Of a stretch of DNA of 64,000 nt, positions 1 to 64,000 are shown in pieces. The position numbers were made by a program, and so were the translations under genes. The notes beneath the pieces were generated by a model that was not told the DNA's origin, ran no database searches, and saw only the letters and a list, made by a program, of their open reading frames with translations. This stretch comes from Nocardia sp. NBC_00565 (GTDB taxonomy: Bacteria > Actinomycetota > Actinomycetes > Mycobacteriales > Mycobacteriaceae), in assembly GCF_036345915.1 (NCBI RefSeq), contig NZ_CP107785.1:1116001-1180000 (forward strand), read 5' to 3'. Each line of letters begins with the position of its first letter. The stretch's first letter is position 1.

Positions 1-582
1 ACCACCGGCCGACCACTGGTCGATCTGATGAAGCTGGACCGCGTCGTGTTGCAACGCGCGCTGTTCCCGGACGCTCGCGACCAGCCCGCGCCGCAGGGTT
101 GGAAGTGGGTCGACTATCCCGGCCACGAGCGCTATATCTCGGTGCTGGAGCGCGAGAGCGGCCTGATCTCGACGGTGAACGGCCGGGTAGCGGATGCCGA
201 GAACGCGACAGCGACATCGATCTCCGAGACCGGCACCACCAGCCGGGTGCGGGTGTCCTCGACCGAGGGTGGCCGGGTGGTATTCGCGCGCCTCGGCTGG
301 CCTGGCTACCGGGTCACCCTGAACGGTGCGCAGATTCCGATCGAGGTGGTCGCGAAAAGCTTCGTCGCCGTGGACATTCCGGCCGGTACCCAGAACGCCG
401 AACTGGTGCTCACCTGGCGTCCACCGGGTTGGAAGATCGGCATCGCCACCATGGTGGCCGGATTGTCCGGTATCGGTGTGCTGCAGTGGCTGTATGTGCG
501 GTCCCGGCGGCGGGACGCGGCGGCCGTCGCCGACCACCCGACCGGTGAGCCCGAACGTGAACTGGCCGAGGTTCTTTCGTGA
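1..582 (+). CDS. C-terminal part of a YfhO-like membrane protein (5' end outside window)
   Basis: The reading frame is open from base 1, so only the last 193 residues are visible. It is closely related to the C-terminus of the next gene: both share GWKWVDYPGHE, GGRVVFARLGWPGYR and TWRPPGWK. The visible part is a presumably extracytoplasmic beta-rich domain, followed by one membrane helix (about residues 143-163) and a basic, polar cytoplasmic tail. This is the usual end of YfhO-family polytopic proteins, several of which support glycosylation of cell-envelope polymers; that role is inferred here. The tandem copy downstream suggests a duplication. The substrate is unknown. Confidence 0.8.
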   Translation, partial: TTGRPLVDLMKLDRVVLQRALFPDARDQPAPQGWKWVDYPGHERYISVLERESGLISTVNGRVADAENATATSISETGTTSRVRVSSTEGGRVVFARLGWPGYRVTLNGAQIPIEVVAKSFVAVDIPAGTQNAELVLTWRPPGWKIGIATMVAGLSGIGVLQWLYVRSRRRDAAAVADHPTGEPERELAEVLS

Positions 583-702
583 CAGCTGACCCGCGTCCGG
601 TCGCCGAACTGCCGACGGGCGCGGGGACACCGGTGTGGGAACGAGGCGCCGTGCGATGGGCATGCCGACACCGGGCGCCGGGGGCTGTAGGGTCTGGAAC
701 TC

Positions 703-2952
703 GTGGTGGAAAGTAGCGGCCCCGCCCGGCGGGATGTGGTCAAATGGGGTCTCGTTACCGCATTCGGTGTGATTGCGGGATACGTCTCGGTTCTGTTGGC
801 CAACGTCCGGCACTTCTATACCGACGACAGCGAGTCGCAGTACGGTCCGCTCTGGGTGATGCTCGGGCGGCAGCTGCGCGAGGGCCGGTTCCCGGCGATG
901 GTCCCCGAACACTGGATGGCGGGCAACTACACCATCGAAGAGGCAGGCCTGCTGAATCCGCCGCAGCTGCTCATCGATCTGATCGCGCCCTCGGTGGACA
1001 ACATCGCGCTCTACACCACGGTGATAAAGCTGATCTTCGCGATCATCCTCGGGCTCGGCGTGTACCGGATCTGCCTGGAGTACGGCGCGAGGACGCCATG
1101 GGCCGCGGTCGCGGGCATCGCGATTCCCTTCACCGGATGGTTGCTCTTCTTCGATGAGGCCAGCTGGTACACCGCCTTCACGGGAACCGCGTGGCTGGTG
1201 CACGCCTGGGCCAGCGGCGTCCGGTACGCGCGCGGTCGCGGCGGGCCGATCTCCACTTTCGTCTTTCTATATTTGGCGATTTCGGTGCAGTACATCTTCC
1301 CGGCCGTCGAGGCCGGTCTGATGATCGGCGCTGTCGCCGTCGGTGAGGTGGTCTACCAGCGCAGGTGGCAGCCGTCGCTGCGCCTGCTCGCGGTGGCGGC
1401 CTGCGCCGCGCTTGCGGGGCTGGCGACCTATCTGCCGAGCATGCTCTCGGCGAAGGTGACCTGGCGTGGCACCGCGCAGATCAACAACGACCAGTTCCTG
1501 ACCGTGCCGTGGTCGGAATCGCTCAACGCCAGCCTGCCGAGCACGCTGCCCGCGTACAACTCGTGGTGGGGTTACATACAGCCGATGCCGGTGGTCTACA
1601 TCGCCTGGTTCCTGATTCCGGCGCTGGCCTTCATCGACTGGCGCAAGGCACGCGAGAACTGGCGCGAGTTCACCGCGATCGCGCTCGTCGCGATCATGGC
1701 GCTGATGTGGACCGCGGGCCCCGGCACCATCGGCCCGCTGCGCTGGCCCGCCCGGGTGCTGCCGATGCTGGCCCTCGGTCTGCTGGTGCTGGTATGTGTG
1801 CTGCTCGGCCGCTACGCCACCGTCCGCAACTGGCGCCACCGCGGCATCGCGGCGGCGGTGCTGATCGGGCTGCTGTGGCTGCGATCGTTCTCGGCGGCGC
1901 CGCGCGAGGTGGTGTGGCACGTTGTCGCGGCCCTCGGCATCGCGGCGCTCGGGGCCGCGGTGGTGTGGCTGGGCCTGCGCCGAGGGACGGCGGCGGCCTG
2001 TGCGCTGACCATCGTCTCGATATTCCCGATCGCATTCCTGCAGGTGCATGCGGCGCAGCCGACGCCGATGAGCTGGAATCTGCCGGAGCGGCGCTCGGAG
2101 ATGAAGGCCGCGTTCCCCGACTTCCCCGGCACCACACTGCAACTCGCCGACCGCGCGCTGATCCAACCGGGCGAGCGGACGCTGCAGGGCGGCTATGGCT
2201 CACTGGTATTCGGCAATTACGCCAAGGATCTGGAGCTGACCTACGTCAGCGGCTACACACCGAACGGGCACTTCTGGTTCGGCGAGATGCTGTGCATGCG
2301 CTGGGACACCAGTGTCTGCCCCGACGCGTACCGCCGGGCATTCGCCACCGAGCCGACCACCGGTACGACCATCGTCGATCTGATGAAGGTCGACCGGGTA
2401 GTGCTCCAGCGTGCGCTGTATCCGGACGCGCGTAATCAGCCCGCGCCGCCGGGCTGGAAGTGGGTCGACTACCCGGGCCACGAGAAGTACATCGCGGTGC
2501 TCGAGCGTGCGACCGGGCTGCGCTCCGCTCAGAACGGGCGTGTCGCCACCGTCGAGGGCGGCACCGCGACCTCGGTGTCGGAGTCGGAGTCGAGCAGCCG
2601 GGTGCGGGTGAACTCCGAACACGGTGGGCGGGTGGTCTTCGCTCGGCTCGGCTGGCCCGGATATCGGGCGACGCTGAACGGTCACGAGATCCCGATCAGC
2701 GTTGTCGCGAAAACCTTCGTCGCCGTGGATATTCCGGCCGGTGCCAAGAACGCCGACCTCGAGCTGACCTGGCGTCCGCCGGGCTGGAAGCTCGGCGGCG
2801 TGACGGCGCTGCTCGCAGTATTCGGGGTGGGCGCGTTGCAGTGGTTGTACCTGCGCAGGAACCGTCGCGACGAGCCGGACGACGCCACCTCGGCTCGGCC
2901 GACCGAGGACAGTCCGGTGCCGGAGCCCGATCTGGCGGACGCGATCCGGTGA
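703..2952 (+). CDS. YfhO-family polytopic membrane protein
   Basis: This 749-residue protein has about a dozen hydrophobic segments in residues 10-460, then a soluble region (about 465-700), one more membrane helix (about 708-728) and a charged tail. The organisation matches YfhO / GT-C-like membrane proteins linked to cell-envelope glycosylation. The exact reaction cannot be read from the sequence. The start is one of two adjacent GTG codons (703 or 706). A TAGGGT hexamer at 688-693 could be a -10 element for a leaderless or nearly leaderless transcript. It is a paralogue of the gene ending at 582 and overlaps the GtrA-like gene by four bases (GTGA), so the two are probably translationally coupled. 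Confidence 0.85.
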   Translation: MVESSGPARRDVVKWGLVTAFGVIAGYVSVLLANVRHFYTDDSESQYGPLWVMLGRQLREGRFPAMVPEHWMAGNYTIEEAGLLNPPQLLIDLIAPSVDNIALYTTVIKLIFAIILGLGVYRICLEYGARTPWAAVAGIAIPFTGWLLFFDEASWYTAFTGTAWLVHAWASGVRYARGRGGPISTFVFLYLAISVQYIFPAVEAGLMIGAVAVGEVVYQRRWQPSLRLLAVAACAALAGLATYLPSMLSAKVTWRGTAQINNDQFLTVPWSESLNASLPSTLPAYNSWWGYIQPMPVVYIAWFLIPALAFIDWRKARENWREFTAIALVAIMALMWTAGPGTIGPLRWPARVLPMLALGLLVLVCVLLGRYATVRNWRHRGIAAAVLIGLLWLRSFSAAPREVVWHVVAALGIAALGAAVVWLGLRRGTAAACALTIVSIFPIAFLQVHAAQPTPMSWNLPERRSEMKAAFPDFPGTTLQLADRALIQPGERTLQGGYGSLVFGNYAKDLELTYVSGYTPNGHFWFGEMLCMRWDTSVCPDAYRRAFATEPTTGTTIVDLMKVDRVVLQRALYPDARNQPAPPGWKWVDYPGHEKYIAVLERATGLRSAQNGRVATVEGGTATSVSESESSSRVRVNSEHGGRVVFARLGWPGYRATLNGHEIPISVVAKTFVAVDIPAGAKNADLELTWRPPGWKLGGVTALLAVFGVGALQWLYLRRNRRDEPDDATSARPTEDSPVPEPDLADAIR

Positions 2953-3446
2953 GCGCCAGCGAGACGGGGGCGCACGCGGGGGCGACGGGAGCCGAGGATC
3001 CGGGGCCGTTGCTGCGGCTGGTGCACCGGCAGGAGGTCGCCTTCGCGGTGGTCGGCGGTTTCAATACCGCACTCGGGATGGGGCTGACCGTCATGTGGTT
3101 GGCCATCCTCGGCGACAGCGTGCCGCCCGCCGCCGCGGTGGCGCTGGCCTATGCCATCAGCATCGTCATCGCGTTCGCACTACACCGGACGCTGGTGTTC
3201 CGAGTGCACGGCCATGCGGTTCGCGACTTCGTCCGGTTCGTCGGGGTCAATTCCGGTGGGCTGCTGATGAATATGGCCCTGCTGTCACTGGCCGTCTCGG
3301 TGCTGCACCTGCCGAGTAAGCCGTCGGCGGTGGTGGTGATGGGACTGGTCGCGATCGCCAGCTACTTCGGCCATCGCTATATCTCGTTCCGGCGGGCCCC
3401 GGTGCCGCCACCGCCGTCCGCCGGTTCCGGTGCGGAGCAGTTCTGA
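2949..3446 (+). CDS. GtrA-like membrane protein
   Basis: The protein has 165 residues with four predicted membrane helices: about 31-50, 60-82, 100-122 and 128-147. It has the length and spacing of the GtrA/DPMS-type family, whose members help move lipid-linked sugars or act with polyprenyl-phosphate glycosyltransferases. The motif FALHRTLVFR between helices 2 and 3 is typical. I chose the GTG at 2949 because it overlaps the stop of the YfhO-like gene as GTGA and removes an implausible upstream extension. With its neighbour it suggests an envelope-glycan function. The partner glycosyltransferase is not visible in this part of the window. Confidence 0.8.
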   Translation: MSASETGAHAGATGAEDPGPLLRLVHRQEVAFAVVGGFNTALGMGLTVMWLAILGDSVPPAAAVALAYAISIVIAFALHRTLVFRVHGHAVRDFVRFVGVNSGGLLMNMALLSLAVSVLHLPSKPSAVVVMGLVAIASYFGHRYISFRRAPVPPPPSAGSGAEQF

Positions 3447-3467
3447 GTGCCGGGTAAGTTATCGATC

Positions 3468-3701
3468 ATGCCGGAAGAAACCGCGTTGGACGCCACGTTG
3501 TTGAGCCTGCTCGCCTGCCCGCAGGACAAGGGTCCGTTGCTGTTGGTCCGCGATGACAAGGGCGCCACCGCCCTCTACAATCCGCGCCTGCGCCGCGCTT
3601 ACCCCATCGAAAACGGCATCCCCGTGCTCCTCATCGATGAGGCCCGCGACGTGACCGATACCGAACACACCGCCTTCACCAGTCAGCACGCCGACGCCTG
3701 A
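3468..3701 (+). CDS. Trm112-like / UPF0434 small protein
   Basis: A 77-residue protein with the signature of the Trm112/YcaR family: an LLSLLACPQDKGPL beginning, a conserved YNPRLRRAYPIENGIPVLL core and an acidic C-terminus. Eukaryotic Trm112 is a zinc-binding activator of methyltransferases. Only one of the usual cysteines (in ACP) remains here, as in many bacterial homologues, so zinc binding is doubtful. An upstream GTG at 3447 is possible, but ATG 3468 matches the family's usual N-terminus. It lies 21 bases after the GtrA-like gene and is followed by a hairpin. Confidence 0.8.
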   Translation: MPEETALDATLLSLLACPQDKGPLLLVRDDKGATALYNPRLRRAYPIENGIPVLLIDEARDVTDTEHTAFTSQHADA

Positions 3702-3706
3702 GCCGC

Positions 3707-3736
3707 CGAGTGGCCCACCGATGTGGATGCCACTCG
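3707..3736. terminator. Hairpin between convergent genes
   Basis: CGAGTGGC (3707-3714) pairs with GCCACTCG (3729-3736). An inner CCAC/GTGG stem closes a four-base loop. It sits between the convergent Trm112-like and tetR genes and could terminate both directions. It has no long T-run, only a short one after the stem. Confidence 0.55.
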
Positions 3737-3764
3737 ACGTTTGCCGCAGCCATGCGCCCTTCAC

Positions 3765-4388
3765 CTAGCGTGCGGGGGTGTCTATTTCGCCGGTGAGGTA
3801 GTGCTGGAGGGTGGGGGCTACTGCGGCGACCAGGTCGGGGCCGGGCATCGAGGCCACGGGTTCGACGCCGATGATCTTGCGGGCGACCAGTACGCCGATC
3901 ATTTGGGTGGCGACCAGCGCGACGCGGGCCCGCCCGTCGTCTTGCGGCGTCGCGATTCGCAGCCGTACCCGCTCCAGCACGACATCCAAGACGAATGTCC
4001 TGGCCAGCGCCATATCGCCGCCGGCGAGGATGCTGCGCACCGCCGCGACGATGCCGGGACCGGCGGGCGAGTCCCACAACGCGACCACCGAGCCGAGAAT
4101 GGTTTCCCCGAGTCGATCCAGCGGCGCGACATCGATCTTGCGCAGCGTGGCCTCCGGGTCGATCGGCAGATCGACCACCGCGGCGAACAACTGCTGTTTG
4201 GTCCCGAAGTAGTGGTGGACCAACGCCGGATCGACCCCCGCGTCGGCGGCGACGGCGCGGATCGAGGTCTTGTCGAAGCCGCCCTCGGCGAAGCGGGTGC
4301 GTGCGGCGGTGAGGATCGCCTCGCGGGCGCCGGACTGTCCCGGCCGACGCCCCGAGCGGCGATCGCCATTGGTCGCCTCGGCCGTCAC
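3765..4388 (-). CDS. TetR-family regulator of the adjacent ABC exporter
   Basis: The 207-residue protein has a TetR DNA-binding domain near its N-terminus. Helix-turn-helix residues ARTRFAEGGFDKTSIRAVAADAGVDPALVHHYFGTKQQL lie at about 25-65 (given in pieces: RFAEGGFDKTS, VHHYFGTKQQLF). A divergent helical ligand-binding domain of the TetR_C type follows. The start is GTG 4388, which overlaps the permease stop as GTGA. It is the last gene of an ATPase-permease-regulator operon. The dyad at the head of that operon (5912-5947) is the obvious candidate operator, suggesting autorepression relieved by an export substrate. The ligand is unknown. Confidence 0.88.
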   Translation of the reverse strand: MTAEATNGDRRSGRRPGQSGAREAILTAARTRFAEGGFDKTSIRAVAADAGVDPALVHHYFGTKQQLFAAVVDLPIDPEATLRKIDVAPLDRLGETILGSVVALWDSPAGPGIVAAVRSILAGGDMALARTFVLDVVLERVRLRIATPQDDGRARVALVATQMIGVLVARKIIGVEPVASMPGPDLVAAVAPTLQHYLTGEIDTPAR

Positions 4389-5173
4389 GCGGTTCGCCGC
4401 CGTAGCGTGGCCGCGCCGAGGCACAGCGCGACGATGGCGAATCCGGCGACGACCGCCAGATCACGGAACATCTGGCCGGTGACATTCGAATGTGTCGAAA
4501 CCTGTTCCAGCGCATCGACCGCGTAACTCAACGGCATCACATTGCTGATCGCCTCCAGCCAGCCCGGCAGCTGCCCGCGCGGAACGAGTAAGCCGCACAG
4601 GAAGATCTGCGGTGCGACCACCACCGGCATGAACTGCACGGCCTGGAATTCGGTGCGGGCGAAGGCACTTGCCAACAGGCCGAGCGCGACGCCGCAGACC
4701 GCGTCGACCATCGCGATCACCACCACCCAGCCCGGACTACCCGCCGAATCGAGGCCGAGCAGTCCGAAGGAGACCAGGCAGGCCACTACCGCCTGCGCGG
4801 CCGCGGCGACGGAAAACGCGGTGCCGTATCCGGCGAGCAGGTCCAGTTTGGCCAGCGGCGTGGTGAGCAGCCGCTCCAGCGTGCCCGAGGTGCGTTCGCG
4901 CTGCATGGCGATCGCGGTGATCAGGAACATCACGATGAACGGCAGGATGCCGAGCATGCTGATGCCGACCCGGTCGAAGATCGGCACCGGGTTGAACGGG
5001 TTGGTCGGGGTCTCCTTGTAGATGAAGTACAGCAGGGCCATCAGCAGGGCGGGGACCACGAGAATCATTGCGACAGTGCGGTGGTCGTTGCGCAGCTGAC
5101 GCAGGATCCGGCCGGTCGTCGCGGCGTACGGGCGCAGCGTCGGCTTCCGGCGGGGTGCGAGTGCGATAGTCAT
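4385..5173 (-). CDS. ABC-2 type transporter permease
   Basis: A 262-residue membrane protein with six hydrophobic segments in the ABC-2 / DrrB arrangement. The cytoplasmic motif RERTSGTLERLLTTPL before the second membrane block is characteristic of this exporter family. It should form the membrane channel for the ATPase encoded just upstream and export a drug or lipid-like compound; the substrate is not predictable. It overlaps the ATPase gene by ATGA and the tetR gene by GTGA, so all three are translationally coupled. Confidence 0.9.
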   Translation of the reverse strand: MTIALAPRRKPTLRPYAATTGRILRQLRNDHRTVAMILVVPALLMALLYFIYKETPTNPFNPVPIFDRVGISMLGILPFIVMFLITAIAMQRERTSGTLERLLTTPLAKLDLLAGYGTAFSVAAAAQAVVACLVSFGLLGLDSAGSPGWVVVIAMVDAVCGVALGLLASAFARTEFQAVQFMPVVVAPQIFLCGLLVPRGQLPGWLEAISNVMPLSYAVDALEQVSTHSNVTGQMFRDLAVVAGFAIVALCLGAATLRRRTA

Positions 5174-5901
5174 GCCGCGTGTCCCATCGTGATAAGAGCG
5201 AGGAAGGCTTGTTCGAGGTTCTGCTCACCGGTCTCGGCGCGCAGTTCGTCGGGGCTGAGCTGGGCGAGGAGTTCGCCCTCGCGCACCAGCAGCAGTTTGT
5301 CGCAGTGCTCGGCCTCGTCCATCACGTGACTGGAGACCAGCAGCGTCGTCCCGTTCGCGGCCAACTCGTGGAACTGCTTCCACAGATCCACGCGCAGTAC
5401 CGGATCCAGGCCGACCGTCGGCTCGTCCAGGATCAGGATCTCGGGCTGCGCGACCAATGCGCAGGCCAGCGACGCACGCGTCTGCTGCCCGCCGGAGAGT
5501 TCGTCGCCGCGCTGACGGGCATGTTCGAGCAGCCCGACCGCAGCGATCGCCGAATCGGTGTCGTCGCGGTCGCGTCCGTAGAGCGCGGCGTAGTAGGCGA
5601 CGTTCTCGCGCACGCTGATATCGGCGTAGATGCTCGGCGCTTGTGTCACGTAACCGATCCGGTGCCGCAGTTCGGCGGATCCGGCCGGGAGCCCGAGCGC
5701 GGAGATCTCGCCTGCGGCCACGATCTGGGTGCCGACGATGCTGCGCATGAGGGTGGTCTTGCCGCATCCGGAGGGCCCGAGCAGTCCGGTGATGGAACCG
5801 CGCGGGATGGTCAGCGAAATATCGTGTAGAACTTCGCGGCCGCCGCGGCGCACGGAGAGGTTGCGAACCTCGATGGCGGGCGATGAGTGCAGGTCCGGCA
5901 T
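5170..5901 (-). CDS. ABC transporter ATP-binding protein
   Basis: The 243-residue ATPase has Walker A GPSGCGKT (about 42-49), signature LSGGQQTRASLA, Walker B ILILDEPTVGLDP and a switch histidine in SSHVMDE. It is a DrrA/CcmA-type exporter ATPase and pairs with the permease that overlaps it. I prefer ATG 5901 to the upstream ATG 5934. A GAGG sequence lies at a suitable distance before 5901, whereas 5934 has no ribosome-binding site and lies inside the inverted repeat that looks like the operator. Confidence 0.9.
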   Translation of the reverse strand: MPDLHSSPAIEVRNLSVRRGGREVLHDISLTIPRGSITGLLGPSGCGKTTLMRSIVGTQIVAAGEISALGLPAGSAELRHRIGYVTQAPSIYADISVRENVAYYAALYGRDRDDTDSAIAAVGLLEHARQRGDELSGGQQTRASLACALVAQPEILILDEPTVGLDPVLRVDLWKQFHELAANGTTLLVSSHVMDEAEHCDKLLLVREGELLAQLSPDELRAETGEQNLEQAFLALITMGHAA

Positions 5902-5911
5902 GGGACGCCTC

Positions 5912-5947
5912 AATTCATCGGGTGTTGAATTCATTGTGTGATGAATT
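5912..5947. promoter_or_regulatory. Inverted-repeat operator candidate for the ABC/tetR operon
   Basis: AATTCAT (5928-5934), six bases, then ATGAATT (5941-5947) form a perfect 7-base inverted repeat. A further AATTCAT half-site lies at 5912-5918. The AT-rich dyad is just upstream of the ATPase start in otherwise GC-rich DNA. That position fits binding by the TetR protein encoded as the last gene of the operon. Confidence 0.6.
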
Positions 5948-5969
5948 TAGCGCGCCGCGGCCTCCGCGT

Positions 5970-7496
5970 CTAGTGGTGACCCTCGTGATGTGCTGGCGTC
6001 CCGGCCGATTGGCCCGGCTCGACCACAACAAACTGGCCCATCATGCCCTGGTCCTCATGCCACAGCAGGTGGCAGTGATACATGTAGGGCGAGCTCGGAT
6101 CGGCGGGCCCGTCGAAGCGCATGGCGATCTTCGCGGTCGCGTCGGGCGGTAGGAAGATGGTGTCCTTCGGTCCGGTCAACGCGTCCGGCGGCGGCGTTCC
6201 GTTCAGCTCGAGCACCCGGAACTGGACGTCGTGTATATGGAAGTTGTGCGCCATGCCGTCGTTGTTGTGCACCACCCAGGTTTCGGCGGTGCCTCGGGTC
6301 ACTGTCAGATCGATGCGGTCCATCGCCATCGGATTGCCGTTGATCCCACTGAGATTCAGCTCGAAGGTGCGTTGTGTGACCGAGTCGGAGCCGTCGGGAG
6401 TCGACGGATGTGCCAGTGCCGTGGGCATTTCGGGTGACGGCCGCAGGGTGGCCGCCGGGCGCAGCTCGAGTACATCGAAGCTGTCGTCGCCACCGGCGAA
6501 CCGCTGACTCCAGAAGTTCAGTCCCGCATCGAGTTTCGTGCTGCGCAGCACGGTGCGTTCACCGGGCCGCACCCGGACCACGATCTCCGCGCGCTCACCC
6601 GGTGACAGGCGCACCCGATCCAGTGCGAGCGGACGTTCCAGCAGACCGCCGTCGGTGGCGACGAGCGAGAAGCGCCGGTCGTCGGCGAAGCCGAAGGTAT
6701 AGATCCGCGCGGTCGAGGCGTTGAGCAGCCGCAGTCGCACGAGTTCGTCGCCGACAGCGCGGTACGGCGTCAGGGTGCCGTTGACCATGGTCCGATCACC
6801 GAGGAACCCGATGTCACGGAACATGCCGTGCGACGAATCGAGCTGGGCCCCACGGAATTTCACATCCTGGACGATGACTGGCAGATCGTCGACGCCGTAG
6901 TTGTCCGGCAGCGCGAGCCCTTCGGACACCTCGTCATCGAGCAGGAACATCCCCGCCAGCCCACGTCGCACATGCTGTTCGGTCGCGCCGTGCGGATGCG
7001 GGTGGTACCAGAGTGTCGCGGCGGGCTGATCCACGGTCCAGTGCGGTGACCAGGTGGCACCGGCCGGCACCATCTGGTGCGGCCCACCGTCCATCGCGGC
7101 TGGGAGATGCATCCCGTGCCAGTGCACGGTCGAGGCCTCCGAAAGCTTGTTCCGGACTTCGACTTCCACCTTTTCGCCGCGCCGGGCCCGCAACGTCGGT
7201 CCGAGATAGTCGCCATTGAACCCCCAGGTCTCGGATGTCCGGCCAGGCCGGAATTCCGTGCGCCCCGAACGCATATCGAGTTCGAAGACACGGGTGCCAT
7301 CCGACCGGATCCGCGACTGCGCCAGCGGCGGAACCGCCATCTCATTGTTGAATTCGGTTGCGCCGACAGTAGATACGGCCGCATTGGTGTACACCCAGGC
7401 GACGCAGCCACCGACCGAAAGCGGCAAAACCATCGCGAACGCAGCGATAGCAGGGAGCAACCGCCGCAACCTGCGCGGCCGGGAAACCGAAGACAT
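5970..7496 (-). CDS. Multicopper oxidase, exported
   Basis: A 508-residue three-cupredoxin oxidase. All four copper-ligand motifs are visible: HWHGMH, WYHPHPHG, HNFHIHDVQF and YHCHLLWHEDQGMM. The last holds the type 1 copper cysteine and a methionine axial ligand. The N-terminus has a basic stretch, a hydrophobic core and a VGGC sequence that could be a lipobox, so the protein is probably exported and perhaps lipid-anchored. The C-terminus is His-rich (HHEGHH). The start MSSVSRP at 7496 gives the shortest credible signal sequence. The likely role is copper tolerance (Cu(I) oxidation) or laccase-like phenol oxidation. Confidence 0.88.
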   Translation of the reverse strand: MSSVSRPRRLRRLLPAIAAFAMVLPLSVGGCVAWVYTNAAVSTVGATEFNNEMAVPPLAQSRIRSDGTRVFELDMRSGRTEFRPGRTSETWGFNGDYLGPTLRARRGEKVEVEVRNKLSEASTVHWHGMHLPAAMDGGPHQMVPAGATWSPHWTVDQPAATLWYHPHPHGATEQHVRRGLAGMFLLDDEVSEGLALPDNYGVDDLPVIVQDVKFRGAQLDSSHGMFRDIGFLGDRTMVNGTLTPYRAVGDELVRLRLLNASTARIYTFGFADDRRFSLVATDGGLLERPLALDRVRLSPGERAEIVVRVRPGERTVLRSTKLDAGLNFWSQRFAGGDDSFDVLELRPAATLRPSPEMPTALAHPSTPDGSDSVTQRTFELNLSGINGNPMAMDRIDLTVTRGTAETWVVHNNDGMAHNFHIHDVQFRVLELNGTPPPDALTGPKDTIFLPPDATAKIAMRFDGPADPSSPYMYHCHLLWHEDQGMMGQFVVVEPGQSAGTPAHHEGHH

Positions 7497-7602
7497 GCGA
7501 TGACGGTATGGATCCGCGGCACCCCGGCACATCCGGGACCGTCCCCATTTCGCCCCTGGTCCACCCTGATTTCGGGCGGGATGTCACTTTCGTGCGCTGG
7601 CG

Positions 7603-8106
7603 TTATTCGCCGGCGAGTTCAGCGGTCGCGTCGTGCCCGGCGGCGGTGGTGCGGCGCAGGAAGTCCGCGATCAGCTCCAGTTCGGCCGCGGAGTAGCGGT
7701 CGCACAGGTCGTCCATGCGGTTGTTCATGCCGGAGAGCATGCGGTACAGCTCCGGGTTGCGGTCCTGGGTGGCGCGCACGGTGACGGCGCGGCGGTCGGT
7801 GGCCTCCGGATCGCGTTCGCGGGTGATGAAGCCGCCGCGTTGCAGGCGATCCAGGACGCCGGTCATGGTCGCGGGATGCAGTCCGGACAGCCGGGCGAGC
7901 GCTCCGGGGCTGAGCGGGCCGTGCCGGTTGATCAGGTCGAGGCAATTCCAGTCGGCGTCCTTGAGCTGCATCTGCACGCCGAACTGCCGGTTGAGCAGCG
8001 ATAACTGGATGTTCAGGTCGCGCAGCGACTCCTTGACCGCGTTGGCCGATTGCCGATGCCGCCGCGCTCGCTGCTTCGCTCCCGTCGATTTTGTTACGTC
8101 TGTCAT
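7603..8106 (-). CDS. MarR-family transcriptional regulator
   Basis: The 167-residue protein has a winged helix-turn-helix: LSPGALARLSGLHPATMTGVLDRL at about 68-91 (key parts ALARLSGL, TGVLDRLQRGGFI) and a wing with RERDPEATDRRAVTV. These are MarR hallmarks. It is divergently transcribed from an NAD(P)-binding reductase. The shared 96-base intergenic region is AT-rich with a TCATA/TATGA dyad overlapping the marR start, suggesting autorepression and control of the reductase gene. The inducer is unknown. Confidence 0.88.
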   Translation of the reverse strand: MTDVTKSTGAKQRARRHRQSANAVKESLRDLNIQLSLLNRQFGVQMQLKDADWNCLDLINRHGPLSPGALARLSGLHPATMTGVLDRLQRGGFITRERDPEATDRRAVTVRATQDRNPELYRMLSGMNNRMDDLCDRYSAAELELIADFLRRTTAAGHDATAELAGE

Positions 8107-8146
8107 ATTGTATGACTTTCATATTAGTTGTTATGGTTTCCATATG
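8103..8146. promoter_or_regulatory. MarR operator candidates in divergent promoter region
   Basis: TCATA (8103-8107) and TATGA (8111-8115) form an inverted repeat with a 3-base centre over the marR start codon. CATATG (8141-8146) is a second short palindrome, and a TCATAT half-site lies between them (8119-8124). The cluster of AT-rich half-sites between two divergent genes is what a MarR operator region looks like. Confidence 0.5.
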
Positions 8147-8202
8147 ATACGACGCTCCGATGGATCGGCGTCGCAGGCATACCGAGACATCAGGAGGAAG
8201 TC

Positions 8203-8898
8203 ATGCGCATCAGCGTTTTCGGAGCCAACGGACCCACCGGGCGACTGCTGACCGGGCAGGCCCTCGCGGCGGGCCACGACGTCGTCGCGGTCACCCGGCA
8301 GCCTGCGGAGTTTCCGATCGAGCACGATCGGCTCACCGTCTTCGGCGGCGATGTCCACCAACAGGATTCGGTCGATACCGCGATCGCCGGTGCCGACGCG
8401 GTGCTGTCGGCATTGGGAGTGCCGTACGGCAAAGAGCCGATCACCACCTACTCCAACGGAATTCGCCACATCATCGCCGCGATGCACCGCCACGGCGTGC
8501 GTCGGATCGCGGCCGTCTCGTCGAGTGCGGTCGATCCGAAGCCCTATTCGGAAGCCGGGTTCCTGTTCAATCGGGTGCTGCAGCCCTACATCGCGGGCGT
8601 CATGGGCAAGACGCTCTACGACGATATGCGGCGGATGGAATCGCTGCTCAGGGCCAGTGATCTGGCGTGGACGATTGTGCGTCCCGGTGGGTTGTACGAG
8701 TTGCCCGCTGTCACCGATTACACGATGGTCGAGGGGCATGCCGACCATCGATACACCGCTCGGGTCGACTTGGCGGCAGCCCTGCTGCGACTGGCCGAGG
8801 AGGACCGCTTCGCGCACCGGATCGTCAGCGTCGTCACGACGACCGACAACCCGAGCCTGTTCCAGTTGATCCGGACCGAGGCGCTCGGCAAGCACTGA
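8203..8898 (+). CDS. NAD(P)-binding (NmrA/SDR-like) reductase
   Basis: The 231-residue protein starts with the Rossmann motif ISVFGANGPTGRLL (residues 3-16), typical of atypical SDR / NmrA-like NAD(P)H-binding proteins. A conserved IVRPGGLYE segment lies near residue 160. The start ATG 8203 is preceded by AGGAGG at a good distance. It lies opposite the marR gene and is probably its target. Members act as NAD(P)H-dependent reductases (flavin/quinone) or redox sensors; which one applies here is not clear. Confidence 0.85.
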   Translation: MRISVFGANGPTGRLLTGQALAAGHDVVAVTRQPAEFPIEHDRLTVFGGDVHQQDSVDTAIAGADAVLSALGVPYGKEPITTYSNGIRHIIAAMHRHGVRRIAAVSSSAVDPKPYSEAGFLFNRVLQPYIAGVMGKTLYDDMRRMESLLRASDLAWTIVRPGGLYELPAVTDYTMVEGHADHRYTARVDLAAALLRLAEEDRFAHRIVSVVTTTDNPSLFQLIRTEALGKH

Positions 8899-8930
8899 TC
8901 CGCCGCGTGACCGGCATCACACCAGGCGGG

Positions 8931-8957
8931 TGTCACGTCCGGCATCGGTGGTTTGTC
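8931..8957 (+). promoter_or_regulatory. ECF41/SigJ-type promoter candidate
   Basis: TGTCACG (8931-8937), exactly 16 bases, then TGTC (8954-8957) lie upstream of the flavoprotein gene at 9016. From memory, the published ECF41 promoter signature is TGTCACA-N16-CGTC, so 9 of 11 specified bases fit. The sigma gene next to the target is itself ECF41-like. Confidence 0.55.
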
Positions 8958-9015
8958 CCATGGTCGTCACCAACCGAGAATCCTGCCCCGGTGACATCGA
9001 CCATGGGAGCAAGCC

Positions 9016-10191
9016 ATGACCACCAAGAAGCGGATCGTCGTCCTGGGCGCGGGCTACACCGGCATGCTGGCCGCCGTACGGCTGGCGCACCGGACCCGCA
9101 AACTCGACGTGCAGATCACCCTCGTCAACCCATCCGCGCGCTTCACCGAGCGGCTGCGCATGCACCAGATCGCCGCGGGCCAGGAACTGGCCGACAACCA
9201 GATCCCGGAGATCCTGGCTGGTTCGGGCGTCGAATTCGTCCAGGGCTGGGCCACTTCCATTGATCCCGAGGCGCGGCAGGTCTATCTCGACGGCACCGCA
9301 ACACTGCACTACGACGAGCTGATCTACGCCCTCGGCAGCAGCACCGACACCAGCATCGTGCCCGGCGCGGCCGATCACGCCTGGACCCTGAACGACCCGC
9401 GCACCGCGCATCGTTTCTCCGAGCACCTCGGCATGGTCGCGGCCAACGGCGGCAATGTCGCGGTCTGCGGCGGCGGTCTGACCGGCATCGAGGCGGCGGC
9501 CGAAATCGCCGAGAGCTGCCCGGGATTGCGGGTCACGTTGATCAGCAGCAGCGAGCCGGGCGCGATGATGGGCGACAAGGCACGCGCCTACCTGAACAAG
9601 GCGCTCGATCGGCTGGGGGTAGCCCGCGAGGTCGGCCAGGCGGTCACCAAGGTGCTGCCGGATGCGGTCGAACTCGCCAACGGCGAACTGGTCGCCGCCG
9701 ATCTGACCCTGTGGACCACCGGCGTCCGAGTCTCCCGGCTGGCCGCCCAGGCGGGTATCGAGACCGACGCCCGCGGGCTGATCGTGGTCGACCCGACCCT
9801 GCGGTCGGTCTCGCACCCCAACATCCACGCCATCGGCGACGCCGCCGCGGTGCGCCAGGCCTGGGGCCAGATCCACGGCACCTGCCAGTCCGGCCTGCCG
9901 ACCGCCGCTTACGCTGCCGACGCCCTCGTGCGGCAGTTGAAGGGCAAGAGGGTCGAGCCGTTCCGGTTCGGCTACTTCCACCAGCCGGTCAGCCTGGGCC
10001 GCAAGGACGCGGTCATCCAGTTCACCAAGGCCGACGACACACCCGGCCGGTTCTCCCTGACCGGACGCGCCGCGGTGCTGTACAAGGGGGCCGTGAGCAG
10101 CAGCCCGGTGCCCAGCTTCAAGCTCAGCAAGAAGATGACGGTCTCGGTCCAGCTGTCCAAGGGCGGCAAGGCCACTCGTCGCACCGCATGA
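9016..10191 (+). CDS. NDH-2-like FAD-dependent NAD(P) dehydrogenase
   Basis: The 391-residue flavoprotein has two dinucleotide-binding folds. VVLGAGYTGMLAAVRLA (residues 8-24) binds FAD and VCGGGLTGIEAAAEIAE (about 152-168) binds NAD(P)H. HAIGDAAAV near residue 275 is the usual FAD-contact motif. It belongs to the type II NADH dehydrogenase-like family but lacks an evident membrane anchor. The next gene is an ECF41-type sigma factor, whose family is typically linked to an oxidoreductase, epimerase or CMD gene. A matching promoter sits upstream, so it is probably the sigma factor's main target. Confidence 0.85.
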   Translation: MTTKKRIVVLGAGYTGMLAAVRLAHRTRKLDVQITLVNPSARFTERLRMHQIAAGQELADNQIPEILAGSGVEFVQGWATSIDPEARQVYLDGTATLHYDELIYALGSSTDTSIVPGAADHAWTLNDPRTAHRFSEHLGMVAANGGNVAVCGGGLTGIEAAAEIAESCPGLRVTLISSSEPGAMMGDKARAYLNKALDRLGVAREVGQAVTKVLPDAVELANGELVAADLTLWTTGVRVSRLAAQAGIETDARGLIVVDPTLRSVSHPNIHAIGDAAAVRQAWGQIHGTCQSGLPTAAYAADALVRQLKGKRVEPFRFGYFHQPVSLGRKDAVIQFTKADDTPGRFSLTGRAAVLYKGAVSSSPVPSFKLSKKMTVSVQLSKGGKATRRTA

Positions 10192-10293
10192 GAACCGGGC
10201 CCGGAACAGCCGCTCGTCACCCCGGACGGGCGGCAGGGTCGTGCCAGGATTGTGCGATGGTGAAATCCGGACCCGAACCAGGAGCATGAGTTG

Positions 10294-11184
10294 ATGGGTG
10301 AAGCCACGCTGGCGCAGGATCCGTTCATCGAACATCGGCGGCTGCTCTTCTCCACCGCCTACCGGATGCTGGGCACCGTCACCGACGCCGAGGACATCCT
10401 GCAGGACACCTGGCTGAAGTGGAACGAAGCCGATCAGTCGACAGTCCGGCATCCCAAGTCCTATCTGGTGCGCACGGTCACCAACCTCTCGTTGAATCGG
10501 CTCACCTCCGCTAAAGCGAAGCGCGAAACCTATATCGGTCCATGGCTGCCCGAACCCTTGTTGACATCACCGAATATCGCCGAGGAGACCGAATTGGCCG
10601 ACACCGTCTCCACCGCGATGCTGGTGGTGTTGGAGACCTTGAATCCCGTCGAGCGCGCGGTCTTCCTGCTGCGCGAGGTCTTCGGCTACAGCCATGCCGA
10701 AATCGCCGACACTCTGGACAAGCCCGAGGCCACCATCCGGCAGATCGCGCATCGGGCCCGTTCGCACGTGCAGTCCCGTCGCCCGCGCTTCGACACCGAT
10801 AAGGCCGAGCGCGCACACATCACCGAACAGTTCATGTCCGCCTGTGCCGGTGGCGATCTCAACGCCCTGATGGATCTGCTCGCGCCCGAGGTGACCTCGT
10901 GGTCCGACGGCGGCGGTGTGGTCACCGCGGCCCTGCGTCCGCTCTACGGCCCCGACCATGTGGCCCGCTGGGTGCTCGGCGTCCTCGCCAAACCTTCGGT
11001 CGCGGGAGTCGTCCTCGAGCCGGCGCATATCAATGGCGAACTCGGTGCGCTGGCGTTCATCGGCGGAAACCCGGTGGCGGCCTTCACCTACGACATCATC
11101 GACGGCCACATCCACAACCTGCGTTTTCAGGTGAACCCGAGCAAGCTCAAGGGGCTGTACATGGGCACCGATGTGCTCGGCTGA
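10294..11184 (+). CDS. sigJ: ECF41 / SigJ-type RNA polymerase sigma factor
   Basis: The 296-residue sigma factor has region 2 (FSTAYRMLGTVTDAEDILQDTW, given as RMLGTVTDAEDILQDTW, about residues 20-45) and region 4 (PVERAVFLLREVFGYSHAEI, about 110-130). A C-terminal SnoaL-like domain of about 110 residues follows. That extension is the mark of the ECF41/SigJ group, where it modulates activity in place of a separate anti-sigma factor. ATG 10294 is preceded by AGGAG; TTG 10291 is also possible. It follows the flavoprotein gene it probably controls. The signal is unknown. Confidence 0.85.
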   Translation: MGEATLAQDPFIEHRRLLFSTAYRMLGTVTDAEDILQDTWLKWNEADQSTVRHPKSYLVRTVTNLSLNRLTSAKAKRETYIGPWLPEPLLTSPNIAEETELADTVSTAMLVVLETLNPVERAVFLLREVFGYSHAEIADTLDKPEATIRQIAHRARSHVQSRRPRFDTDKAERAHITEQFMSACAGGDLNALMDLLAPEVTSWSDGGGVVTAALRPLYGPDHVARWVLGVLAKPSVAGVVLEPAHINGELGALAFIGGNPVAAFTYDIIDGHIHNLRFQVNPSKLKGLYMGTDVLG

Positions 11185-11238
11185 GCATCGGTCGACACTT
11201 GACGTGCCGTACCCAGCGTGTCGTTCTACGCTCTTGCC

Positions 11239-12387
11239 GTGACCAGCCAGATCACCTCACCGAACGCGGACGGCGGACAGGTCCGGGTCTCCACCCTGGA
11301 GCTCTTCTTCGATCTCGTCTTCGTCTTCACCATCACCCAGCTGACCCACGTCTTCACCCACCATCCGGGGTGGGAGTCACTGCTCCAGGTGGTGGTCCTG
11401 TTCGGGGTCATCTGGTGGATGTACAGCGGGTACGTCTGGCTCACCAACGAAGTCGCGCCGAACAGTTCACAACGCCGCACCCTGCTGCTGATCGGTATGT
11501 TCGGGTTCTTCGTGCTCGCGTTGGCCATCCCGGACGCCTTCCACGGCACCGGCCTCGCGTTCGGCCTCGGCTACGTGCTCGTCAACATCGTGCACACGGC
11601 CTTGTTCTGGGTCAGCGGCGGTGCCTCGGCGACGCAGGCGATCAAACGCATCGCGCCGCTGAACGCACTCGCGGCGGCGCTGGTGCTCGCGGGCGGATTC
11701 GTACACGGGTATCTGCAATACCTGTGCTGGGGGTTGGCTTTCGCGGTGCAGGTGCTCAGCCCCTACCTCGTCGACACCCGCGATTTCGTGGTGCGAGCCG
11801 GTCATTTCTGCGAGCGGAACGGACTGGTGATCATCGTCGCCATCGGCGAGTCGGTGGTCGCGATCGGCGCCGGGCTGGCGGGGGAGCGGCTGACCGTGCC
11901 GCTGGTCGGAATGGTCGCGCTGGGACTGTGTTTGGTTTACGTGCTGTGGTGGGCGTATTTCGGCATCGATGACGAGCGCGGTGAGCACGCGCTGGCCGCG
12001 GTGCCGGACCGGGAGCGTTCCCGCCCCGCGGTTCTCGCCTACGGCTACGCGCTCTACCCGTTGCTGATCGGCATCACCGTCGCCGCGGCGGGCATCAATA
12101 TGAGCATCGCGCACGGCAACGAACCCGCCTCCTTCGCCGCCGCGGCGGCACTCTCCGGCGGCGTCGCCCTGTATTTTGTCGGCCAGTTCTGCTTCCGGCT
12201 CGCCTTGGGTCTGCCGCGTCCGTGGTCGCGGCTCATCGCCGCCGCCGCGGTGGCCGCCACCATCCCGATCGGCACCGCGTCGGTGGCCTGGGCACAGCTC
12301 GCTGTGCTGGTTGCGGTCGGATACGCCGCCGTGATCACCGATGATCTGATCACCCTGCGCTCCGGCCAGCACAGTCGCTACGTCTGA
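11239..12387 (+). CDS. Low-temperature-requirement A (LtrA) membrane protein
   Basis: A protein of about 382 residues with roughly ten membrane helices. The N-terminal signature VSTLELFFDLVFVFTITQLTH defines the LtrA family (key part LELFFDLVFVF). The helix pair holding IGESVVAIGAG is also family-typical. The function is unknown beyond a cold-growth phenotype in Listeria. The start could be GTG 11218 or 11239. A TACGCT hexamer seven bases before 11239 favours the latter as a leaderless start. Confidence 0.82.
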   Translation: MTSQITSPNADGGQVRVSTLELFFDLVFVFTITQLTHVFTHHPGWESLLQVVVLFGVIWWMYSGYVWLTNEVAPNSSQRRTLLLIGMFGFFVLALAIPDAFHGTGLAFGLGYVLVNIVHTALFWVSGGASATQAIKRIAPLNALAAALVLAGGFVHGYLQYLCWGLAFAVQVLSPYLVDTRDFVVRAGHFCERNGLVIIVAIGESVVAIGAGLAGERLTVPLVGMVALGLCLVYVLWWAYFGIDDERGEHALAAVPDRERSRPAVLAYGYALYPLLIGITVAAAGINMSIAHGNEPASFAAAAALSGGVALYFVGQFCFRLALGLPRPWSRLIAAAAVAATIPIGTASVAWAQLAVLVAVGYAAVITDDLITLRSGQHSRYV

Positions 12388-12408
12388 CGTCGGGAACAAT
12401 GGTGAGTC

Positions 12409-13020
12409 GTGCGTAGTGAGGAACTCGCGGTCGAACCGCCCGCCGCGGCCAGGCGACTGCTCGGCGCGACGTTGTGGTCCGGACCGGTAGGCGTGCGGAT
12501 CGTCGAAGTCGAGGCATACGGCGGCGACCCGGCCGGACCGTGGCCGGACCCGGCATCGCACTCCGGGCGCGGGCGGACCAAGCGCAATGCGGTGATGTTC
12601 GGGCCCGCCGGGGTCCTGTACGTCTATCTGAGCTACGGAATGCACATGTGCGTGAATGTGACCAGCGGGCCGGATGGGACAGCCAGCGCAGTGCTCATCC
12701 GCTCGGGCGAGGTCGTCGCCGGCCTGGAGACGGCCCGAGCTCGTCGGCCAACGGCGCGCACCGACGCCGATTTGGCAAAGGGCCCAGGCAATCTCGGCAG
12801 CGCGCTGGGAATCACGCTGAGCGACTACGGAACTCCGCTCTTCGATCCGGCGTCGCCGATCCGGTTGGCCCTCGACGGCGCGATCGACCTCGCCGAGATC
12901 GCCACCGGGCCACGAGTCGGGGTCAGCAGCGCGCCGGATGTGCCGTGGCGATTCTGGCTCGCCTCGCCCGCGGTATCGGCATACCGGCGCAGCCCGCGCG
13001 CACCGATCGAGGCGATATAA
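12409..13020 (+). CDS. mpg: 3-methyladenine DNA glycosylase (AAG/MPG family)
   Basis: A 203-residue monofunctional glycosylase for alkylated purines in base-excision repair. IVEVEAYGG (about 31-39) holds the catalytic glutamate, GRTKRN is conserved, YVYLSYGMHMCVNV is the tyrosine-rich substrate pocket, and DLAKGPGNLGSALGI is the family loop. The length is normal. Its place two genes before tyrS matches the mpg-tyrS order of M. tuberculosis, supporting orthology. It reads in the same direction as the LtrA gene, 21 bases downstream. Confidence 0.93.
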   Translation: MRSEELAVEPPAAARRLLGATLWSGPVGVRIVEVEAYGGDPAGPWPDPASHSGRGRTKRNAVMFGPAGVLYVYLSYGMHMCVNVTSGPDGTASAVLIRSGEVVAGLETARARRPTARTDADLAKGPGNLGSALGITLSDYGTPLFDPASPIRLALDGAIDLAEIATGPRVGVSSAPDVPWRFWLASPAVSAYRRSPRAPIEAI

Positions 13021-13128
13021 CTCCAGGTAGCAGGGATTTTCGGCGCGAGCGATGAGTTTTCGCGACGGTGTCCGTCCTACCTGTTGAACGCGCTCCACCC
13101 GGCGCGACCGACCCGAAGGAAAGACATC

Positions 13129-13563
13129 ATGACCGCCATCGCCCCCGCCGCCTCGACCACCACCGCCGTCGCCCACCGCCCCGGTAAGAAGATGAACATC
13201 GCGCTCTGGACCGTGCAGATCCTGCTGGGCCTGTTCCTCATCGTCGCCTCCGCAGCCCCGAAGCTGTTCGGCCAGCACGACGCCGTCGAGGCCTTCGAGA
13301 CCATCGGCTGGGGCGTGTGGTTCCGCTACTTCACCGGTCTGGTCGAGCTCGCGGGCGGCATCGGCCTGCTGGTGCCGCGCCTGACCGGCCCCGCGGCGGT
13401 CGGCCTCTCGATCACCATGGTCTGCGCCGCACTGACCCAGGCTTTCCTGCTCGGCGCGCCCGCCCTGATGTTCTTCCCGCTGATCCTCGGCGTGGTGTTC
13501 GTCTGGATCGCCTGGCAGCGTCGCGACAGCATCACCGCCGCCCGGGAGCTGCTGTCTCGCTGA
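13129..13563 (+). CDS. DoxX-family membrane protein
   Basis: The 144-residue protein has four hydrophobic helices: about 27-45, 66-85, 92-110 and 114-130. The order and short motifs (ASAAPKLFG, YFTGLVELAGGIGLL) are those of the DoxX/DoxD-like family. In mycobacteria, relatives work with superoxide dismutase and oxidoreductases in thiol/redox defence, but no such partner is next to it here. ATG 13129 follows a good GAAGGAA ribosome-binding site. The gene sits alone between mpg and a strong palindrome. Confidence 0.8.
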   Translation: MTAIAPAASTTTAVAHRPGKKMNIALWTVQILLGLFLIVASAAPKLFGQHDAVEAFETIGWGVWFRYFTGLVELAGGIGLLVPRLTGPAAVGLSITMVCAALTQAFLLGAPALMFFPLILGVVFVWIAWQRRDSITAARELLSR

Positions 13564-13575
13564 CCATCTGAACAA

Positions 13576-13615
13576 CCATCACGATCGGCAGACCATGGTC
13601 TGCCGATCGTGATGG
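13576..13615. terminator. Perfect 40-base palindrome, probable bidirectional terminator
   Basis: Bases 13576-13595 are exactly complementary to 13596-13615, with CCATGG at the centre. As RNA this gives a hairpin of about 18 pairs with a minimal loop, followed by CGTTT. It begins 13 bases after the doxX stop, so termination of doxX is the simplest role. Confidence 0.7.
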
Positions 13616-13719
13616 CGTTTGCGGACCCGGCCCGGTAATTCGCTCGACCTGCGGGGTGGCGCGCGAAGACACTGAGGGCTGTACCGGTCGCGGGGACCGG
13701 TACGGAATGATGGGACATC

Positions 13720-15009
13720 GTGACCGGCGACATCATCGACGAATTGACCTGGCGCGGGCTGATCGCGCAGTCCACCGACCTGGACGCCCTGCGCGCGGCG
13801 GTGTCCGCCGGGCCGCTGACCCTCTATGCCGGTTTCGATCCGACCGCGGCCAGTTTGCACGCCGGACATCTGGTTCCACTGCTGGCACTGCGGCGGTTCC
13901 AGCGTGCGGGCCATCGACCGGTCGTGCTGGCCGGTGGCGCCACCGGTTTGATCGGCGACCCGCGCGACGTCGGTGAGCGCACCATGAACTCCACCGACAC
14001 TGTCGCGGAGTGGGCGGGCCGGATCCGCTCGCAGCTGGAACGCTTCGTCGACCTCGACGATTCGCCCACCGGCGCGATCATCGCCAACAACATGGACTGG
14101 ACCGGCCAGCTGTCGACCGTCGACTTCCTGCGCGATATCGGCAAGCACTTCTCGGTCAATGTCATGTTGGCCCGCGACACCATCAAGCGGCGCCTGGACG
14201 GGGAGGGCATCTCCTACACCGAGTTCAGCTACATGCTGCTGCAGGCCAACGACTACCTGCAGTTGCGCCGCAACTACGGCTGCACGCTGCAGGTCGGTGG
14301 TTCGGATCAGTGGGGCAACATCATCGCGGGCGTCGAGCTGAACCGGCGCGTCGACGGCGCATCGGTGCACGCGCTGACCGTTCCGCTGGTGACCTCCGCC
14401 GACGGCAAGAAGTTCGGCAAGTCGACCGGCGGCGGCAGCCTGTGGCTCGATCCGGAGATGACCAGTCCCTACGCCTGGTACCAGTACTTCGTGAATACCG
14501 CCGATGCCGATGTCGTGCGGTACCTGCGCTGGTTCACCTTCCTGTCCCGGGAGGAGCTGGCCGAGCTGGAACTGGCCACGGCCGAACGCCCGCACGCGCG
14601 GGAAGCGCAGCGCAAGCTGGCCGAGGAGATGACGAATCTGGTGCACGGGGAGGCGAATACCCGCGCTGTGCAGTTGGCGAGTCAGGCGTTGTTCGGTCGC
14701 GCGGATCTGCGGGAACTGGATGAGGCGACGTTGGCGGCGGCGCTGCGGGAGGCCGCTGTCGATGGGACTGTCGCCGAAGTCGGATCCGGCGCACCGAGCA
14801 CGATCGTCGATCTCTTGGTCGCCACCGGACTGTCGGAGAGCCGGGGCGCCGCCCGGCGTGCGGTGAACGAAGGCGGCGCGTCGGTGAACAACGAGCGGAT
14901 CTCGGATCTCGAATGGACCCCTGCGGATAGCGACTACCTGCACGGACGGTGGCTGGTGCTGCGTCGCGGGAAGCGGAACTTCGCGGGCGCGCTGCGGGCG
15001 GGGGAATAA
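13720..15009 (+). CDS. tyrS: Tyrosyl-tRNA synthetase
   Basis: The 429-residue class I synthetase charges tRNA-Tyr. The HIGH-type signature is HAGH (residues 47-50, after [11 protein letters not shown]). The KMSKS-type loop is KKFGKS (about 228-233). The tyrosine-binding [11 protein letters not shown] and the C-terminal S4 RNA-binding domain (about 360-420) are present. The start is GTG 13720. A hairpin with T-run follows, so it ends its own transcript before the rRNA operon. Synteny with mpg agrees with M. tuberculosis. Confidence 0.97.
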
Positions 15010-15018
15010 AGATCACGT

Positions 15019-15055
15019 GGCTCGGGTCACATCAGGGTGGCCCGAGCCTGCTTTT
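15019..15055 (+). terminator. Rho-independent terminator of tyrS
   Basis: GGCTCGGGTCAC (15019-15030) pairs with GTGGCCCGAGCC (15037-15048), with one G-T pair and a six-base loop. TGCTTTTT follows. It is ten bases after the tyrS stop. Confidence 0.88.
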
Positions 15056-15107
15056 TCGGTGGTCGAATAGCCCCTGACCTGCGAAATGACATGCGTGTAG
15101 TGCGGAT

Positions 15108-15136
15108 TTGACTCGGCGTTCTCCGCCGCGTAACTT
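15108..15136 (+). promoter_or_regulatory. rrn promoter P1
   Basis: TTGACT (15108-15113), a 17-base spacer, then TAACTT (15131-15136): a near-consensus housekeeping sigma promoter about 390 bases before 16S. Confidence 0.8.
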
Positions 15137-15244
15137 TGTCCAAGTCAGAGCGACACGGACACCGACCCGGAGCCGAAAGGCCTGGGAAACGAGGTAGTAC
15201 GAGGAGCGCCTGACACTCAGTTGCAGCGGATCGGACGAGCAGAC

Positions 15245-15273
15245 TTGACTCTGCGCGGAAGGTTGGCTAGGCT
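15245..15273 (+). promoter_or_regulatory. rrn promoter P2
   Basis: TTGACT (15245-15250), a 17-base spacer, then TAGGCT (15268-15273). The same -35 and spacing as P1, about 137 bases further down, give a tandem rRNA promoter arrangement. Confidence 0.8.
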
Positions 15274-15330
15274 GGAAAAGTTGCCTCAGCAAGCCCCCCG
15301 AGAGAATCTGGGGTCGAACTGTGTGCGTGT

Positions 15331-15354
15331 GTTCTTTGAGAACTCAATAGTGTG
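15331..15354 (+). promoter_or_regulatory. rRNA leader box A-like antitermination element
   Basis: The segment GTTCTTTGAGAACTCAATAG is the strongly conserved actinobacterial rRNA leader box. A near copy (TGTTGTTTGAGAACTGCACA) lies at 17342-17361 before 23S. Such boxes load the Nus antitermination complex; that role is inferred from position and resemblance. Confidence 0.6.
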
Positions 15355-15527
15355 TCGATGAATGTCAGTGCCAAATGTTTTATTTGGTTCCGGCTCCTCA
15401 AACCCCCGTTTGGGTGGGTCGGACATTTTTGTCAGCAGATATTTTTTGCTGGCGTTTGATTTTGCCAAGGTTTTCGGACTCTGGTTAATTCTTCTGATTC
15501 GCCCTTTTGGGGTTGTTTCAAGAGTCT

Positions 15528-20512
<4,985 letters not shown>

Positions 20513-20650
20513 CAAAGAAGCTACGCGTCCACTGTGCGGTATCTGAAACAACACACAGACACTGCGGCAGACACAAGGTCTGCAACCCCTTTTTTCTTTT
20601 GGGGTTGTCGGGTTTTGTGTCAGCGCTGTTGTGTGGATAGTTTCATAGAG

Positions 20651-20768
20651 TTACGGCGGCTATAGCGGTGGGGAAACGCCCGGTCCCATTCCGAACCCGG
20701 AAGCTAAGGCCACCTGCGCCGATGGTACTGCACTCGACAGGGTGTGGGAGAGTAGGACACCGCCGGAA
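20651..20768 (+). rRNA. rrf: 5S ribosomal RNA
   Basis: About 118 bases, from TTACGGCGGCTATAGCGG to ACACCGCCGGAA. They include the conserved CCCATTCCGAACCCGGAAG loop and complementary ends (CGGCGG / CCGCCG). It lies about 140 bases after 23S and just before the operon terminator. Confidence 0.95.
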
Positions 20769-20776
20769 CATCCTTC

Positions 20777-20818
20777 ACGATAGGGGACCCAAACTTGGGT
20801 CCCCTATCGTCGTTTTTG
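20777..20818 (+). terminator. rrn operon terminator
   Basis: ACGATAGGGGACCCA (20777-20791) pairs exactly with TGGGTCCCCTATCGT (20796-20810), followed by CGTTTTT: a classic strong intrinsic terminator. Confidence 0.95.
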
Positions 20819-20912
20819 CACCCATATCTACGCCGTGTTCGGGCCCGACCGCCGACACGTGATTGAATTCAGGGGTTCGACCACCTCTGGCGGAACCTAG
20901 AAAGGGGCCACC

Positions 20913-22838
20913 GTGTCGGAACAGAACGACGGCCGGAAGTCCTTCCGGCGGGGCGGTCCCGAGCACGGGGACTCCACCGACCGGTCTAACTCCGGCGACC
21001 GAGGCGGCTTCAAACGTAGCGGTGACTCGAGCCAGCGCGGATCGAACGATCGCGGCTTCAACCGCCGCGGCGATTCGGATGATCGCAGCGGCTCGGGCGA
21101 CCGAGGCAACTCCGGTGACCGCGGCAGCGCGGGCGACCGCAGTGGTTTCAAACGCGGCAACTCCGGCGAGCGCGGCGGTTTCAACCGCGATGATTCCGGC
21201 AGTGGTAACTCCGATGAGCGCGGCGCCGCCGATCGCGGAGGTTCCGGAGGTGCTGGCAGTCGTGGAGACTCCGGGGAGCGCGGTGGTTTCAAACGCGGCG
21301 GTTCGGGCGGCAGTGGAGATTCCGGCGGCCGTGGCGGTTTCAATCGCGGTGATTCCGGTGACCGCCGAGGCTTCGATCGCGGTGCTTCGGGTGATCGTGG
21401 GGGATTCAAGCGTTCCGGTGACTCGGGTGACCGCGGCGGCTTCAATCGCGGCGGTTCCGGCGAGCGCGGCGGCTTCAAACGTAGCGGCGATTCGGGCCAG
21501 CGTAGCGACGTAGGTGACCAAGGCGGGTCCAACCGGCGTGACTCCGGTGACCGGACTGGCGCCGGTGAGCGCAGTGGTTTCAACCGTGGTGACTCCGGTG
21601 ATCGGAGTGGTTTCAACCGTGGCACTTCCGGTGAGCGCGGAGGATTCAAGCGCCCCGGAGATTCCGGTGACCGTGGCGGCTCGAGCCGACGCGAAGACTC
21701 GAGTCATCGTGGCGGTTTCGACCGCGGCGGTGATTCGGCTGAGCGTGGTGGTTTTAAACGCGGTGGCGATTCGGCTGAGCGTGGTGGTTTCAAACGCGGC
21801 GGCGATACTGGTCAGCGCGGTGATTCCGGTGATCGTGGCGGCTACAGCCGCAGCGCTTCCGGTGAGCGTGGTGGTTCCGGCGACCGTGGTGGTTTCAACC
21901 GTGGTGGTTCTGGGGAGCGCGGCGGATTCAAGCGCGGTGGTGACTCGAGTCAACGTGGCGAGGGCAGCGAGCGCGGTGGGGTCAACCGGCGCGATGATGC
22001 CGGCCAGCGTGGGGGTTTCAACCGCGGTGGCGACGCCGGTGGGCGGGGCGATGCCGGGCAGCGTGGTGGCTTCAATCGTGGCGATGACTCGGCGGACCGC
22101 CGGCGGGGCGGCGAAGGCACACGTACCGGCGGCGGCTCGGCCGAGCGTCGTCCGCCGCGGCCGGAAGAGCCGGATCTGCCGGATGACGTGCAGGCCACGG
22201 ATCTCGAACCCGAGGTTCGTCGCGACCTGCTCAGCCTGGACAAGAGCAACGCCGAGGCAGTCGCCCGCCACCTCGTGATGGCGGCCCGACTGATCGATGA
22301 CGACCCACGTCTCGCCCTGGCCCACGCACGGGCGGCCCGCCAACGTGCCGGTCGCATCGCCGTGGTCCGCGAAACAGCTGGCGTCACCGCCTATCACGCG
22401 GGCGAATGGGCCGAGGCCCTCTCCGAACTGCGTACGGCTCGCCGCATGTCCGGTGGCTCCGGTCTGCTCGCCGTGATGGCGGACTGTGAACGCGGTCTCG
22501 GCCGCCCCGAACGCGCCATCGAACTAGGCCGCAGCGACGAGGCCCGCGCCCTGCGTGGCGACGAGGCCACCGAACTGCGCATCGTCGTCGCCGGAGCCCG
22601 CATGGACCTCGGCCAATACGACCAGGCCGTGGTAACCCTGCAAACCTCGGAACTCGACCCGTCCCGCACCGGTTCCGCCGCCGCCCGCCTCTTCTACGCC
22701 TACGCCGACGCCCTGGTCGCCGCAGGCCGCACCGACGAGGGCCTCACCTGGTTCCTCAACGCCGCCGCCGCCGACCTCGACGGCGAAACCGACGCCGAAG
22801 AACGCGCCGAAGAACTCACCGGCGACACCGACGTGTAG
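20913..22838 (+). CDS. Disordered RGG/GF-repeat protein with C-terminal TPR-like domain
   Basis: A 641-residue protein in two parts. Residues 1 to about 410 are almost only Gly, Ser, Arg, Asp, Asn, Phe and Lys. I count 20 copies of GF[KND]R inside units such as SGDRGGFKRG, with related GGYSR and GGVNR. Residues about 415-641 form an alpha-helical repeat domain (LVMAARLIDDDPRLALAHA, YHAGEWAEALSELRTARRM) like tetratricopeptide proteins. Its place between tyrS/rrn and the HAD phosphatase matches Rv1691 of M. tuberculosis, which as I recall has only the second part. The GTG start follows GAAAGGGG. The N-terminus resembles eukaryotic RGG RNA-binding regions, so RNA or ribosome-assembly binding is a reasonable guess. 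No enzymatic motif is visible. Confidence 0.85.
   Translation: MSEQNDGRKSFRRGGPEHGDSTDRSNSGDRGGFKRSGDSSQRGSNDRGFNRRGDSDDRSGSGDRGNSGDRGSAGDRSGFKRGNSGERGGFNRDDSGSGNSDERGAADRGGSGGAGSRGDSGERGGFKRGGSGGSGDSGGRGGFNRGDSGDRRGFDRGASGDRGGFKRSGDSGDRGGFNRGGSGERGGFKRSGDSGQRSDVGDQGGSNRRDSGDRTGAGERSGFNRGDSGDRSGFNRGTSGERGGFKRPGDSGDRGGSSRREDSSHRGGFDRGGDSAERGGFKRGGDSAERGGFKRGGDTGQRGDSGDRGGYSRSASGERGGSGDRGGFNRGGSGERGGFKRGGDSSQRGEGSERGGVNRRDDAGQRGGFNRGGDAGGRGDAGQRGGFNRGDDSADRRRGGEGTRTGGGSAERRPPRPEEPDLPDDVQATDLEPEVRRDLLSLDKSNAEAVARHLVMAARLIDDDPRLALAHARAARQRAGRIAVVRETAGVTAYHAGEWAEALSELRTARRMSGGSGLLAVMADCERGLGRPERAIELGRSDEARALRGDEATELRIVVAGARMDLGQYDQAVVTLQTSELDPSRTGSAAARLFYAYADALVAAGRTDEGLTWFLNAAAADLDGETDAEERAEELTGDTDV
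20991..22095 (+). repeat. Degenerate in-frame repeat tract encoding RGG/GF units
   Basis: The DNA repeats units of about 24-36 bases around GGCGGCTTCAA(A/C)CG and GATTCCGGTGA. Codon choice varies between copies, so selection appears to act on the amino-acid pattern as well as simple duplication. No spacers of constant length exist, which rules out a CRISPR array. Confidence 0.75.
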
Positions 22839-22899
22839 TTGCCCGGCCGCCGACACCGAACTGTCGGATCGCCCGTCGACACGGCGTTGCCCGAAGTCA

Positions 22900-23090
22900 T
22901 CAGGCATCGACGAATAGCTCGTCTACCGACTTTGCGCCGAGCGCACGATCGAACCATCCGTCCAGACGGTCGTTGTCGGCGCACGCCAGAATCCGTGCGC
23001 GGCCCCGTTCGTCACAGGGACCTGGCGTTGATCCAGTACCCGCATGATGTGCGGATGGCGGTGTCGTGCAACTCGCCGGCAATCTGGGCG
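22900..23090 (-). pseudogene. Decayed C-terminus of an Rpn/PD-(D/E)XK-type protein
   Basis: In one minus frame the text RARILACADNDRLDGWFDRA then KSVDELF matches the usual end of actinobacterial Rpn-like transposase/nuclease proteins as I remember them. The preceding homologous piece (VLDQRQVPV) is in a second frame, and an earlier one (AGELHDTAIRT) in the third. At least two frameshifts and loss of most of the gene are therefore implied. The rest of the 22839-23264 gap holds nothing I can support. Confidence 0.6.
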
Positions 23091-23264
23091 GGTGTTCGGA
23101 AAACAGTGGGGGCGCCCGCCGGTCGATGCCGTCATTTTCGTGTCGGTGGGCTGGCGTAGGGTGCAGATGTCTCGGTTCTTGCCGAGCAACTGTGGGCTGA
23201 GCGATCGACGGTCGCAGGGCGAACATCGGCAAGATGCCGGTCGGTGACATGGAGTGAGAGTGGT

Positions 23265-24173
23265 GTGAAGCGGCTACGAGATCGGTACGAAGCCCTGCTG
23301 CTAGATCTGGATGGCACGCTGTATCGCGGGCCCGAGGTGATCGCGGGGGCGCCGGAGGCGTTGGCGGATTCTGTTGTGGCGCAACGGCTCGTGTATGTCA
23401 CGAACAATGCGAGTCGTGGTCCGGACGCGGTTGCGCGGCACTTGGCCGAACTCGGGTTCGCGGCGCATACCGATGATGTCGTGACCAGTGCGCAGGCGGC
23501 GGCGCGGCTGCTGACGGAGCGGCTCGATCCCGGCGCGACGGTATTGATCGTCGGCACCGATGACCTGGCCAAAGAGGTGGACGCGGTCGGTCTGCGGTCG
23601 ATCCGTCGCTTCAACGGTGTCGCGCCCGATGCTGTCGTACAAGGACATTCGCCCGAAACCGCCTGGCCGGATCTGGCCGAGGCGGCCTACGCGCTTAGCG
23701 CGAACGCCTTGTGGGTCGCCGCCAATACCGATAAGACGTTGCCGAACGAGCGCGGACTCGCGCCCGGCAACGGCGCGATGGTCGCGGCCCTGCGTGCGGC
23801 CTCGGGACGCGAGCCGCTAGTGGCGGGCAAACCATATGCGCCACTACTGGAGGACGCCTTGGTCCGGGCGGGTACGCGCAGTGCCCTGGTGGTGGGCGAC
23901 CGCCTGGACACCGATATCGAGGGCGCCAACCGCATCGGCCTCGAATCGCTGCTGGTCCTGACCGGTGTGAGCACGCTCGACGAGCTGCGCGACGCTCCTG
24001 CCGAGTTCATCCCGACCTACGTCTCGGAATCGCTGGACGCACTGAACTACCCGCCGGTCGAGGGTGACGCGGATCCGAACGTGAGCGACCTCGCCGCCGA
24101 CTTGGCGCAACGCTTACGGCAGAACCCGGGACGGGCCGTGACGGTGCGCGCGTCGGGTTCGGAAATCCGATAG
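23265..24173 (+). CDS. HAD-superfamily sugar/glycerol phosphate phosphatase
   Basis: The 302-residue HAD phosphatase of the NagD/PGP group has motif I LLDLDGTLYRG (about 14-24), motif II in YVTNNASRG, and motifs III/IV VAGKPYAPL and VVGDRLDTDIEGA. By place and sequence it corresponds to Rv1692, reported to be a glycerol-3-phosphate phosphatase used in recycling phospholipid head groups. That specific substrate is inferred from orthology. I chose GTG 23265, which follows a GGAGTGAGAG site; GTG 23244 in the same frame is possible. Confidence 0.87.
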   Translation: MKRLRDRYEALLLDLDGTLYRGPEVIAGAPEALADSVVAQRLVYVTNNASRGPDAVARHLAELGFAAHTDDVVTSAQAAARLLTERLDPGATVLIVGTDDLAKEVDAVGLRSIRRFNGVAPDAVVQGHSPETAWPDLAEAAYALSANALWVAANTDKTLPNERGLAPGNGAMVAALRAASGREPLVAGKPYAPLLEDALVRAGTRSALVVGDRLDTDIEGANRIGLESLLVLTGVSTLDELRDAPAEFIPTYVSESLDALNYPPVEGDADPNVSDLAADLAQRLRQNPGRAVTVRASGSEIR

Positions 24174-24186
24174 CGTTGACCCCACG

Positions 24187-24483
24187 ATGACTACTCCGAT
24201 GCCTCGCCCGAATGGACCCGGGATGCCCGGCCCCGGCGCGAACGGACCCCGTCCCGGGCCGCCGCTGCCCGGCCAGCATCTGCCGGGTGCGCAAGGGCGC
24301 CCGGAGCCGGCCGATCCGGCCAAGATCCGGGCCGAGGTCGACGGTCTGCTCGCCGAACTCGACATCCGAACGGGAATGGTCGACAACTCCGAATCCGGCG
24401 TCGATATCACCCGGCGCGCCCGCATCCTGGAGCAGGCACACGAGGTGCTCGTTCAGGCCCTGGCTACGGTGGACAAGATCTGA
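24187..24483 (+). CDS. Small conserved protein, Rv1693-like
   Basis: A 98-residue protein. Residues 1-45 are rich in proline and glycine and probably unstructured. Residues 46-98 form a conserved amphipathic helical pair (AKIRAEVDGLLAELD, ILEQAHEVLVQALATVDKI). It lies 13 bases after the phosphatase gene and one base before tlyA, exactly the position of Rv1693, so it is part of the same operon. No function is known. An adaptor or ribosome-linked role would fit the neighbours but is only a guess. Confidence 0.8.
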   Translation: MTTPMPRPNGPGMPGPGANGPRPGPPLPGQHLPGAQGRPEPADPAKIRAEVDGLLAELDIRTGMVDNSESGVDITRRARILEQAHEVLVQALATVDKI

Positions 24484-24484
24484 G

Positions 24485-25306
24485 GTGGCCAGGCGCGCGC
24501 GGGTGGACGCCGAATTGGTTCGCCGCGGATTGGCGCGATCGCGGGAGCACGCGGTCGAGCTGATCGGCGCGGGCCGCGTCCTGATTGCCGGCACGGTCGC
24601 GGTGAAACCGGCGACCGCCGTCGAGGCGGGCACGCCGTTGATCGTGCGTGCAGAGCCCGATGAGGTGTCGTGGGCGTCGCGCGGTGCGCACAAACTGCTC
24701 GGGGCACTCGCGGCATTCGAACCGCAGGGATTGACCGTCGCGGGTAAGCGTTGTCTGGACGCCGGTGCGTCGACCGGCGGCTTCACCGATGTGCTGCTCT
24801 CGAAACAGGCGCGCGAGGTCGTCGCCGTCGATGTCGGCTACGGCCAGTTGATCTGGCGTCTGCAGAACGACGACCGGGTTCGGGTGTTGGACCGCACCAA
24901 CGTCCGCGCCATCGCCCCCGAATCCATCGGCGGCACCGTCGAACTCGTGGTCGGCGATCTGTCGTTCATCTCGCTGAATCTGGTGCTGCCCGCGCTCGCG
25001 GCCTGTTCCGCGCCGGGCGCCGATCTGCTGCCCATGGTGAAGCCCCAGTTCGAGGTGGGTAAGGAACGGGTAGGCTCCGGCGGTGTGGTGCGGGATCCCG
25101 CATTGCGCGCCGAGGTGGTGCGCGATGTCGCGGCCGCCGCCGCCGAGTTGGGGTTGCGCACCGCCGGGGTGGTGGCCAGCCCGCTGCCGGGCCCGTCGGG
25201 CAATGTCGAATACTTTGTGTGGCTGCGTAAGGACGGGCAGTTCGAGTACAACGGCGAGCAGGTCGCGGCCCTCGTCGAGCGTGCGGTTGAGGAGGGTCCA
25301 CAGTGA
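24485..25306 (+). CDS. tlyA: 16S/23S rRNA 2'-O-methyltransferase TlyA
   Basis: The 273-residue enzyme has an N-terminal S4 RNA-binding domain (about 5-65) and an FtsJ-like methyltransferase domain. SAM-binding [16 protein letters not shown] lies at about 87-102, and a conserved lysine in [13 protein letters not shown]. In mycobacteria TlyA methylates C1409 of 16S and C1920 of 23S rRNA and its loss gives capreomycin/viomycin resistance. GTG 24485 follows the previous stop by one base, and its stop overlaps nadK as GTGA. Confidence 0.94.
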
Positions 25307-26307
25307 ACGCGATGACGCCCGCCGAATCCCGGGAGATTCTGCTGGTTTCGCATCCGGGCCGGGCGGAGATCATCGAAACCGCCCATCGCGTGGCGAAGAT
25401 CTTCGCGGACGCGGGCATCGGACTGCGCGTGCTCGCGGACGAGGCGGACAGCACCCGGTTCGATGTCGATGTCGATTGCGAACCCAACGGGCCTGGCACG
25501 ACCGCCGTCGCGGAGCCCGGCGGATATCCGGCTCGGGTGGTCGAGCACTGTCCGGACGCGGCGATCGGCTGCGAGATGGTGCTGGTACTCGGTGGCGACG
25601 GCACCTTCCTGCGCGCCGCCGAACTCGCCAGGCCCGCCGGAGTGCCGGTGTTGGGAATCAATCTGGGGCGCATCGGATTTCTGACCGAGGCCGAGGCCGA
25701 ACACCTCGATGAGGCACTGGCGAGCGTGGTGCGCGGTGAATACCGCATCGAACATCGGATGACCATCGACGTCACCGTCCGCGTGGACGACGAGATCGTC
25801 GAAACCGGTTGGGCGCTCAACGAAGCCAGCATCGAGAACGCCTCGCGGATGGGCGTGCTCGAGGTGGTGCTCGAGGTCGACGGCCGCCCGGTTTCACAAT
25901 TCGGTTGCGACGGCATCCTCATCTCCACCCCGACCGGTTCGACCGCCTACGCGTTCTCCGCGGGCGGCCCGGTGGTGTGGCCGGAACTCGAAGCGCTGCT
26001 GGTGATTCCGAGCAACGCGCACGCCCTGTTCGCGCGTCCGCTGGTGACCAGCCCGGAATCCAGAATCGCCGTCGAATCCGTTGCGACGGGCCATGATGCG
26101 ATAGTTTTCCTGGATGGCAGGCGCACCCTCGCCCTCCCGAAGGGCGGGCGGGTCGAGGCGGTCCGCGGCGCCGAACCGGTGCGGTGGGTGCGGTTGGACT
26201 CCGCGCCGTTCGCGGACCGGATGGTGCGCAAGTTCCAATTGCCCGTGACAGGCTGGCGTGGCCGACGGCGGACGGAGAGCACACGTGCTGACAGAGATCA
26301 GGATTGA
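25303..26307 (+). CDS. nadK: NAD kinase
   Basis: The 334-residue ATP/polyphosphate-dependent kinase makes NADP. The [11 protein letters not shown] motif (about 99-109) holds the catalytic aspartate, and [10 protein letters not shown] and [15 protein letters not shown] are the NAD-binding and conserved regions II. The length is slightly above average because of an extra C-terminal tail ([17 protein letters not shown]). The tail overlaps the start of recN. GTG 25303 overlaps tlyA, and the operon order tlyA-nadK-recN is conserved in actinobacteria. Confidence 0.95.
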
Positions 26308-28054
26308 CGGCCTTGGCGTCATATCCACCGCCACTGCGCAATTCCACGAGGGTCTGACGGTTCTCACCGGCGAGACCGGTGCCGGTAAGACCATGGTGGT
26401 GACCAGTCTGCACCTGCTCAGCGGTGCGCGGGCCGATGCGGGCCGCGTCCGGTTGGGTGCGGCGCGAGCGGTGGTCGAGGGGCGGTTCACCGTCGACGAG
26501 GTGAATTCGACGGCGCAGAAGCAGGTGCGGGAAGTTCTGGAATCGGCTGCGGCCGAGGCCGATGAGGACGGCACGATTATCGCGATCCGCACTGTCGGCA
26601 GCGACGGACGCTCGCGCGCGCACCTGGGTGGGCGTGGCGTACCCGCCTCCGTCCTCGCGGATTTCACCGCTCCGCTGCTGACCGTGCACGGCCAGAACGA
26701 CCAGTTGCGGCTGCAGCGTCCGGATCAGCAGCTCTTCGCGCTGGATCAGTTCGCGGTCGATTCGGTCGGCTCGCTGCTGCGTAAGTACCAGGTGCAGCGG
26801 CGATCCTGGCTCGATGCCCGCACCGAACTGCTCGAACGCACCGCGCGCAGTAGGGAACTCGCGCTCGAGGCCGACCGGCTGAAGCATTCGCTGTCCGAAA
26901 TCGACGCCATCGCACCGGAACCCGGTGAGGATGTGCGCATCGTCGACGAGGTACGGCGGCTCAGTGATCTGGATTCGCTGCGTGAGGCCGCCGCGGTCGC
27001 ACACGACGCGCTGGCCGGTCCCGCTGATTCGCCCGAAGACGGTTCGGGCGCACTGGAATTGCTCGGCGCCGCGCGCGCCCGCATCGAATCGGCCGATGAT
27101 CCGGCGCTGACCGTGCTCGGGCCGCGGCTCGGCGAGGCCATTGCGGTGGTCGTCGATCTGACCACCGAACTCAGTGGCTATCTCTCGGATCTGCCGTCGG
27201 ATCCGGGCGCTTTGGATTCGCTGCTCACCCGGCAGGCCGAACTCAAATCGCTGACCCGCAAGTACGCGCCGGATATCGACGGGGTGATCGCCTGGGCGGA
27301 GGATGCGCGTGCGCGTCTCGGCTCGCTCGATGTTTCCGAAGGGGCGTTGGCCGCATTGGCCGCCGAGGTGGATATCGCCGCGGAACGAGTCCGCGAGGCG
27401 GCGCGCAAATTGACTGCCGCACGGACCAAGTCGGCGGGCAAACTCGCCGCGGCGGTGAGCACCGAACTCGGTGGTCTCGCGATGGGGAAGGCGAAGCTCG
27501 AGGTCGTGGTGCGGCCGGTGCCCGCGAGCCCGCAGGACTCGGCGCCGCTGACGGTGGACGGCCAGGAACTGCATGCGGGTTCGACCGGTGTCGACGAGGT
27601 GGAGTTCCGGCTGTCGGCGCATTCTGGTGCGCAGTCATTGCCGTTGAGCAAGAGCGCATCCGGTGGTGAGCTGTCGCGCGTGATGCTGGCGCTGGAGGTG
27701 GTGCTCGCCAGCTCGGATCACGGCGCGACCATGGTCTTCGACGAGGTCGACGCCGGTGTCGGCGGCCGGGCCGCGGTCGAGATCGGCCGCAGGCTGGCCC
27801 GGCTCGCACGCACCCATCAGGTGATCGTGGTGACGCACCTGCCACAGGTCGCGGCGTTCGCCGACACCCATCTGGTGGTGGACAAGTCCGATGACGGCAA
27901 GGGCAAGGTCAACAGCGGCGTTCGCGCGTTGACCAAGGATGAGCGCGTCATCGAACTGGCCCGCATGCTGGCCGGTCTCGACGACACCGAGACCGGCCGC
28001 GCGCATGCGGAGGAGCTGCTCGAAACCGCCCGCTCCGAACGCACTCTCGCCTAG
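26285..28054 (+). CDS. recN: DNA repair protein RecN
   Basis: The 589-residue SMC-like ATPase acts in double-strand-break repair. Walker A GETGAGKT lies at about 31-38 after the conserved start [13 protein letters not shown]. Long helical segments (about 150-360) form the coiled coil. The signature [17 protein letters not shown] and Walker [14 protein letters not shown] are near the C-terminus. I chose GTG 26285 because it begins the conserved N-terminus; it overlaps nadK by 23 bases. No SOS box was apparent upstream. Confidence 0.94.
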
Positions 28055-28058
28055 CTGT

Positions 28059-28478
28059 TCAGCGCAGCGCCTTCTGGGCGCCCTTGATGAACTGGTTGAT
28101 GAGGTTCTTGAGGCCGAATTCGAGGACCTTGGCGGGGACAGGGAGGCTGGGCTCGGACTCCATCGTGTAGGAGACCAGGGTGCCGTTGTCGACGTCGGTG
28201 AAGGTAATGGTGCCGACGTGCCGCTTCACCGGGGCGCCCTTGATGATCTTGTACTCCATGAGCTCGCCGGGGACCAGCTTGGTGGTCTCCTCGACGATGC
28301 CGACTCCGCCCTTGCCGATGAGGTATTGCGCGCCGACGCCGTTAGGTGTGGGCGTGCCGGGCGTCTTCAAGGTGAAGTCCACCGGGATGTAGGGGTTGAT
28401 GCCGTCCCGCTCGGTGAAGAACTTGTAGACGGCATCGCGCGGGGCCGCGATCACTGCGTCAACGGTGCTGCTGGCCAT
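28059..28478 (-). CDS. SRPBCC (START-like) family protein
   Basis: The 139-residue protein has a polyketide cyclase/START-like helix-grip fold pattern. A first strand STVDAVIAAPRDAVYKFFTE, a central GVGIVEETTKLVPGELMEYKII (key piece VPGELMEYKII), and a C-terminal helix FGLKNLINQFIKGAQKAL are visible. Such proteins bind hydrophobic ligands; the ligand is unknown. It is convergent with recN, four bases apart, and divergent from steA across a region holding a CRP-type site. Confidence 0.75.
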   Translation of the reverse strand: MASSTVDAVIAAPRDAVYKFFTERDGINPYIPVDFTLKTPGTPTPNGVGAQYLIGKGGVGIVEETTKLVPGELMEYKIIKGAPVKRHVGTITFTDVDNGTLVSYTMESEPSLPVPAKVLEFGLKNLINQFIKGAQKALR

Positions 28479-28536
28479 AGTGTCTCCTCTTCGAGATATC
28501 TGTGACCCGCAGCATACGGGTACTATCTCGGATCCT

Positions 28537-28552
28537 TGTGAGCCGTGTCACG
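28537..28552. promoter_or_regulatory. CRP/GlxR-type binding site
   Basis: TGTGA, six bases, TCACG fits the actinobacterial cAMP-receptor-protein consensus TGTGA-N6-TCACA at all but the last base. TCACG is, as I recall, common at the M. tuberculosis CRP sites. It lies 59 bases before the SRPBCC gene and 164 before steA, in their shared promoter region. Confidence 0.55.
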
Positions 28553-28716
28553 GGCGTCACATACCGCATATCGCGCGAATCGGTGTTTCGCCACGTTCGA
28601 GTCGGCTCATTCGGATGGATCGTCATGCGTTATTCCTGTTATCACAGTGACGAATGTGGTAGATGGTTCGGCGCGCCTCCACCATTGGTTGAGGGTTTAC
28701 GGCCAGGATCGGGCCC

Positions 28717-29928
28717 ATGAAGATGTTGGGGTTGTTGGCGAAGAACACCGCAGCGCTCCCCGGGCTGACCGGGATAGCGCGGGTCGACCGCAACACCAGG
28801 CGTCTGCTGAAGCGGGTCGCGCCCGGTGATGTCGTGATACTCGATGAGATGGATCTGGATCGGCTCACCGCCGATCTGCTGGTCGAGGCGGGTGTGGTCG
28901 CGGTGATCAATACCTCGCCGTCGATCTCGGGCCGCTACCCCAATCTGGGACCGGAAGTTTTGGTCGCCAACGGGATCTTGCTACTGGATGCGGTGAGCTC
29001 GGATGCATTCAAGATCAAGGACGGCACCAAGGTTCGCATCGATGAGGGCGTCGTTTACGCCGACAAGCTGGTCAGGAAGGAGCCCGAGGCCCTTGTCACG
29101 GGCATCGACCTGACCGAATCCGATATCGCGGAGCGGATGATCGCGGCGCGCAACGGCCTCGCCGATCATCTGGAGGCCTTCGCGGGCAATACGATCGAGT
29201 TCATCCGCACCGAGAGTGCGCTGCTCATCGACGGCATCGGCGTGCCGGAGCTCGAGCTCACCATGAAGCACCGGCATGTGGTCGTGGTGGCCGATGGCCC
29301 GGACCACGCGGAGGATCTCAAGCGGCTCAAGCCGTTCCTCAAGGAGTACGCGCCGATCATGGTCGGCGTCGGTCGTGGCGCGGACACGCTGATGAAGCGG
29401 GGTTACCGACCCGATCTGATCATCGGCGACCCGGACGAAATCACCACCGCCACTTTGAAATCCGGCGCCGAGGTGATCCTGCCCGCCGACACCGACGGCC
29501 ACGCCAAGGGCTTGGAAAGGATCCAGGATCTCGGCATCGGCGCGACGACCTTCCCGTCCTCCGGCGCACCCGCCGACCTGGCCCTGCTGCTGGCCCACCA
29601 TCACGGCGCCTCGCTGATCGTGACCGCGGGCGCACCCGCCTCGCTGGATGACTTCTTCGATCGCGGCCGCCGCGACAGCAATCCGGCCACCTTCCTCACC
29701 CGGCTGAAAGTCGGCACGAAACTGATGGACGCCAAGGCCGTCGCCACGCTCTACCGCAACCGGGTCTCCGGTACCGCCATCGCGATGGTCGTACTCGCCG
29801 CCCTGATCGCGGTGATCGTGGCCATGCTCGCCTCGAATATGGGCACCGAGGCGCTGGACTGGGCCACCGATACCTGGAACCGATTCGCGCTGTGGGCCCA
29901 GGGCCTAGCGGGCGCGGGAGGGAACTGA
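28717..29928 (+). CDS. steA: SteA-like cytokinetic membrane protein
   Basis: The 403-residue orthologue of Rv1697 / corynebacterial SteA. Most of it (about 20-350) is cytoplasmic and resembles a thiamine-pyrophosphokinase-like fold; GVGRGADTLMKRGYRPDLIIGDPDE is the conserved core (key piece RPDLIIGDPDE). One membrane helix (about 352-374) and a short external tail close the protein. In Corynebacterium SteA and SteB form a complex that helps activate the cell-wall hydrolase RipA at division. It overlaps steB by one base (TGATG). Confidence 0.87.
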   Translation: MKMLGLLAKNTAALPGLTGIARVDRNTRRLLKRVAPGDVVILDEMDLDRLTADLLVEAGVVAVINTSPSISGRYPNLGPEVLVANGILLLDAVSSDAFKIKDGTKVRIDEGVVYADKLVRKEPEALVTGIDLTESDIAERMIAARNGLADHLEAFAGNTIEFIRTESALLIDGIGVPELELTMKHRHVVVVADGPDHAEDLKRLKPFLKEYAPIMVGVGRGADTLMKRGYRPDLIIGDPDEITTATLKSGAEVILPADTDGHAKGLERIQDLGIGATTFPSSGAPADLALLLAHHHGASLIVTAGAPASLDDFFDRGRRDSNPATFLTRLKVGTKLMDAKAVATLYRNRVSGTAIAMVVLAALIAVIVAMLASNMGTEALDWATDTWNRFALWAQGLAGAGGN

Positions 29929-30875
29929 TGATTTCGTCCCGGCAGCACGTGGTTTCGATCGTCGCGATCTTCCTGGCCCTCGCCGTCGGCGTGGTACTCG
30001 GGTCGCAGACCGTCGCGGCGGACCTGCTGTCCGGACTGCGCGCGGACAAGACGGATCTGCGCAAACAACTCGATGTGGCCACCGTTCAGAACCGGCGGCT
30101 CACCGACGAGAACAATGCCGCGGACCAGTTCATCGCCGGATCGGCCGCCCGGATTCTGGCCGGCACGCTCACCGACCGCAGCGTCGTGGTCTTCACGACC
30201 CCCGACGCCGAACCCACCGACGTCGAGGCCGTGACCAAGAACCTCGAAACCTCCGGTGCCACCGTGACCGGGCGTATCGCGCTCACCGACGCCTTCGTCG
30301 ACGCCTCCGAGGGCGACCGGATGCGCACCGCGCTCACCAATGTCATTCCGGCGGGCGCGCAGCTGCGCACCGGCCAGGTCGACCAGGGCAGTATGGCGGG
30401 GGATCTGCTCGGCCTGGTGCTGCTGCTCGACCCCGCGAACGCGCAACCGCGCAGCACCCCAGAGGAACTGAGTCTGGTGCTGGAGACTTTGCGCGGCGGC
30501 GGTTTCCTCGCCTACGGCGATACCCCGGCTCATCCCGCGAACCTCGCGGTGGTCGTCACCGGCAACGGCGCGAAGTCCAGCGATAACAGCCAGGGCAGCA
30601 ATATCGCCCGATTCGCGGGCGCGCTGCGCGGCCGGGGTGCGGGTACGGTCCTCGCCGGCCGATCCGGTGCGGCCGACAATCCGGGACCGATCGCGATCAT
30701 CCGGTCGGACGCCGCGCTGGCCACCGCCGTCACCACCGTCGACAACCTCGACCGCGAGATCGGCCGCGTCACCGCCGTCCTCGGCCTGAGTGAACAGCTC
30801 AGCGGCGGGGCGGGCCGATACGGAACGGGCACCAAGGCGACCTCTCTCACACTCGCCGCCCTGCCCGTCAGCTGA
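29928..30875 (+). CDS. steB: SteB / MctB-like membrane-anchored protein
   Basis: The 315-residue protein has a single N-terminal membrane helix (about 7-25, VVSIVAIFLALAVGVVLG), then a coiled coil (about 33-65) and an extracytoplasmic domain. It is the partner of SteA in cell separation. The M. tuberculosis orthologue Rv1698 has also been called MctB, linked to copper efflux. Which name fits this organism is open; the genetic coupling to steA favours the division role. Confidence 0.86.
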   Translation: MISSRQHVVSIVAIFLALAVGVVLGSQTVAADLLSGLRADKTDLRKQLDVATVQNRRLTDENNAADQFIAGSAARILAGTLTDRSVVVFTTPDAEPTDVEAVTKNLETSGATVTGRIALTDAFVDASEGDRMRTALTNVIPAGAQLRTGQVDQGSMAGDLLGLVLLLDPANAQPRSTPEELSLVLETLRGGGFLAYGDTPAHPANLAVVVTGNGAKSSDNSQGSNIARFAGALRGRGAGTVLAGRSGAADNPGPIAIIRSDAALATAVTTVDNLDREIGRVTAVLGLSEQLSGGAGRYGTGTKATSLTLAALPVS

Positions 30876-30999
30876 TCCGCCGCACCGGCGACGCCCCGTG
30901 CTGCGAACATGTCGCGTGGTGTCGACTCGATCGATCGCAGCGACTCGGCGGCAAACGTGCGTGGCGGGTGATCAGCCCCGCATTTCCGTGTTACCGTGA

Positions 31000-32724
<1,725 letters not shown>

Positions 32725-32727
32725 TAG

Positions 32728-33387
32728 ATGAGTGATAACGGGGGAGTCCGGCCAGGCAGCCACGACTTCGAGACGGTGGCGAGCAAGACCGCGTACAGCG
32801 GCGCCATCCTCGCATTGCGGCTCGACCAGGTGGCGATGCCCGGCGGACGGGTCGTCGAGCGTGAGGTGATCGAGCACCACGCGGCGGTCGCGGTCGCGGC
32901 CATCGATGACGCCGACAATGTGGTGTTGATCAGGCAGTACCGGCATCCGCTCGGGACCAGGCTGCTCGAGCTGCCCGCTGGTCTGCTCGATGTGCCCGGC
33001 GAGGATCCGCTCGAAGCGGCCAAGCGTGAGTTGGCCGAGGAGACCGGATTGGCCGCCAGGGAATGGGCGGTGCTGGTGGATGTCGCGCTCTCGCCCGGGT
33101 TCACCGATGAGGCACTGCGCGTGTATGCCGCGCGGGGGCTGTACGAAACCGACCGTCCGGAGCCGGAATTGGAGGAAGCGGACCTGGAACTGGTCCGCAT
33201 GCCGGTCAACGAGGCCGTGCGGGCCGCGCTGGCCGGTGAGATCGTGAATGCCACGGCGGTCGCGGGTGTACTCGCCCTCGCGGCCGCCAGAGCGGGCGGG
33301 ACCGAGCTGCGACGCGCGGACGCGCCGTGGCCGGGACAGCCGACCGCGTTCCTGCGCCGCAAGGCGGCGCGGCAGTCCGAAAACTGA
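32728..33387 (+). CDS. NUDIX hydrolase, ADP-ribose pyrophosphatase type
   Basis: The 219-residue protein has a Nudix catalytic helix RELAEETGL (about 90-98) preceded by [14 protein letters not shown]. This gives the one-residue-longer variant of the box that I recall in mycobacterial ADP-ribose pyrophosphatases. A catalytic glutamate is present in [11 protein letters not shown]. By place it equals Rv1700, which hydrolyses ADP-ribose and possibly oxidised nucleotides. It lies three bases after pyrG and seven before xerD. Confidence 0.9.
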
Positions 33388-33394
33388 CCGGCCG

Positions 33395-34357
33395 GTGCTC
33401 GCGCGGGAACTGGACGCCTACCTCGACCACCTTGCGGTCGAGCGCGGCGCCGCGCGCAACACCCTCGGCGCCTATCGCCGTGACCTCGACCGGTATCGGG
33501 ATTTCCTGGCGGGGCGCGGTATCACCGGACTCGAGCAGGTGAGTGAGGCCGATGTCGCCGAATTCACGATGGTGTTACGGGCGGGTGGGAACAGGCACCC
33601 GCCGCTGGCCGCCAGTTCGGTGGCCCGCGCGTTGATCGCGGTGCGCGGGTTGCATCGCTTCGCGGCGGCCGAGGGGATGACGAGTACCGATGTCGCGCAT
33701 GCGGTGAAACCGCCGGCGCCGGGGCGCAGGCTGCCGAAAGCGCTGCCGTACGACCAGGTGTTGCGGTTGCTGGAGGCCGCGGGCGGCGGGCCGATGGATG
33801 CCGCGGATCCCACGGCCGGTGGCCCCGGAACCGACGGCGGGCCGCGCGGATTGCGGGATCGGGCGCTGCTCGAGCTGCTGTATTCGACCGGGGCGCGAAT
33901 ATCGGAGATGGTCGGGCTCGATGTCGACGATCTCGATATCGAGGAACGCGCTGTGGTGTTGCACGGCAAGGGCGGTAAGCAGCGCATGGTGCCGATCGGC
34001 AGACCCGCGCTCGCCGCGGTCGACGCCTATCTGGTGCGCGGCAGACCGGTTCTCGCCGCCAACGGGAAAGGCAATGCGGGCGCGCTGTTCCTGAACGCGC
34101 GTGGCGGCCGGTTGTCTCGGCAAAGTGCGTGGCAGGTCCTGCAGGCCGCCGCCGAGCGCGCGGGCATCGGCGCCACCGTCTCTCCGCACACCCTGCGCCA
34201 TTCCTTCGCAACGCATTTGCTCGACGGCGGCGCCGATGTCCGCGTGGTCCAAGAACTTCTGGGCCACGCCTCGGTGACGACCACCCAGATCTACACCCTG
34301 GTCACGGTCAACACGCTGCGCGAAGTCTGGGCCACCGCGCACCCCCGCGCCCGCTAG
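33395..34357 (+). CDS. xerD: Tyrosine recombinase XerD
   Basis: A 320-residue recombinase for chromosome-dimer resolution. The N-terminal SAM-like core-binding domain (about 1-90) is followed by the catalytic domain with Arg in [11 protein letters not shown], Lys in [37 protein letters not shown] and the tyrosine in that last motif. GTG 33395 gives the usual N-terminus [12 protein letters not shown]; the longer frame upstream runs through the nudix gene. The place between nudix and the parA/scp genes matches Rv1701. Confidence 0.93.
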
Positions 34358-34604
34358 ACCACACCTGCTCCCGGGTACCGTGCAGACTGATCGAAGTGGC
34401 GTCAGGGGAGTGAACGCTCGCGCAGGTAAACGCGGGTGCCGCGTGTCCGAGCGTAGGTCTTGCGCCGTCAAGCGGTAGCGTCTATCGAGAGCTGGACCGT
34501 ACGAAAGCGAGGTCGGGCCTGATCGGCCTCGCTACGCTCGGGCCAGACGCGCCGGAGACAGAGGGCGACGGCAACGGGCAGGAACGTATAAGGAGCAGCG
34601 GATC

Positions 34605-35579
34605 GTGACAACAGCCGGTGCGGCAGAGCCGCCGATGAGTGCTGGGGCGCAGCCGCTTACGGGTCCCCGGACGGGTCCGTACTCGGAGGCCGCGGCGGAG
34701 ACGCTGTGGGGCAACGGCGCCGAACCCGTCCCAGAAGACGCGGCGCTCGGTCCCACCGGGCGTCCACTACGTGCCGTACCCGACCCGCCGCCGGTCGACC
34801 GGCACGGTGATGCCTTGATCGTCGCCATGTGCAATCAGAAGGGCGGCGTCGGCAAGACCACTTCGACCATCAATCTGGGCGCCGCGCTCGCGGAATTCGG
34901 CCGCCGAGTACTGCTGGTCGACTTGGACCCGCAGGGTGCGCTGTCGGCGGGATTGGGTGTGGCCCACCACGATCTCGACTTGACGGTGCACAACCTGCTC
35001 ATCGGGTCCAAGTACTCCATCGACGAGGTCCTGACGCCGACCCGCGTCGAGAATTTGGATCTGCTGCCCAGCAATATCGATCTGTCGGCCGCGGAAATCC
35101 AGCTGGTCAACGAGGTCGGCCGGGAGCAGACGCTGGGCCGCGCGCTGGAACCGGTGCGCGACCGCTACGACTACATCCTCATCGACTGCCAGCCCTCACT
35201 CGGCCTGCTCACGGTGAACGCGCTGGCCTGTTCGGACGGCGTGATCATTCCGATGGAGTGCGAGTACTTCTCGCTGCGCGGGCTGGCATTGCTCAACGAC
35301 ACCGTGGAAAAGGTGCGCGACCGTCTCAACCCGCGCCTGAGCCTGTACGGCATCGTGGTGACCATGTTCGATGCGCGGCTATTACATTCACGTCAGGTCA
35401 TGGCGCGCGTCGTCGAGGTGTTCGGCGAACTGGTGTACGACACGGCGATCTCGCGGACCGTGCGTTTTCCCGATGCCAGCGTCGCGGGTGAACCCATCAC
35501 CACGTGGGCGCCGAAATCAGGTGGGGCCGAAGCATATCGGGCGATGGCGCGGGAAGTCATCCACCGGTCCGGCCGGTGA
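34605..35579 (+). CDS. ParA/Soj-like ATPase
   Basis: The 324-residue protein has a proline-rich variable N-terminus (about 1-70). The deviant Walker A CNQKGGVGKTTSTINL (about 76-91), LLVDLDPQGALS and an IDCQPSLGLLTVNAL Walker B region follow. It is the ParA-like protein encoded before scpA in actinobacteria (Rv1708), not the main parAB locus, as no parB is adjacent. Coupling with scpA by a GTGA overlap suggests a role with the SMC condensin. The 247 bases before it hold no gene I can support. Confidence 0.88.
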   Translation: MTTAGAAEPPMSAGAQPLTGPRTGPYSEAAAETLWGNGAEPVPEDAALGPTGRPLRAVPDPPPVDRHGDALIVAMCNQKGGVGKTTSTINLGAALAEFGRRVLLVDLDPQGALSAGLGVAHHDLDLTVHNLLIGSKYSIDEVLTPTRVENLDLLPSNIDLSAAEIQLVNEVGREQTLGRALEPVRDRYDYILIDCQPSLGLLTVNALACSDGVIIPMECEYFSLRGLALLNDTVEKVRDRLNPRLSLYGIVVTMFDARLLHSRQVMARVVEVFGELVYDTAISRTVRFPDASVAGEPITTWAPKSGGAEAYRAMAREVIHRSGR

Positions 35580-36658
35580 TCGGCGGCACGGAACCGGCGC
35601 CATCGAATACAGATACGCTCGGCTCGGAGTCACGTACGTCTGGTGGGGTCGCGGCCACCGAACCCGACGCCGAGCGTATTTCCGCTGTCGTGCAGGATGA
35701 TCCCGCGGTCAGTGGAGACGACTCGGATGACTCGGCGGGGGATTTCGGCGTATCTGCGGGCGGTGCCGCGCCGAGTGATTCCGGCGCGGCACCCGACGGC
35801 CGTCCGGCACCGGACCACCCTGCGGCACCGGAGCAGAAGTCCGGGTTTCAGCTGCGGCTGAGTAACTTTCAGGGGCCGTTCGATCTGCTGTTGAGCCTGA
35901 TCAGCTCGCGCAAGCTCGATGTCACCGAGGTCGCGCTGCATCAGGTGACCGACGAATTCATCGCCTACACCAAGGCTTTGACCGCCAGCATCGGGCAGCA
36001 GGACACGCTGCGCGCGGACAAGATCCTGGATCAGACCACCGAATTCCTGGTCGTCGCCGCCACCTTGCTCGATCTCAAGGCGGCGCGACTGCTGCCCTCG
36101 GGTGAGGTGACCGACGCCGAGGATCTGGAATTGCTCGAGGCGCGCGACCTGCTCTTCGCCCGACTGCTGCAATACCGCGCGTTCAAACAGGTCGCCGAAC
36201 TGCTCGGGGAACTGGAAGCGGTGGCGCTGCGGCGGTATCCGCGCGCGGTCGGCCTGGAGGACCGCTTCGCCGAACTGCTGCCCGAGGTTACGCTGGGGGT
36301 GGACGCCCACGAATTCGCCGCGATCGCCGCCGCGGCCTTCCGGCCCCGACCGGCGCCCAAAGTCGGACTCGACCATCTGCACCAGCACGCCTTCTCGGTT
36401 GCCGAACAGGCCGCGCTCGTGCTCGAACAGCTCAAACTGCGCGGACCGGGCGGCTGGACGACCTTCGGCGAACTGGTCGCCGACTGCGATGTGCCCATCC
36501 AGATCGTCGCCCGCTTCCTGGCCCTGCTCGAGCTGTACCGAGGCAAGACGATCGAGTTCGACCAGCCGGACCCGCTCGGACCGCTGTCGGTCAGCTGGAC
36601 CGGCGATCCGAAGGACGAGACGCCCGACACTGTGACCATCGAGGAGGATTACGGGTGA
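35576..36658 (+). CDS. scpA: Segregation and condensation protein A
   Basis: A 360-residue kleisin of the SMC-ScpAB condensin. The first ~95 residues are acidic, Ala/Pro/Asp-rich and probably disordered. The conserved part starts at FQLRLSNFQGPFDLLLSLI, and a winged-helix C-terminus (about 280-345, FGELVADCDVPIQIVARFLALLELY) binds the SMC head. GTG 35576 overlaps the parA stop; its own stop overlaps scpB as GTGA. The N-terminal extension is longer than in most homologues. Confidence 0.92.
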   Translation: MIGGTEPAPSNTDTLGSESRTSGGVAATEPDAERISAVVQDDPAVSGDDSDDSAGDFGVSAGGAAPSDSGAAPDGRPAPDHPAAPEQKSGFQLRLSNFQGPFDLLLSLISSRKLDVTEVALHQVTDEFIAYTKALTASIGQQDTLRADKILDQTTEFLVVAATLLDLKAARLLPSGEVTDAEDLELLEARDLLFARLLQYRAFKQVAELLGELEAVALRRYPRAVGLEDRFAELLPEVTLGVDAHEFAAIAAAAFRPRPAPKVGLDHLHQHAFSVAEQAALVLEQLKLRGPGGWTTFGELVADCDVPIQIVARFLALLELYRGKTIEFDQPDPLGPLSVSWTGDPKDETPDTVTIEEDYG

Positions 36659-37512
36659 GTGAGCGCACCGACGATGCGGCACCTGTGGAGCGCAACGGTG
36701 TCGAGCATCACGGCGCGGTCGTGAGCGAGGGAATCGACGGCGCGTCTTCGGGCACCGCCGCAGTCGACGACGCATCGGCGTCGGACCCAGCATCCGCCGA
36801 TACGGAAGTACCGGGTGCCGACCAGCCGGCGCCCAGCCAGGGCGATGAGGCCGATTCTGCGGACGCAGTGGCGGACCTCACCCTCGAGCCGCTCGACGAC
36901 GACGAATTCCGGTCCGCGCTGGAGGCGATGTTGCTCATCGTGGACGCTCCCGCCCCGGTAGAGCTGCTGGCCGACGCCCTGCAGGACAATCCGGCGCGGG
37001 TGGAGCGGGCACTGCACGAAATGTCGGCGGAACTGTCCGCGCGGGCCAGCGGCATCGACCTGCGTTTCGTGGGAGACGGCTGGCGCTTCTATACTCGCAG
37101 CGAGTACGCACCATATGTGGAACGGATGCTGCTCGATGGCGCCAGGTCGAAATTGACCAGGGCGGCATTGGAAACATTGGCGGTGGTGGCATACCGCCAA
37201 CCGGTGACCCGGACCAGGGTCAGCGCGGTGCGCGGCGTGAACGTCGACGGCGTGATGCGAACCCTGCTGGCTCGCGGACTGATCGCCGAGGCCGGGGTCG
37301 ACCCGGAGACGAACGGCACGCAGTACTGCACGACCGAACTGTTCCTGGAACGGATCGGACTCCCGTCGCTGACCGATCTGCCAGCACTGGCGCCCCTACT
37401 GCCGGGCGTCGACCTGATCGATGAGATCAACGAGAGCTTGGATACGGACCCCCGTTACACCAGGCTGAAGAAACCCGCCGCGACCGATTTGGATCTCGGT
37501 ACCGAAGACTGA
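36655..37512 (+). CDS. scpB: Segregation and condensation protein B
   Basis: The 285-residue partner of ScpA. After an acidic disordered leader (about 1-75), two winged-helix domains are visible: EFRSALEAMLLIVDAPAPVELLADAL begins the first (key piece EAMLLIVDAPAPVE) and ETLAVVAYRQPVTRTRVSAVRGV marks the second. It binds the kleisin middle region as a dimer. GTG 36655 overlaps scpA; rluB starts nine bases after its stop. Confidence 0.93.
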   Translation: MSERTDDAAPVERNGVEHHGAVVSEGIDGASSGTAAVDDASASDPASADTEVPGADQPAPSQGDEADSADAVADLTLEPLDDDEFRSALEAMLLIVDAPAPVELLADALQDNPARVERALHEMSAELSARASGIDLRFVGDGWRFYTRSEYAPYVERMLLDGARSKLTRAALETLAVVAYRQPVTRTRVSAVRGVNVDGVMRTLLARGLIAEAGVDPETNGTQYCTTELFLERIGLPSLTDLPALAPLLPGVDLIDEINESLDTDPRYTRLKKPAATDLDLGTED

Positions 37513-37521
37513 CAGGACAAC

Positions 37522-39072
37522 ATGAATACGCCCGCTCGCCGAGATGGCACACCGGATCGTAGGAACAGAAGCGACCAGCCCGCCAGGGGCGGCGCAGGCC
37601 GAAACGCCCGAGACGCGCGTTCGGCACAACGGGGAGGCACGCAGCGCGGGGCCTCATGGGGAGGCTCCGAGCGCGGCTCGTCGCAAGGGGGCTACCGGGG
37701 GAACACGCAGGACGGCGGCTACCGCGGCTCGTCCCGTAGCGACGGCGGCTACCGCGACTCGTCGCCGGGCGGCTCGCGTGGTTCGTCGCAAGGCGGCGGT
37801 TACCGGGGCTCCTCGCAGGATGACGGCGGTTATCGCGGTTCGTCGCAAGGGAACTCGCGTAGCTCCTCGCAAGGTGGTTACCGTGGGGCGCAGGGAGGTC
37901 GCGGGCCGCAGAGTGACCGTGGTTCGTCGCCAGGTGGCGGCTACCGGGGGAACTCGCAGGGCGACAGCGGTTATCGCGGCTCTCAGGACCGGCGCGGCTC
38001 GTCGCAGGGCGGCGGTTATCGCGGCTCCTCGCAAGGCGATGGCGGCTACCGCGGGTCGTCGGGCGATGGTGGTTATCGTGGTGCTTCGCAGGGCGATCGC
38101 GCGCAAGGTGGCTATCGCAGCGGTTCTTCGGATGCCCAACGCGGTTCTGCCGCAAGGGGTTCCGCCCAAGGCGCACCGCAGCGGCGCGCGGCGGCCCCGT
38201 CGGTTCCGGCCAAGAAGGTCAAGAACCCCAAGCCGCAGCGCAAGGTCGTCTCGGCCCCGATGCTGAGCAATGCCAAGCCCGCCAAGAAACAGCACGTCGA
38301 GGCTCCGGCCGAGGGCGGCCACGAGAAGATGCCGTGGGGCGAGGGTGAACGGCTGCAGAAGGTGCTGGCCAAGGCCGGTGTCGCCTCGCGCCGCGCCGCC
38401 GAGGAGATGATCGCCCAGGGCCGTGTCGAGGTCGACGGCGCCATCGTCACCGAGCAGGGCCTGCGGATCGATCCGCAGAACGCCGTGGTTCGCGTCGACG
38501 GCACCCGCGTGATGGTGCGCGAGGAACTCGTGCACCTGGCGCTGAACAAGCCCAAGGGCTGGCAGTCCACCATGTCCGACGATCTGGGCCGTCCGTGTGT
38601 CGGCGATATCGTCGCCGAGCGCATCGCGGCCGGTCAGCGCCTGTTCCACGTCGGCAGGCTGGACGCCGACACCGAGGGCCTGCTGCTGCTCACCAATGAT
38701 GGCGATCTCGCGCACCGGCTCATGCACCCGTCCTTCCAGGTGGAGAAGACCTATCTCGCGACGGTCAACGGTGAGGTGCACAAGGGGATCGGCAAGCGCC
38801 TCAAGGACGGCGTCGAACTCGAGGACGGCCCGGCCAAGGTGGACAGGTTCCAGGTGCTGGAGATCAATGAGGGACGTTCTCTGGTCAAGATCGTGTTGCA
38901 CGAAGGGCGCAAGCACATCGTGCGCCGACTGCTCGACGCGGTCGGCCATCCGGTGACCCGGTTGGTGCGCACCAATATCGGTCCGGTCGCGCTCGGCGAT
39001 CAACGGCCTGGCACGCTGCGTGTGATCGGTCGCGATGAAGTCGGCAAACTGTATGAGGCGGTGTCGTTGTGA
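37522..39072 (+). CDS. rluB: 23S rRNA pseudouridine synthase RluB-like with GYRG-repeat extension
   Basis: A 516-residue protein. Residues 1 to about 215 are a Gly/Ser/Arg/Gln/Tyr low-complexity region with 12 GYR motifs ([12 protein letters not shown] type), absent from ordinary RluB. A basic linker ([14 protein letters not shown]) leads to an S4 RNA-binding domain (about 275-335) and the RsuA/RluB catalytic domain. The latter has its aspartate in [14 protein letters not shown] (about 379-392) and [19 protein letters not shown]. The core should modify helix 89-93 uridines of 23S rRNA, as in E. coli RluB. The extension is probably disordered, and RNA binding by it is inference. The last bases overlap cmk as GTGA. 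Confidence 0.9.
37672..38130 (+). repeat. In-frame repeat tract encoding GGYRGSSQ units
   Basis: Short degenerate repeats around GGCGG(C/T)TA(C/T)CGCGG(C/T)TC(C/G)TCGCA(A/G) recur at irregular distance within rluB. They encode Tyr-Arg-Gly motifs. They are coding repeats, not a CRISPR or insertion element. Confidence 0.75.
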
Positions 39073-39815
39073 ACGGTGTGGAGATTCCCGTGGAGGTCCC
39101 TGCGATGGTTGATGGCACCACGCCGCTGGTCGTCGCGATGGACGGACCTTCGGGCACCGGCAAATCCAGCGTTTCGCGACGGCTGGCCACCCGGCTCGGC
39201 GCCCGCTACCTGGATACCGGCGCCATGTACCGCGTCGCGACCTTGCGCGTGCTGCGTGCCGGTGTCGAGCTGACCGATGCGGCGGCGATCAGTGCCGCGG
39301 TCAAGGAACTGCCGCTGACCATCGGCACCGATCCCAGCCGCGAAGTGATCCTGCTCGACGGTGAGGATGTCTCCGCCGAGATCCGTGGCAATGCCGTCAC
39401 CAAGGCGGTCTCGGCAGTCTCGGCGGTGGCCGAGGTACGTGACCTGCTCGTCGCGTTGCAGCGTGAAATCGCTTCCAGTGCAGAGCGAATCGTGGTCGAG
39501 GGGCGCGATATCGGCACCGTCGTGCTGCCGGACGCGGACGCCAAGATCTACCTGACCGCCTCCGCCGAGGCCCGCGCCCGGCGGCGCAATCAGCAGAACA
39601 TCGCCGAAGGCCGCGGCGACGACTACGAGGCCGTGTTCGCCGATGTGCAGCGTCGCGACACCCTCGACTCCACCCGCACGGTGTCCCCACTGCGTCCGGC
39701 CGATGACGCGGTGTTGGTCGACACCAGCGAACTGAATATGGATGAGGTCATCGACGAGCTGTATCGCGTTGTGGTGCGGCAGGTTTCGACGGGCCGGACG
39801 GGACGTGCGCAATGA
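39069..39815 (+). CDS. cmk: Cytidylate kinase
   Basis: The 248-residue kinase phosphorylates CMP/dCMP. The P-loop GPSGTGKS lies at about 26-33, with [11 protein letters not shown], the CMP-binding [12 protein letters not shown] and the lid RARRRNQQN following. The first ~18 residues are an extra leader. A later start (ATG 39105, MVDGTTPL) would also give a complete enzyme. It lies between rluB and der with four-base overlaps on both sides, as in M. tuberculosis. Confidence 0.94.
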
Positions 39816-41227
39816 CCGAAGACGTACTCGCCGGTGACGGCGTCTGGAGTGACGAAGCCGATTGGGAGATCACCGATCTCGACGGCGAGTTCGGCGAGGA
39901 CGAACATCTCGCCATGCCGACCGTCGCGGTCGTCGGCCGCCCGAACGTCGGCAAATCGACCCTGGTGAACCGGATCCTCGGCCGCCGCGAGGCCGTCGTC
40001 GAGGATATTCCGGGCGTGACCCGCGACCGCATCTCGTATGAGGCGAGCTGGGCGGGTCGCCGTTTCCTGGTGCAGGACACCGGTGGTTGGGAGCCCGATG
40101 CCAAGGGCCTGCAACAGTCGGTCGCCCGGCAAGCCGAGCTGGCCATGGAGACCGCGGACGCGGTTCTGCTCGTGGTCGACGCCGTCGTCGGCGCGACCGC
40201 CACTGACGAGGCGGCGGTGAAGAAGCTGCGCCGCTCCAAGATTCCGGTGATCCTCGTCGCCAACAAGGTCGACGACGAACGCGTCGAAGCCGAGGCCGCC
40301 GCGCTGTGGTCGCTCGGCCTCGGCGAGCCGCGCATGGTCAGCGCCTCGCACGGCCGCGGCACCGGTGACCTGCTCGACGACGTGCTGGAAGTGCTGCCCG
40401 AGACCCCCCGTGAGGGCACCGGCGGCACTGGTCCGCGCCGGGTCGCGCTGGTCGGCAAGCCGAACGTCGGCAAGTCCAGCCTGCTCAACAAGCTCTCCGG
40501 CGATGAGCGCTCGGTCGTGCACGATGTCGCGGGTACCACCGTCGACCCGGTCGACTCGCTGGTCGAATTGGGCGGCAAGATCTGGAAATTCGTCGATACC
40601 GCGGGCCTGCGCCGCAAGGTTTCCCATGCCAGCGGCATGGAGTTCTACGCATCGTTGCGCACCAAGTCGGCCCTGGAGGCCTCCGAGGTCGCCATCATGC
40701 TGATCGACGCCGGCGAGCCGATCACCGAACAGGACCTGCGGGTGATCAGCATGGTCGCCGACTCCGGTCGCGCGCTCGTGCTGGCCTTCAACAAGTGGGA
40801 CCTGGTCGACGAGGATCGTCGCCTGCAACTCGACAAGGAAGTGGACCGCGACCTGGTCCGCGTGCCGTGGGCACAGCGGGTCAATATCTCCGCGCACACC
40901 GGCCGCGCGGTGCAAAAGCTCGTTCCCGCCATGGAAACCGCGCTGGAGTCCTGGGACAAGCGCATTTCTACCGGCCGCTTGAACACCTGGCTCAAGGAAG
41001 TCATCGCGGCGACCCCGCCGCCGCTGCGCGGCGGTCGCCTGCCGCGCGTCCTGTTCGCCACCCAGGCGGGCACCCGCCCGCCGACGTTCGTGCTCTTCAC
41101 AACCGGCTTCCTGGAGGCCGGTTACCGCCGCTTCCTGGAGCGCCGGCTGCGCGAGGAGTTCGGCTTCGACGGATCGCCCGTGCGCATCTCGGTACGGGTG
41201 CGCGAGAAGCGGGATCGTAAGAAGTAG
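39812..41227 (+). CDS. der: Ribosome-assembly GTPase Der (EngA)
   Basis: A 471-residue double GTPase. The first G domain has GRPNVGKS (about 48-55), DTGGWE and NKVDD. The second has GKPNVGKS (about 215-222), DTAGLR and NKWDLV. A KH-like RNA-binding domain fills about 385-471. It acts in 50S subunit maturation. It ends the conserved block and is followed by a strong hairpin. Confidence 0.95.
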
Positions 41228-41241
41228 CCGGCCGTGTTCCG

Positions 41242-41282
41242 GCGAAGCGGACGTCGTTGCACGGCAACGGCGTCCGTTTCGC
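41242..41282 (+). terminator. Terminator after der
   Basis: GCGAAGCGGACGTCGTTG (41242-41259) pairs with CAACGGCGTCCGTTTCGC (41265-41282) in 16 Watson-Crick and two G-T pairs around a five-base loop. It is 14 bases after the der stop and marks the end of the housekeeping block. Confidence 0.82.
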
Positions 41283-41405
41283 GTATCTGCGCCGGCGTGG
41301 TTGCTGTTCGGTTCGGCGGTAAACCACCGGCGGAGTTCGGCGGGGGGTTTGGCGGAATTTGTTCGGTACTCGACCAATCCGGTGGACGGTGCCACGCGGG
41401 GCTCG

Positions 41406-41765
41406 TCACCTGAAGTCGGCGAGGTGGTCGGATACCCATTCGTGCAGGTCATGTGCTGGTCGGCCGGTGATGTCGGCGATAGTGGAGGTGATTTCCGGGC
41501 GCGGGGCGGCCAGCATCTCCGCGTAGCCGTCGAGGAGGACCTCGACAAACGAGTCGGGAAAGGTTTCGTCGTCGAGCAGGCGCTGCCTGGCCTGTTCGCG
41601 GGTGAGTTCTGCCCAGCGCAAAGGCCGACCGAGCACCTCGCCGATGATTCGCACCTGCTCGGCCCGGGTGAGCACATCCGGCCCGGTCAGTGTGTAAGTG
41701 GCTCCGGTATGGCCGTTTTCGGTGAGCGCGTGGGCCGCGACGGCCTCAGCTGTCCGCGGGAACCG
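41406..41765 (-). pseudogene. C-terminal fragment of an NmrA-like NAD(P)-binding protein
   Basis: The minus frame gives TAEAVAAHALTENGHTGATY, TGPDVLTRAEQV and a helical end (SDHLADFR), matching the last ~115 residues of NmrA/SDR-like reductases. The Rossmann N-terminus is missing; upstream of about 41765 the frame reads into unrelated sequence. A start for an independent protein is not convincing, so I call it a truncated gene. Confidence 0.7.
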
Positions 41766-41766
41766 A

Positions 41767-41890
41767 GGTTTCCTGCACCGCGCAGGCCCGCAGCACCGAG
41801 GAGCAGGAAACCCTACTACTGCACAAACTTCCACGTACCAGTCGCATCGTGGCTATGTCCGCTCACCTCCTGCTGCGCGGTTTCCTGCTC
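41767..41890. repeat. Short inverted repeats at the junction of two gene fragments
   Basis: GAGCAGGAAACC (41801-41812) is the exact reverse complement of GGTTTCCTGCTC (41879-41890). A third, direct copy GGTTTCCTGC lies at 41767-41776. They sit between the NmrA-like and Lrp-like fragments and may be a rearrangement scar. No transposase is nearby. Confidence 0.55.
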
Positions 41891-41967
41891 CCCGATGGCT
41901 GGCAGGGGCCGGCCGCTCTCACCCCCGACCAGGTCGATCAGCTGCGCCCTGATCCTGTTGTCCTGGA

Positions 41968-42170
41968 AGATGGTCCGTCAGCACCCCGAGATCTCCTTCG
42001 CCGCCGTCACCACCGGGGCCACCAACCTGGTCGCGGACGTCAACTGCCGTGACCCGCAGGACCTCGGCCGCTACCTCACCGAACGTATTGCCGAAATACC
42101 GGGCATCACCACGCTCGAAACCGCCCCCGTCATTCGCACGATCAAACGGGCTGGGGCGCTGCTCCTCTGA
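41968..42170 (+). pseudogene. C-terminal fragment of an Lrp/AsnC-family regulator
   Basis: The plus frame encodes VRQHPEISFAAVTTGATNLV, CRDPQDLGRYLTERIAEIPG, ETAPVIRTIKRAGALLL. This is the end of an AsnC ligand-binding (RAM) domain. The DNA-binding half is absent; upstream of 41968 the frame has no family resemblance. A truncated relic is therefore likely. Confidence 0.7.
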
Positions 42171-42227
42171 CGACCCGGGCCGAGCGTGCGCAGTATCACG
42201 GTGCTTATCCGCCGCTCGCGGCGTAAG

Positions 42228-42243
42228 TTCGTTAATTAGCGAA
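42228..42243. promoter_or_regulatory. ArsR operator candidate
   Basis: TTCGTTAATTAGCGAA is a 16-base palindrome with one mismatched pair, 20 bases before the arsR-type start. AT-rich dyads of this kind are usual ArsR targets, so autoregulation is probable. Confidence 0.6.
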
Positions 42244-42262
42244 ATACCGAAGGGAGGTGAGT

Positions 42263-42556
42263 GTGCTCGACGAGTGCAAGGCGCTGGCGAACGAGACTCG
42301 GTTGCGGATCCTGGCGTGGCTCAAGGATCCGGATGCGCACTTCCCGGAAAGAGCCGGTGAGACAGTCGAATTGGGGGTATGCGTCGGTCTCATTCAGCAG
42401 AAGGCTGGTACGTCGGCCTCGACCATCTCGGCGCATCTGGCCATCCTGCAACGCGCCGGATTCCTCAACGCCACCCGGCGCGGCCAGTGGACCTACTACC
42501 GCCGCGACGACGCCCGCATCCGGGCCTTCACCGAAGAACTTCACCGCGTTCTGTAG
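42263..42556 (+). CDS. ArsR-family winged-helix regulator
   Basis: The 97-residue protein has the motif [14 protein letters not shown] (about 7-20). The recognition helix is [18 protein letters not shown] (about 52-69) and the wing [13 protein letters not shown]. It has one cysteine (GVCVGL), so it is unlikely to be a classic metal sensor. Start GTG 42263 is placed five bases after AGGGAGG. It is 22 bases before the LLM gene and probably controls it. Confidence 0.87.
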
Positions 42557-42578
42557 AACTTACGAAAGGCAGCGTCCT

Positions 42579-43586
42579 ATGCCCACCGCACTGTCGATCC
42601 TCGACTTGGCGTCGATCGCACCCGGCCGTACCGCGCGCGACAGTTTCGACAACAGCGTCGCGCTGGCCCAGGCCGCCGAACGCAGCGGCTACCGACGCGT
42701 CTGGTACGCCGAGCACCACAACATGGGCTCGATCGCGTCGAGCGCCACCAGCGTGCTCATCGGCTACGTCGCGGCGCATACCGACACGATCCGGCTCGGT
42801 GCGGGCGGCATCATGCTGCCCAACCACTCGCCGCTGGTGATCGCGGAGCAGTTCGGCACGCTGGAGACGCTGTTCCCCGGACGGATCGACCTCGGGCTGG
42901 GCCGCGCGCCGGGCAGTGATCAGAAGACCATGCTGGCGCTGCGCCGCAACCCGAGCTCGGCGGATACCTTTCCCCAGGATGTGCTGGAACTTCAGGGGTA
43001 CCTGACGGGACAATCGCGGGTGCCTGGTGTGCAGGCGGTGCCGCGGGCGGAAGGCGTTGTGCCGCTGTACATCTTGGGTTCGTCGCTCTTCGGTGCGCAG
43101 CTCGCGGCGCAGCTCGGACTGCCCTACGCCTTCGCGTCCCACTTCGCGCCGGACGCGCTGCATCAGGCGGTCGAGGTCTACCGCGACAGGTTCCGGCCAT
43201 CGGAGCAACTGGCCGAGCCGTATGTGATGGCGGGAGTCAATGTGTTCACCGCCGAGAACCACGATGCGGCGGCCGTGCAGAAGGCGACCGCGTACCGCGC
43301 CCGGGCACGGGCCATGATCCGGCGGGGTGCGACGGGCGCGGAGTTCAGCGATGAGGAGATCGATGCGTTTCTCGCCTCGCCGAACGGCAATCAGCTCGCT
43401 TCGATGACAAAGTACACGGCTGTCGGCACACCGGCCGAAGTCCGTTCGTACCTGGCGGATTTCGCGACCTCGATCGACGCGGACGAACTCATCCTCGCGC
43501 ACCACGCCACGGACATCGACGACCGACTGCGGTCCGTCGAGCTCACCGGCGCTGCGGTGGCAGCGCACGAGCCGGTCGTTCGCTAG
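42579..43586 (+). CDS. Luciferase-like monooxygenase (LLM family)
   Basis: The 335-residue TIM-barrel flavin oxidoreductase of the MsnO8/alkanal-monooxygenase-like branch shows [17 protein letters not shown] near residue 43 and [20 protein letters not shown] (key piece MLPNHSPL) near 85. [12 protein letters not shown] and a conserved [11 protein letters not shown] near the end follow. It uses reduced FMN or F420; the substrate is unknown. It is cotranscribed with the ArsR gene. Its stop overlaps the convergent gene by four bases. Confidence 0.87.
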
Positions 43587-44071
43587 CGCAATTCTGCGCC
43601 GAGGATCAGGTTCGCGGTAATGGAGCCGTCGGCTGCCTTGTCGCCGTGGACGATGACCGAAGCGCCGACCTCGATATCGGATATGCCGGCGCCGGTGAAC
43701 ACGAGCACCTTGGTACCGGTGTCGATGTGCACCTTGGTGGTAGCGCCGAGTAGTTCATGGACCGTCACGGTCGTGCCGTCATTGGCGGTGACCTGGCCGA
43801 TGATCAATCCGAGGTCGACTGCGGCTGGGGCGGCCGTGCTCGAGGCAGCCGATGTCGGATTGTCCGTCCACAGGAAGCCGATCAGCACAACCAGCAGGAT
43901 CGCGATAGTGGTCCCAATGAGGCTGCCGAGGTCGGGCTGGGTCGGGGGAGAGTACGGCACAATCCTCGTGGCGAACGTCCGCAGTTCGAGGACATGCTCC
44001 GTCTCGCCGCCCGACTCCTCGGCAGGGTGGCCCTCGGGCTGATTCGACCACGGCGTGGCCGGTTGACTCAT
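43583..44071 (-). CDS. Single-pass membrane protein with DUF5666-like domain
   Basis: The 162-residue protein has a polar N-terminus (about 1-48), one membrane helix (about 49-67, [16 protein letters not shown]) and an external beta-rich domain. [20 protein letters not shown] and [19 protein letters not shown] (pieces) resemble DUF5666-type OB-like repeats. It has no known function. The start is ATG 44071. It is convergent with and overlaps the LLM gene. Confidence 0.65.
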
Positions 44072-44239
44072 ACCTTCAACCGTAGGTAACCCAGTGCGAA
44101 TACCTATCGTCACTGGCGGGAGTACCTCGGCGCCCTCACGCCGATCTGGACGATCCTCGAACAAGGCCCGAGCTGGCAGACCGACCGGTCTGGGTGGGTC
44201 GGGCCCACCCGGGCGGCCATCACCTGGCATTATCCGTTC

Positions 44240-44992
44240 ATGGTCATTCCCAGCCTGCTGCCGGAACGCCCTACCACCGGAACCTCGTTCGAAACCGGTT
44301 GGCCGGTCCGCCTCGCCGATACCGCCCGGGACCAGCGCCTGCGCCTCGACGCCGTGGCCCGCTACCTCCAGGACATCGGCTTCGAACACCTCGAGGCCGT
44401 TGAGGACGGTGCTACCCATCGCGGCTGGGTGGTCCGCCGCACCGTCATCGACGTCCTCAAACCCATCGAATTCGGCGAGCACGTCACGCTGCGCCGCTGG
44501 TGCTCGGCCCTGTCCAACCGCTGGTGCAATATGCGCGTCCAGATCTGCGGCAGCAACGGCGGCCTGGTCGAAACCGAGGCATTCCTCATCCATTTCGGCA
44601 CCGAATCCGGCGTCCCCGCCCGCATGAGCGACCGCTTCATGGCGCCGATGCTGGCCAGCACCACCGAACACCGGCTCCGCTGGAAGGCCGCCCTCACCGA
44701 CCCGCTGCCCACCGGCCCCTCCGTCCAGGAACTGCCCTTCCCCTTGCGTATTGCCGATATCGACTGGCTCGACCACGTCAACAATGCGGTCTACCTCAGC
44801 GCACTCGAGGAATTACTGGCCACCCACACCGACCTCATGTCCGGCCCCCACCGCATCGTCATCGAATACACGAAACCACTGCAGGCCGGAGAACAGGTCC
44901 GCATCGTCGGCCGCCGCGACGGCGCCACTCTCGACGCCTGGTTCGCCGTCGGCGACGAGTCCCGAGCCGCAGCCCGCGTCACCCCACGTTGA
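44240..44992 (+). CDS. Acyl-ACP thioesterase-like hotdog protein
   Basis: The 250-residue double-hotdog protein of the FatA/FatB-like family shows RLRLDAVARYLQDIGFEHLE near residue 35, WVVRRTVIDVLKPIEFGE near 65, and the second-domain motif DIDWLDHVNNAVYLSALEE near 170. In that motif Asn and the preceding residues form the usual active-site region. It should release acyl chains from ACP or CoA; chain length is not predictable. It is a single gene; 44072-44239 upstream holds nothing I can support. Confidence 0.8.
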   Translation: MVIPSLLPERPTTGTSFETGWPVRLADTARDQRLRLDAVARYLQDIGFEHLEAVEDGATHRGWVVRRTVIDVLKPIEFGEHVTLRRWCSALSNRWCNMRVQICGSNGGLVETEAFLIHFGTESGVPARMSDRFMAPMLASTTEHRLRWKAALTDPLPTGPSVQELPFPLRIADIDWLDHVNNAVYLSALEELLATHTDLMSGPHRIVIEYTKPLQAGEQVRIVGRRDGATLDAWFAVGDESRAAARVTPR

Positions 44993-45089
44993 CCCCCTAA
45001 CACCCCCACCGCCATGCCGTTATCCAGGCGATTCGGCGTCTCGCCCACCCCTGAGGTAATCTTTTCGAGCGCCCGAAACTAGGCGCAAC

Positions 45090-45166
<77 letters not shown>

Positions 45167-45181
45167 GGTCAGAGGTGGTTT

Positions 45182-45817
45182 TCATGATCCGACCACCCGG
45201 AGAGCGGGACCAGAACGGGACCGCAGATGCTGGGAGAGCTTGTCACCGGCTCCGGTGATCTCCTGGCGATCCGGGTGGAGGTACTTCTCCGTCGTTCGAC
45301 TGTCGGCGTGCCCGGCGATCTTCTGTAGGACGTGCAGGGAGACCCCGGCATCCGCCATCCAGGTCAGTCCGGTGTGGCGGAGATCGTGCCGGCGAAGGTG
45401 TTCGTAGCCGAGCTTTCCCACCACTTCATCCCAATGCGTCGCGTCTCGCAGCACACCTGTTGCGATCCGGCCGCCGCGCGGTCCACGGAACAGACGGGCA
45501 TCGGGTTTGTCCTCGCCGATCATGCTCAGCCGCTTGGACACCATGTCTCGGACTTCCTCGATGAGAGGGACGTACCGGGCACGATTTCCCTTGGTGCCCT
45601 TGTCATCCAGACCACCCGGTGACGGAGTCGTCTGGCGCCGAATCTGCCACGTCCAGGTCTTCGTGTCCATGTCGCGCACCCGGCAGCCGGATACCTCACC
45701 GATCCGGGATGCTGTGCACGCGGCGAACATAACCACGTCACCCCAACCTTGATACCGATCTGCCGAACGTTCAACTAGGGCATCGGCCAATGTCACCAGC
45801 GCGGTCCAGTTGGGCAA
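45182..45817 (-). CDS. Truncated tyrosine integrase (catalytic domain only)
   Basis: These 211 residues cover only the catalytic domain of a phage/ICE-type integrase. Arg lies in TASRIGEVSG, HDLRHTGLTWM, a GHADSRTTEKYLHPD end with the nucleophile tyrosine, and a likely catalytic lysine before it. The arm-binding and core-binding N-terminal domains are missing. Its 3' end lies 16 bases from the tRNA-Pro gene, the standard place for an integrase next to its attachment site. Probably a dead relic, though the catalytic residues are intact. Confidence 0.85.
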   Translation of the reverse strand: MPNWTALVTLADALVERSADRYQGWGDVVMFAACTASRIGEVSGCRVRDMDTKTWTWQIRRQTTPSPGGLDDKGTKGNRARYVPLIEEVRDMVSKRLSMIGEDKPDARLFRGPRGGRIATGVLRDATHWDEVVGKLGYEHLRRHDLRHTGLTWMADAGVSLHVLQKIAGHADSRTTEKYLHPDRQEITGAGDKLSQHLRSRSGPALRVVGS

Positions 45818-46398
45818 ACTGCGTCGCCCAGATAACCGTGCGGGTTCCGTGGGCGCTGCTGCGGGTGCGCAGTGGGCTCGACGAAGATGCCTTCGCGCGC
45901 TTGTTTGTTCACCCTTTGGCGCTACCGGGTGTCAGCGTGGCTGCGGTCGTCGGGAACTACTTTCGCGGAGTCGCCGCGCTGAACGCGAAGCAATCCGCGG
46001 ATCTCGAAGCATTGACCGCTCATGCGGTAGATCTGCTGGCATCGGTTATCTCTGTCGTTTCAGGTCACCACCCCGCTGGCGGTCCGGCGGGGTGGTGACG
46101 CACGTGAGCGAGTCCTTGCCCATCTCCGCAATCACCTGACCGACCCCGAACTGACGCCCGAGCGGGTTGCCGCGGCGTGCTCGATGTCGCGCAGCGCCGT
46201 ATACCGCGCGACCGAGATCGATGGTGGCATCGCAACACTGCTGCGGCGGCTACTGCTCGCAGGGCCGGACGCCACGATCGCGGCCATCGCAACTGCGTGT
46301 GGCTTTCCGGTGAGCGTCAGCTGTTTCGGGTCTTTCGGAGCGAAACCGGAATGAGTCCAGGAGAGTACCGGGCGAGGGACTGGGGCGCGTCTGACTGA
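45818..46398 (+). pseudogene. Frameshifted AraC-family regulator
   Basis: Three reading frames together give one AraC protein. VPWALLRVRSGLDEDAFARL starts the sensor part in one frame. HLTDPELTPERVAAACSMSR is the helix-turn-helix in a second. FRVFRSETGMSPGEYRARDW is the end in a third. The shifts fall near 46100 and 46315. The N-terminus is cut at the integrase junction. Confidence 0.75.
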
Positions 46399-46407
46399 GG
46401 TGCTGCC

Positions 46408-48099
<1,692 letters not shown>

Positions 48100-48113
<14 letters not shown>

Positions 48114-48831
48114 GGGCGACCACCGGTTTGATGAAATACAGGGCGACGCTCTTGCCGATGATCGGGTTGAGCAGCCGCTCGGCAGCCCGGGTAACCGTAG
48201 GAGCCGACATCATGTCCCACACGAGCATCCTGTGATAGGTGGTGACGGCGGGATGGGTGTCCTTGTCGACGCCGACGGCACATTTCAACCACCAGTACGG
48301 GGAGTGCAGGGCGTGGGCGAACTCATGGTGCAGGTAGCGCAGGCCGAGGTCGGTTACCTTGTCGCGGAGCTGGTTGGCGCGATAAATCCGCACGTGACCG
48401 CCTTCATTGGCGTGATAGCTGTCGGACAGAGCCCAACACAGCCGCTCAGGCAGCCAGCGGGGGACCGTAATCGCCAGGCGGCCACCAGGTTTGAGTATCC
48501 GTACCAGTTCGGCGATGGCCCGGGTGTCCTGGGGGACATGTTCGAGGATCTCCGAGGCGATGACAATGTCGAATTCGCCGTCGCCGTAGGGGAGTTCGAG
48601 CGCGTCGCCGCGCACGGTTTCGGCCTTGGCGTAGTCGGGCGCCTCGCCCGCCGCCGCCATGGCCTGGAACATGACATCGACATCGGCGAGATCGGTGACG
48701 CTCTGATCGAAAGCCACGATATCGGCGCCGCGCCGGTACGCCTCGAAGCTGTGGCGCCCGGCCCCGCACCCGACATCGATGACACGGGTTCCCGGCGCGA
48801 CTCCCAGTCGATCGAAGTCAACGGTCAGCAT
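48100..48831 (-). CDS. Class I SAM-dependent methyltransferase
   Basis: The 243-residue enzyme has motif I VIDVGCGAGRHSFEAYRRG (about 18-36), the acidic end of strand 2 in IVAFD, IASEILEHVPQDTRAIAEL and LKPGGRLAITVPRWLPERL. It belongs to the Methyltransf_11 group. A C-terminal extension rich in aromatic residues (about 165-243) may bind a lipid or glycan substrate. It overlaps the glycosyltransferase gene by seven bases. Confidence 0.85.
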
Positions 48832-50090
48832 GTCGCCTCCTGTGCAGCGGAAAGGGCAGCCGCAGTGCGGCCTTCATAGCGGTCGATGGCTTGCTCGTAG
48901 ACGGCAACGGTCCGTGCTGCGACGGCGGACCAGGCGAATGTCTCGAGCGCGCGGTGGCGGCTCAGCGCGCCCAAACGATGCCGGCGAACCGGGTGGTCGA
49001 GCAGATCACCGAGGACGCGGGTCATCGCGTCCACGTCGCCGGGTGCGACGAATTCGCCGCAATTCCCGACGACCTCCGGCAGGGCTCCGGCGTGACTCGC
49101 GACCAGCGGAGTGCCGCTTGCCATGGCCTCGACGGCGGGTAGCGAAAACCCCTCGTACATGGATGGAATACATGCGATCTCCGCGGAAGCGAGCAACTCG
49201 GCGAGTTGATCGTCGCTCAAACCACTGGTGGCGGTGACGATGTCGGTCAGCCCGAGTTCGGCGATGAGTTTCTCGGTGGGCCCGTTCGTTTCCAGTTTCG
49301 CAACCAGCTGTAGGTGGACCTCGCGTGTATGTCGCAGCTGGGCAACGGCTTTGAGTAGATGACCGATGCCCTTGAGGGGTTTGTCCGCGCTGGCCACCGC
49401 AACGATTCGACCGGGTATCCGAGGCTCTTGACGCGGTCGGAACAGTTCGGTGTCGACGCCCAGCGGCACGGTATCGAGTTGCGATCGTGCGACATCGAAG
49501 TCGGCGACGATGTCCTCGGCCGAGGACGACGACACCGTGATCAGATGCGGAATCTGGCGTGCTACCCGCTGTTGCATGTCGAGGAAGCCGTACCAACGGC
49601 GTACGAACGGCTTTCGCCGCCATGGAGCCGCGGCCAAGTCCACCTGGCGGTCCCGGATGATCGGGTGGTGGATGGTCGCCACCAGCGGCAGGCGCTGCGC
49701 GATGTCGAGCAGCCCGTAGCCGAGACACTGATTGTCGTGCACAACGTCGAAATCGCTTGTGCGTGCGGCGAGCAGCTTGGCTACACGCAAGCTGAAGGTG
49801 TGCGGCTCCGGAAATCCTGCCGTCCACATGGTGGCGAGTTCGAGTAGGTCGATCCGGTCGCGGATTTCCCGCGGATGGGGGGTGCGGAATGGGTTGTCAT
49901 CCCGATACAGGTCCAGGCTGGGCACCTCCGTGAGCAGCACCCGAGGATCGAGCAGTTCGGGGTAGGGCTGACCGGAGAACACTTCGACCGTGTGGCCGAG
50001 GTCTGCCAGTCCCTGACTCAGATACCGGACATAAACACCCTGTCCGCCACAGTGAGTCTTGCTGCGATAGGACAGCAGGGCTACGCGCAT
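48825..50090 (-). CDS. Family 4 glycosyltransferase
   Basis: The 421-residue GT-B enzyme has VALLSYRSKTHCGGQGVYVR at the N-terminus; GGQGVYVRYLSQGLADLGH is the glycine-rich acceptor loop (about 15-33). VVASADKPLKGIGHLLKA starts the nucleotide-sugar domain. The catalytic motif EGFSLPAVEAMASGTPLV lies near residue 310. It uses a nucleotide-activated sugar and retains the anomeric configuration. Start ATG 50090 fits the family. It is the first gene of the cassette, with a TetR-type inverted repeat 50-84 bases upstream. Confidence 0.87.
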   Translation of the reverse strand: MRVALLSYRSKTHCGGQGVYVRYLSQGLADLGHTVEVFSGQPYPELLDPRVLLTEVPSLDLYRDDNPFRTPHPREIRDRIDLLELATMWTAGFPEPHTFSLRVAKLLAARTSDFDVVHDNQCLGYGLLDIAQRLPLVATIHHPIIRDRQVDLAAAPWRRKPFVRRWYGFLDMQQRVARQIPHLITVSSSSAEDIVADFDVARSQLDTVPLGVDTELFRPRQEPRIPGRIVAVASADKPLKGIGHLLKAVAQLRHTREVHLQLVAKLETNGPTEKLIAELGLTDIVTATSGLSDDQLAELLASAEIACIPSMYEGFSLPAVEAMASGTPLVASHAGALPEVVGNCGEFVAPGDVDAMTRVLGDLLDHPVRRHRLGALSRHRALETFAWSAVAARTVAVYEQAIDRYEGRTAAALSAAQEATC

Positions 50091-50119
50091 CGGGCGGCCC
50101 TGATCGTAACCAGTCTCAT
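50081..50119 (-). CDS. Possible 12-codon leader ORF overlapping the glycosyltransferase start
   Basis: ATG 50119 follows AGGAAGG at seven bases and encodes MRLVTIRAARCA before TAG at 50083-50081. The stop lies just inside the glycosyltransferase gene, whose own ATG (50090) has a weak ribosome-binding site. Translational coupling through this leader is plausible but unproven. Confidence 0.35.
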   Translation of the reverse strand: MRLVTIRAARCA

Positions 50120-50139
50120 TGGATACCCTTCCTGAACTC

Positions 50140-50174
50140 TGTCCAGACACCTATGGTGGACATGTGTCTGGACA
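50140..50174. promoter_or_regulatory. TetR-type operator, copy 1 (glycosyltransferase operon)
   Basis: TGTCCAGACAC (50140-50150) and GTGTCTGGACA (50164-50174) are an exact 11-base inverted repeat with a 13-base centre. Read on the minus strand it is TGTCCAGACA, CA, TGTCC, the same layout as the copies at 57618, 57777 and 61234. Confidence 0.72.
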
Positions 50175-50329
50175 TTACTACCGCTAACTGTTTGCGACAA
50201 CTGTTCGTGTGGCCGGTGCGCGGAACGGCTTCGTCAGTCCATCCGGCGTGGCCAGGTCCTGTTGTCGGGTAACACGTGAATGCAGTAGGCCAGCGCCGCG
50301 ATCGCCGCCCAGGCCCGGCAGATTGCAGG

Positions 50330-50741
50330 TCTGATCCAGTTGGCCCCGCAGGATTCGATTCACGAAGTGTTCGGTTGAGCGCGCTCGGCGTGAAACCTCG
50401 GTGTATCCCAGTCCGGCGTTGAGCAACGCGCCCATGTAGATGGCCTCGAGCGTTTCCGCGGCAGTGGTGTCGGGTCGCGATCCCAAGGCGGCGTGGACTC
50501 TTTCCTGGACCGTGGGGGCGGTTCGGGCTCGAACTCGCGGCATTTCCGTGGCGGCTTTACGGGAGACTCTGCGTCGGCAGGGTTGAGTGCTCTTCGTCGG
50601 TAGCGGGCTCGGTCGTGCGGTGAGCCGTCGCCACAAGATCTCCGAGACCAGGAGGCGGTCGCTGCCGAAGAGGCGCAGCGCAATGGACAGCTTGATTCCC
50701 GCGACGGCTGCTGCGGCCCGGACGGTGAGGCCGTCGAGACC
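50330..50741 (-). pseudogene. Decayed third copy of the TetR regulator
   Basis: The minus frame gives GLTVRAAAAVAGI, LFGSDRLLVSEILWRRLTA and LEAIYMGALLNAGLGYTEVS. These align with TLRLVATAAGVG, YFSSKEHLISEVCWRRLVA and LQLLYSGALLQGGIGHLSYD of the intact regulator at 51312. The first ~25 residues are gone and the middle is degenerate. Its 5' end abuts the fadD fragment on the opposite strand. 50175-50330 holds nothing else I can support. Confidence 0.65.
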
Positions 50742-50754
50742 CCGCCGTGACCTG

Positions 50755-51237
50755 CCCCAAGGCCTGGACGGGGAAATCCAATTACGTGGAGTCACCGTCA
50801 CTCCCGGTTACTGGCGACGTGCGGACCTGAACCGAGAGGCCTTCACCGAGGACGGCTGGCTGCGCACCGGCGATATCGGTCACCTCGACGCCGATGGATT
50901 CCTGCACATCACCGGCCGAAGCAAGGAAATCGTCATCCGCGGTGGTGAGAACATCGCACCAGTGGAAATCGAGAACGTCGCTTACCGCAATCCCGGCGTC
51001 AAGGAAGCCGCCGCGTTCGATGTGCCCGACGACCTGATGGGCGAAGAACTGGCCCTGGTTTGTCACCCCAATCCCGGGACGACCCTGACCGAGAAAGAAC
51101 TACGAGACCACTTGCGGCTGACGTGGCCTGCCCACAAGGTCCCCAGATACATTCTGGTTTCCGAAATTCCGTTGCCCCGCAACGTGAGTGAGAAAATCAA
51201 CCGACTCGCACTGCGGAAGGGCTTCGTGATCGGCTGA
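50755..51237 (+). pseudogene. C-terminal fragment of an acyl-CoA synthetase (fadD)
   Basis: About 160 residues of the C-terminal domain of an AMP-forming ligase are present. GEIQLRGVTVTPGYWRRADL, DGWLRTGDIGHLDADGFLHI (A8/A9 hinge), GRSKEIVIRGGENIAPVEIE and a final catalytic lysine in SEKINRL are visible. The ATP-binding N-terminal domain is missing; the frame breaks at about 50745. TetR-A follows 75 bases later. Confidence 0.85.
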
Positions 51238-51311
51238 CTTTCTCTGCGTCACACGCGCTACCAGCTGGACAGATTGGTTTTGGAATCCAGACTGTCGTAG
51301 CGTCCATACGC

Positions 51312-51875
51312 ATGTCCACCGGATTCGAAGCCACCCGACGGCGCTTGACCGGCAAGCAGGCCGACACTGTCGATCGCTTGACTGCCGCGGCCGTGGAAGT
51401 GCTTGACCGCGAAGGATATTCGGGAACAACCCTCCGTCTAGTCGCCACCGCCGCGGGTGTCGGTACAGCCACCGCGTACACCTACTTTTCCTCCAAAGAG
51501 CACCTGATCTCCGAGGTGTGCTGGCGACGCCTGGTGGCGATGCCGGTTCCCGACATGGAGGGCCTGGACAGACTGGCGCGGGTGGACGCCGTGCTGCGGC
51601 AGGTATCGATGCTGGTCGCGGGGGAGCCCGCGCTGGCAAGCGCGGTCAGCAGCGCGTTGCTCGGTGACGATCCGGACGTGAAGCATCTGCGCGTGCGGAT
51701 AGGTACCGAGATTCGTAATCGGCTTGCTGATGCACTCGCTTCGGAGGATCGGGAAAGCCTCGACATACTTCAGCTGCTGTACTCCGGTGCACTGCTGCAA
51801 GGCGGCATCGGGCACCTTTCCTATGACCAGGTCGCTGATTTGTTGCAGGTCTGCGCCCGGCGGCTGCTCGGCTGA
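51312..51875 (+). CDS. TetR-family regulator A
   Basis: The 187-residue regulator has a helix-turn-helix at about 30-62: GYSGTTLRLVATAAGVGTAT and YTYFSSKEHLISEV. Its C-terminal ligand domain is about 80% identical by eye to TetR-B at 61257 and of equal length. It resembles Rv0767c, which as I recall sits by cyp123 in M. tuberculosis. A half-site (CAGCTGGACA, 51262-51271) lies upstream, but not the full operator found at TetR-B. It probably shares the regulon defined by the TGTCYRGACA sites. Confidence 0.87.
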   Translation: MSTGFEATRRRLTGKQADTVDRLTAAAVEVLDREGYSGTTLRLVATAAGVGTATAYTYFSSKEHLISEVCWRRLVAMPVPDMEGLDRLARVDAVLRQVSMLVAGEPALASAVSSALLGDDPDVKHLRVRIGTEIRNRLADALASEDRESLDILQLLYSGALLQGGIGHLSYDQVADLLQVCARRLLG

Positions 51876-51897
51876 CGGACAGGTCCCTCGCGGACGG

Positions 51898-52786
51898 TCA
51901 CCCGTGTTGGTGCTTCTCCATTAGTGAATGCAGTTCGGCAACCGACCACGGAAGTTCCCGATGGTGATCGCGATATCCGATCGGAACCAGCGCTGGTCGA
52001 GGGAAAGAGCCGACGAATCCGCCTGCGGCGATGAAGATTTCACCGGTGATCTGGTGGGCGGTGTCGGAGGCGAGGTACAGGTACAGCGGCGCCGCATACT
52101 CGGGAGGCGGCGCATCGAGCGATCCCTGCATGGTCAGTTCGTCGAGTAGGCCGCGGCGGTGCAGATCGCGGATGTGAGTCTCGTAGTCGGGACCGGTCGA
52201 CAGTCGTGTCCTGGCTCCTGGGCAGACGGCATTGACTCGTACTCCCGATTGCCGCATTTCGGCAGCCATCGCGAGCGTCAAGCTGATGACCGCGCCTTTT
52301 CCTGCGGGGTAGCCGGTGCCGCCGTAATCGCCGAGGTAGGCGAACGAATCCAGTATTGATGATCGAGCCGGACCCGCGAGCCACCATGAGCGGCGCAGCG
52401 GCCCGGCAGGTATTGAAGACCGTGGTCAGATGTGAATCGATCATTGTCTGCCAATCATCGGTGCTCACATCGAGAATCGACGAGCCGACAGGTTCGGCGA
52501 TCCCGGCGCAATTGACGAGTATGTCGACGTTGTCGTAAGCAGATGTACACGCCGCTATGAGCCGTCCGGCGACGACCTCATCGGCCGCGGATCCCGCAAC
52601 TCCCTGCGCACTACCGCCGGCGCCGCGGATTGTCTCCACCGCCCGCTGTACCGCTGCCTCGTTTCGCGAGTTGATCACAACGCCTGCGCCGTGTTCGGCA
52701 AGTAGCTCGGCAACTGCGAGCCCGATACCGCTGCCCCCGCCGACTACGACAGCGCCTCGTCCGGACAATGCTTGCTGTTCGGTCAC
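51898..52786 (-). pseudogene. SDR dehydrogenase with a one-base frameshift
   Basis: The N-terminal part (GTG 52786, then VVVGGGSGIGLAVAELLAEH and INSRNEAAV, NCAGIA) and the C-terminal part (FAYLGDYGGTGYPAGKGAV, with catalytic Tyr and Lys, then VRVNAVCPGARTRL) are in different frames. Deleting one A of the AA at 52347-52348 restores a continuous SDR of about 295 residues. It is either a recent pseudogene or a sequencing error. Apart from the shift nothing looks damaged. Confidence 0.78.
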
Positions 52787-52915
52787 TTTCGATCTCCTCT
52801 GGTTTCGTGCACACGTGACGGCGGACGCGGCATCGCGCAATACCGGCCCGCCGATCACGGTCTCCGGGAGTGACGGTGACACCGCCCAAAGCTTTTGTGT
52901 CGGACATGCATTCGA

Positions 52916-53773
52916 TCAGTCGGTCGGCGTCATCTCGGCTACTTTTCCGGCCAGCCGGTCGAGGTACCGGAGCACGTCGTCAGCGGATCGGTCGGGCAGG
53001 CCATAGAGAACGTCGGTGACACCGTCTTCGGCCCAGCGGGAGAGCGTGTCGCGGTCGGCCTTGAAGGCCAGTGCGACGACGCGTGGTCGACCCGTGCGCC
53101 CGGCCTCGGTCCAGGTCTTGTGCAGCAACGCGATTCGGGCCGAGATATCGGTCTCGGTGGGTGTGGTGATCCAGCCGTCGCCGGTCCGGGCGATCCACTG
53201 GAAGGTCTTCTCGGTCCCGGCCGCGCCGATCAGCACCGGGATATGTGACTGGACCGGTTTAGGCCAGGCCCAGCTGGGACCGAACGAGACGTAGTCGCCC
53301 TGATAGCTGGCTTCTTCCTCGGTCCACAATTGGCGCATCGCCTCGATGTACTCGCGCAGCACGGTCCTCCGTTTGTTCGGTGGAACGCCGTGATCGGTGA
53401 GTTCGTCTGTGTTCCAACCGAAGCCGGCACCGAGGGTGACGCGCCCACCGGACAGATGGTCGAGACTGGCCAGAGTTTTGGCCAGGGTGATCGGGTCGTG
53501 CTCCACCGGCAGTGCTACCGCGGTGGACAGTTCGATCCGTTCGGTTACCGCCGCCGCCATGGCCAGCGACACCCAAGGGTCCAGTGTGCGGGTGTAGCGG
53601 TCATCGGGCAGCGTGGCGTCTCCGGTGGAGGGATGTGCTGCTTCGCGTTTGATGGGGATGTGGGTGTGCTCGGGGACGAAGAACGACGAGAAACCGCGTT
53701 CTTCGGCTGCCGCTGCGGCGGCAGCTGGCGTGATGCCACGGTCGCTGGTGAAAAGTACGACGCCGGATCGCAT
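52916..53773 (-). CDS. F420-type luciferase-like oxidoreductase
   Basis: The 285-residue LLM protein has GFSSFFVPEHTHIPI near residue 25, RTLDPWVSLAMAAAVTERIE near 60, and LSGGRVTLGAGFGWNTDEL near 105. IPVLIGAAGTEKTFQWIART and a final DVLRYLDRLA follow. This is the TIGR03619-like F420-dependent branch common in mycobacteria and nocardiae. ATG 53773 follows AGAAAGAGG. It ends the minus-strand arm of the cluster and probably performs an F420H2-dependent redox step. Confidence 0.87.
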   Translation of the reverse strand: MRSGVVLFTSDRGITPAAAAAAAEERGFSSFFVPEHTHIPIKREAAHPSTGDATLPDDRYTRTLDPWVSLAMAAAVTERIELSTAVALPVEHDPITLAKTLASLDHLSGGRVTLGAGFGWNTDELTDHGVPPNKRRTVLREYIEAMRQLWTEEEASYQGDYVSFGPSWAWPKPVQSHIPVLIGAAGTEKTFQWIARTGDGWITTPTETDISARIALLHKTWTEAGRTGRPRVVALAFKADRDTLSRWAEDGVTDVLYGLPDRSADDVLRYLDRLAGKVAEMTPTD

Positions 53774-53798
53774 GGTGAATAGCCTCTTTCTGTCCTGG

Positions 53799-54071
53799 TC
53801 AGTCGCGCGCGGCGGCCATACCCGCACGCCGCCCGTAGAAGCTGCCGTCGCCGAGTGAGGCGCCGCTGACATAGCCGCCGGTGCAGATTCCCGCTGTGCA
53901 CCGACCTGCGGCGTAGAGGCCGGGAATCGAATCGCCTGTCTCGGTGAGCACACGTCCGTCGAGATCGGTGCGTAGCCCGCCGAGCGGGAATCCCGCTGTG
54001 AATCCCCGCATGTCGGCGGTGGCACTCCATTCCGCGATCTCGGAGATATGCTGCGGTTGTTCGTCTTTCAC
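53799..54071 (-). pseudogene. C-terminal remnant of an FAD-binding dehydrogenase
   Basis: These 90 residues are the last part of a fumarate-reductase/ketosteroid-dehydrogenase-type flavoprotein: FTAGFPLGGLRTDLDGRVL and the FAD-contact IPGLYAAGRCTAGICTGGYV plus SGASLGDGSFYGRRAG. Full members have about 500 residues. GTG 54071 overlaps the previous stop as GTGA, so the remnant is still set up for coupled translation. An in-frame deletion is the likely origin. Confidence 0.72.
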
Positions 54072-54457
54072 GACTTCTTACGCCGTTCTTGCGACAACAC
54101 GGTACCGATCGCGGAATCCAGCTTGGTGCCCGCCGGCCAGCCGACGTAGTGGCACAGAAAGATCGCTATCTCGCGAAGCTGTTCCTCGGTGAGCTCGTTG
54201 TTCCGTAGTGCGGCGCCCACCTGAATCTCGGCGACGTCGAAAAGGCCTGTAGCGGTGAGGGCTCCGAGCAGCAGCAGTCGCCGGTCCCGGTCGGTCAGCA
54301 CCGCACGTGACCAGATGTCGCCGAACAGATGATCGGCGGTGAGAGCGAAGTGCTCGCCGGGGCCGTCCGCGAACTCCCAGCCGTAAACCTCGCTCATCCT
54401 GGCAAGTCCGCGTTGCCGACTTTCGCTGGGGGAGTGGGTATTCGTGTCGGAGGTCAT
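54068..54457 (-). CDS. Carboxymuconolactone decarboxylase-like protein
   Basis: The 129-residue CMD/AhpD-fold protein shows ALTADHLFGDIWSRAVLTDR, LLLLGALTATGLFDVAEIQV and the CMD core LREIAIFLCHYVGWPAGTKL. The core has only one cysteine and not the CxxC of AhpD, so a decarboxylase/isomerase or structural role fits better than peroxidase. A strong GGAGAAGGAGA site precedes ATG 54457. It corresponds to Rv0771 in the aldA-Rv0769-Rv0770-Rv0771 order of M. tuberculosis (from memory). Confidence 0.85.
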   Translation of the reverse strand: MTSDTNTHSPSESRQRGLARMSEVYGWEFADGPGEHFALTADHLFGDIWSRAVLTDRDRRLLLLGALTATGLFDVAEIQVGAALRNNELTEEQLREIAIFLCHYVGWPAGTKLDSAIGTVLSQERRKKS

Positions 54458-55341
54458 GATGTCTCCTTCTCCAGTGGAAGCTCGGCGACGCCGAGACCGG
54501 CCGCCAGATGGCTGAGCGCCAGCCGCGCGAGCGGTAGGTCGGTGTCGAGCCGTTCGCCCAGTTCGAGTGCGAGTGCGAGGTCCTTCTCGCCCAGATCGCG
54601 GACGTGGCCGAGGATGAGAAACCAGAAGTCGTCGGGTGCGACGGGGGCCGTGGTGTTGCGCAGCATGATGGCCCCCGCCCCGCCGGTGATGGAATCGGAA
54701 TGCCGAACCACCTTGCCGAGGGCACTGATATCGAGGCCCGCGTGCTCGGCGAGTCGTTGCGCCTCCGTTGCGGCGGTGAAGGAAACGAAGTGAAGCAGGT
54801 TGCGAGCCAGCTTCATTCGCGTTCCCGAGCCCACCACTCCGGCATGCACGATCAGATCCGAGAAACACCGGAATGGTGCCCGGATGCGTTGCACCGCAGC
54901 GTCCGTGCCGCCGACCATAACGGCGAGTGTGCCGCGATTGGCTGCCGGTGCGCCGCCGCTGACGGGCGCATCTACGAATTCCACCTCGTGGTCCGCGCAC
55001 GCCGCCGCGAGCTTTTCCGCAGTGACGTCGCTGATGGTCGAGTGCACCGCGATCACGGTTCCCGGCGCAGCGGTGCGCAGCAGACCGTTGGGGCCGGTCA
55101 CCACATCACACACCTGGGCATCATCGATGACGGTCACACAAATCACCCGTGCGGTGGCGGCGAGCTCCGCGGGGTTGGCCGCGGAGCTCGCACCGGCGTC
55201 GGTGAACGGCAGTGTCGCCTCGGGCCGTACGTCGCACACGGTCAGGCCACCGGGCCATTGCAGCAGCCGCTGGGCCATGGGCGCGCCCATATTGCCGAGT
55301 CCGATGAACCCGACCGGGACGTCGTATTCGGAATCGCCCAT
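54454..55341 (-). CDS. 3-hydroxyisobutyrate dehydrogenase-like NAD(P) oxidoreductase
   Basis: The 295-residue beta-hydroxyacid dehydrogenase has the Rossmann motif VGFIGLGNMGAPMAQRLLQW (about 10-29). The substrate signature FVDAPVSGGAPAANRGTLAV lies near 120, and the catalytic lysine in GSGTRMKLARNLLHFV near 175. It reduces or oxidises a hydroxy acid or aldehyde intermediate; the true substrate is unknown. It overlaps its neighbours (ATGA downstream, TGATG upstream). It resembles Rv0770. Confidence 0.88.
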   Translation of the reverse strand: MGDSEYDVPVGFIGLGNMGAPMAQRLLQWPGGLTVCDVRPEATLPFTDAGASSAANPAELAATARVICVTVIDDAQVCDVVTGPNGLLRTAAPGTVIAVHSTISDVTAEKLAAACADHEVEFVDAPVSGGAPAANRGTLAVMVGGTDAAVQRIRAPFRCFSDLIVHAGVVGSGTRMKLARNLLHFVSFTAATEAQRLAEHAGLDISALGKVVRHSDSITGGAGAIMLRNTTAPVAPDDFWFLILGHVRDLGEKDLALALELGERLDTDLPLARLALSHLAAGLGVAELPLEKETS

Positions 55342-56090
55342 CACCGGATGATCTGTCCGCCGTCGACGTTCAGAATCTGGCCCGTAACCCACCCGGCGTC
55401 ATCGGAGAGCAGATAAAGGCAGGCGCCAACCAGATCCTCGGGAGTGCCCATGCGCTTGATCGGGATACGAGAGACCATCTCCTTGACCATCTTCCCGGGG
55501 GTGACGGTCTGGGTGGCCTCGGTGTCGATCGGGCCGGGCGCGATGGCGTTGACCCGGATATTGGATCCACCGAGCTCGGTGGCCAACTGCTGGGTGAGGC
55601 CGTTGATGCCGACCTTGGCCAGACCGTAGAACCCGGAGTAAAGCCATGCGGCGGTGGAGGATTGATTGACGATCGAACCGCCGCTGGCGGTGACCATGTG
55701 CTGCCACACCGCGCGAGTGACATTCAGTGCGCCGTCGAGGTTCACACCCATGAACTTCTTGTAGTAGTCCCATGGGACCGTCAGCAGCAGGTCGAGCTTC
55801 ATATCGCCGTAGATGGCGGCATTGTTGACCAGGTGGTTGATGCCACCGAATTCGGCAACGGTGAATTCGGCCAGCTCGCTGGCAGATTCGGGATTGGAGA
55901 CATCGACGCGCCGGTAGAGGGCGGTGCCTCCGTCGGCGACGATCTGCTTGGCCACGTCCTCACCACGCTCGGCGTTGAGGTCGGCGACGACCACCTTCGC
56001 GCCCTCGGCAGCGAGTGCCTTGGCGTAGACGGCTCCGATGCCCTGCGCGGCGCCGGTGACGATTGCGGTGCGCCCATTGAAACGTGCCAT
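55341..56090 (-). CDS. Short-chain dehydrogenase/reductase
   Basis: The 249-residue classical SDR has TGAAQGIG (12-19), the NNAA structural motif, catalytic Ser in SIVNQSSTAA, and Tyr-x3-Lys in YGLAK near residue 155. VNAIAPGPIDTEAT and a C-terminal ILNVDGGQIIR follow. It should oxidise a secondary alcohol with NAD(P). It is the second gene of the minus-arm operon, 36 bases after the aldehyde dehydrogenase gene, as Rv0769 is beside aldA. Confidence 0.9.
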   Translation of the reverse strand: MARFNGRTAIVTGAAQGIGAVYAKALAAEGAKVVVADLNAERGEDVAKQIVADGGTALYRRVDVSNPESASELAEFTVAEFGGINHLVNNAAIYGDMKLDLLLTVPWDYYKKFMGVNLDGALNVTRAVWQHMVTASGGSIVNQSSTAAWLYSGFYGLAKVGINGLTQQLATELGGSNIRVNAIAPGPIDTEATQTVTPGKMVKEMVSRIPIKRMGTPEDLVGACLYLLSDDAGWVTGQILNVDGGQIIR

Positions 56091-56126
56091 GGTGTTCAGC
56101 TCCTTGTGCTGGAAGAGGATTGGGGA

Positions 56127-57596
56127 TCAGGCGGGAGTGGCGACGAGCTTGGTTTCGAGGTATTCCTCGAACCCGGCCACGCCCATTTCGCGGCCGATTC
56201 CGGATTGCTTGTAGCCGCCGAACGGCGCGTCGGCGTGGTACCAGAGCCCGCCGTTGACGCTGAGGGTTCCGGTGCGGACGCCCGATACCACCTTCTCGAT
56301 ACGGTCAGGGTCCTTGCCCCAGACCGAACCTGATAGGCCGTAAGGGGATTCGTTGGCCATGCGGACCGCGTCGGCATCGCCGTCGTGCGCGATCACGACC
56401 AGAACGGGACCGAAGATCTCCTCTTGGGCCACCGTCGAGGTATTGCCGAGATCGGCGATCACGGTCGGTTCGATGAAGTAGCCACGGTCGCGGCTGGCGG
56501 GTCGTCCGCCTCCGGTCACGATGCGCCCGCCCTCGGAGCGAGCGATATCGAGATAGCGTTCGACCCGATCGCGCTGCGCGGCGGATATCAAAGGCCCGCA
56601 AATGGTTCCAGGTTTCGTCGGATCCCCGGCCCGGATTCCTGACATCGCCGCCGCTGCTGCTGCGACCGCATCGTCATAGGCGGAACGCGGCACCAGCAGC
56701 CGGGTGGTGAGCGCACAGCCCTGCCCGGCGTGGATCGCAACGGAGAACGCGGTGTAACTCGCGGCCGCGGCAATGTCCGCATCGTCGAGCACGATCGCGG
56801 CGGACTTGCCCCCGAGCTCGAGGAACGTGCGTTTGATCATCGGAGCCGCACCGGCCATGACCGATCGACCGGTCCGGGTGGATCCGGTGAACGTGACCAT
56901 ATCGACTCGAGGATCTTCCACGAGCTGGGCGCCGAGAGCGTGGTTGTCGGAGGTGACGATGTTGATCACGCCGGCGGGAATGTCGGTGTGTTCGACGATC
57001 AACGAGCCGAGCACTGCGGCGCACCAGGGCGTATCCGGTGCGGGTTTGAGAACGACGGTGTTGCCGGCGGCCAGTGCCGGGCCGAGTTTTGCCAGGTTGA
57101 TCTGGTGCGGAAAATTCCACGGCGTGATCGCTCCGACGACGCCGACGGCTTCCCTGCGAACGGTGCGCCGACTGTTGATGCCCATTTGCTCGGCATCGCC
57201 GAGATCTGTTTTCCAGCTGTAGTTTTCGGACAAATCCGCAGCGAAGGACAGATCGGCGATGGGACCTTCTAATTGCGGTCCGCTGGTGAGCATGACCGGT
57301 GCGCCGACCTCCCCGACGGTGATCTCGCGCAGTTCGTCGATGCGGTTCTGCATGGCGCCGCGCAACTGGCGCACGCAATGGGCGCGAAAAGCGTGATCGC
57401 GGGACCACTCGGTGGTGTCGAAGGCCGTCCGCGCGGCATTGATGGCGGCGTCCATGTCATCGGCGGAGGCATTGGCGGCGTGGCCGAGTACCTCCTCGGT
57501 GGCGGGATTGATCGTCGCGAACACACCCGATCCACCGGGGACCAGCTTGCCGCCGATCAGCAGGGGAGTGCCTTCTGCGGGGACAAGATCGTTCAT
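56127..57596 (-). CDS. Aldehyde dehydrogenase (AldA-like)
   Basis: The 489-residue NAD-dependent aldehyde dehydrogenase shows GAITPWNFPHQINLAKLGPA near residue 150 and FTGSTRTGRSV. The general-base glutamate lies in FLELGGKSAAIVLDDAD, the catalytic cysteine in AGQGCALTTRLLV near 293, and EEIFGPVL near 385. It is the first gene of the minus arm and divergent from the P450 gene. A TetR-type operator lies 22 bases before its start. It probably oxidises the aldehyde formed from P450 hydroxylation and SDR action. Confidence 0.92.
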   Translation of the reverse strand: MNDLVPAEGTPLLIGGKLVPGGSGVFATINPATEEVLGHAANASADDMDAAINAARTAFDTTEWSRDHAFRAHCVRQLRGAMQNRIDELREITVGEVGAPVMLTSGPQLEGPIADLSFAADLSENYSWKTDLGDAEQMGINSRRTVRREAVGVVGAITPWNFPHQINLAKLGPALAAGNTVVLKPAPDTPWCAAVLGSLIVEHTDIPAGVINIVTSDNHALGAQLVEDPRVDMVTFTGSTRTGRSVMAGAAPMIKRTFLELGGKSAAIVLDDADIAAAASYTAFSVAIHAGQGCALTTRLLVPRSAYDDAVAAAAAAMSGIRAGDPTKPGTICGPLISAAQRDRVERYLDIARSEGGRIVTGGGRPASRDRGYFIEPTVIADLGNTSTVAQEEIFGPVLVVIAHDGDADAVRMANESPYGLSGSVWGKDPDRIEKVVSGVRTGTLSVNGGLWYHADAPFGGYKQSGIGREMGVAGFEEYLETKLVATPA

Positions 57597-57617
57597 ACAT
57601 GGACTCCGATAGTATGA

Positions 57618-57639
57618 TGTCTGGACAGGTGTTCGGAAT
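57618..57639. promoter_or_regulatory. TetR-type operator, copy 2 (aldehyde dehydrogenase promoter)
   Basis: TGTCTGGACA (57618-57627), GG, TGTTCGGAAT (57630-57639). The layout is the same as the copies at 61234 and 57777, and it is 22 bases before the aldehyde dehydrogenase start. Confidence 0.72.
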
Positions 57640-57753
57640 ATAGTTCGGATATGTCACCGAGCGCAAGAACGGGTTCGTGAAGTCGCCTGTGTGCAAGCAG
57701 TTTCTTTGCTGTGCCCGGATCTGTTCGCAGCTCTGTAGTCGAGTTCGCCGTTG

Positions 57754-57798
57754 TGTCGGACTGATGTCGATGATACTGTCCAGACAGATGTCCAGCTA
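57754..57798. promoter_or_regulatory. TetR-type operator array, copy 3 (P450 promoter)
   Basis: TGTC starts at 57754, 57765, 57777 and 57789, so at 11-12 base steps, about one helix turn. The best copy is TGTCCAGACA (57777-57786), GA, TGTCCAG (57789-57795). It is 69 bases before the P450 start. Confidence 0.68.
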
Positions 57799-57866
57799 TG
57801 TGTCTCTTTGGGTCGGTGTCCCGGCTCGGCCCGGAGGAATGCACGATCGAAATCGAGGTATGCGTG

Positions 57867-59072
57867 ATGACTTCGGCCTCACTGGAGCCGTTCACGTTCG
57901 ATCCGTACGACTACCGGTTCCATGACGACCCGTACCCGACTTATGCGCGTTTGCGCGCCGAGACTCCGCTGTATCACAACCCGGAGCTCGACTTCTGGGC
58001 GCTGTCACGGCACGCCGACGTCATGGCGGGCTTCCGCGATACCGTGCGGCTCTCCAGCGCGAACGGGGTGTCACTGGATCCGGCTGCTTGGGGGCCGCAC
58101 GCGTATCGGACGATGTCCTTTCTCGCGATGGACGATCCGCGGCATGTGCGGATGCGTCGTCTGGTCTACAAGGGCTTCACGCCCAAGCGTGTGACCGAGA
58201 TGGACAACCGCATCCATGCGCTGACGCTCGAGCATCTCGAACCCGCGCTCGAGCGTGAATCTTTCGACTGGATCGAGGATTTCGCCGGCAAACTGCCCAT
58301 GGACGTCATTTCCGAGCTCATGGGTGTGCCCGAATCGGATCGCGCTGAAATCCGCAGGCTCGCCGACCTGGTCGTACATCGAGAGGAGGGCGTCCTCGAT
58401 GTGCCGATGCCCGCGATGGACGCGGCCGTCCGGCTGTTCACCTACTACGGCGAGATGGTCGCAGAGCGTCGGGCCCGCCCCAGCGACGATCTCACTTCGG
58501 CGTTGCTGGATGCGGAGATCGACGGTGACCGCCTCTCGGACGAGGAAATCATCGGGTTCATGTTCCTGATGGTCGTGGCCGGAAACGAGACCACCACAAA
58601 GCTTTTGGGCAATGCGCTGTACTGGGCCGCACGTAATCCGGATGAGTACGCGAAGGTTGTCGCCGATCCCAGCCTGGTTCCGGACTGGGTCGAGGAAACG
58701 TTGCGTTACGACACCTCCAGTCAACTCGTCGCCCGCAGCGCGGCCACGGATTTCGAGATGTACGGCAGCACCATCCCCATGGGAGCAAAGGTGCTGTTGC
58801 TCATCGGCTCCGCCAATCGGGACTCGGAGGTCTTCGACGACGCCGACAGCTTCCGCATCGATCGCGCGGACAAAGGCAATCTCGCCAGTTTCGGTGCGGG
58901 CGTGCACTTCTGTCTCGGCGCGCACCTGGCCCGCCTCGAGACCACCATCGCCTTGCGCGAATTCGTCTCGCGGGTGCCACATTACGAACTCATCGAGGCC
59001 GGTATCGAACGGGTCCACTCGACCAATGTGCGCGGCTTCGCCAAACTGCCCATCCGAGTTGAGGTTTCCTGA
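57867..59072 (+). CDS. Cytochrome P450, CYP123-like
   Basis: The 401-residue soluble P450 has the I-helix oxygen-activation motif MVVAGNETTTKL (about 234-245), the ExxR pair in EETLRYDTS, and the heme-binding FGAGVHFCLGAHLARLE (about 343-359). Phrases such as GKLPMDVISELMGVPESD and HSTNVRGFAKLPI agree with M. tuberculosis CYP123 as I recall it. The neighbouring SDR and ferredoxin copy the cyp123 locus too. ATG 57867 follows GAGG at eight bases. The substrate is unknown; a lipid or terpenoid is a guess. Confidence 0.9.
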   Translation: MTSASLEPFTFDPYDYRFHDDPYPTYARLRAETPLYHNPELDFWALSRHADVMAGFRDTVRLSSANGVSLDPAAWGPHAYRTMSFLAMDDPRHVRMRRLVYKGFTPKRVTEMDNRIHALTLEHLEPALERESFDWIEDFAGKLPMDVISELMGVPESDRAEIRRLADLVVHREEGVLDVPMPAMDAAVRLFTYYGEMVAERRARPSDDLTSALLDAEIDGDRLSDEEIIGFMFLMVVAGNETTTKLLGNALYWAARNPDEYAKVVADPSLVPDWVEETLRYDTSSQLVARSAATDFEMYGSTIPMGAKVLLLIGSANRDSEVFDDADSFRIDRADKGNLASFGAGVHFCLGAHLARLETTIALREFVSRVPHYELIEAGIERVHSTNVRGFAKLPIRVEVS

Positions 59073-59074
59073 AC

Positions 59075-59872
59075 ATGCCACGTTTCGAACCGCATCCGGT
59101 GCGACGACCGGTCCTGATCGCGGGAGCGTCCTCCGGGATCGGCTCGGCTACTGCGGAGATGCTTGCCGAGCAGGGATATCCGGTAGCGCTGGGCGCCCGC
59201 CGCGTCGAGGAATGTGAACGGCTGGCCGAAAAGATCACGGCCGCTGGCGGTGCGGCTTTCGCGCACTATCTCGACGTCACCGACACCGCTTCGGTCGATG
59301 AGTTCGTGTTCGCCGCCGAGCGGGCACTGGGTCCCGCCGAGATCGTAGTCTCCGGAGCCGGCGATCTCGAATTCGGATTGATTCACGAGATGAGCAGCGA
59401 GCAGTTCGCCAAGCAGGTCGATGTGCACCTGATCGGCGCGCACCGGCTGGTACGACGCGTCATCCCGGACATGATCACGCGGGGCCGCGGGGATTTCGTG
59501 CTGATCAGCTCTGACTGCGCCGATGCACCGCGTCCACGCGCGGGCGCCTACAGTGCGGCCAAGACCGGACTCGAGGCCATGGCCAACCAGATGCGAATGG
59601 AGCTCGAGGGCACCGGCGTTCGGGTCAGTCTGGTTCGACCCGGTGCGACGAAGACCGGTATGGGCCTCACCGCGCCCGCCGAGGTTGTGGGACCGCTTAT
59701 CGAGGACTGGATTGCCTGGGGGTTCGCCCGGCATCCGTACATGTTGCGGCCGAGGGATATGGCCGCTGCCGTTTCTTCGGTTGTTTCGACACCTCCGGGC
59801 AGCCATCTCGTCCTGGTCGAGGTGCAACCGGGCGTACCGAAGAAAGTGGCCGAATCCGGGAGTGGCGCATGA
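59075..59872 (+). CDS. Short-chain dehydrogenase (Rv0765c-like)
   Basis: The 265-residue SDR has AGASSGIGSATAEMLAEQGY (about 16-35). Ser lies in FVLISSDCADAPRPRAG and Tyr-x3-Lys in YSAAK near residue 165. The usual NNAG is replaced by SGAG, a mild deviation. The gene starts three bases after the P450 stop and overlaps the ferredoxin gene by ATGA. It probably oxidises the P450 product. Confidence 0.88.
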   Translation: MPRFEPHPVRRPVLIAGASSGIGSATAEMLAEQGYPVALGARRVEECERLAEKITAAGGAAFAHYLDVTDTASVDEFVFAAERALGPAEIVVSGAGDLEFGLIHEMSSEQFAKQVDVHLIGAHRLVRRVIPDMITRGRGDFVLISSDCADAPRPRAGAYSAAKTGLEAMANQMRMELEGTGVRVSLVRPGATKTGMGLTAPAEVVGPLIEDWIAWGFARHPYMLRPRDMAAAVSSVVSTPPGSHLVLVEVQPGVPKKVAESGSGA

Positions 59873-60069
59873 AGATTCATGCTGACCTGGACCTGTGTCA
59901 GGGGCACGCGGTCTGCCAGGCGGAAGCGCCCGAGGTGTTCACGGTTCCCAAGCGCGGCAAGGTCGAGATCCTCGACCCCACCCCCGGGACCGACGCACGC
60001 GCCGGTGTCGAGAATGCCGTGCGCTATTGCCCCACGCAGGCGCTCACACTCACTGACGGCGACAGCTGA
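59869..60069 (+). CDS. 3Fe-4S-type ferredoxin
   Basis: The 66-residue ferredoxin has cysteines in CQGHAVC (10 and 16) and YCP (about 54). The second position of the usual CxxC is a histidine-alanine gap, so a [3Fe-4S] cluster is expected, as in P450 partner ferredoxins such as Rv0763c. It is translationally coupled to the SDR gene and should feed electrons to the P450. Confidence 0.92.
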   Translation: MKIHADLDLCQGHAVCQAEAPEVFTVPKRGKVEILDPTPGTDARAGVENAVRYCPTQALTLTDGDS

Positions 60070-60122
60070 ACCGCTCCATTCCCACCAATACAATTCTTTG
60101 CCTCCACGAAAGGACCACTGCC

Positions 60123-60674
60123 ATGGCTGAATTCGATCGCGCTGAACTCGACGAGATGGTGCAACGCTGGGTGCAGGCCAATAAGGACTGCGAAGCCAAA
60201 GGCGATTGGAAGCCGCTGGTCGACTTCTACACCACCGATGCCACCTACGGCTGGAACTACGGGCCCAAGCAGGAATTCATGGCCGTCGGCCGTGATGAGA
60301 TCCGTGATTACGCGCTCGGTACCGAGATGGAGGGTCTCGAAGGGTGGGTCTATACCTACCAGCACTTCGTCATCGATGAACGCAGCGGTGACGTCATCGG
60401 ATTGTGGAAGCAGATCAGTGATGCGACCCGTGCCGACGGCAGCAACTACTCGCCGGAAGGCATCGGGGGCAGCTGGTTTCGCTACGCCGGTGATTTCCAA
60501 TGGTCGTGGCAGCGCGACTTCTTCGACTTCGGGAACGTGGGCGCGCTGTTCATGGAGATGATCACCAACAACGCGTTGTCCGATGGCATGCAGAAGCGCA
60601 TCCAGCGCGCGACCTCGAGTGCGCCGTTGCCCGGCTGGTACCGGATCGGCCAAGGTCCAGTACCGCTGTGGTGA
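60123..60674 (+). CDS. SnoaL/NTF2-like protein
   Basis: The 183-residue protein has an NTF2-like fold pattern: a helical start ELDEMVQRWVQANKDCEAKG, DWKPLVDFYTTDATYGWNYG, then strands with FVIDERSGDVIGLWKQIS. It is rich in tryptophan and tyrosine, consistent with a hydrophobic ligand pocket. Relatives include isomerases, cyclases and epoxide hydrolases. It follows the ferredoxin gene and precedes a broken fadD. The function is not known. Confidence 0.78.
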   Translation: MAEFDRAELDEMVQRWVQANKDCEAKGDWKPLVDFYTTDATYGWNYGPKQEFMAVGRDEIRDYALGTEMEGLEGWVYTYQHFVIDERSGDVIGLWKQISDATRADGSNYSPEGIGGSWFRYAGDFQWSWQRDFFDFGNVGALFMEMITNNALSDGMQKRIQRATSSAPLPGWYRIGQGPVPLW

Positions 60675-60710
60675 CCCGGTTCCGACGAGACCCATCGAGA
60701 GAATAATCCC

Positions 60711-61180
60711 GTGGCAAACAACTTTGCTGACCTGTTCGAGCACGCCGTAGACGCGATGCCCGATCGTATTGCTCTGATCAGTGGCGGCCGCCGTGTTTCC
60801 TATATCGAGCTCGAGAGGCGGGCAAACCAGCTCGCCGATTACTTCGGCTCGCTCGGCGTGGGTGCGGGGACGCACATCGGTTTCCAAATGCACAACAGCA
60901 TCGAGACCGTCGAGATGTGGCGGGTGCTCGGCGGTGGAATCGACTTTTACACGGGTGAATTCCTCGCCGTACCACCAGTCGCGCGTCGGGGCCCAGAACG
61001 ATCCATTGACATGGCTGGTGTTGCCGCCGTTGATCAATGCCGCGGCGTTCATGCCCACGTTCATCGCGTCGTGGTCGGGCAATTCGGTGGTTCTCGAGTC
61101 GAAGTTCGACCCGGTGCGAGCGTGGGGCCTGGTGGAGCGGGAACGACCCCACGTCATGGTCATCACGGGGCGATTCGGTT
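60711..61180 (+). pseudogene. N-terminal fragment of an acyl-CoA synthetase (fadD), deleted and frameshifted
   Basis: The first 67 codons encode a normal start (NFADLFEHAVDAMPDRIALI, SYIELERRANQLADYF, IGFQMHNSIE). The frame then jumps to MWRVLGGGIDFYTGE, missing about 110-130 family residues. After another shift comes WLVLPPLINAAAFMPTFIAS, SVVLESKFDPVRAWGLVERE, RPHVMVITG. The C-terminal half is lost. GTG start at 60711. The type is FadD17/FadD19-like, i.e. long-chain or steroid side-chain ligases. Confidence 0.8.
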
Positions 61181-61233
61181 GGCAAGCGATGAATCCGCGT
61201 GTGCTAATGGTTCAAGACAGTAGTCGGTAGTAA

Positions 61234-61255
61234 TGTCTAGACATATGTCCGAAAT
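61234..61255. promoter_or_regulatory. TetR-type operator, copy 4 (tetR-B start)
   Basis: TGTCTAGACA (61234-61243, a perfect palindrome), TA, TGTCCGAAAT (61246-61255). It ends one base before the GTG that I take as the tetR-B start, so it would repress its own regulator. Confidence 0.75.
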
Positions 61256-61256
61256 A

Positions 61257-61820
61257 GTGTCACCGGGGACCGAAGCCACACGGCGACGGCTGACCGAGAA
61301 GCAGGCCGACACCGTTGATCGCCTGACCGCCGCAGCGGTCGAAGTGCTTTCCCGAGAAGGATACTCAGGCACCACGGTGCGGCTCGTTGCCGCCGCCGCG
61401 GGGGTCGGTACGGCCACCGCATACACCTATTTCTCCTCCAAGGAACACCTCATCGCCGAAGTGTATTGGCGGCGATTGGTGGTCGCACCGCTCCCCGACA
61501 TGGAGGGCCTGGACCAAGTTGCCCGCGTCGGCGCCGTCCTGCGCCAGGTATCGATGCTGATCGCCGACGAGCCCGCCCTGGCCGGCGCGGTCAGCAACGC
61601 GCTCCTGGGTGACGATCCGGATGTCAAGCACCTGAGGGTCCGAATCGGCGCCGAGATCCGCGGCAGGCTCAGTCGCGCACTCGGTTCCGAAGAGACCGAG
61701 ACGCTCAGCATCCTCGAGCTCCTCTACGCCGGCGCACTGCTACACGGCGGCATGGGGCATATTTCCTACAGCGAAGTCGCCGACCTGCTGGAGGCCTGTG
61801 TCCGGCGGTTGTTGGGCTGA
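61257..61820 (+). CDS. TetR-family regulator B
   Basis: A 187-residue close paralogue of TetR-A with the same helix-turn-helix (GYSGTTVRLVAAAAGVGTAT, YTYFSSKEHLIAEV). GTG 61257 is chosen because it aligns exactly with the start of TetR-A (SPGTEATRRRL against STGFEATRRRL). ATG 61233 and 61245 are in frame but would lie inside the operator. It is probably the main repressor of the P450/aldehyde dehydrogenase regulon. A CoA thioester ligand is plausible given the flanking fadD relics. Confidence 0.87.
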   Translation: MSPGTEATRRRLTEKQADTVDRLTAAAVEVLSREGYSGTTVRLVAAAAGVGTATAYTYFSSKEHLIAEVYWRRLVVAPLPDMEGLDQVARVGAVLRQVSMLIADEPALAGAVSNALLGDDPDVKHLRVRIGAEIRGRLSRALGSEETETLSILELLYAGALLHGGMGHISYSEVADLLEACVRRLLG

Positions 61821-61975
61821 GTCGCCCTGCCTCAGAACGAGAGTCAACGAGCCGAGTGCCCCCGCCGTCCTGGCTGGAGCACTCGGCTCGATCCATTTCT
61901 GCTGGTGGTGCCAGACTGGTGGAGCTGGTGCAGTCGATCATGACCACGATGACATCGACCCAATCAGGAGGCTGC

Positions 61976-62430
61976 AGTGTCTGCGTTCTCGCTACCCCGG
62001 GATTCGATTTCGCCGATCCAGCGTTGTGGGAAGCCCGCAACCCCGTCGAGTAATTTGCTCAGCTTCGTCGCACGGCCCCGGTCTCGTGGAATCCGCAGAC
62101 CGATGCCCAGTCCGGGGGCTTTCGAGACGGCGGCTACTGGGTGGTGACCAAACATGAAGACATCAAAGAGGTTTCGCGGAAGCCAGAGGTCTTCTCTTCG
62201 CAGCGCAAGGGTGCGATCATTCGGTTTCCAGGTGAGGTCACCCCCGGGCAGATCGAGGCGACCGGCGCGCTATTGGTGAACATGGATCCGCCCAAGCACA
62301 CCAAGATTCGGTGGATCATCTCGAAAGGGTTCACTCCCCGCGCAGTCGAGGGACTGCGGGCGGCTCTCACCGAACAGGCTGGGGCCATTGTGGATGCCGC
62401 GAAAAAGGAGGGCGGAGGGGACTTCGTCGA
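61976..62430 (+). pseudogene. Broken CYP125/CYP142-like P450, N-terminal part
   Basis: GFDFADPALWEARNPVE is followed by an in-frame TAA (62050-62052). The same frame then continues with FAQLRRTAPVSWNPQTDAQS, GGFRDGGYWVVTKHEDIKEV, LVNMDPPKHTKIRWIISKGF, DFVEQVA. The start region also has a one-base shift. All of the I helix and the heme-binding region are absent. The pattern is that of steroid C26/C27 hydroxylases. Confidence 0.75.
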
Positions 62431-62636
62431 ACAGGTGGCCGAGCGCCACGCGTTCGCGCACCCGCCGATTCGGCTCGGTCGTTGCGATTGTGGGACTCCG
62501 CGGCCGGCTGAGCGACGTCGGACAACGTCCTGCTGGGCGTGGCATTCTGCCGACGCTGTCGCGCTTTGGAAAACTATGTTACCTTAACCGCGTCATCATT
62601 CAAGCCCAGGTGCCGAAGCTTGACCGTAGGAGCGTT

Positions 62637-63032
62637 GTGGACACACGCGAACTGCTCGGTCGTTTCACCTCGAGCTTCGGCAACCCGGACCGGATGGTGG
62701 AATTGCTTGCGCCGCAGGCGGAGTGGTGGATCACCCCTACCGTCGGGATCCTCGGCAGTCCGACCGTCGGCCGGGATTCCATCCGTACTGCCCTGGAGAT
62801 CATCTTCGGGACGTTGTACATGGACGTGCGGATCTCGGTCCACCAGGTCCTGGTCGAGGGCAACGCGGGAGCGGCGCGTTTGACGATGAACGCCGCGGCT
62901 CTGTTCGCGGCGGGCAGACCGTACGAGAACGAGTACAGCCTGTGGATCTTGTCCGATGGCGAGCTGATCACCCATGTATGGGAATACCTGGACGTCGCCC
63001 ATGCCGCGGGCCAGTTCGGTTTGCAACGCTGA
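62637..63032 (+). CDS. SnoaL-like protein, second
   Basis: The 131-residue NTF2-like protein shows LLGRFTSSFGNPDRMVELLA, WWITPTVGILGSPTVGRDSI and a final LITHVWEYLDVAHAAGQF. The pattern is the SnoaL/ketosteroid-isomerase-like fold. GTG 62637 follows AGGAG. It is downstream of the broken P450 and 13 bases before another SnoaL-type fragment. No catalytic assignment is possible. Confidence 0.7.
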   Translation: MDTRELLGRFTSSFGNPDRMVELLAPQAEWWITPTVGILGSPTVGRDSIRTALEIIFGTLYMDVRISVHQVLVEGNAGAARLTMNAAALFAAGRPYENEYSLWILSDGELITHVWEYLDVAHAAGQFGLQR

Positions 63033-63045
63033 GGAAAGGAACTCG

Positions 63046-63200
63046 ATGACCGCACCGCCAACCCGGTCCGCTCGCGAAGTCGTCGAGGCGTACAACCTCG
63101 TTGCGTGGAACAAGAAAGACTTGATTCTCGCTGCGGAGCTGATCGCCGACAACATAGTTCGTCATGACGTCGGACACGGCGTGTACTCGCCCCGCGCGAC
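63046..63200 (+). pseudogene. Truncated SnoaL-like protein, third
   Basis: ATG 63046 opens [35 protein letters not shown], the usual first 50 residues of SnoaL-like ester cyclases. After about residue 50 the frame loses resemblance and runs into the promoter region of the next gene. A good GAGGAAAGG site remains upstream. Confidence 0.6.
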
Positions 63201-63250
63201 CAGCGTTCGGTGGTCAGGTCGTAATTCAATCAACGGAGGACAGAACACAT

Positions 63251-64000
63251 ATGCCGCAACAGGTACGCGCAGTCATCGCAAGATCGGCCGGGGCGCCCGT
63301 AGAACTGGTCGACATCATTATTCCCGATCCGGGACCCGGTGAGGTCGTTGTCGCGATCGCTGCCTGCGGGGTGTGCCACACCGACCTCACCTACCGCGAG
63401 GGCGGGATCAACGATCAGTTCCCGTTTCTGCTCGGACATGAGGCGGCGGGCACGGTCGAGAGTGTCGGTCCCGGAGTCGATTCCGTCGTTCCGGGTGACT
63501 TCGTAATTCTGAACTGGCGTGCGGTGTGCGGTCGTTGCCGAGCCTGCAGGAAAGGTCGTCCGCAGTACTGCTTCGACACCTTCAACGCCGCCCAGAAAAT
63601 GACGCTGACCGACGGGACGGAGCTGACACCTGCCCTGGGTATCGGTGCTTTCGTGCAAAAGACACTCGTGCACGCGGGTCAGTGCACCAAGGTCGATCCC
63701 ACGGCCGATCCCGCCGTCGTGGGGCTGCTGGGCTGCGGCGTCATGGCCGGGTTGGGCGCGGCGGTCAACACCGGAGGGGTCGGGCGTGGTGATTCGGTGG
63801 CGGTGATCGGCTGCGGTGGTGTCGGCGACGCTGCCATTGTCGGGGCTCGCCTGGCTGGAGCGACCAAAATCATTGCGGTGGACCGTGATTCACGGAAGCT
63901 CCGCTGGGCGGCGGAACTCGGCGCCACCCACACCATCGATGCCACGGATTCGGATCCGATCACCGCGATTCAGGACCTCACCGAGGGCTTCGGTGTGGAT
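63251..64000 (+). CDS. Zinc alcohol dehydrogenase, S-(hydroxymethyl)mycothiol dehydrogenase-like (3' end outside window)
   Basis: The first 250 residues of a medium-chain dehydrogenase are visible. The catalytic zinc ligands are Cys in [10 protein letters not shown] and the His-Glu of [14 protein letters not shown]. The structural zinc cysteines are in [15 protein letters not shown]. The NAD fold is [20 protein letters not shown] with VDRD. The frame is open at base 64000. It resembles mycothiol-dependent formaldehyde dehydrogenases and related alcohol dehydrogenases. ATG 63251 has GGAGG at ten bases. Its substrate may be an alcohol from the neighbouring cluster. Confidence 0.9.

Follow-up and report, generated by a model that had tools for sequence, protein, structure and literature searches.

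A TetR-family operator shared by P450, aldehyde dehydrogenase and CYP51 genes probably defines a regulon in Nocardia sp. NBC_00565 and its relatives

Our comparisons of a 64-kb window of the Nocardia sp. NBC_00565 genome (the window being the whole stretch of DNA analysed) give good support to the view that one operator is read by a pair of TetR-family regulators, TetR-A and TetR-B, and defines a regulon. Judged from sequence, the four copies of this site in the window very probably serve as operators for TetR-B and its paralogues. We place these autoregulated repressors with the Rv0767c group of mycobacteria. In our reading the system would be a fresh branch of a known kind, in which an autoregulated KstR-like repressor controls a regulon of CYP51, P450 and aldehyde dehydrogenase genes, a gene set for sterol-type oxidation that comparison with relatives indicates to be old.

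A pattern search with the 17-bp site TGTCYRGACANNTGTYC found four perfect copies (0 mismatches) in the window and no other match at ≤2 mismatches; shuffling gave a mean of 0.52 matches, and 0/100 shuffles reached four. The layout, TGTC-yr-GACA-nn-TGTC, holds three half-sites, with RGACANNTGTYC as the minimal core. The original prediction had listed four sites of one layout, and in this and in all four start coordinates it was correct, although its ends drew the sites out to 19-22 bp, at odds with its own 17-bp layout. It had also put every site at a start region, and all four do precede named genes. The first, TGTCCAGACACATGTCC (50158..50174, minus strand), occupies the stretch from 68 to 84 bp upstream of ATG 50090, the likely start of the glycosyltransferase, with which the homologous start in the related stretch L125 agrees; a second palindrome, TGTCCAGACA (50140..50149), adjoins it in the same promoter region. 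The other three are on the plus strand: TGTCTGGACAGGTGTTC (57618..57634) stands 22 bp upstream of the divergent, minus-strand aldehyde dehydrogenase start, TGTCCAGACAGATGTCC (57777..57793) lies within the P450 promoter, with a TACTGT hexamer at 57774-57779, and TGTCTAGACATATGTCC (61234..61250) overlaps the tetR-B start as predicted, with a TAATGT hexamer at 61231-61236. A degenerate copy with 3 mismatches, CGTCCATACGCATGTCC (51301..51317, plus strand), spans the start codon of tetR-A (ATG 51312) and had been overlooked. The half-sites at 51262-51271 and 52898-52906, once suggested as further members, are absent from the matches at ≤3 mismatches and were dropped as lying more than three mismatches from the motif.

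Both regulators belong to the TetR family by their Pfam TetR_N scores (cut-off 24): 50.6 bits for the 187 aa TetR-A (51312..51875, plus strand) and 54.8 bits for TetR-B (61245..61820, plus strand), whose ATG at 61245 lies inside the operator. The tetR-B reading frame has an alternative ATG at 61233; the position conserved in relatives is that of 61245, where 58/58 have an ATG or GTG, as against 7/58 at that of 61233. The two proteins are 80% identical, so that "near-identical", as they had been described, overstates the likeness. Three further TetR-B relatives elsewhere in the genome are 66-80% identical to it, and one paralogous gene (3876576-3877136) carries the operator over its start in the manner of tetR-A, with 2 mismatches. 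The structure model of TetR-B, built from five sequences only, has the all-helical TetR fold (pLDDT 81.4); TetR-family structures rank highest, the nearest to the predicted fold being the cholesterol repressor KstR. Neither protein is KstR itself by the curated model NF033703 (38.7 and 38.6 of 280 bits, far under the cut-off), and despite the predicted fold KstR (Rv3574) shares only 22-24% identity with the Nocardia TetR. FadR-type acyl-CoA-responsive TetRs are less similar to it than KstR. The KstR operator, TnnAACnnGTTnnA, is unlike the one proposed for Nocardia. A plasmid search with TetR-B matched two records, one of them without annotated features at the match.

The genes around these sites lie on both strands. 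On the minus strand lie an Rv0768-family aldehyde dehydrogenase (56127..57596; TIGR04284, 880.1 bits against a cut-off of 775), a short-chain dehydrogenase in the Rv0769-like position (55341..56090), a 3-hydroxyisobutyrate-dehydrogenase-like protein in the Rv0770-like position (54454..55338; under the curated NCBIfam cut-offs) and a carboxymuconolactone-decarboxylase-like protein in the Rv0771-like position (54068..54460; under curated cut-offs). On the plus strand are a cytochrome P450 (57867..59072; Pfam p450, CYP123-like by position only), a short-chain dehydrogenase in the Rv0765c-like position (59075..59872), a single-cluster ferredoxin in the Rv0763c-like position (59869..60070) and a SnoaL/NTF2-like protein (60123..60674; Pfam SnoaL_2, 22.3 of 27 bits, under the cut-off). 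The cassette, also on the minus strand, consists of the putative glycosyltransferase that heads it (48825..50090; all glycosyltransferase models under cut-off), a methyltransferase (48100-48831), a 345 aa protein of unknown kind (47076-48113) and another methyltransferase (46408-47106). Relatives of the glycosyltransferase occur in the stretches L125 (72%) and L044 (75%), where relatives of all four cassette genes lie together with the last on the opposite strand. The closest CYP51 is 14 kb past tetR-B, and the copy at 1191216, beyond the window, matches the bacterial CYP51 1e9x (Rv0764c) over its full length, with 769.9 bits for residues 3-440. A short-chain dehydrogenase at 1185582-1186625 was rejected as the sterol demethylase SdmB (NF052578; 146.7 of 600 bits).

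Across the whole genome (9.71 Mb) the operator occurs 13 times without mismatch, 0.08 being expected from base composition, and the reversed pattern used as a control has 0 exact matches there. The operator copies cluster at duplicated, partly decayed versions of a single set of genes, with five TetR genes among them, which points to a genome-wide rather than a local regulon; the predicted regulon thus stands, but not its description as local, and it also extends across the family. Three one-mismatch matches (2112622, 6899354 and 9026965) lie away from recognised target genes and may be chance occurrences, and degenerate operator arrays (7594874-7594909) in front of Mce-type genes are no more than a lead.

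A search of related genomes with the motif, which the original prediction had proposed, found sites enriched upstream of aldehyde dehydrogenase, P450 and CYP51 genes. Around the 77 tetR loci from named genomes that came from the best 80 of 194 relatives, the operator (≤1 mismatch) stands upstream of 30/30 Rv0768-type aldehyde dehydrogenases and 27/33 P450 orthologues, and it also precedes 25/34 CYP51 genes at the same threshold. Nocardia sp. NBC_00565 itself has an operator at each of three or more separate CYP51 copies (three being the minimum, as found within the stretches L041-L051). The comparative data therefore favour an operator read by the TetR pair, but the glycosyltransferase link is that of a minority: both copies in this genome have the site, the second at 3381241 with 1 mismatch, and only 3/38 in relatives do. 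The gene order is TetR-P450-SDR-CYP51-Fdx in Rhodococcus (L096, L103), and a TetR stands divergent to the aldehyde dehydrogenase in 28/30 Mycobacterium-like loci (from 30 of the 35 matches listed), whose TetRs are 38-45% identical to TetR-B.

Operator and promoter appear to be fused, since a TANNNT hexamer stands in one fixed phase to the operator in 158/239 distinct sites. Moreover, all 58 of 58 gene-direction sites (≤2 mismatches) have an in-frame ATG or GTG within the third half-site, and the offset of the start codon from the operator is fixed in 30 sites, which were chosen for site and TetR lying together and so show constancy, not frequency. A TetR dimer would recognise TGTC/GACA half-sites two bases apart, and because the first bases of the site fall within the -10 hexamer and, on tetR, its last ones within the start codon, the bound repressor should block RNA polymerase, stopping it at the promoter; the tetR message would be leaderless. 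QacR-like regulators bind as paired dimers, and by analogy there would be room for two dimers here on the overlapping palindromes, which are set 6 bp apart. A lipid, most likely an acid derived from a sterol or the CoA thioester of such an acid, would act as inducer, releasing the repressor and so turning on the operons of P450/ferredoxin and of aldehyde dehydrogenase, CYP51 and tetR itself, as well as the glycosyltransferase cassette in some lineages including Nocardia sp. NBC_00565.

The closest known system is the mycobacterial one of Rv0767c and its orthologue G155_05115, described in PMC6593523 and PMC4482099: there a TetR has a palindrome close to the start codon of its own gene, and cyp123, cyp51 and aldA as neighbours. 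In the window we find the P450, SDR, Fdx and Rv0768-type aldehyde dehydrogenase of this setting, in relatives a CYP123-like P450, SDR, CYP51, ferredoxin and Rv0768-type aldehyde dehydrogenase, and near the regulator's own start codon the palindromic site. Nocardia differs in its five paralogues, its third half-site, its glycosyltransferase cassette and its several CYP51 copies, each with an operator. PMC6593523 assigns "motif X" to G155_05115; this predicted motif is a probable counterpart of the Nocardia operator. The Rv0767c motif, with an e-value of 1.2E-14, falls short of the significance cut-off set by the authors of PMC4482099. As far as the titles and abstract openings listed in literature searches on TetR/cyp51 regulation go, we found no description of the operator in Nocardia.

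The regulon might instead respond to aldehyde or redox stress, its aldehyde dehydrogenase and P450 serving detoxification, a reading that concerns the ligand and not the operator and that we consider unlikely, though the most serious of the alternatives. In M. tuberculosis, Rv0762c-Rv0771 change in concert in studies of aldehyde accumulation and copper; CYP51, the KstR-like predicted fold and phytosterol induction, by which 12/14 motif X operons rose more than 3-fold in one Mycobacterium strain (PMC6593523), point rather to sterol-like lipids. According to PMC6593523, M. smegmatis and R. jostii RHA1 showed no rise for most of these genes, and induction by sterols may therefore not hold everywhere.

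That TetR-A and TetR-B are bystanders, and the sites belong to another regulator such as an unlinked TetR, seems to us improbable. A third, distinct TetR-like ORF does lie at the locus (50184-50801; 29-32% identical to the TetR-B paralogues), the genome is rich in TetRs, with 64 matches to TetR-B at E ≤ 0.001, and one paper predicts Rv0576 as regulator of the equivalent M. tuberculosis locus, Rv0762c-Rv0771. Against this, the site lies close to the start of the TetR-B-type gene in 61/77 loci (≤2 mismatches; at the other 16/77 the best site between -60 and +40 has ≥3), among 301 sampled genomes its presence goes with that of the TetR (Fisher p 7e-16), and GAC and GTC are over-represented in the ChIP sites of Rv0767c (Minch 2015, as relayed in PMC10312376). 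In that sample of genomes the exact motif is absent from 104/197 that bear the TetR, which one- and two-mismatch variants explain in the loci read, and five genomes have an exact site with no TetR at threshold; TetR and targets being linked genes, co-occurrence alone leaves the binder unproven. Finally, it is hardly credible that the sites are scars of recombination or pieces of a dispersed mobile repeat, carried along with the duplicated clusters and devoid of regulatory role: the clusters are duplicated and partly decayed and the surroundings of the sites at 50174 and 61225 are almost the same over some 24 bp, but across 159 distinct sites before unrelated genes conservation falls off outside ~25 bp, the TANNNT phase is constant and 24/28 site-bearing CYP51 genes keep the operator ~55 bp upstream.

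Returning to the autoregulated repressor read from these data, its operator unites gene-cluster copies that are not linked to one another in a single regulon, which can be followed from genome to genome. A review of M. tuberculosis P450s (PMC6469627) holds the physiological role of CYP51 there to be unknown, a complete sterol pathway being absent. A readable operator with a conserved repressor gives a direct handle on the molecule served by the CYP51 regulon, to which the inducer releasing that repressor should point. We tentatively speculate that a KstR-like TetR clade predating the Nocardia/Rhodococcus/Mycobacterium split could be a dedicated lipid-sensing CYP51 repressor, acting through a compound element in which -10 hexamer, operator and, on tetR, leaderless start codon form one 20-bp block. 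If so, the inducer would reveal what natural substrate is missing for actinobacterial CYP51. This might be a sterol or triterpenoid, imported, 14-methylated or of plant type, that would be oxidised and, in some lineages, glycosylated.

The original prediction of a local TetR regulon named four operators starting at 50174 (minus strand), 57618, 57777 and 61234, and a pattern search returns all four at these starts as the only perfect copies of TGTCYRGACANNTGTYC in the window, with no other match of up to two mismatches elsewhere in the 64 kb. Across the whole genome, a single contig of 9.71 Mb in which the window spans bases 1116001-1180000, we found 13 perfect copies against 0.08 expected by chance and 0 for the reversed pattern; they cluster at 1166-1191 kb, 3188 kb, 3374-3378 kb and 3871-3873 kb, and one-mismatch copies form further groups at 5967 kb and 7597 kb. 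Allowing two mismatches narrows the gap (116 versus 61 for the reversed pattern), so that only exact or near-exact matches are informative by themselves.

A search of related genomes covered 77 loci, mostly Nocardia, around relatives of TetR-B (61245-61820, plus strand; the best 80 of 194 relatives). It gave 38 perfect matches, 129 with one mismatch and 133 with two, where the reversed pattern gave 0, 0 and 3. When sites with at most one mismatch were counted from -350 to +30 of gene starts, ALDH (30/30) and P450 (27/33) stood out against the control, which had none in any class and, at up to two mismatches, only one TetR and one ALDH. TetR genes carry a site in 33/87 cases (64/87 at up to two mismatches), followed by Fdx (7/25), CMD (9/40), P450b (9/49), LLM (5/33), SDR_0769 (4/28), HIBDH (3/30), NTF2 (2/32) and SDR_0765 (1/23), with the glycosyltransferase GT (3/38) a minority target; within the same limits no site was found at FAD dehydrogenase (0/20), AMP ligase (0/19), SDR2 (0/10), ADH (0/6) or TetR3 (0/3). 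The same families lead in a target search without preset genes. CYP51 genes with their start in view have a site in 25/34 cases at up to one mismatch and 28/34 at up to two (control 0/34); the six without one are from five Rhodococcus loci and one Skermania locus, and in the three of these whose gene order was read CYP51 lies inside the operon.

Position relative to the promoter is fixed. A TANNNT hexamer starts exactly three bases 5' of 158 of 239 distinct sites; 18 offsets were compared, and no other one accounts for more than 8 sites. The hexamer's last T is set by the motif, so this test bears on TA alone, which is still strongly phased. Matched tetR genes have a site (up to two mismatches, -60 to +40 of the start) in 61 of the 77 loci, and 52 of these sites fall no more than 3 bp from a common position. 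Where site and gene read the same way (58 sites), an in-frame start codon, ATG in 33 and GTG in 25, occupies bases 12-14 of the site. Since only 7/58 relatives have ATG or GTG at the position equivalent to 61233, that ATG is probably not the TetR-B start, and ATG 61245 is preferred. A TetR dimer on such a site would lie over both the -10 region and the transcription start. The ALDH site, read from the sequence, has the opposite orientation and lies just 5' of ALDH's own TACTAT hexamer (57609-57614, minus strand).

A further set of 30 ALDH loci, taken from 35 listed matches, comes from one genus, probably Mycobacterium, and 28 of them carry at the ALDH promoter a variant near CTGGACANNTGTCC, with two mismatches (a second, separate copy in 16/30), where the reversed control comes nowhere closer than four mismatches. 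The same 28 loci have a divergent TetR, 38-45% identical; the two with neither variant nor TetR are second ALDH paralogues. Because of these variants, RGACANNTGTYC is suggested as the minimal operator, with the outer TGTC less fixed. The 77 loci were picked for having the TetR and are thus uninformative on its absence, and we therefore compared 301 genomes sampled evenly across the family: a perfect site is present in 93 of 197 genomes with the TetR versus 5 of 104 without. Perfect matches number 140 versus 18 for the control, 12 of the latter in TetR-bearing genomes.

Within the site groups of the genome lie five TetR genes, TetR-B and four at 66-80% identity to it, and the start of each overlaps a site with 0 to 3 mismatches. 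The gene set is most complete at 5961-5972 kb, although no CYP51 was seen there; other copies are decayed. AMP-ligase and FAD-dehydrogenase gene fragments stand among intact genes at 50587-51237, 53799-54071 and 60711-61223, which, with fragments elsewhere in the genome, suggests that the cluster was duplicated and then partly decayed. A third TetR-like ORF of 205 aa, different from TetR-A (51312-51875, plus strand) and TetR-B, occupies 50184-50801 (minus strand).

The four-gene GT cassette (46408-50090, minus strand) had also been put forward as a target. Relatives of all four proteins occur together in Mycobacterium shimoidei (59-72% identical), with a one-mismatch site 5' of GT and a perfect site on the adjoining tetR start, and in a second own copy, locus L044 (62-75% identical, its last gene on the opposite strand), with one-mismatch sites 5' of GT (3381241) and of the last methyltransferase (3385088). 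On these sites we count the cassette a genuine target, but a lineage-limited one. A ferredoxin-reductase-like gene and the second GT (L044:13552-15108 and 15302-16612) flank site 3381241, so that this operator may also serve a P450 redox partner. Beside the window cassette, at 45090-46100, a tRNA-Pro gene is directly followed by a putative phage-type integrase (minus strand), recognised by eye from the sequence; such a pair commonly marks the border of a genomic island. A degenerate half-site array with three mismatches (L048:6874-6909, genome 7594874-7594909) lies about 50 bp 5' of Mce-type genes, and a second, with one mismatch (7596667-7596695), 5' of another P450. Possible further targets are an SDR gene of the HpnA/3-beta-HSD kind and transhydrogenase genes in L042:2115-7073, close to sites 1185562 and 1186686, each with one mismatch.

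The window ALDH (56127-57596, minus strand) belongs to the Rv0768 family by its model score of 880 bits, above the cut-off of 775. Two Rhodococcus loci have the order TetR, P450, SDR, CYP51, ferredoxin, which agrees with the M. tuberculosis list in the table of PMC10470581 (Rv0763c, cyp51, Rv0765c, cyp123, Rv0767c, aldA, Rv0769, Rv0770, Rv0771). The Nocardia genome has at least three stand-alone CYP51 genes (L042:11216-12568, L044:7314-8708 and L046:7986-9509), each with its own perfect site starting 51-55 bp 5' of the start; one scores 770 bits against the CYP51 structure 1e9x.

This kind of system is already known from reports on Rv0767c. PMC6593523 describes, in a Mycobacterium, a palindromic motif X at operons that phytosterol induces, matches it to the Rv0767c site predicted by the PMC4482099 method, places it close to where the Rv0767c orthologue starts its coding sequence, and suggests autoregulation; 12/14 operons rose more than 3-fold. 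The same paper reports no rise for most of these genes in M. smegmatis or R. jostii RHA1, an argument against a simple sterol response in every species. PMC4482099 itself places the Rv0767c motif under its authors' own cut-off, and PMC10312376 gives GAC and GTC as enriched at Rv0767c ChIP sites. From the sequence comparisons the regulon is real, ordinary in kind and well conserved, with TetR binding, repression and a ligand as predicted features. Added here are its extension to Nocardia, Rhodococcus and others, the fixed geometry of promoter and operator, the expansion to five TetR paralogues, and predicted operators on stand-alone CYP51 genes; the link to CYP51 is a useful one.
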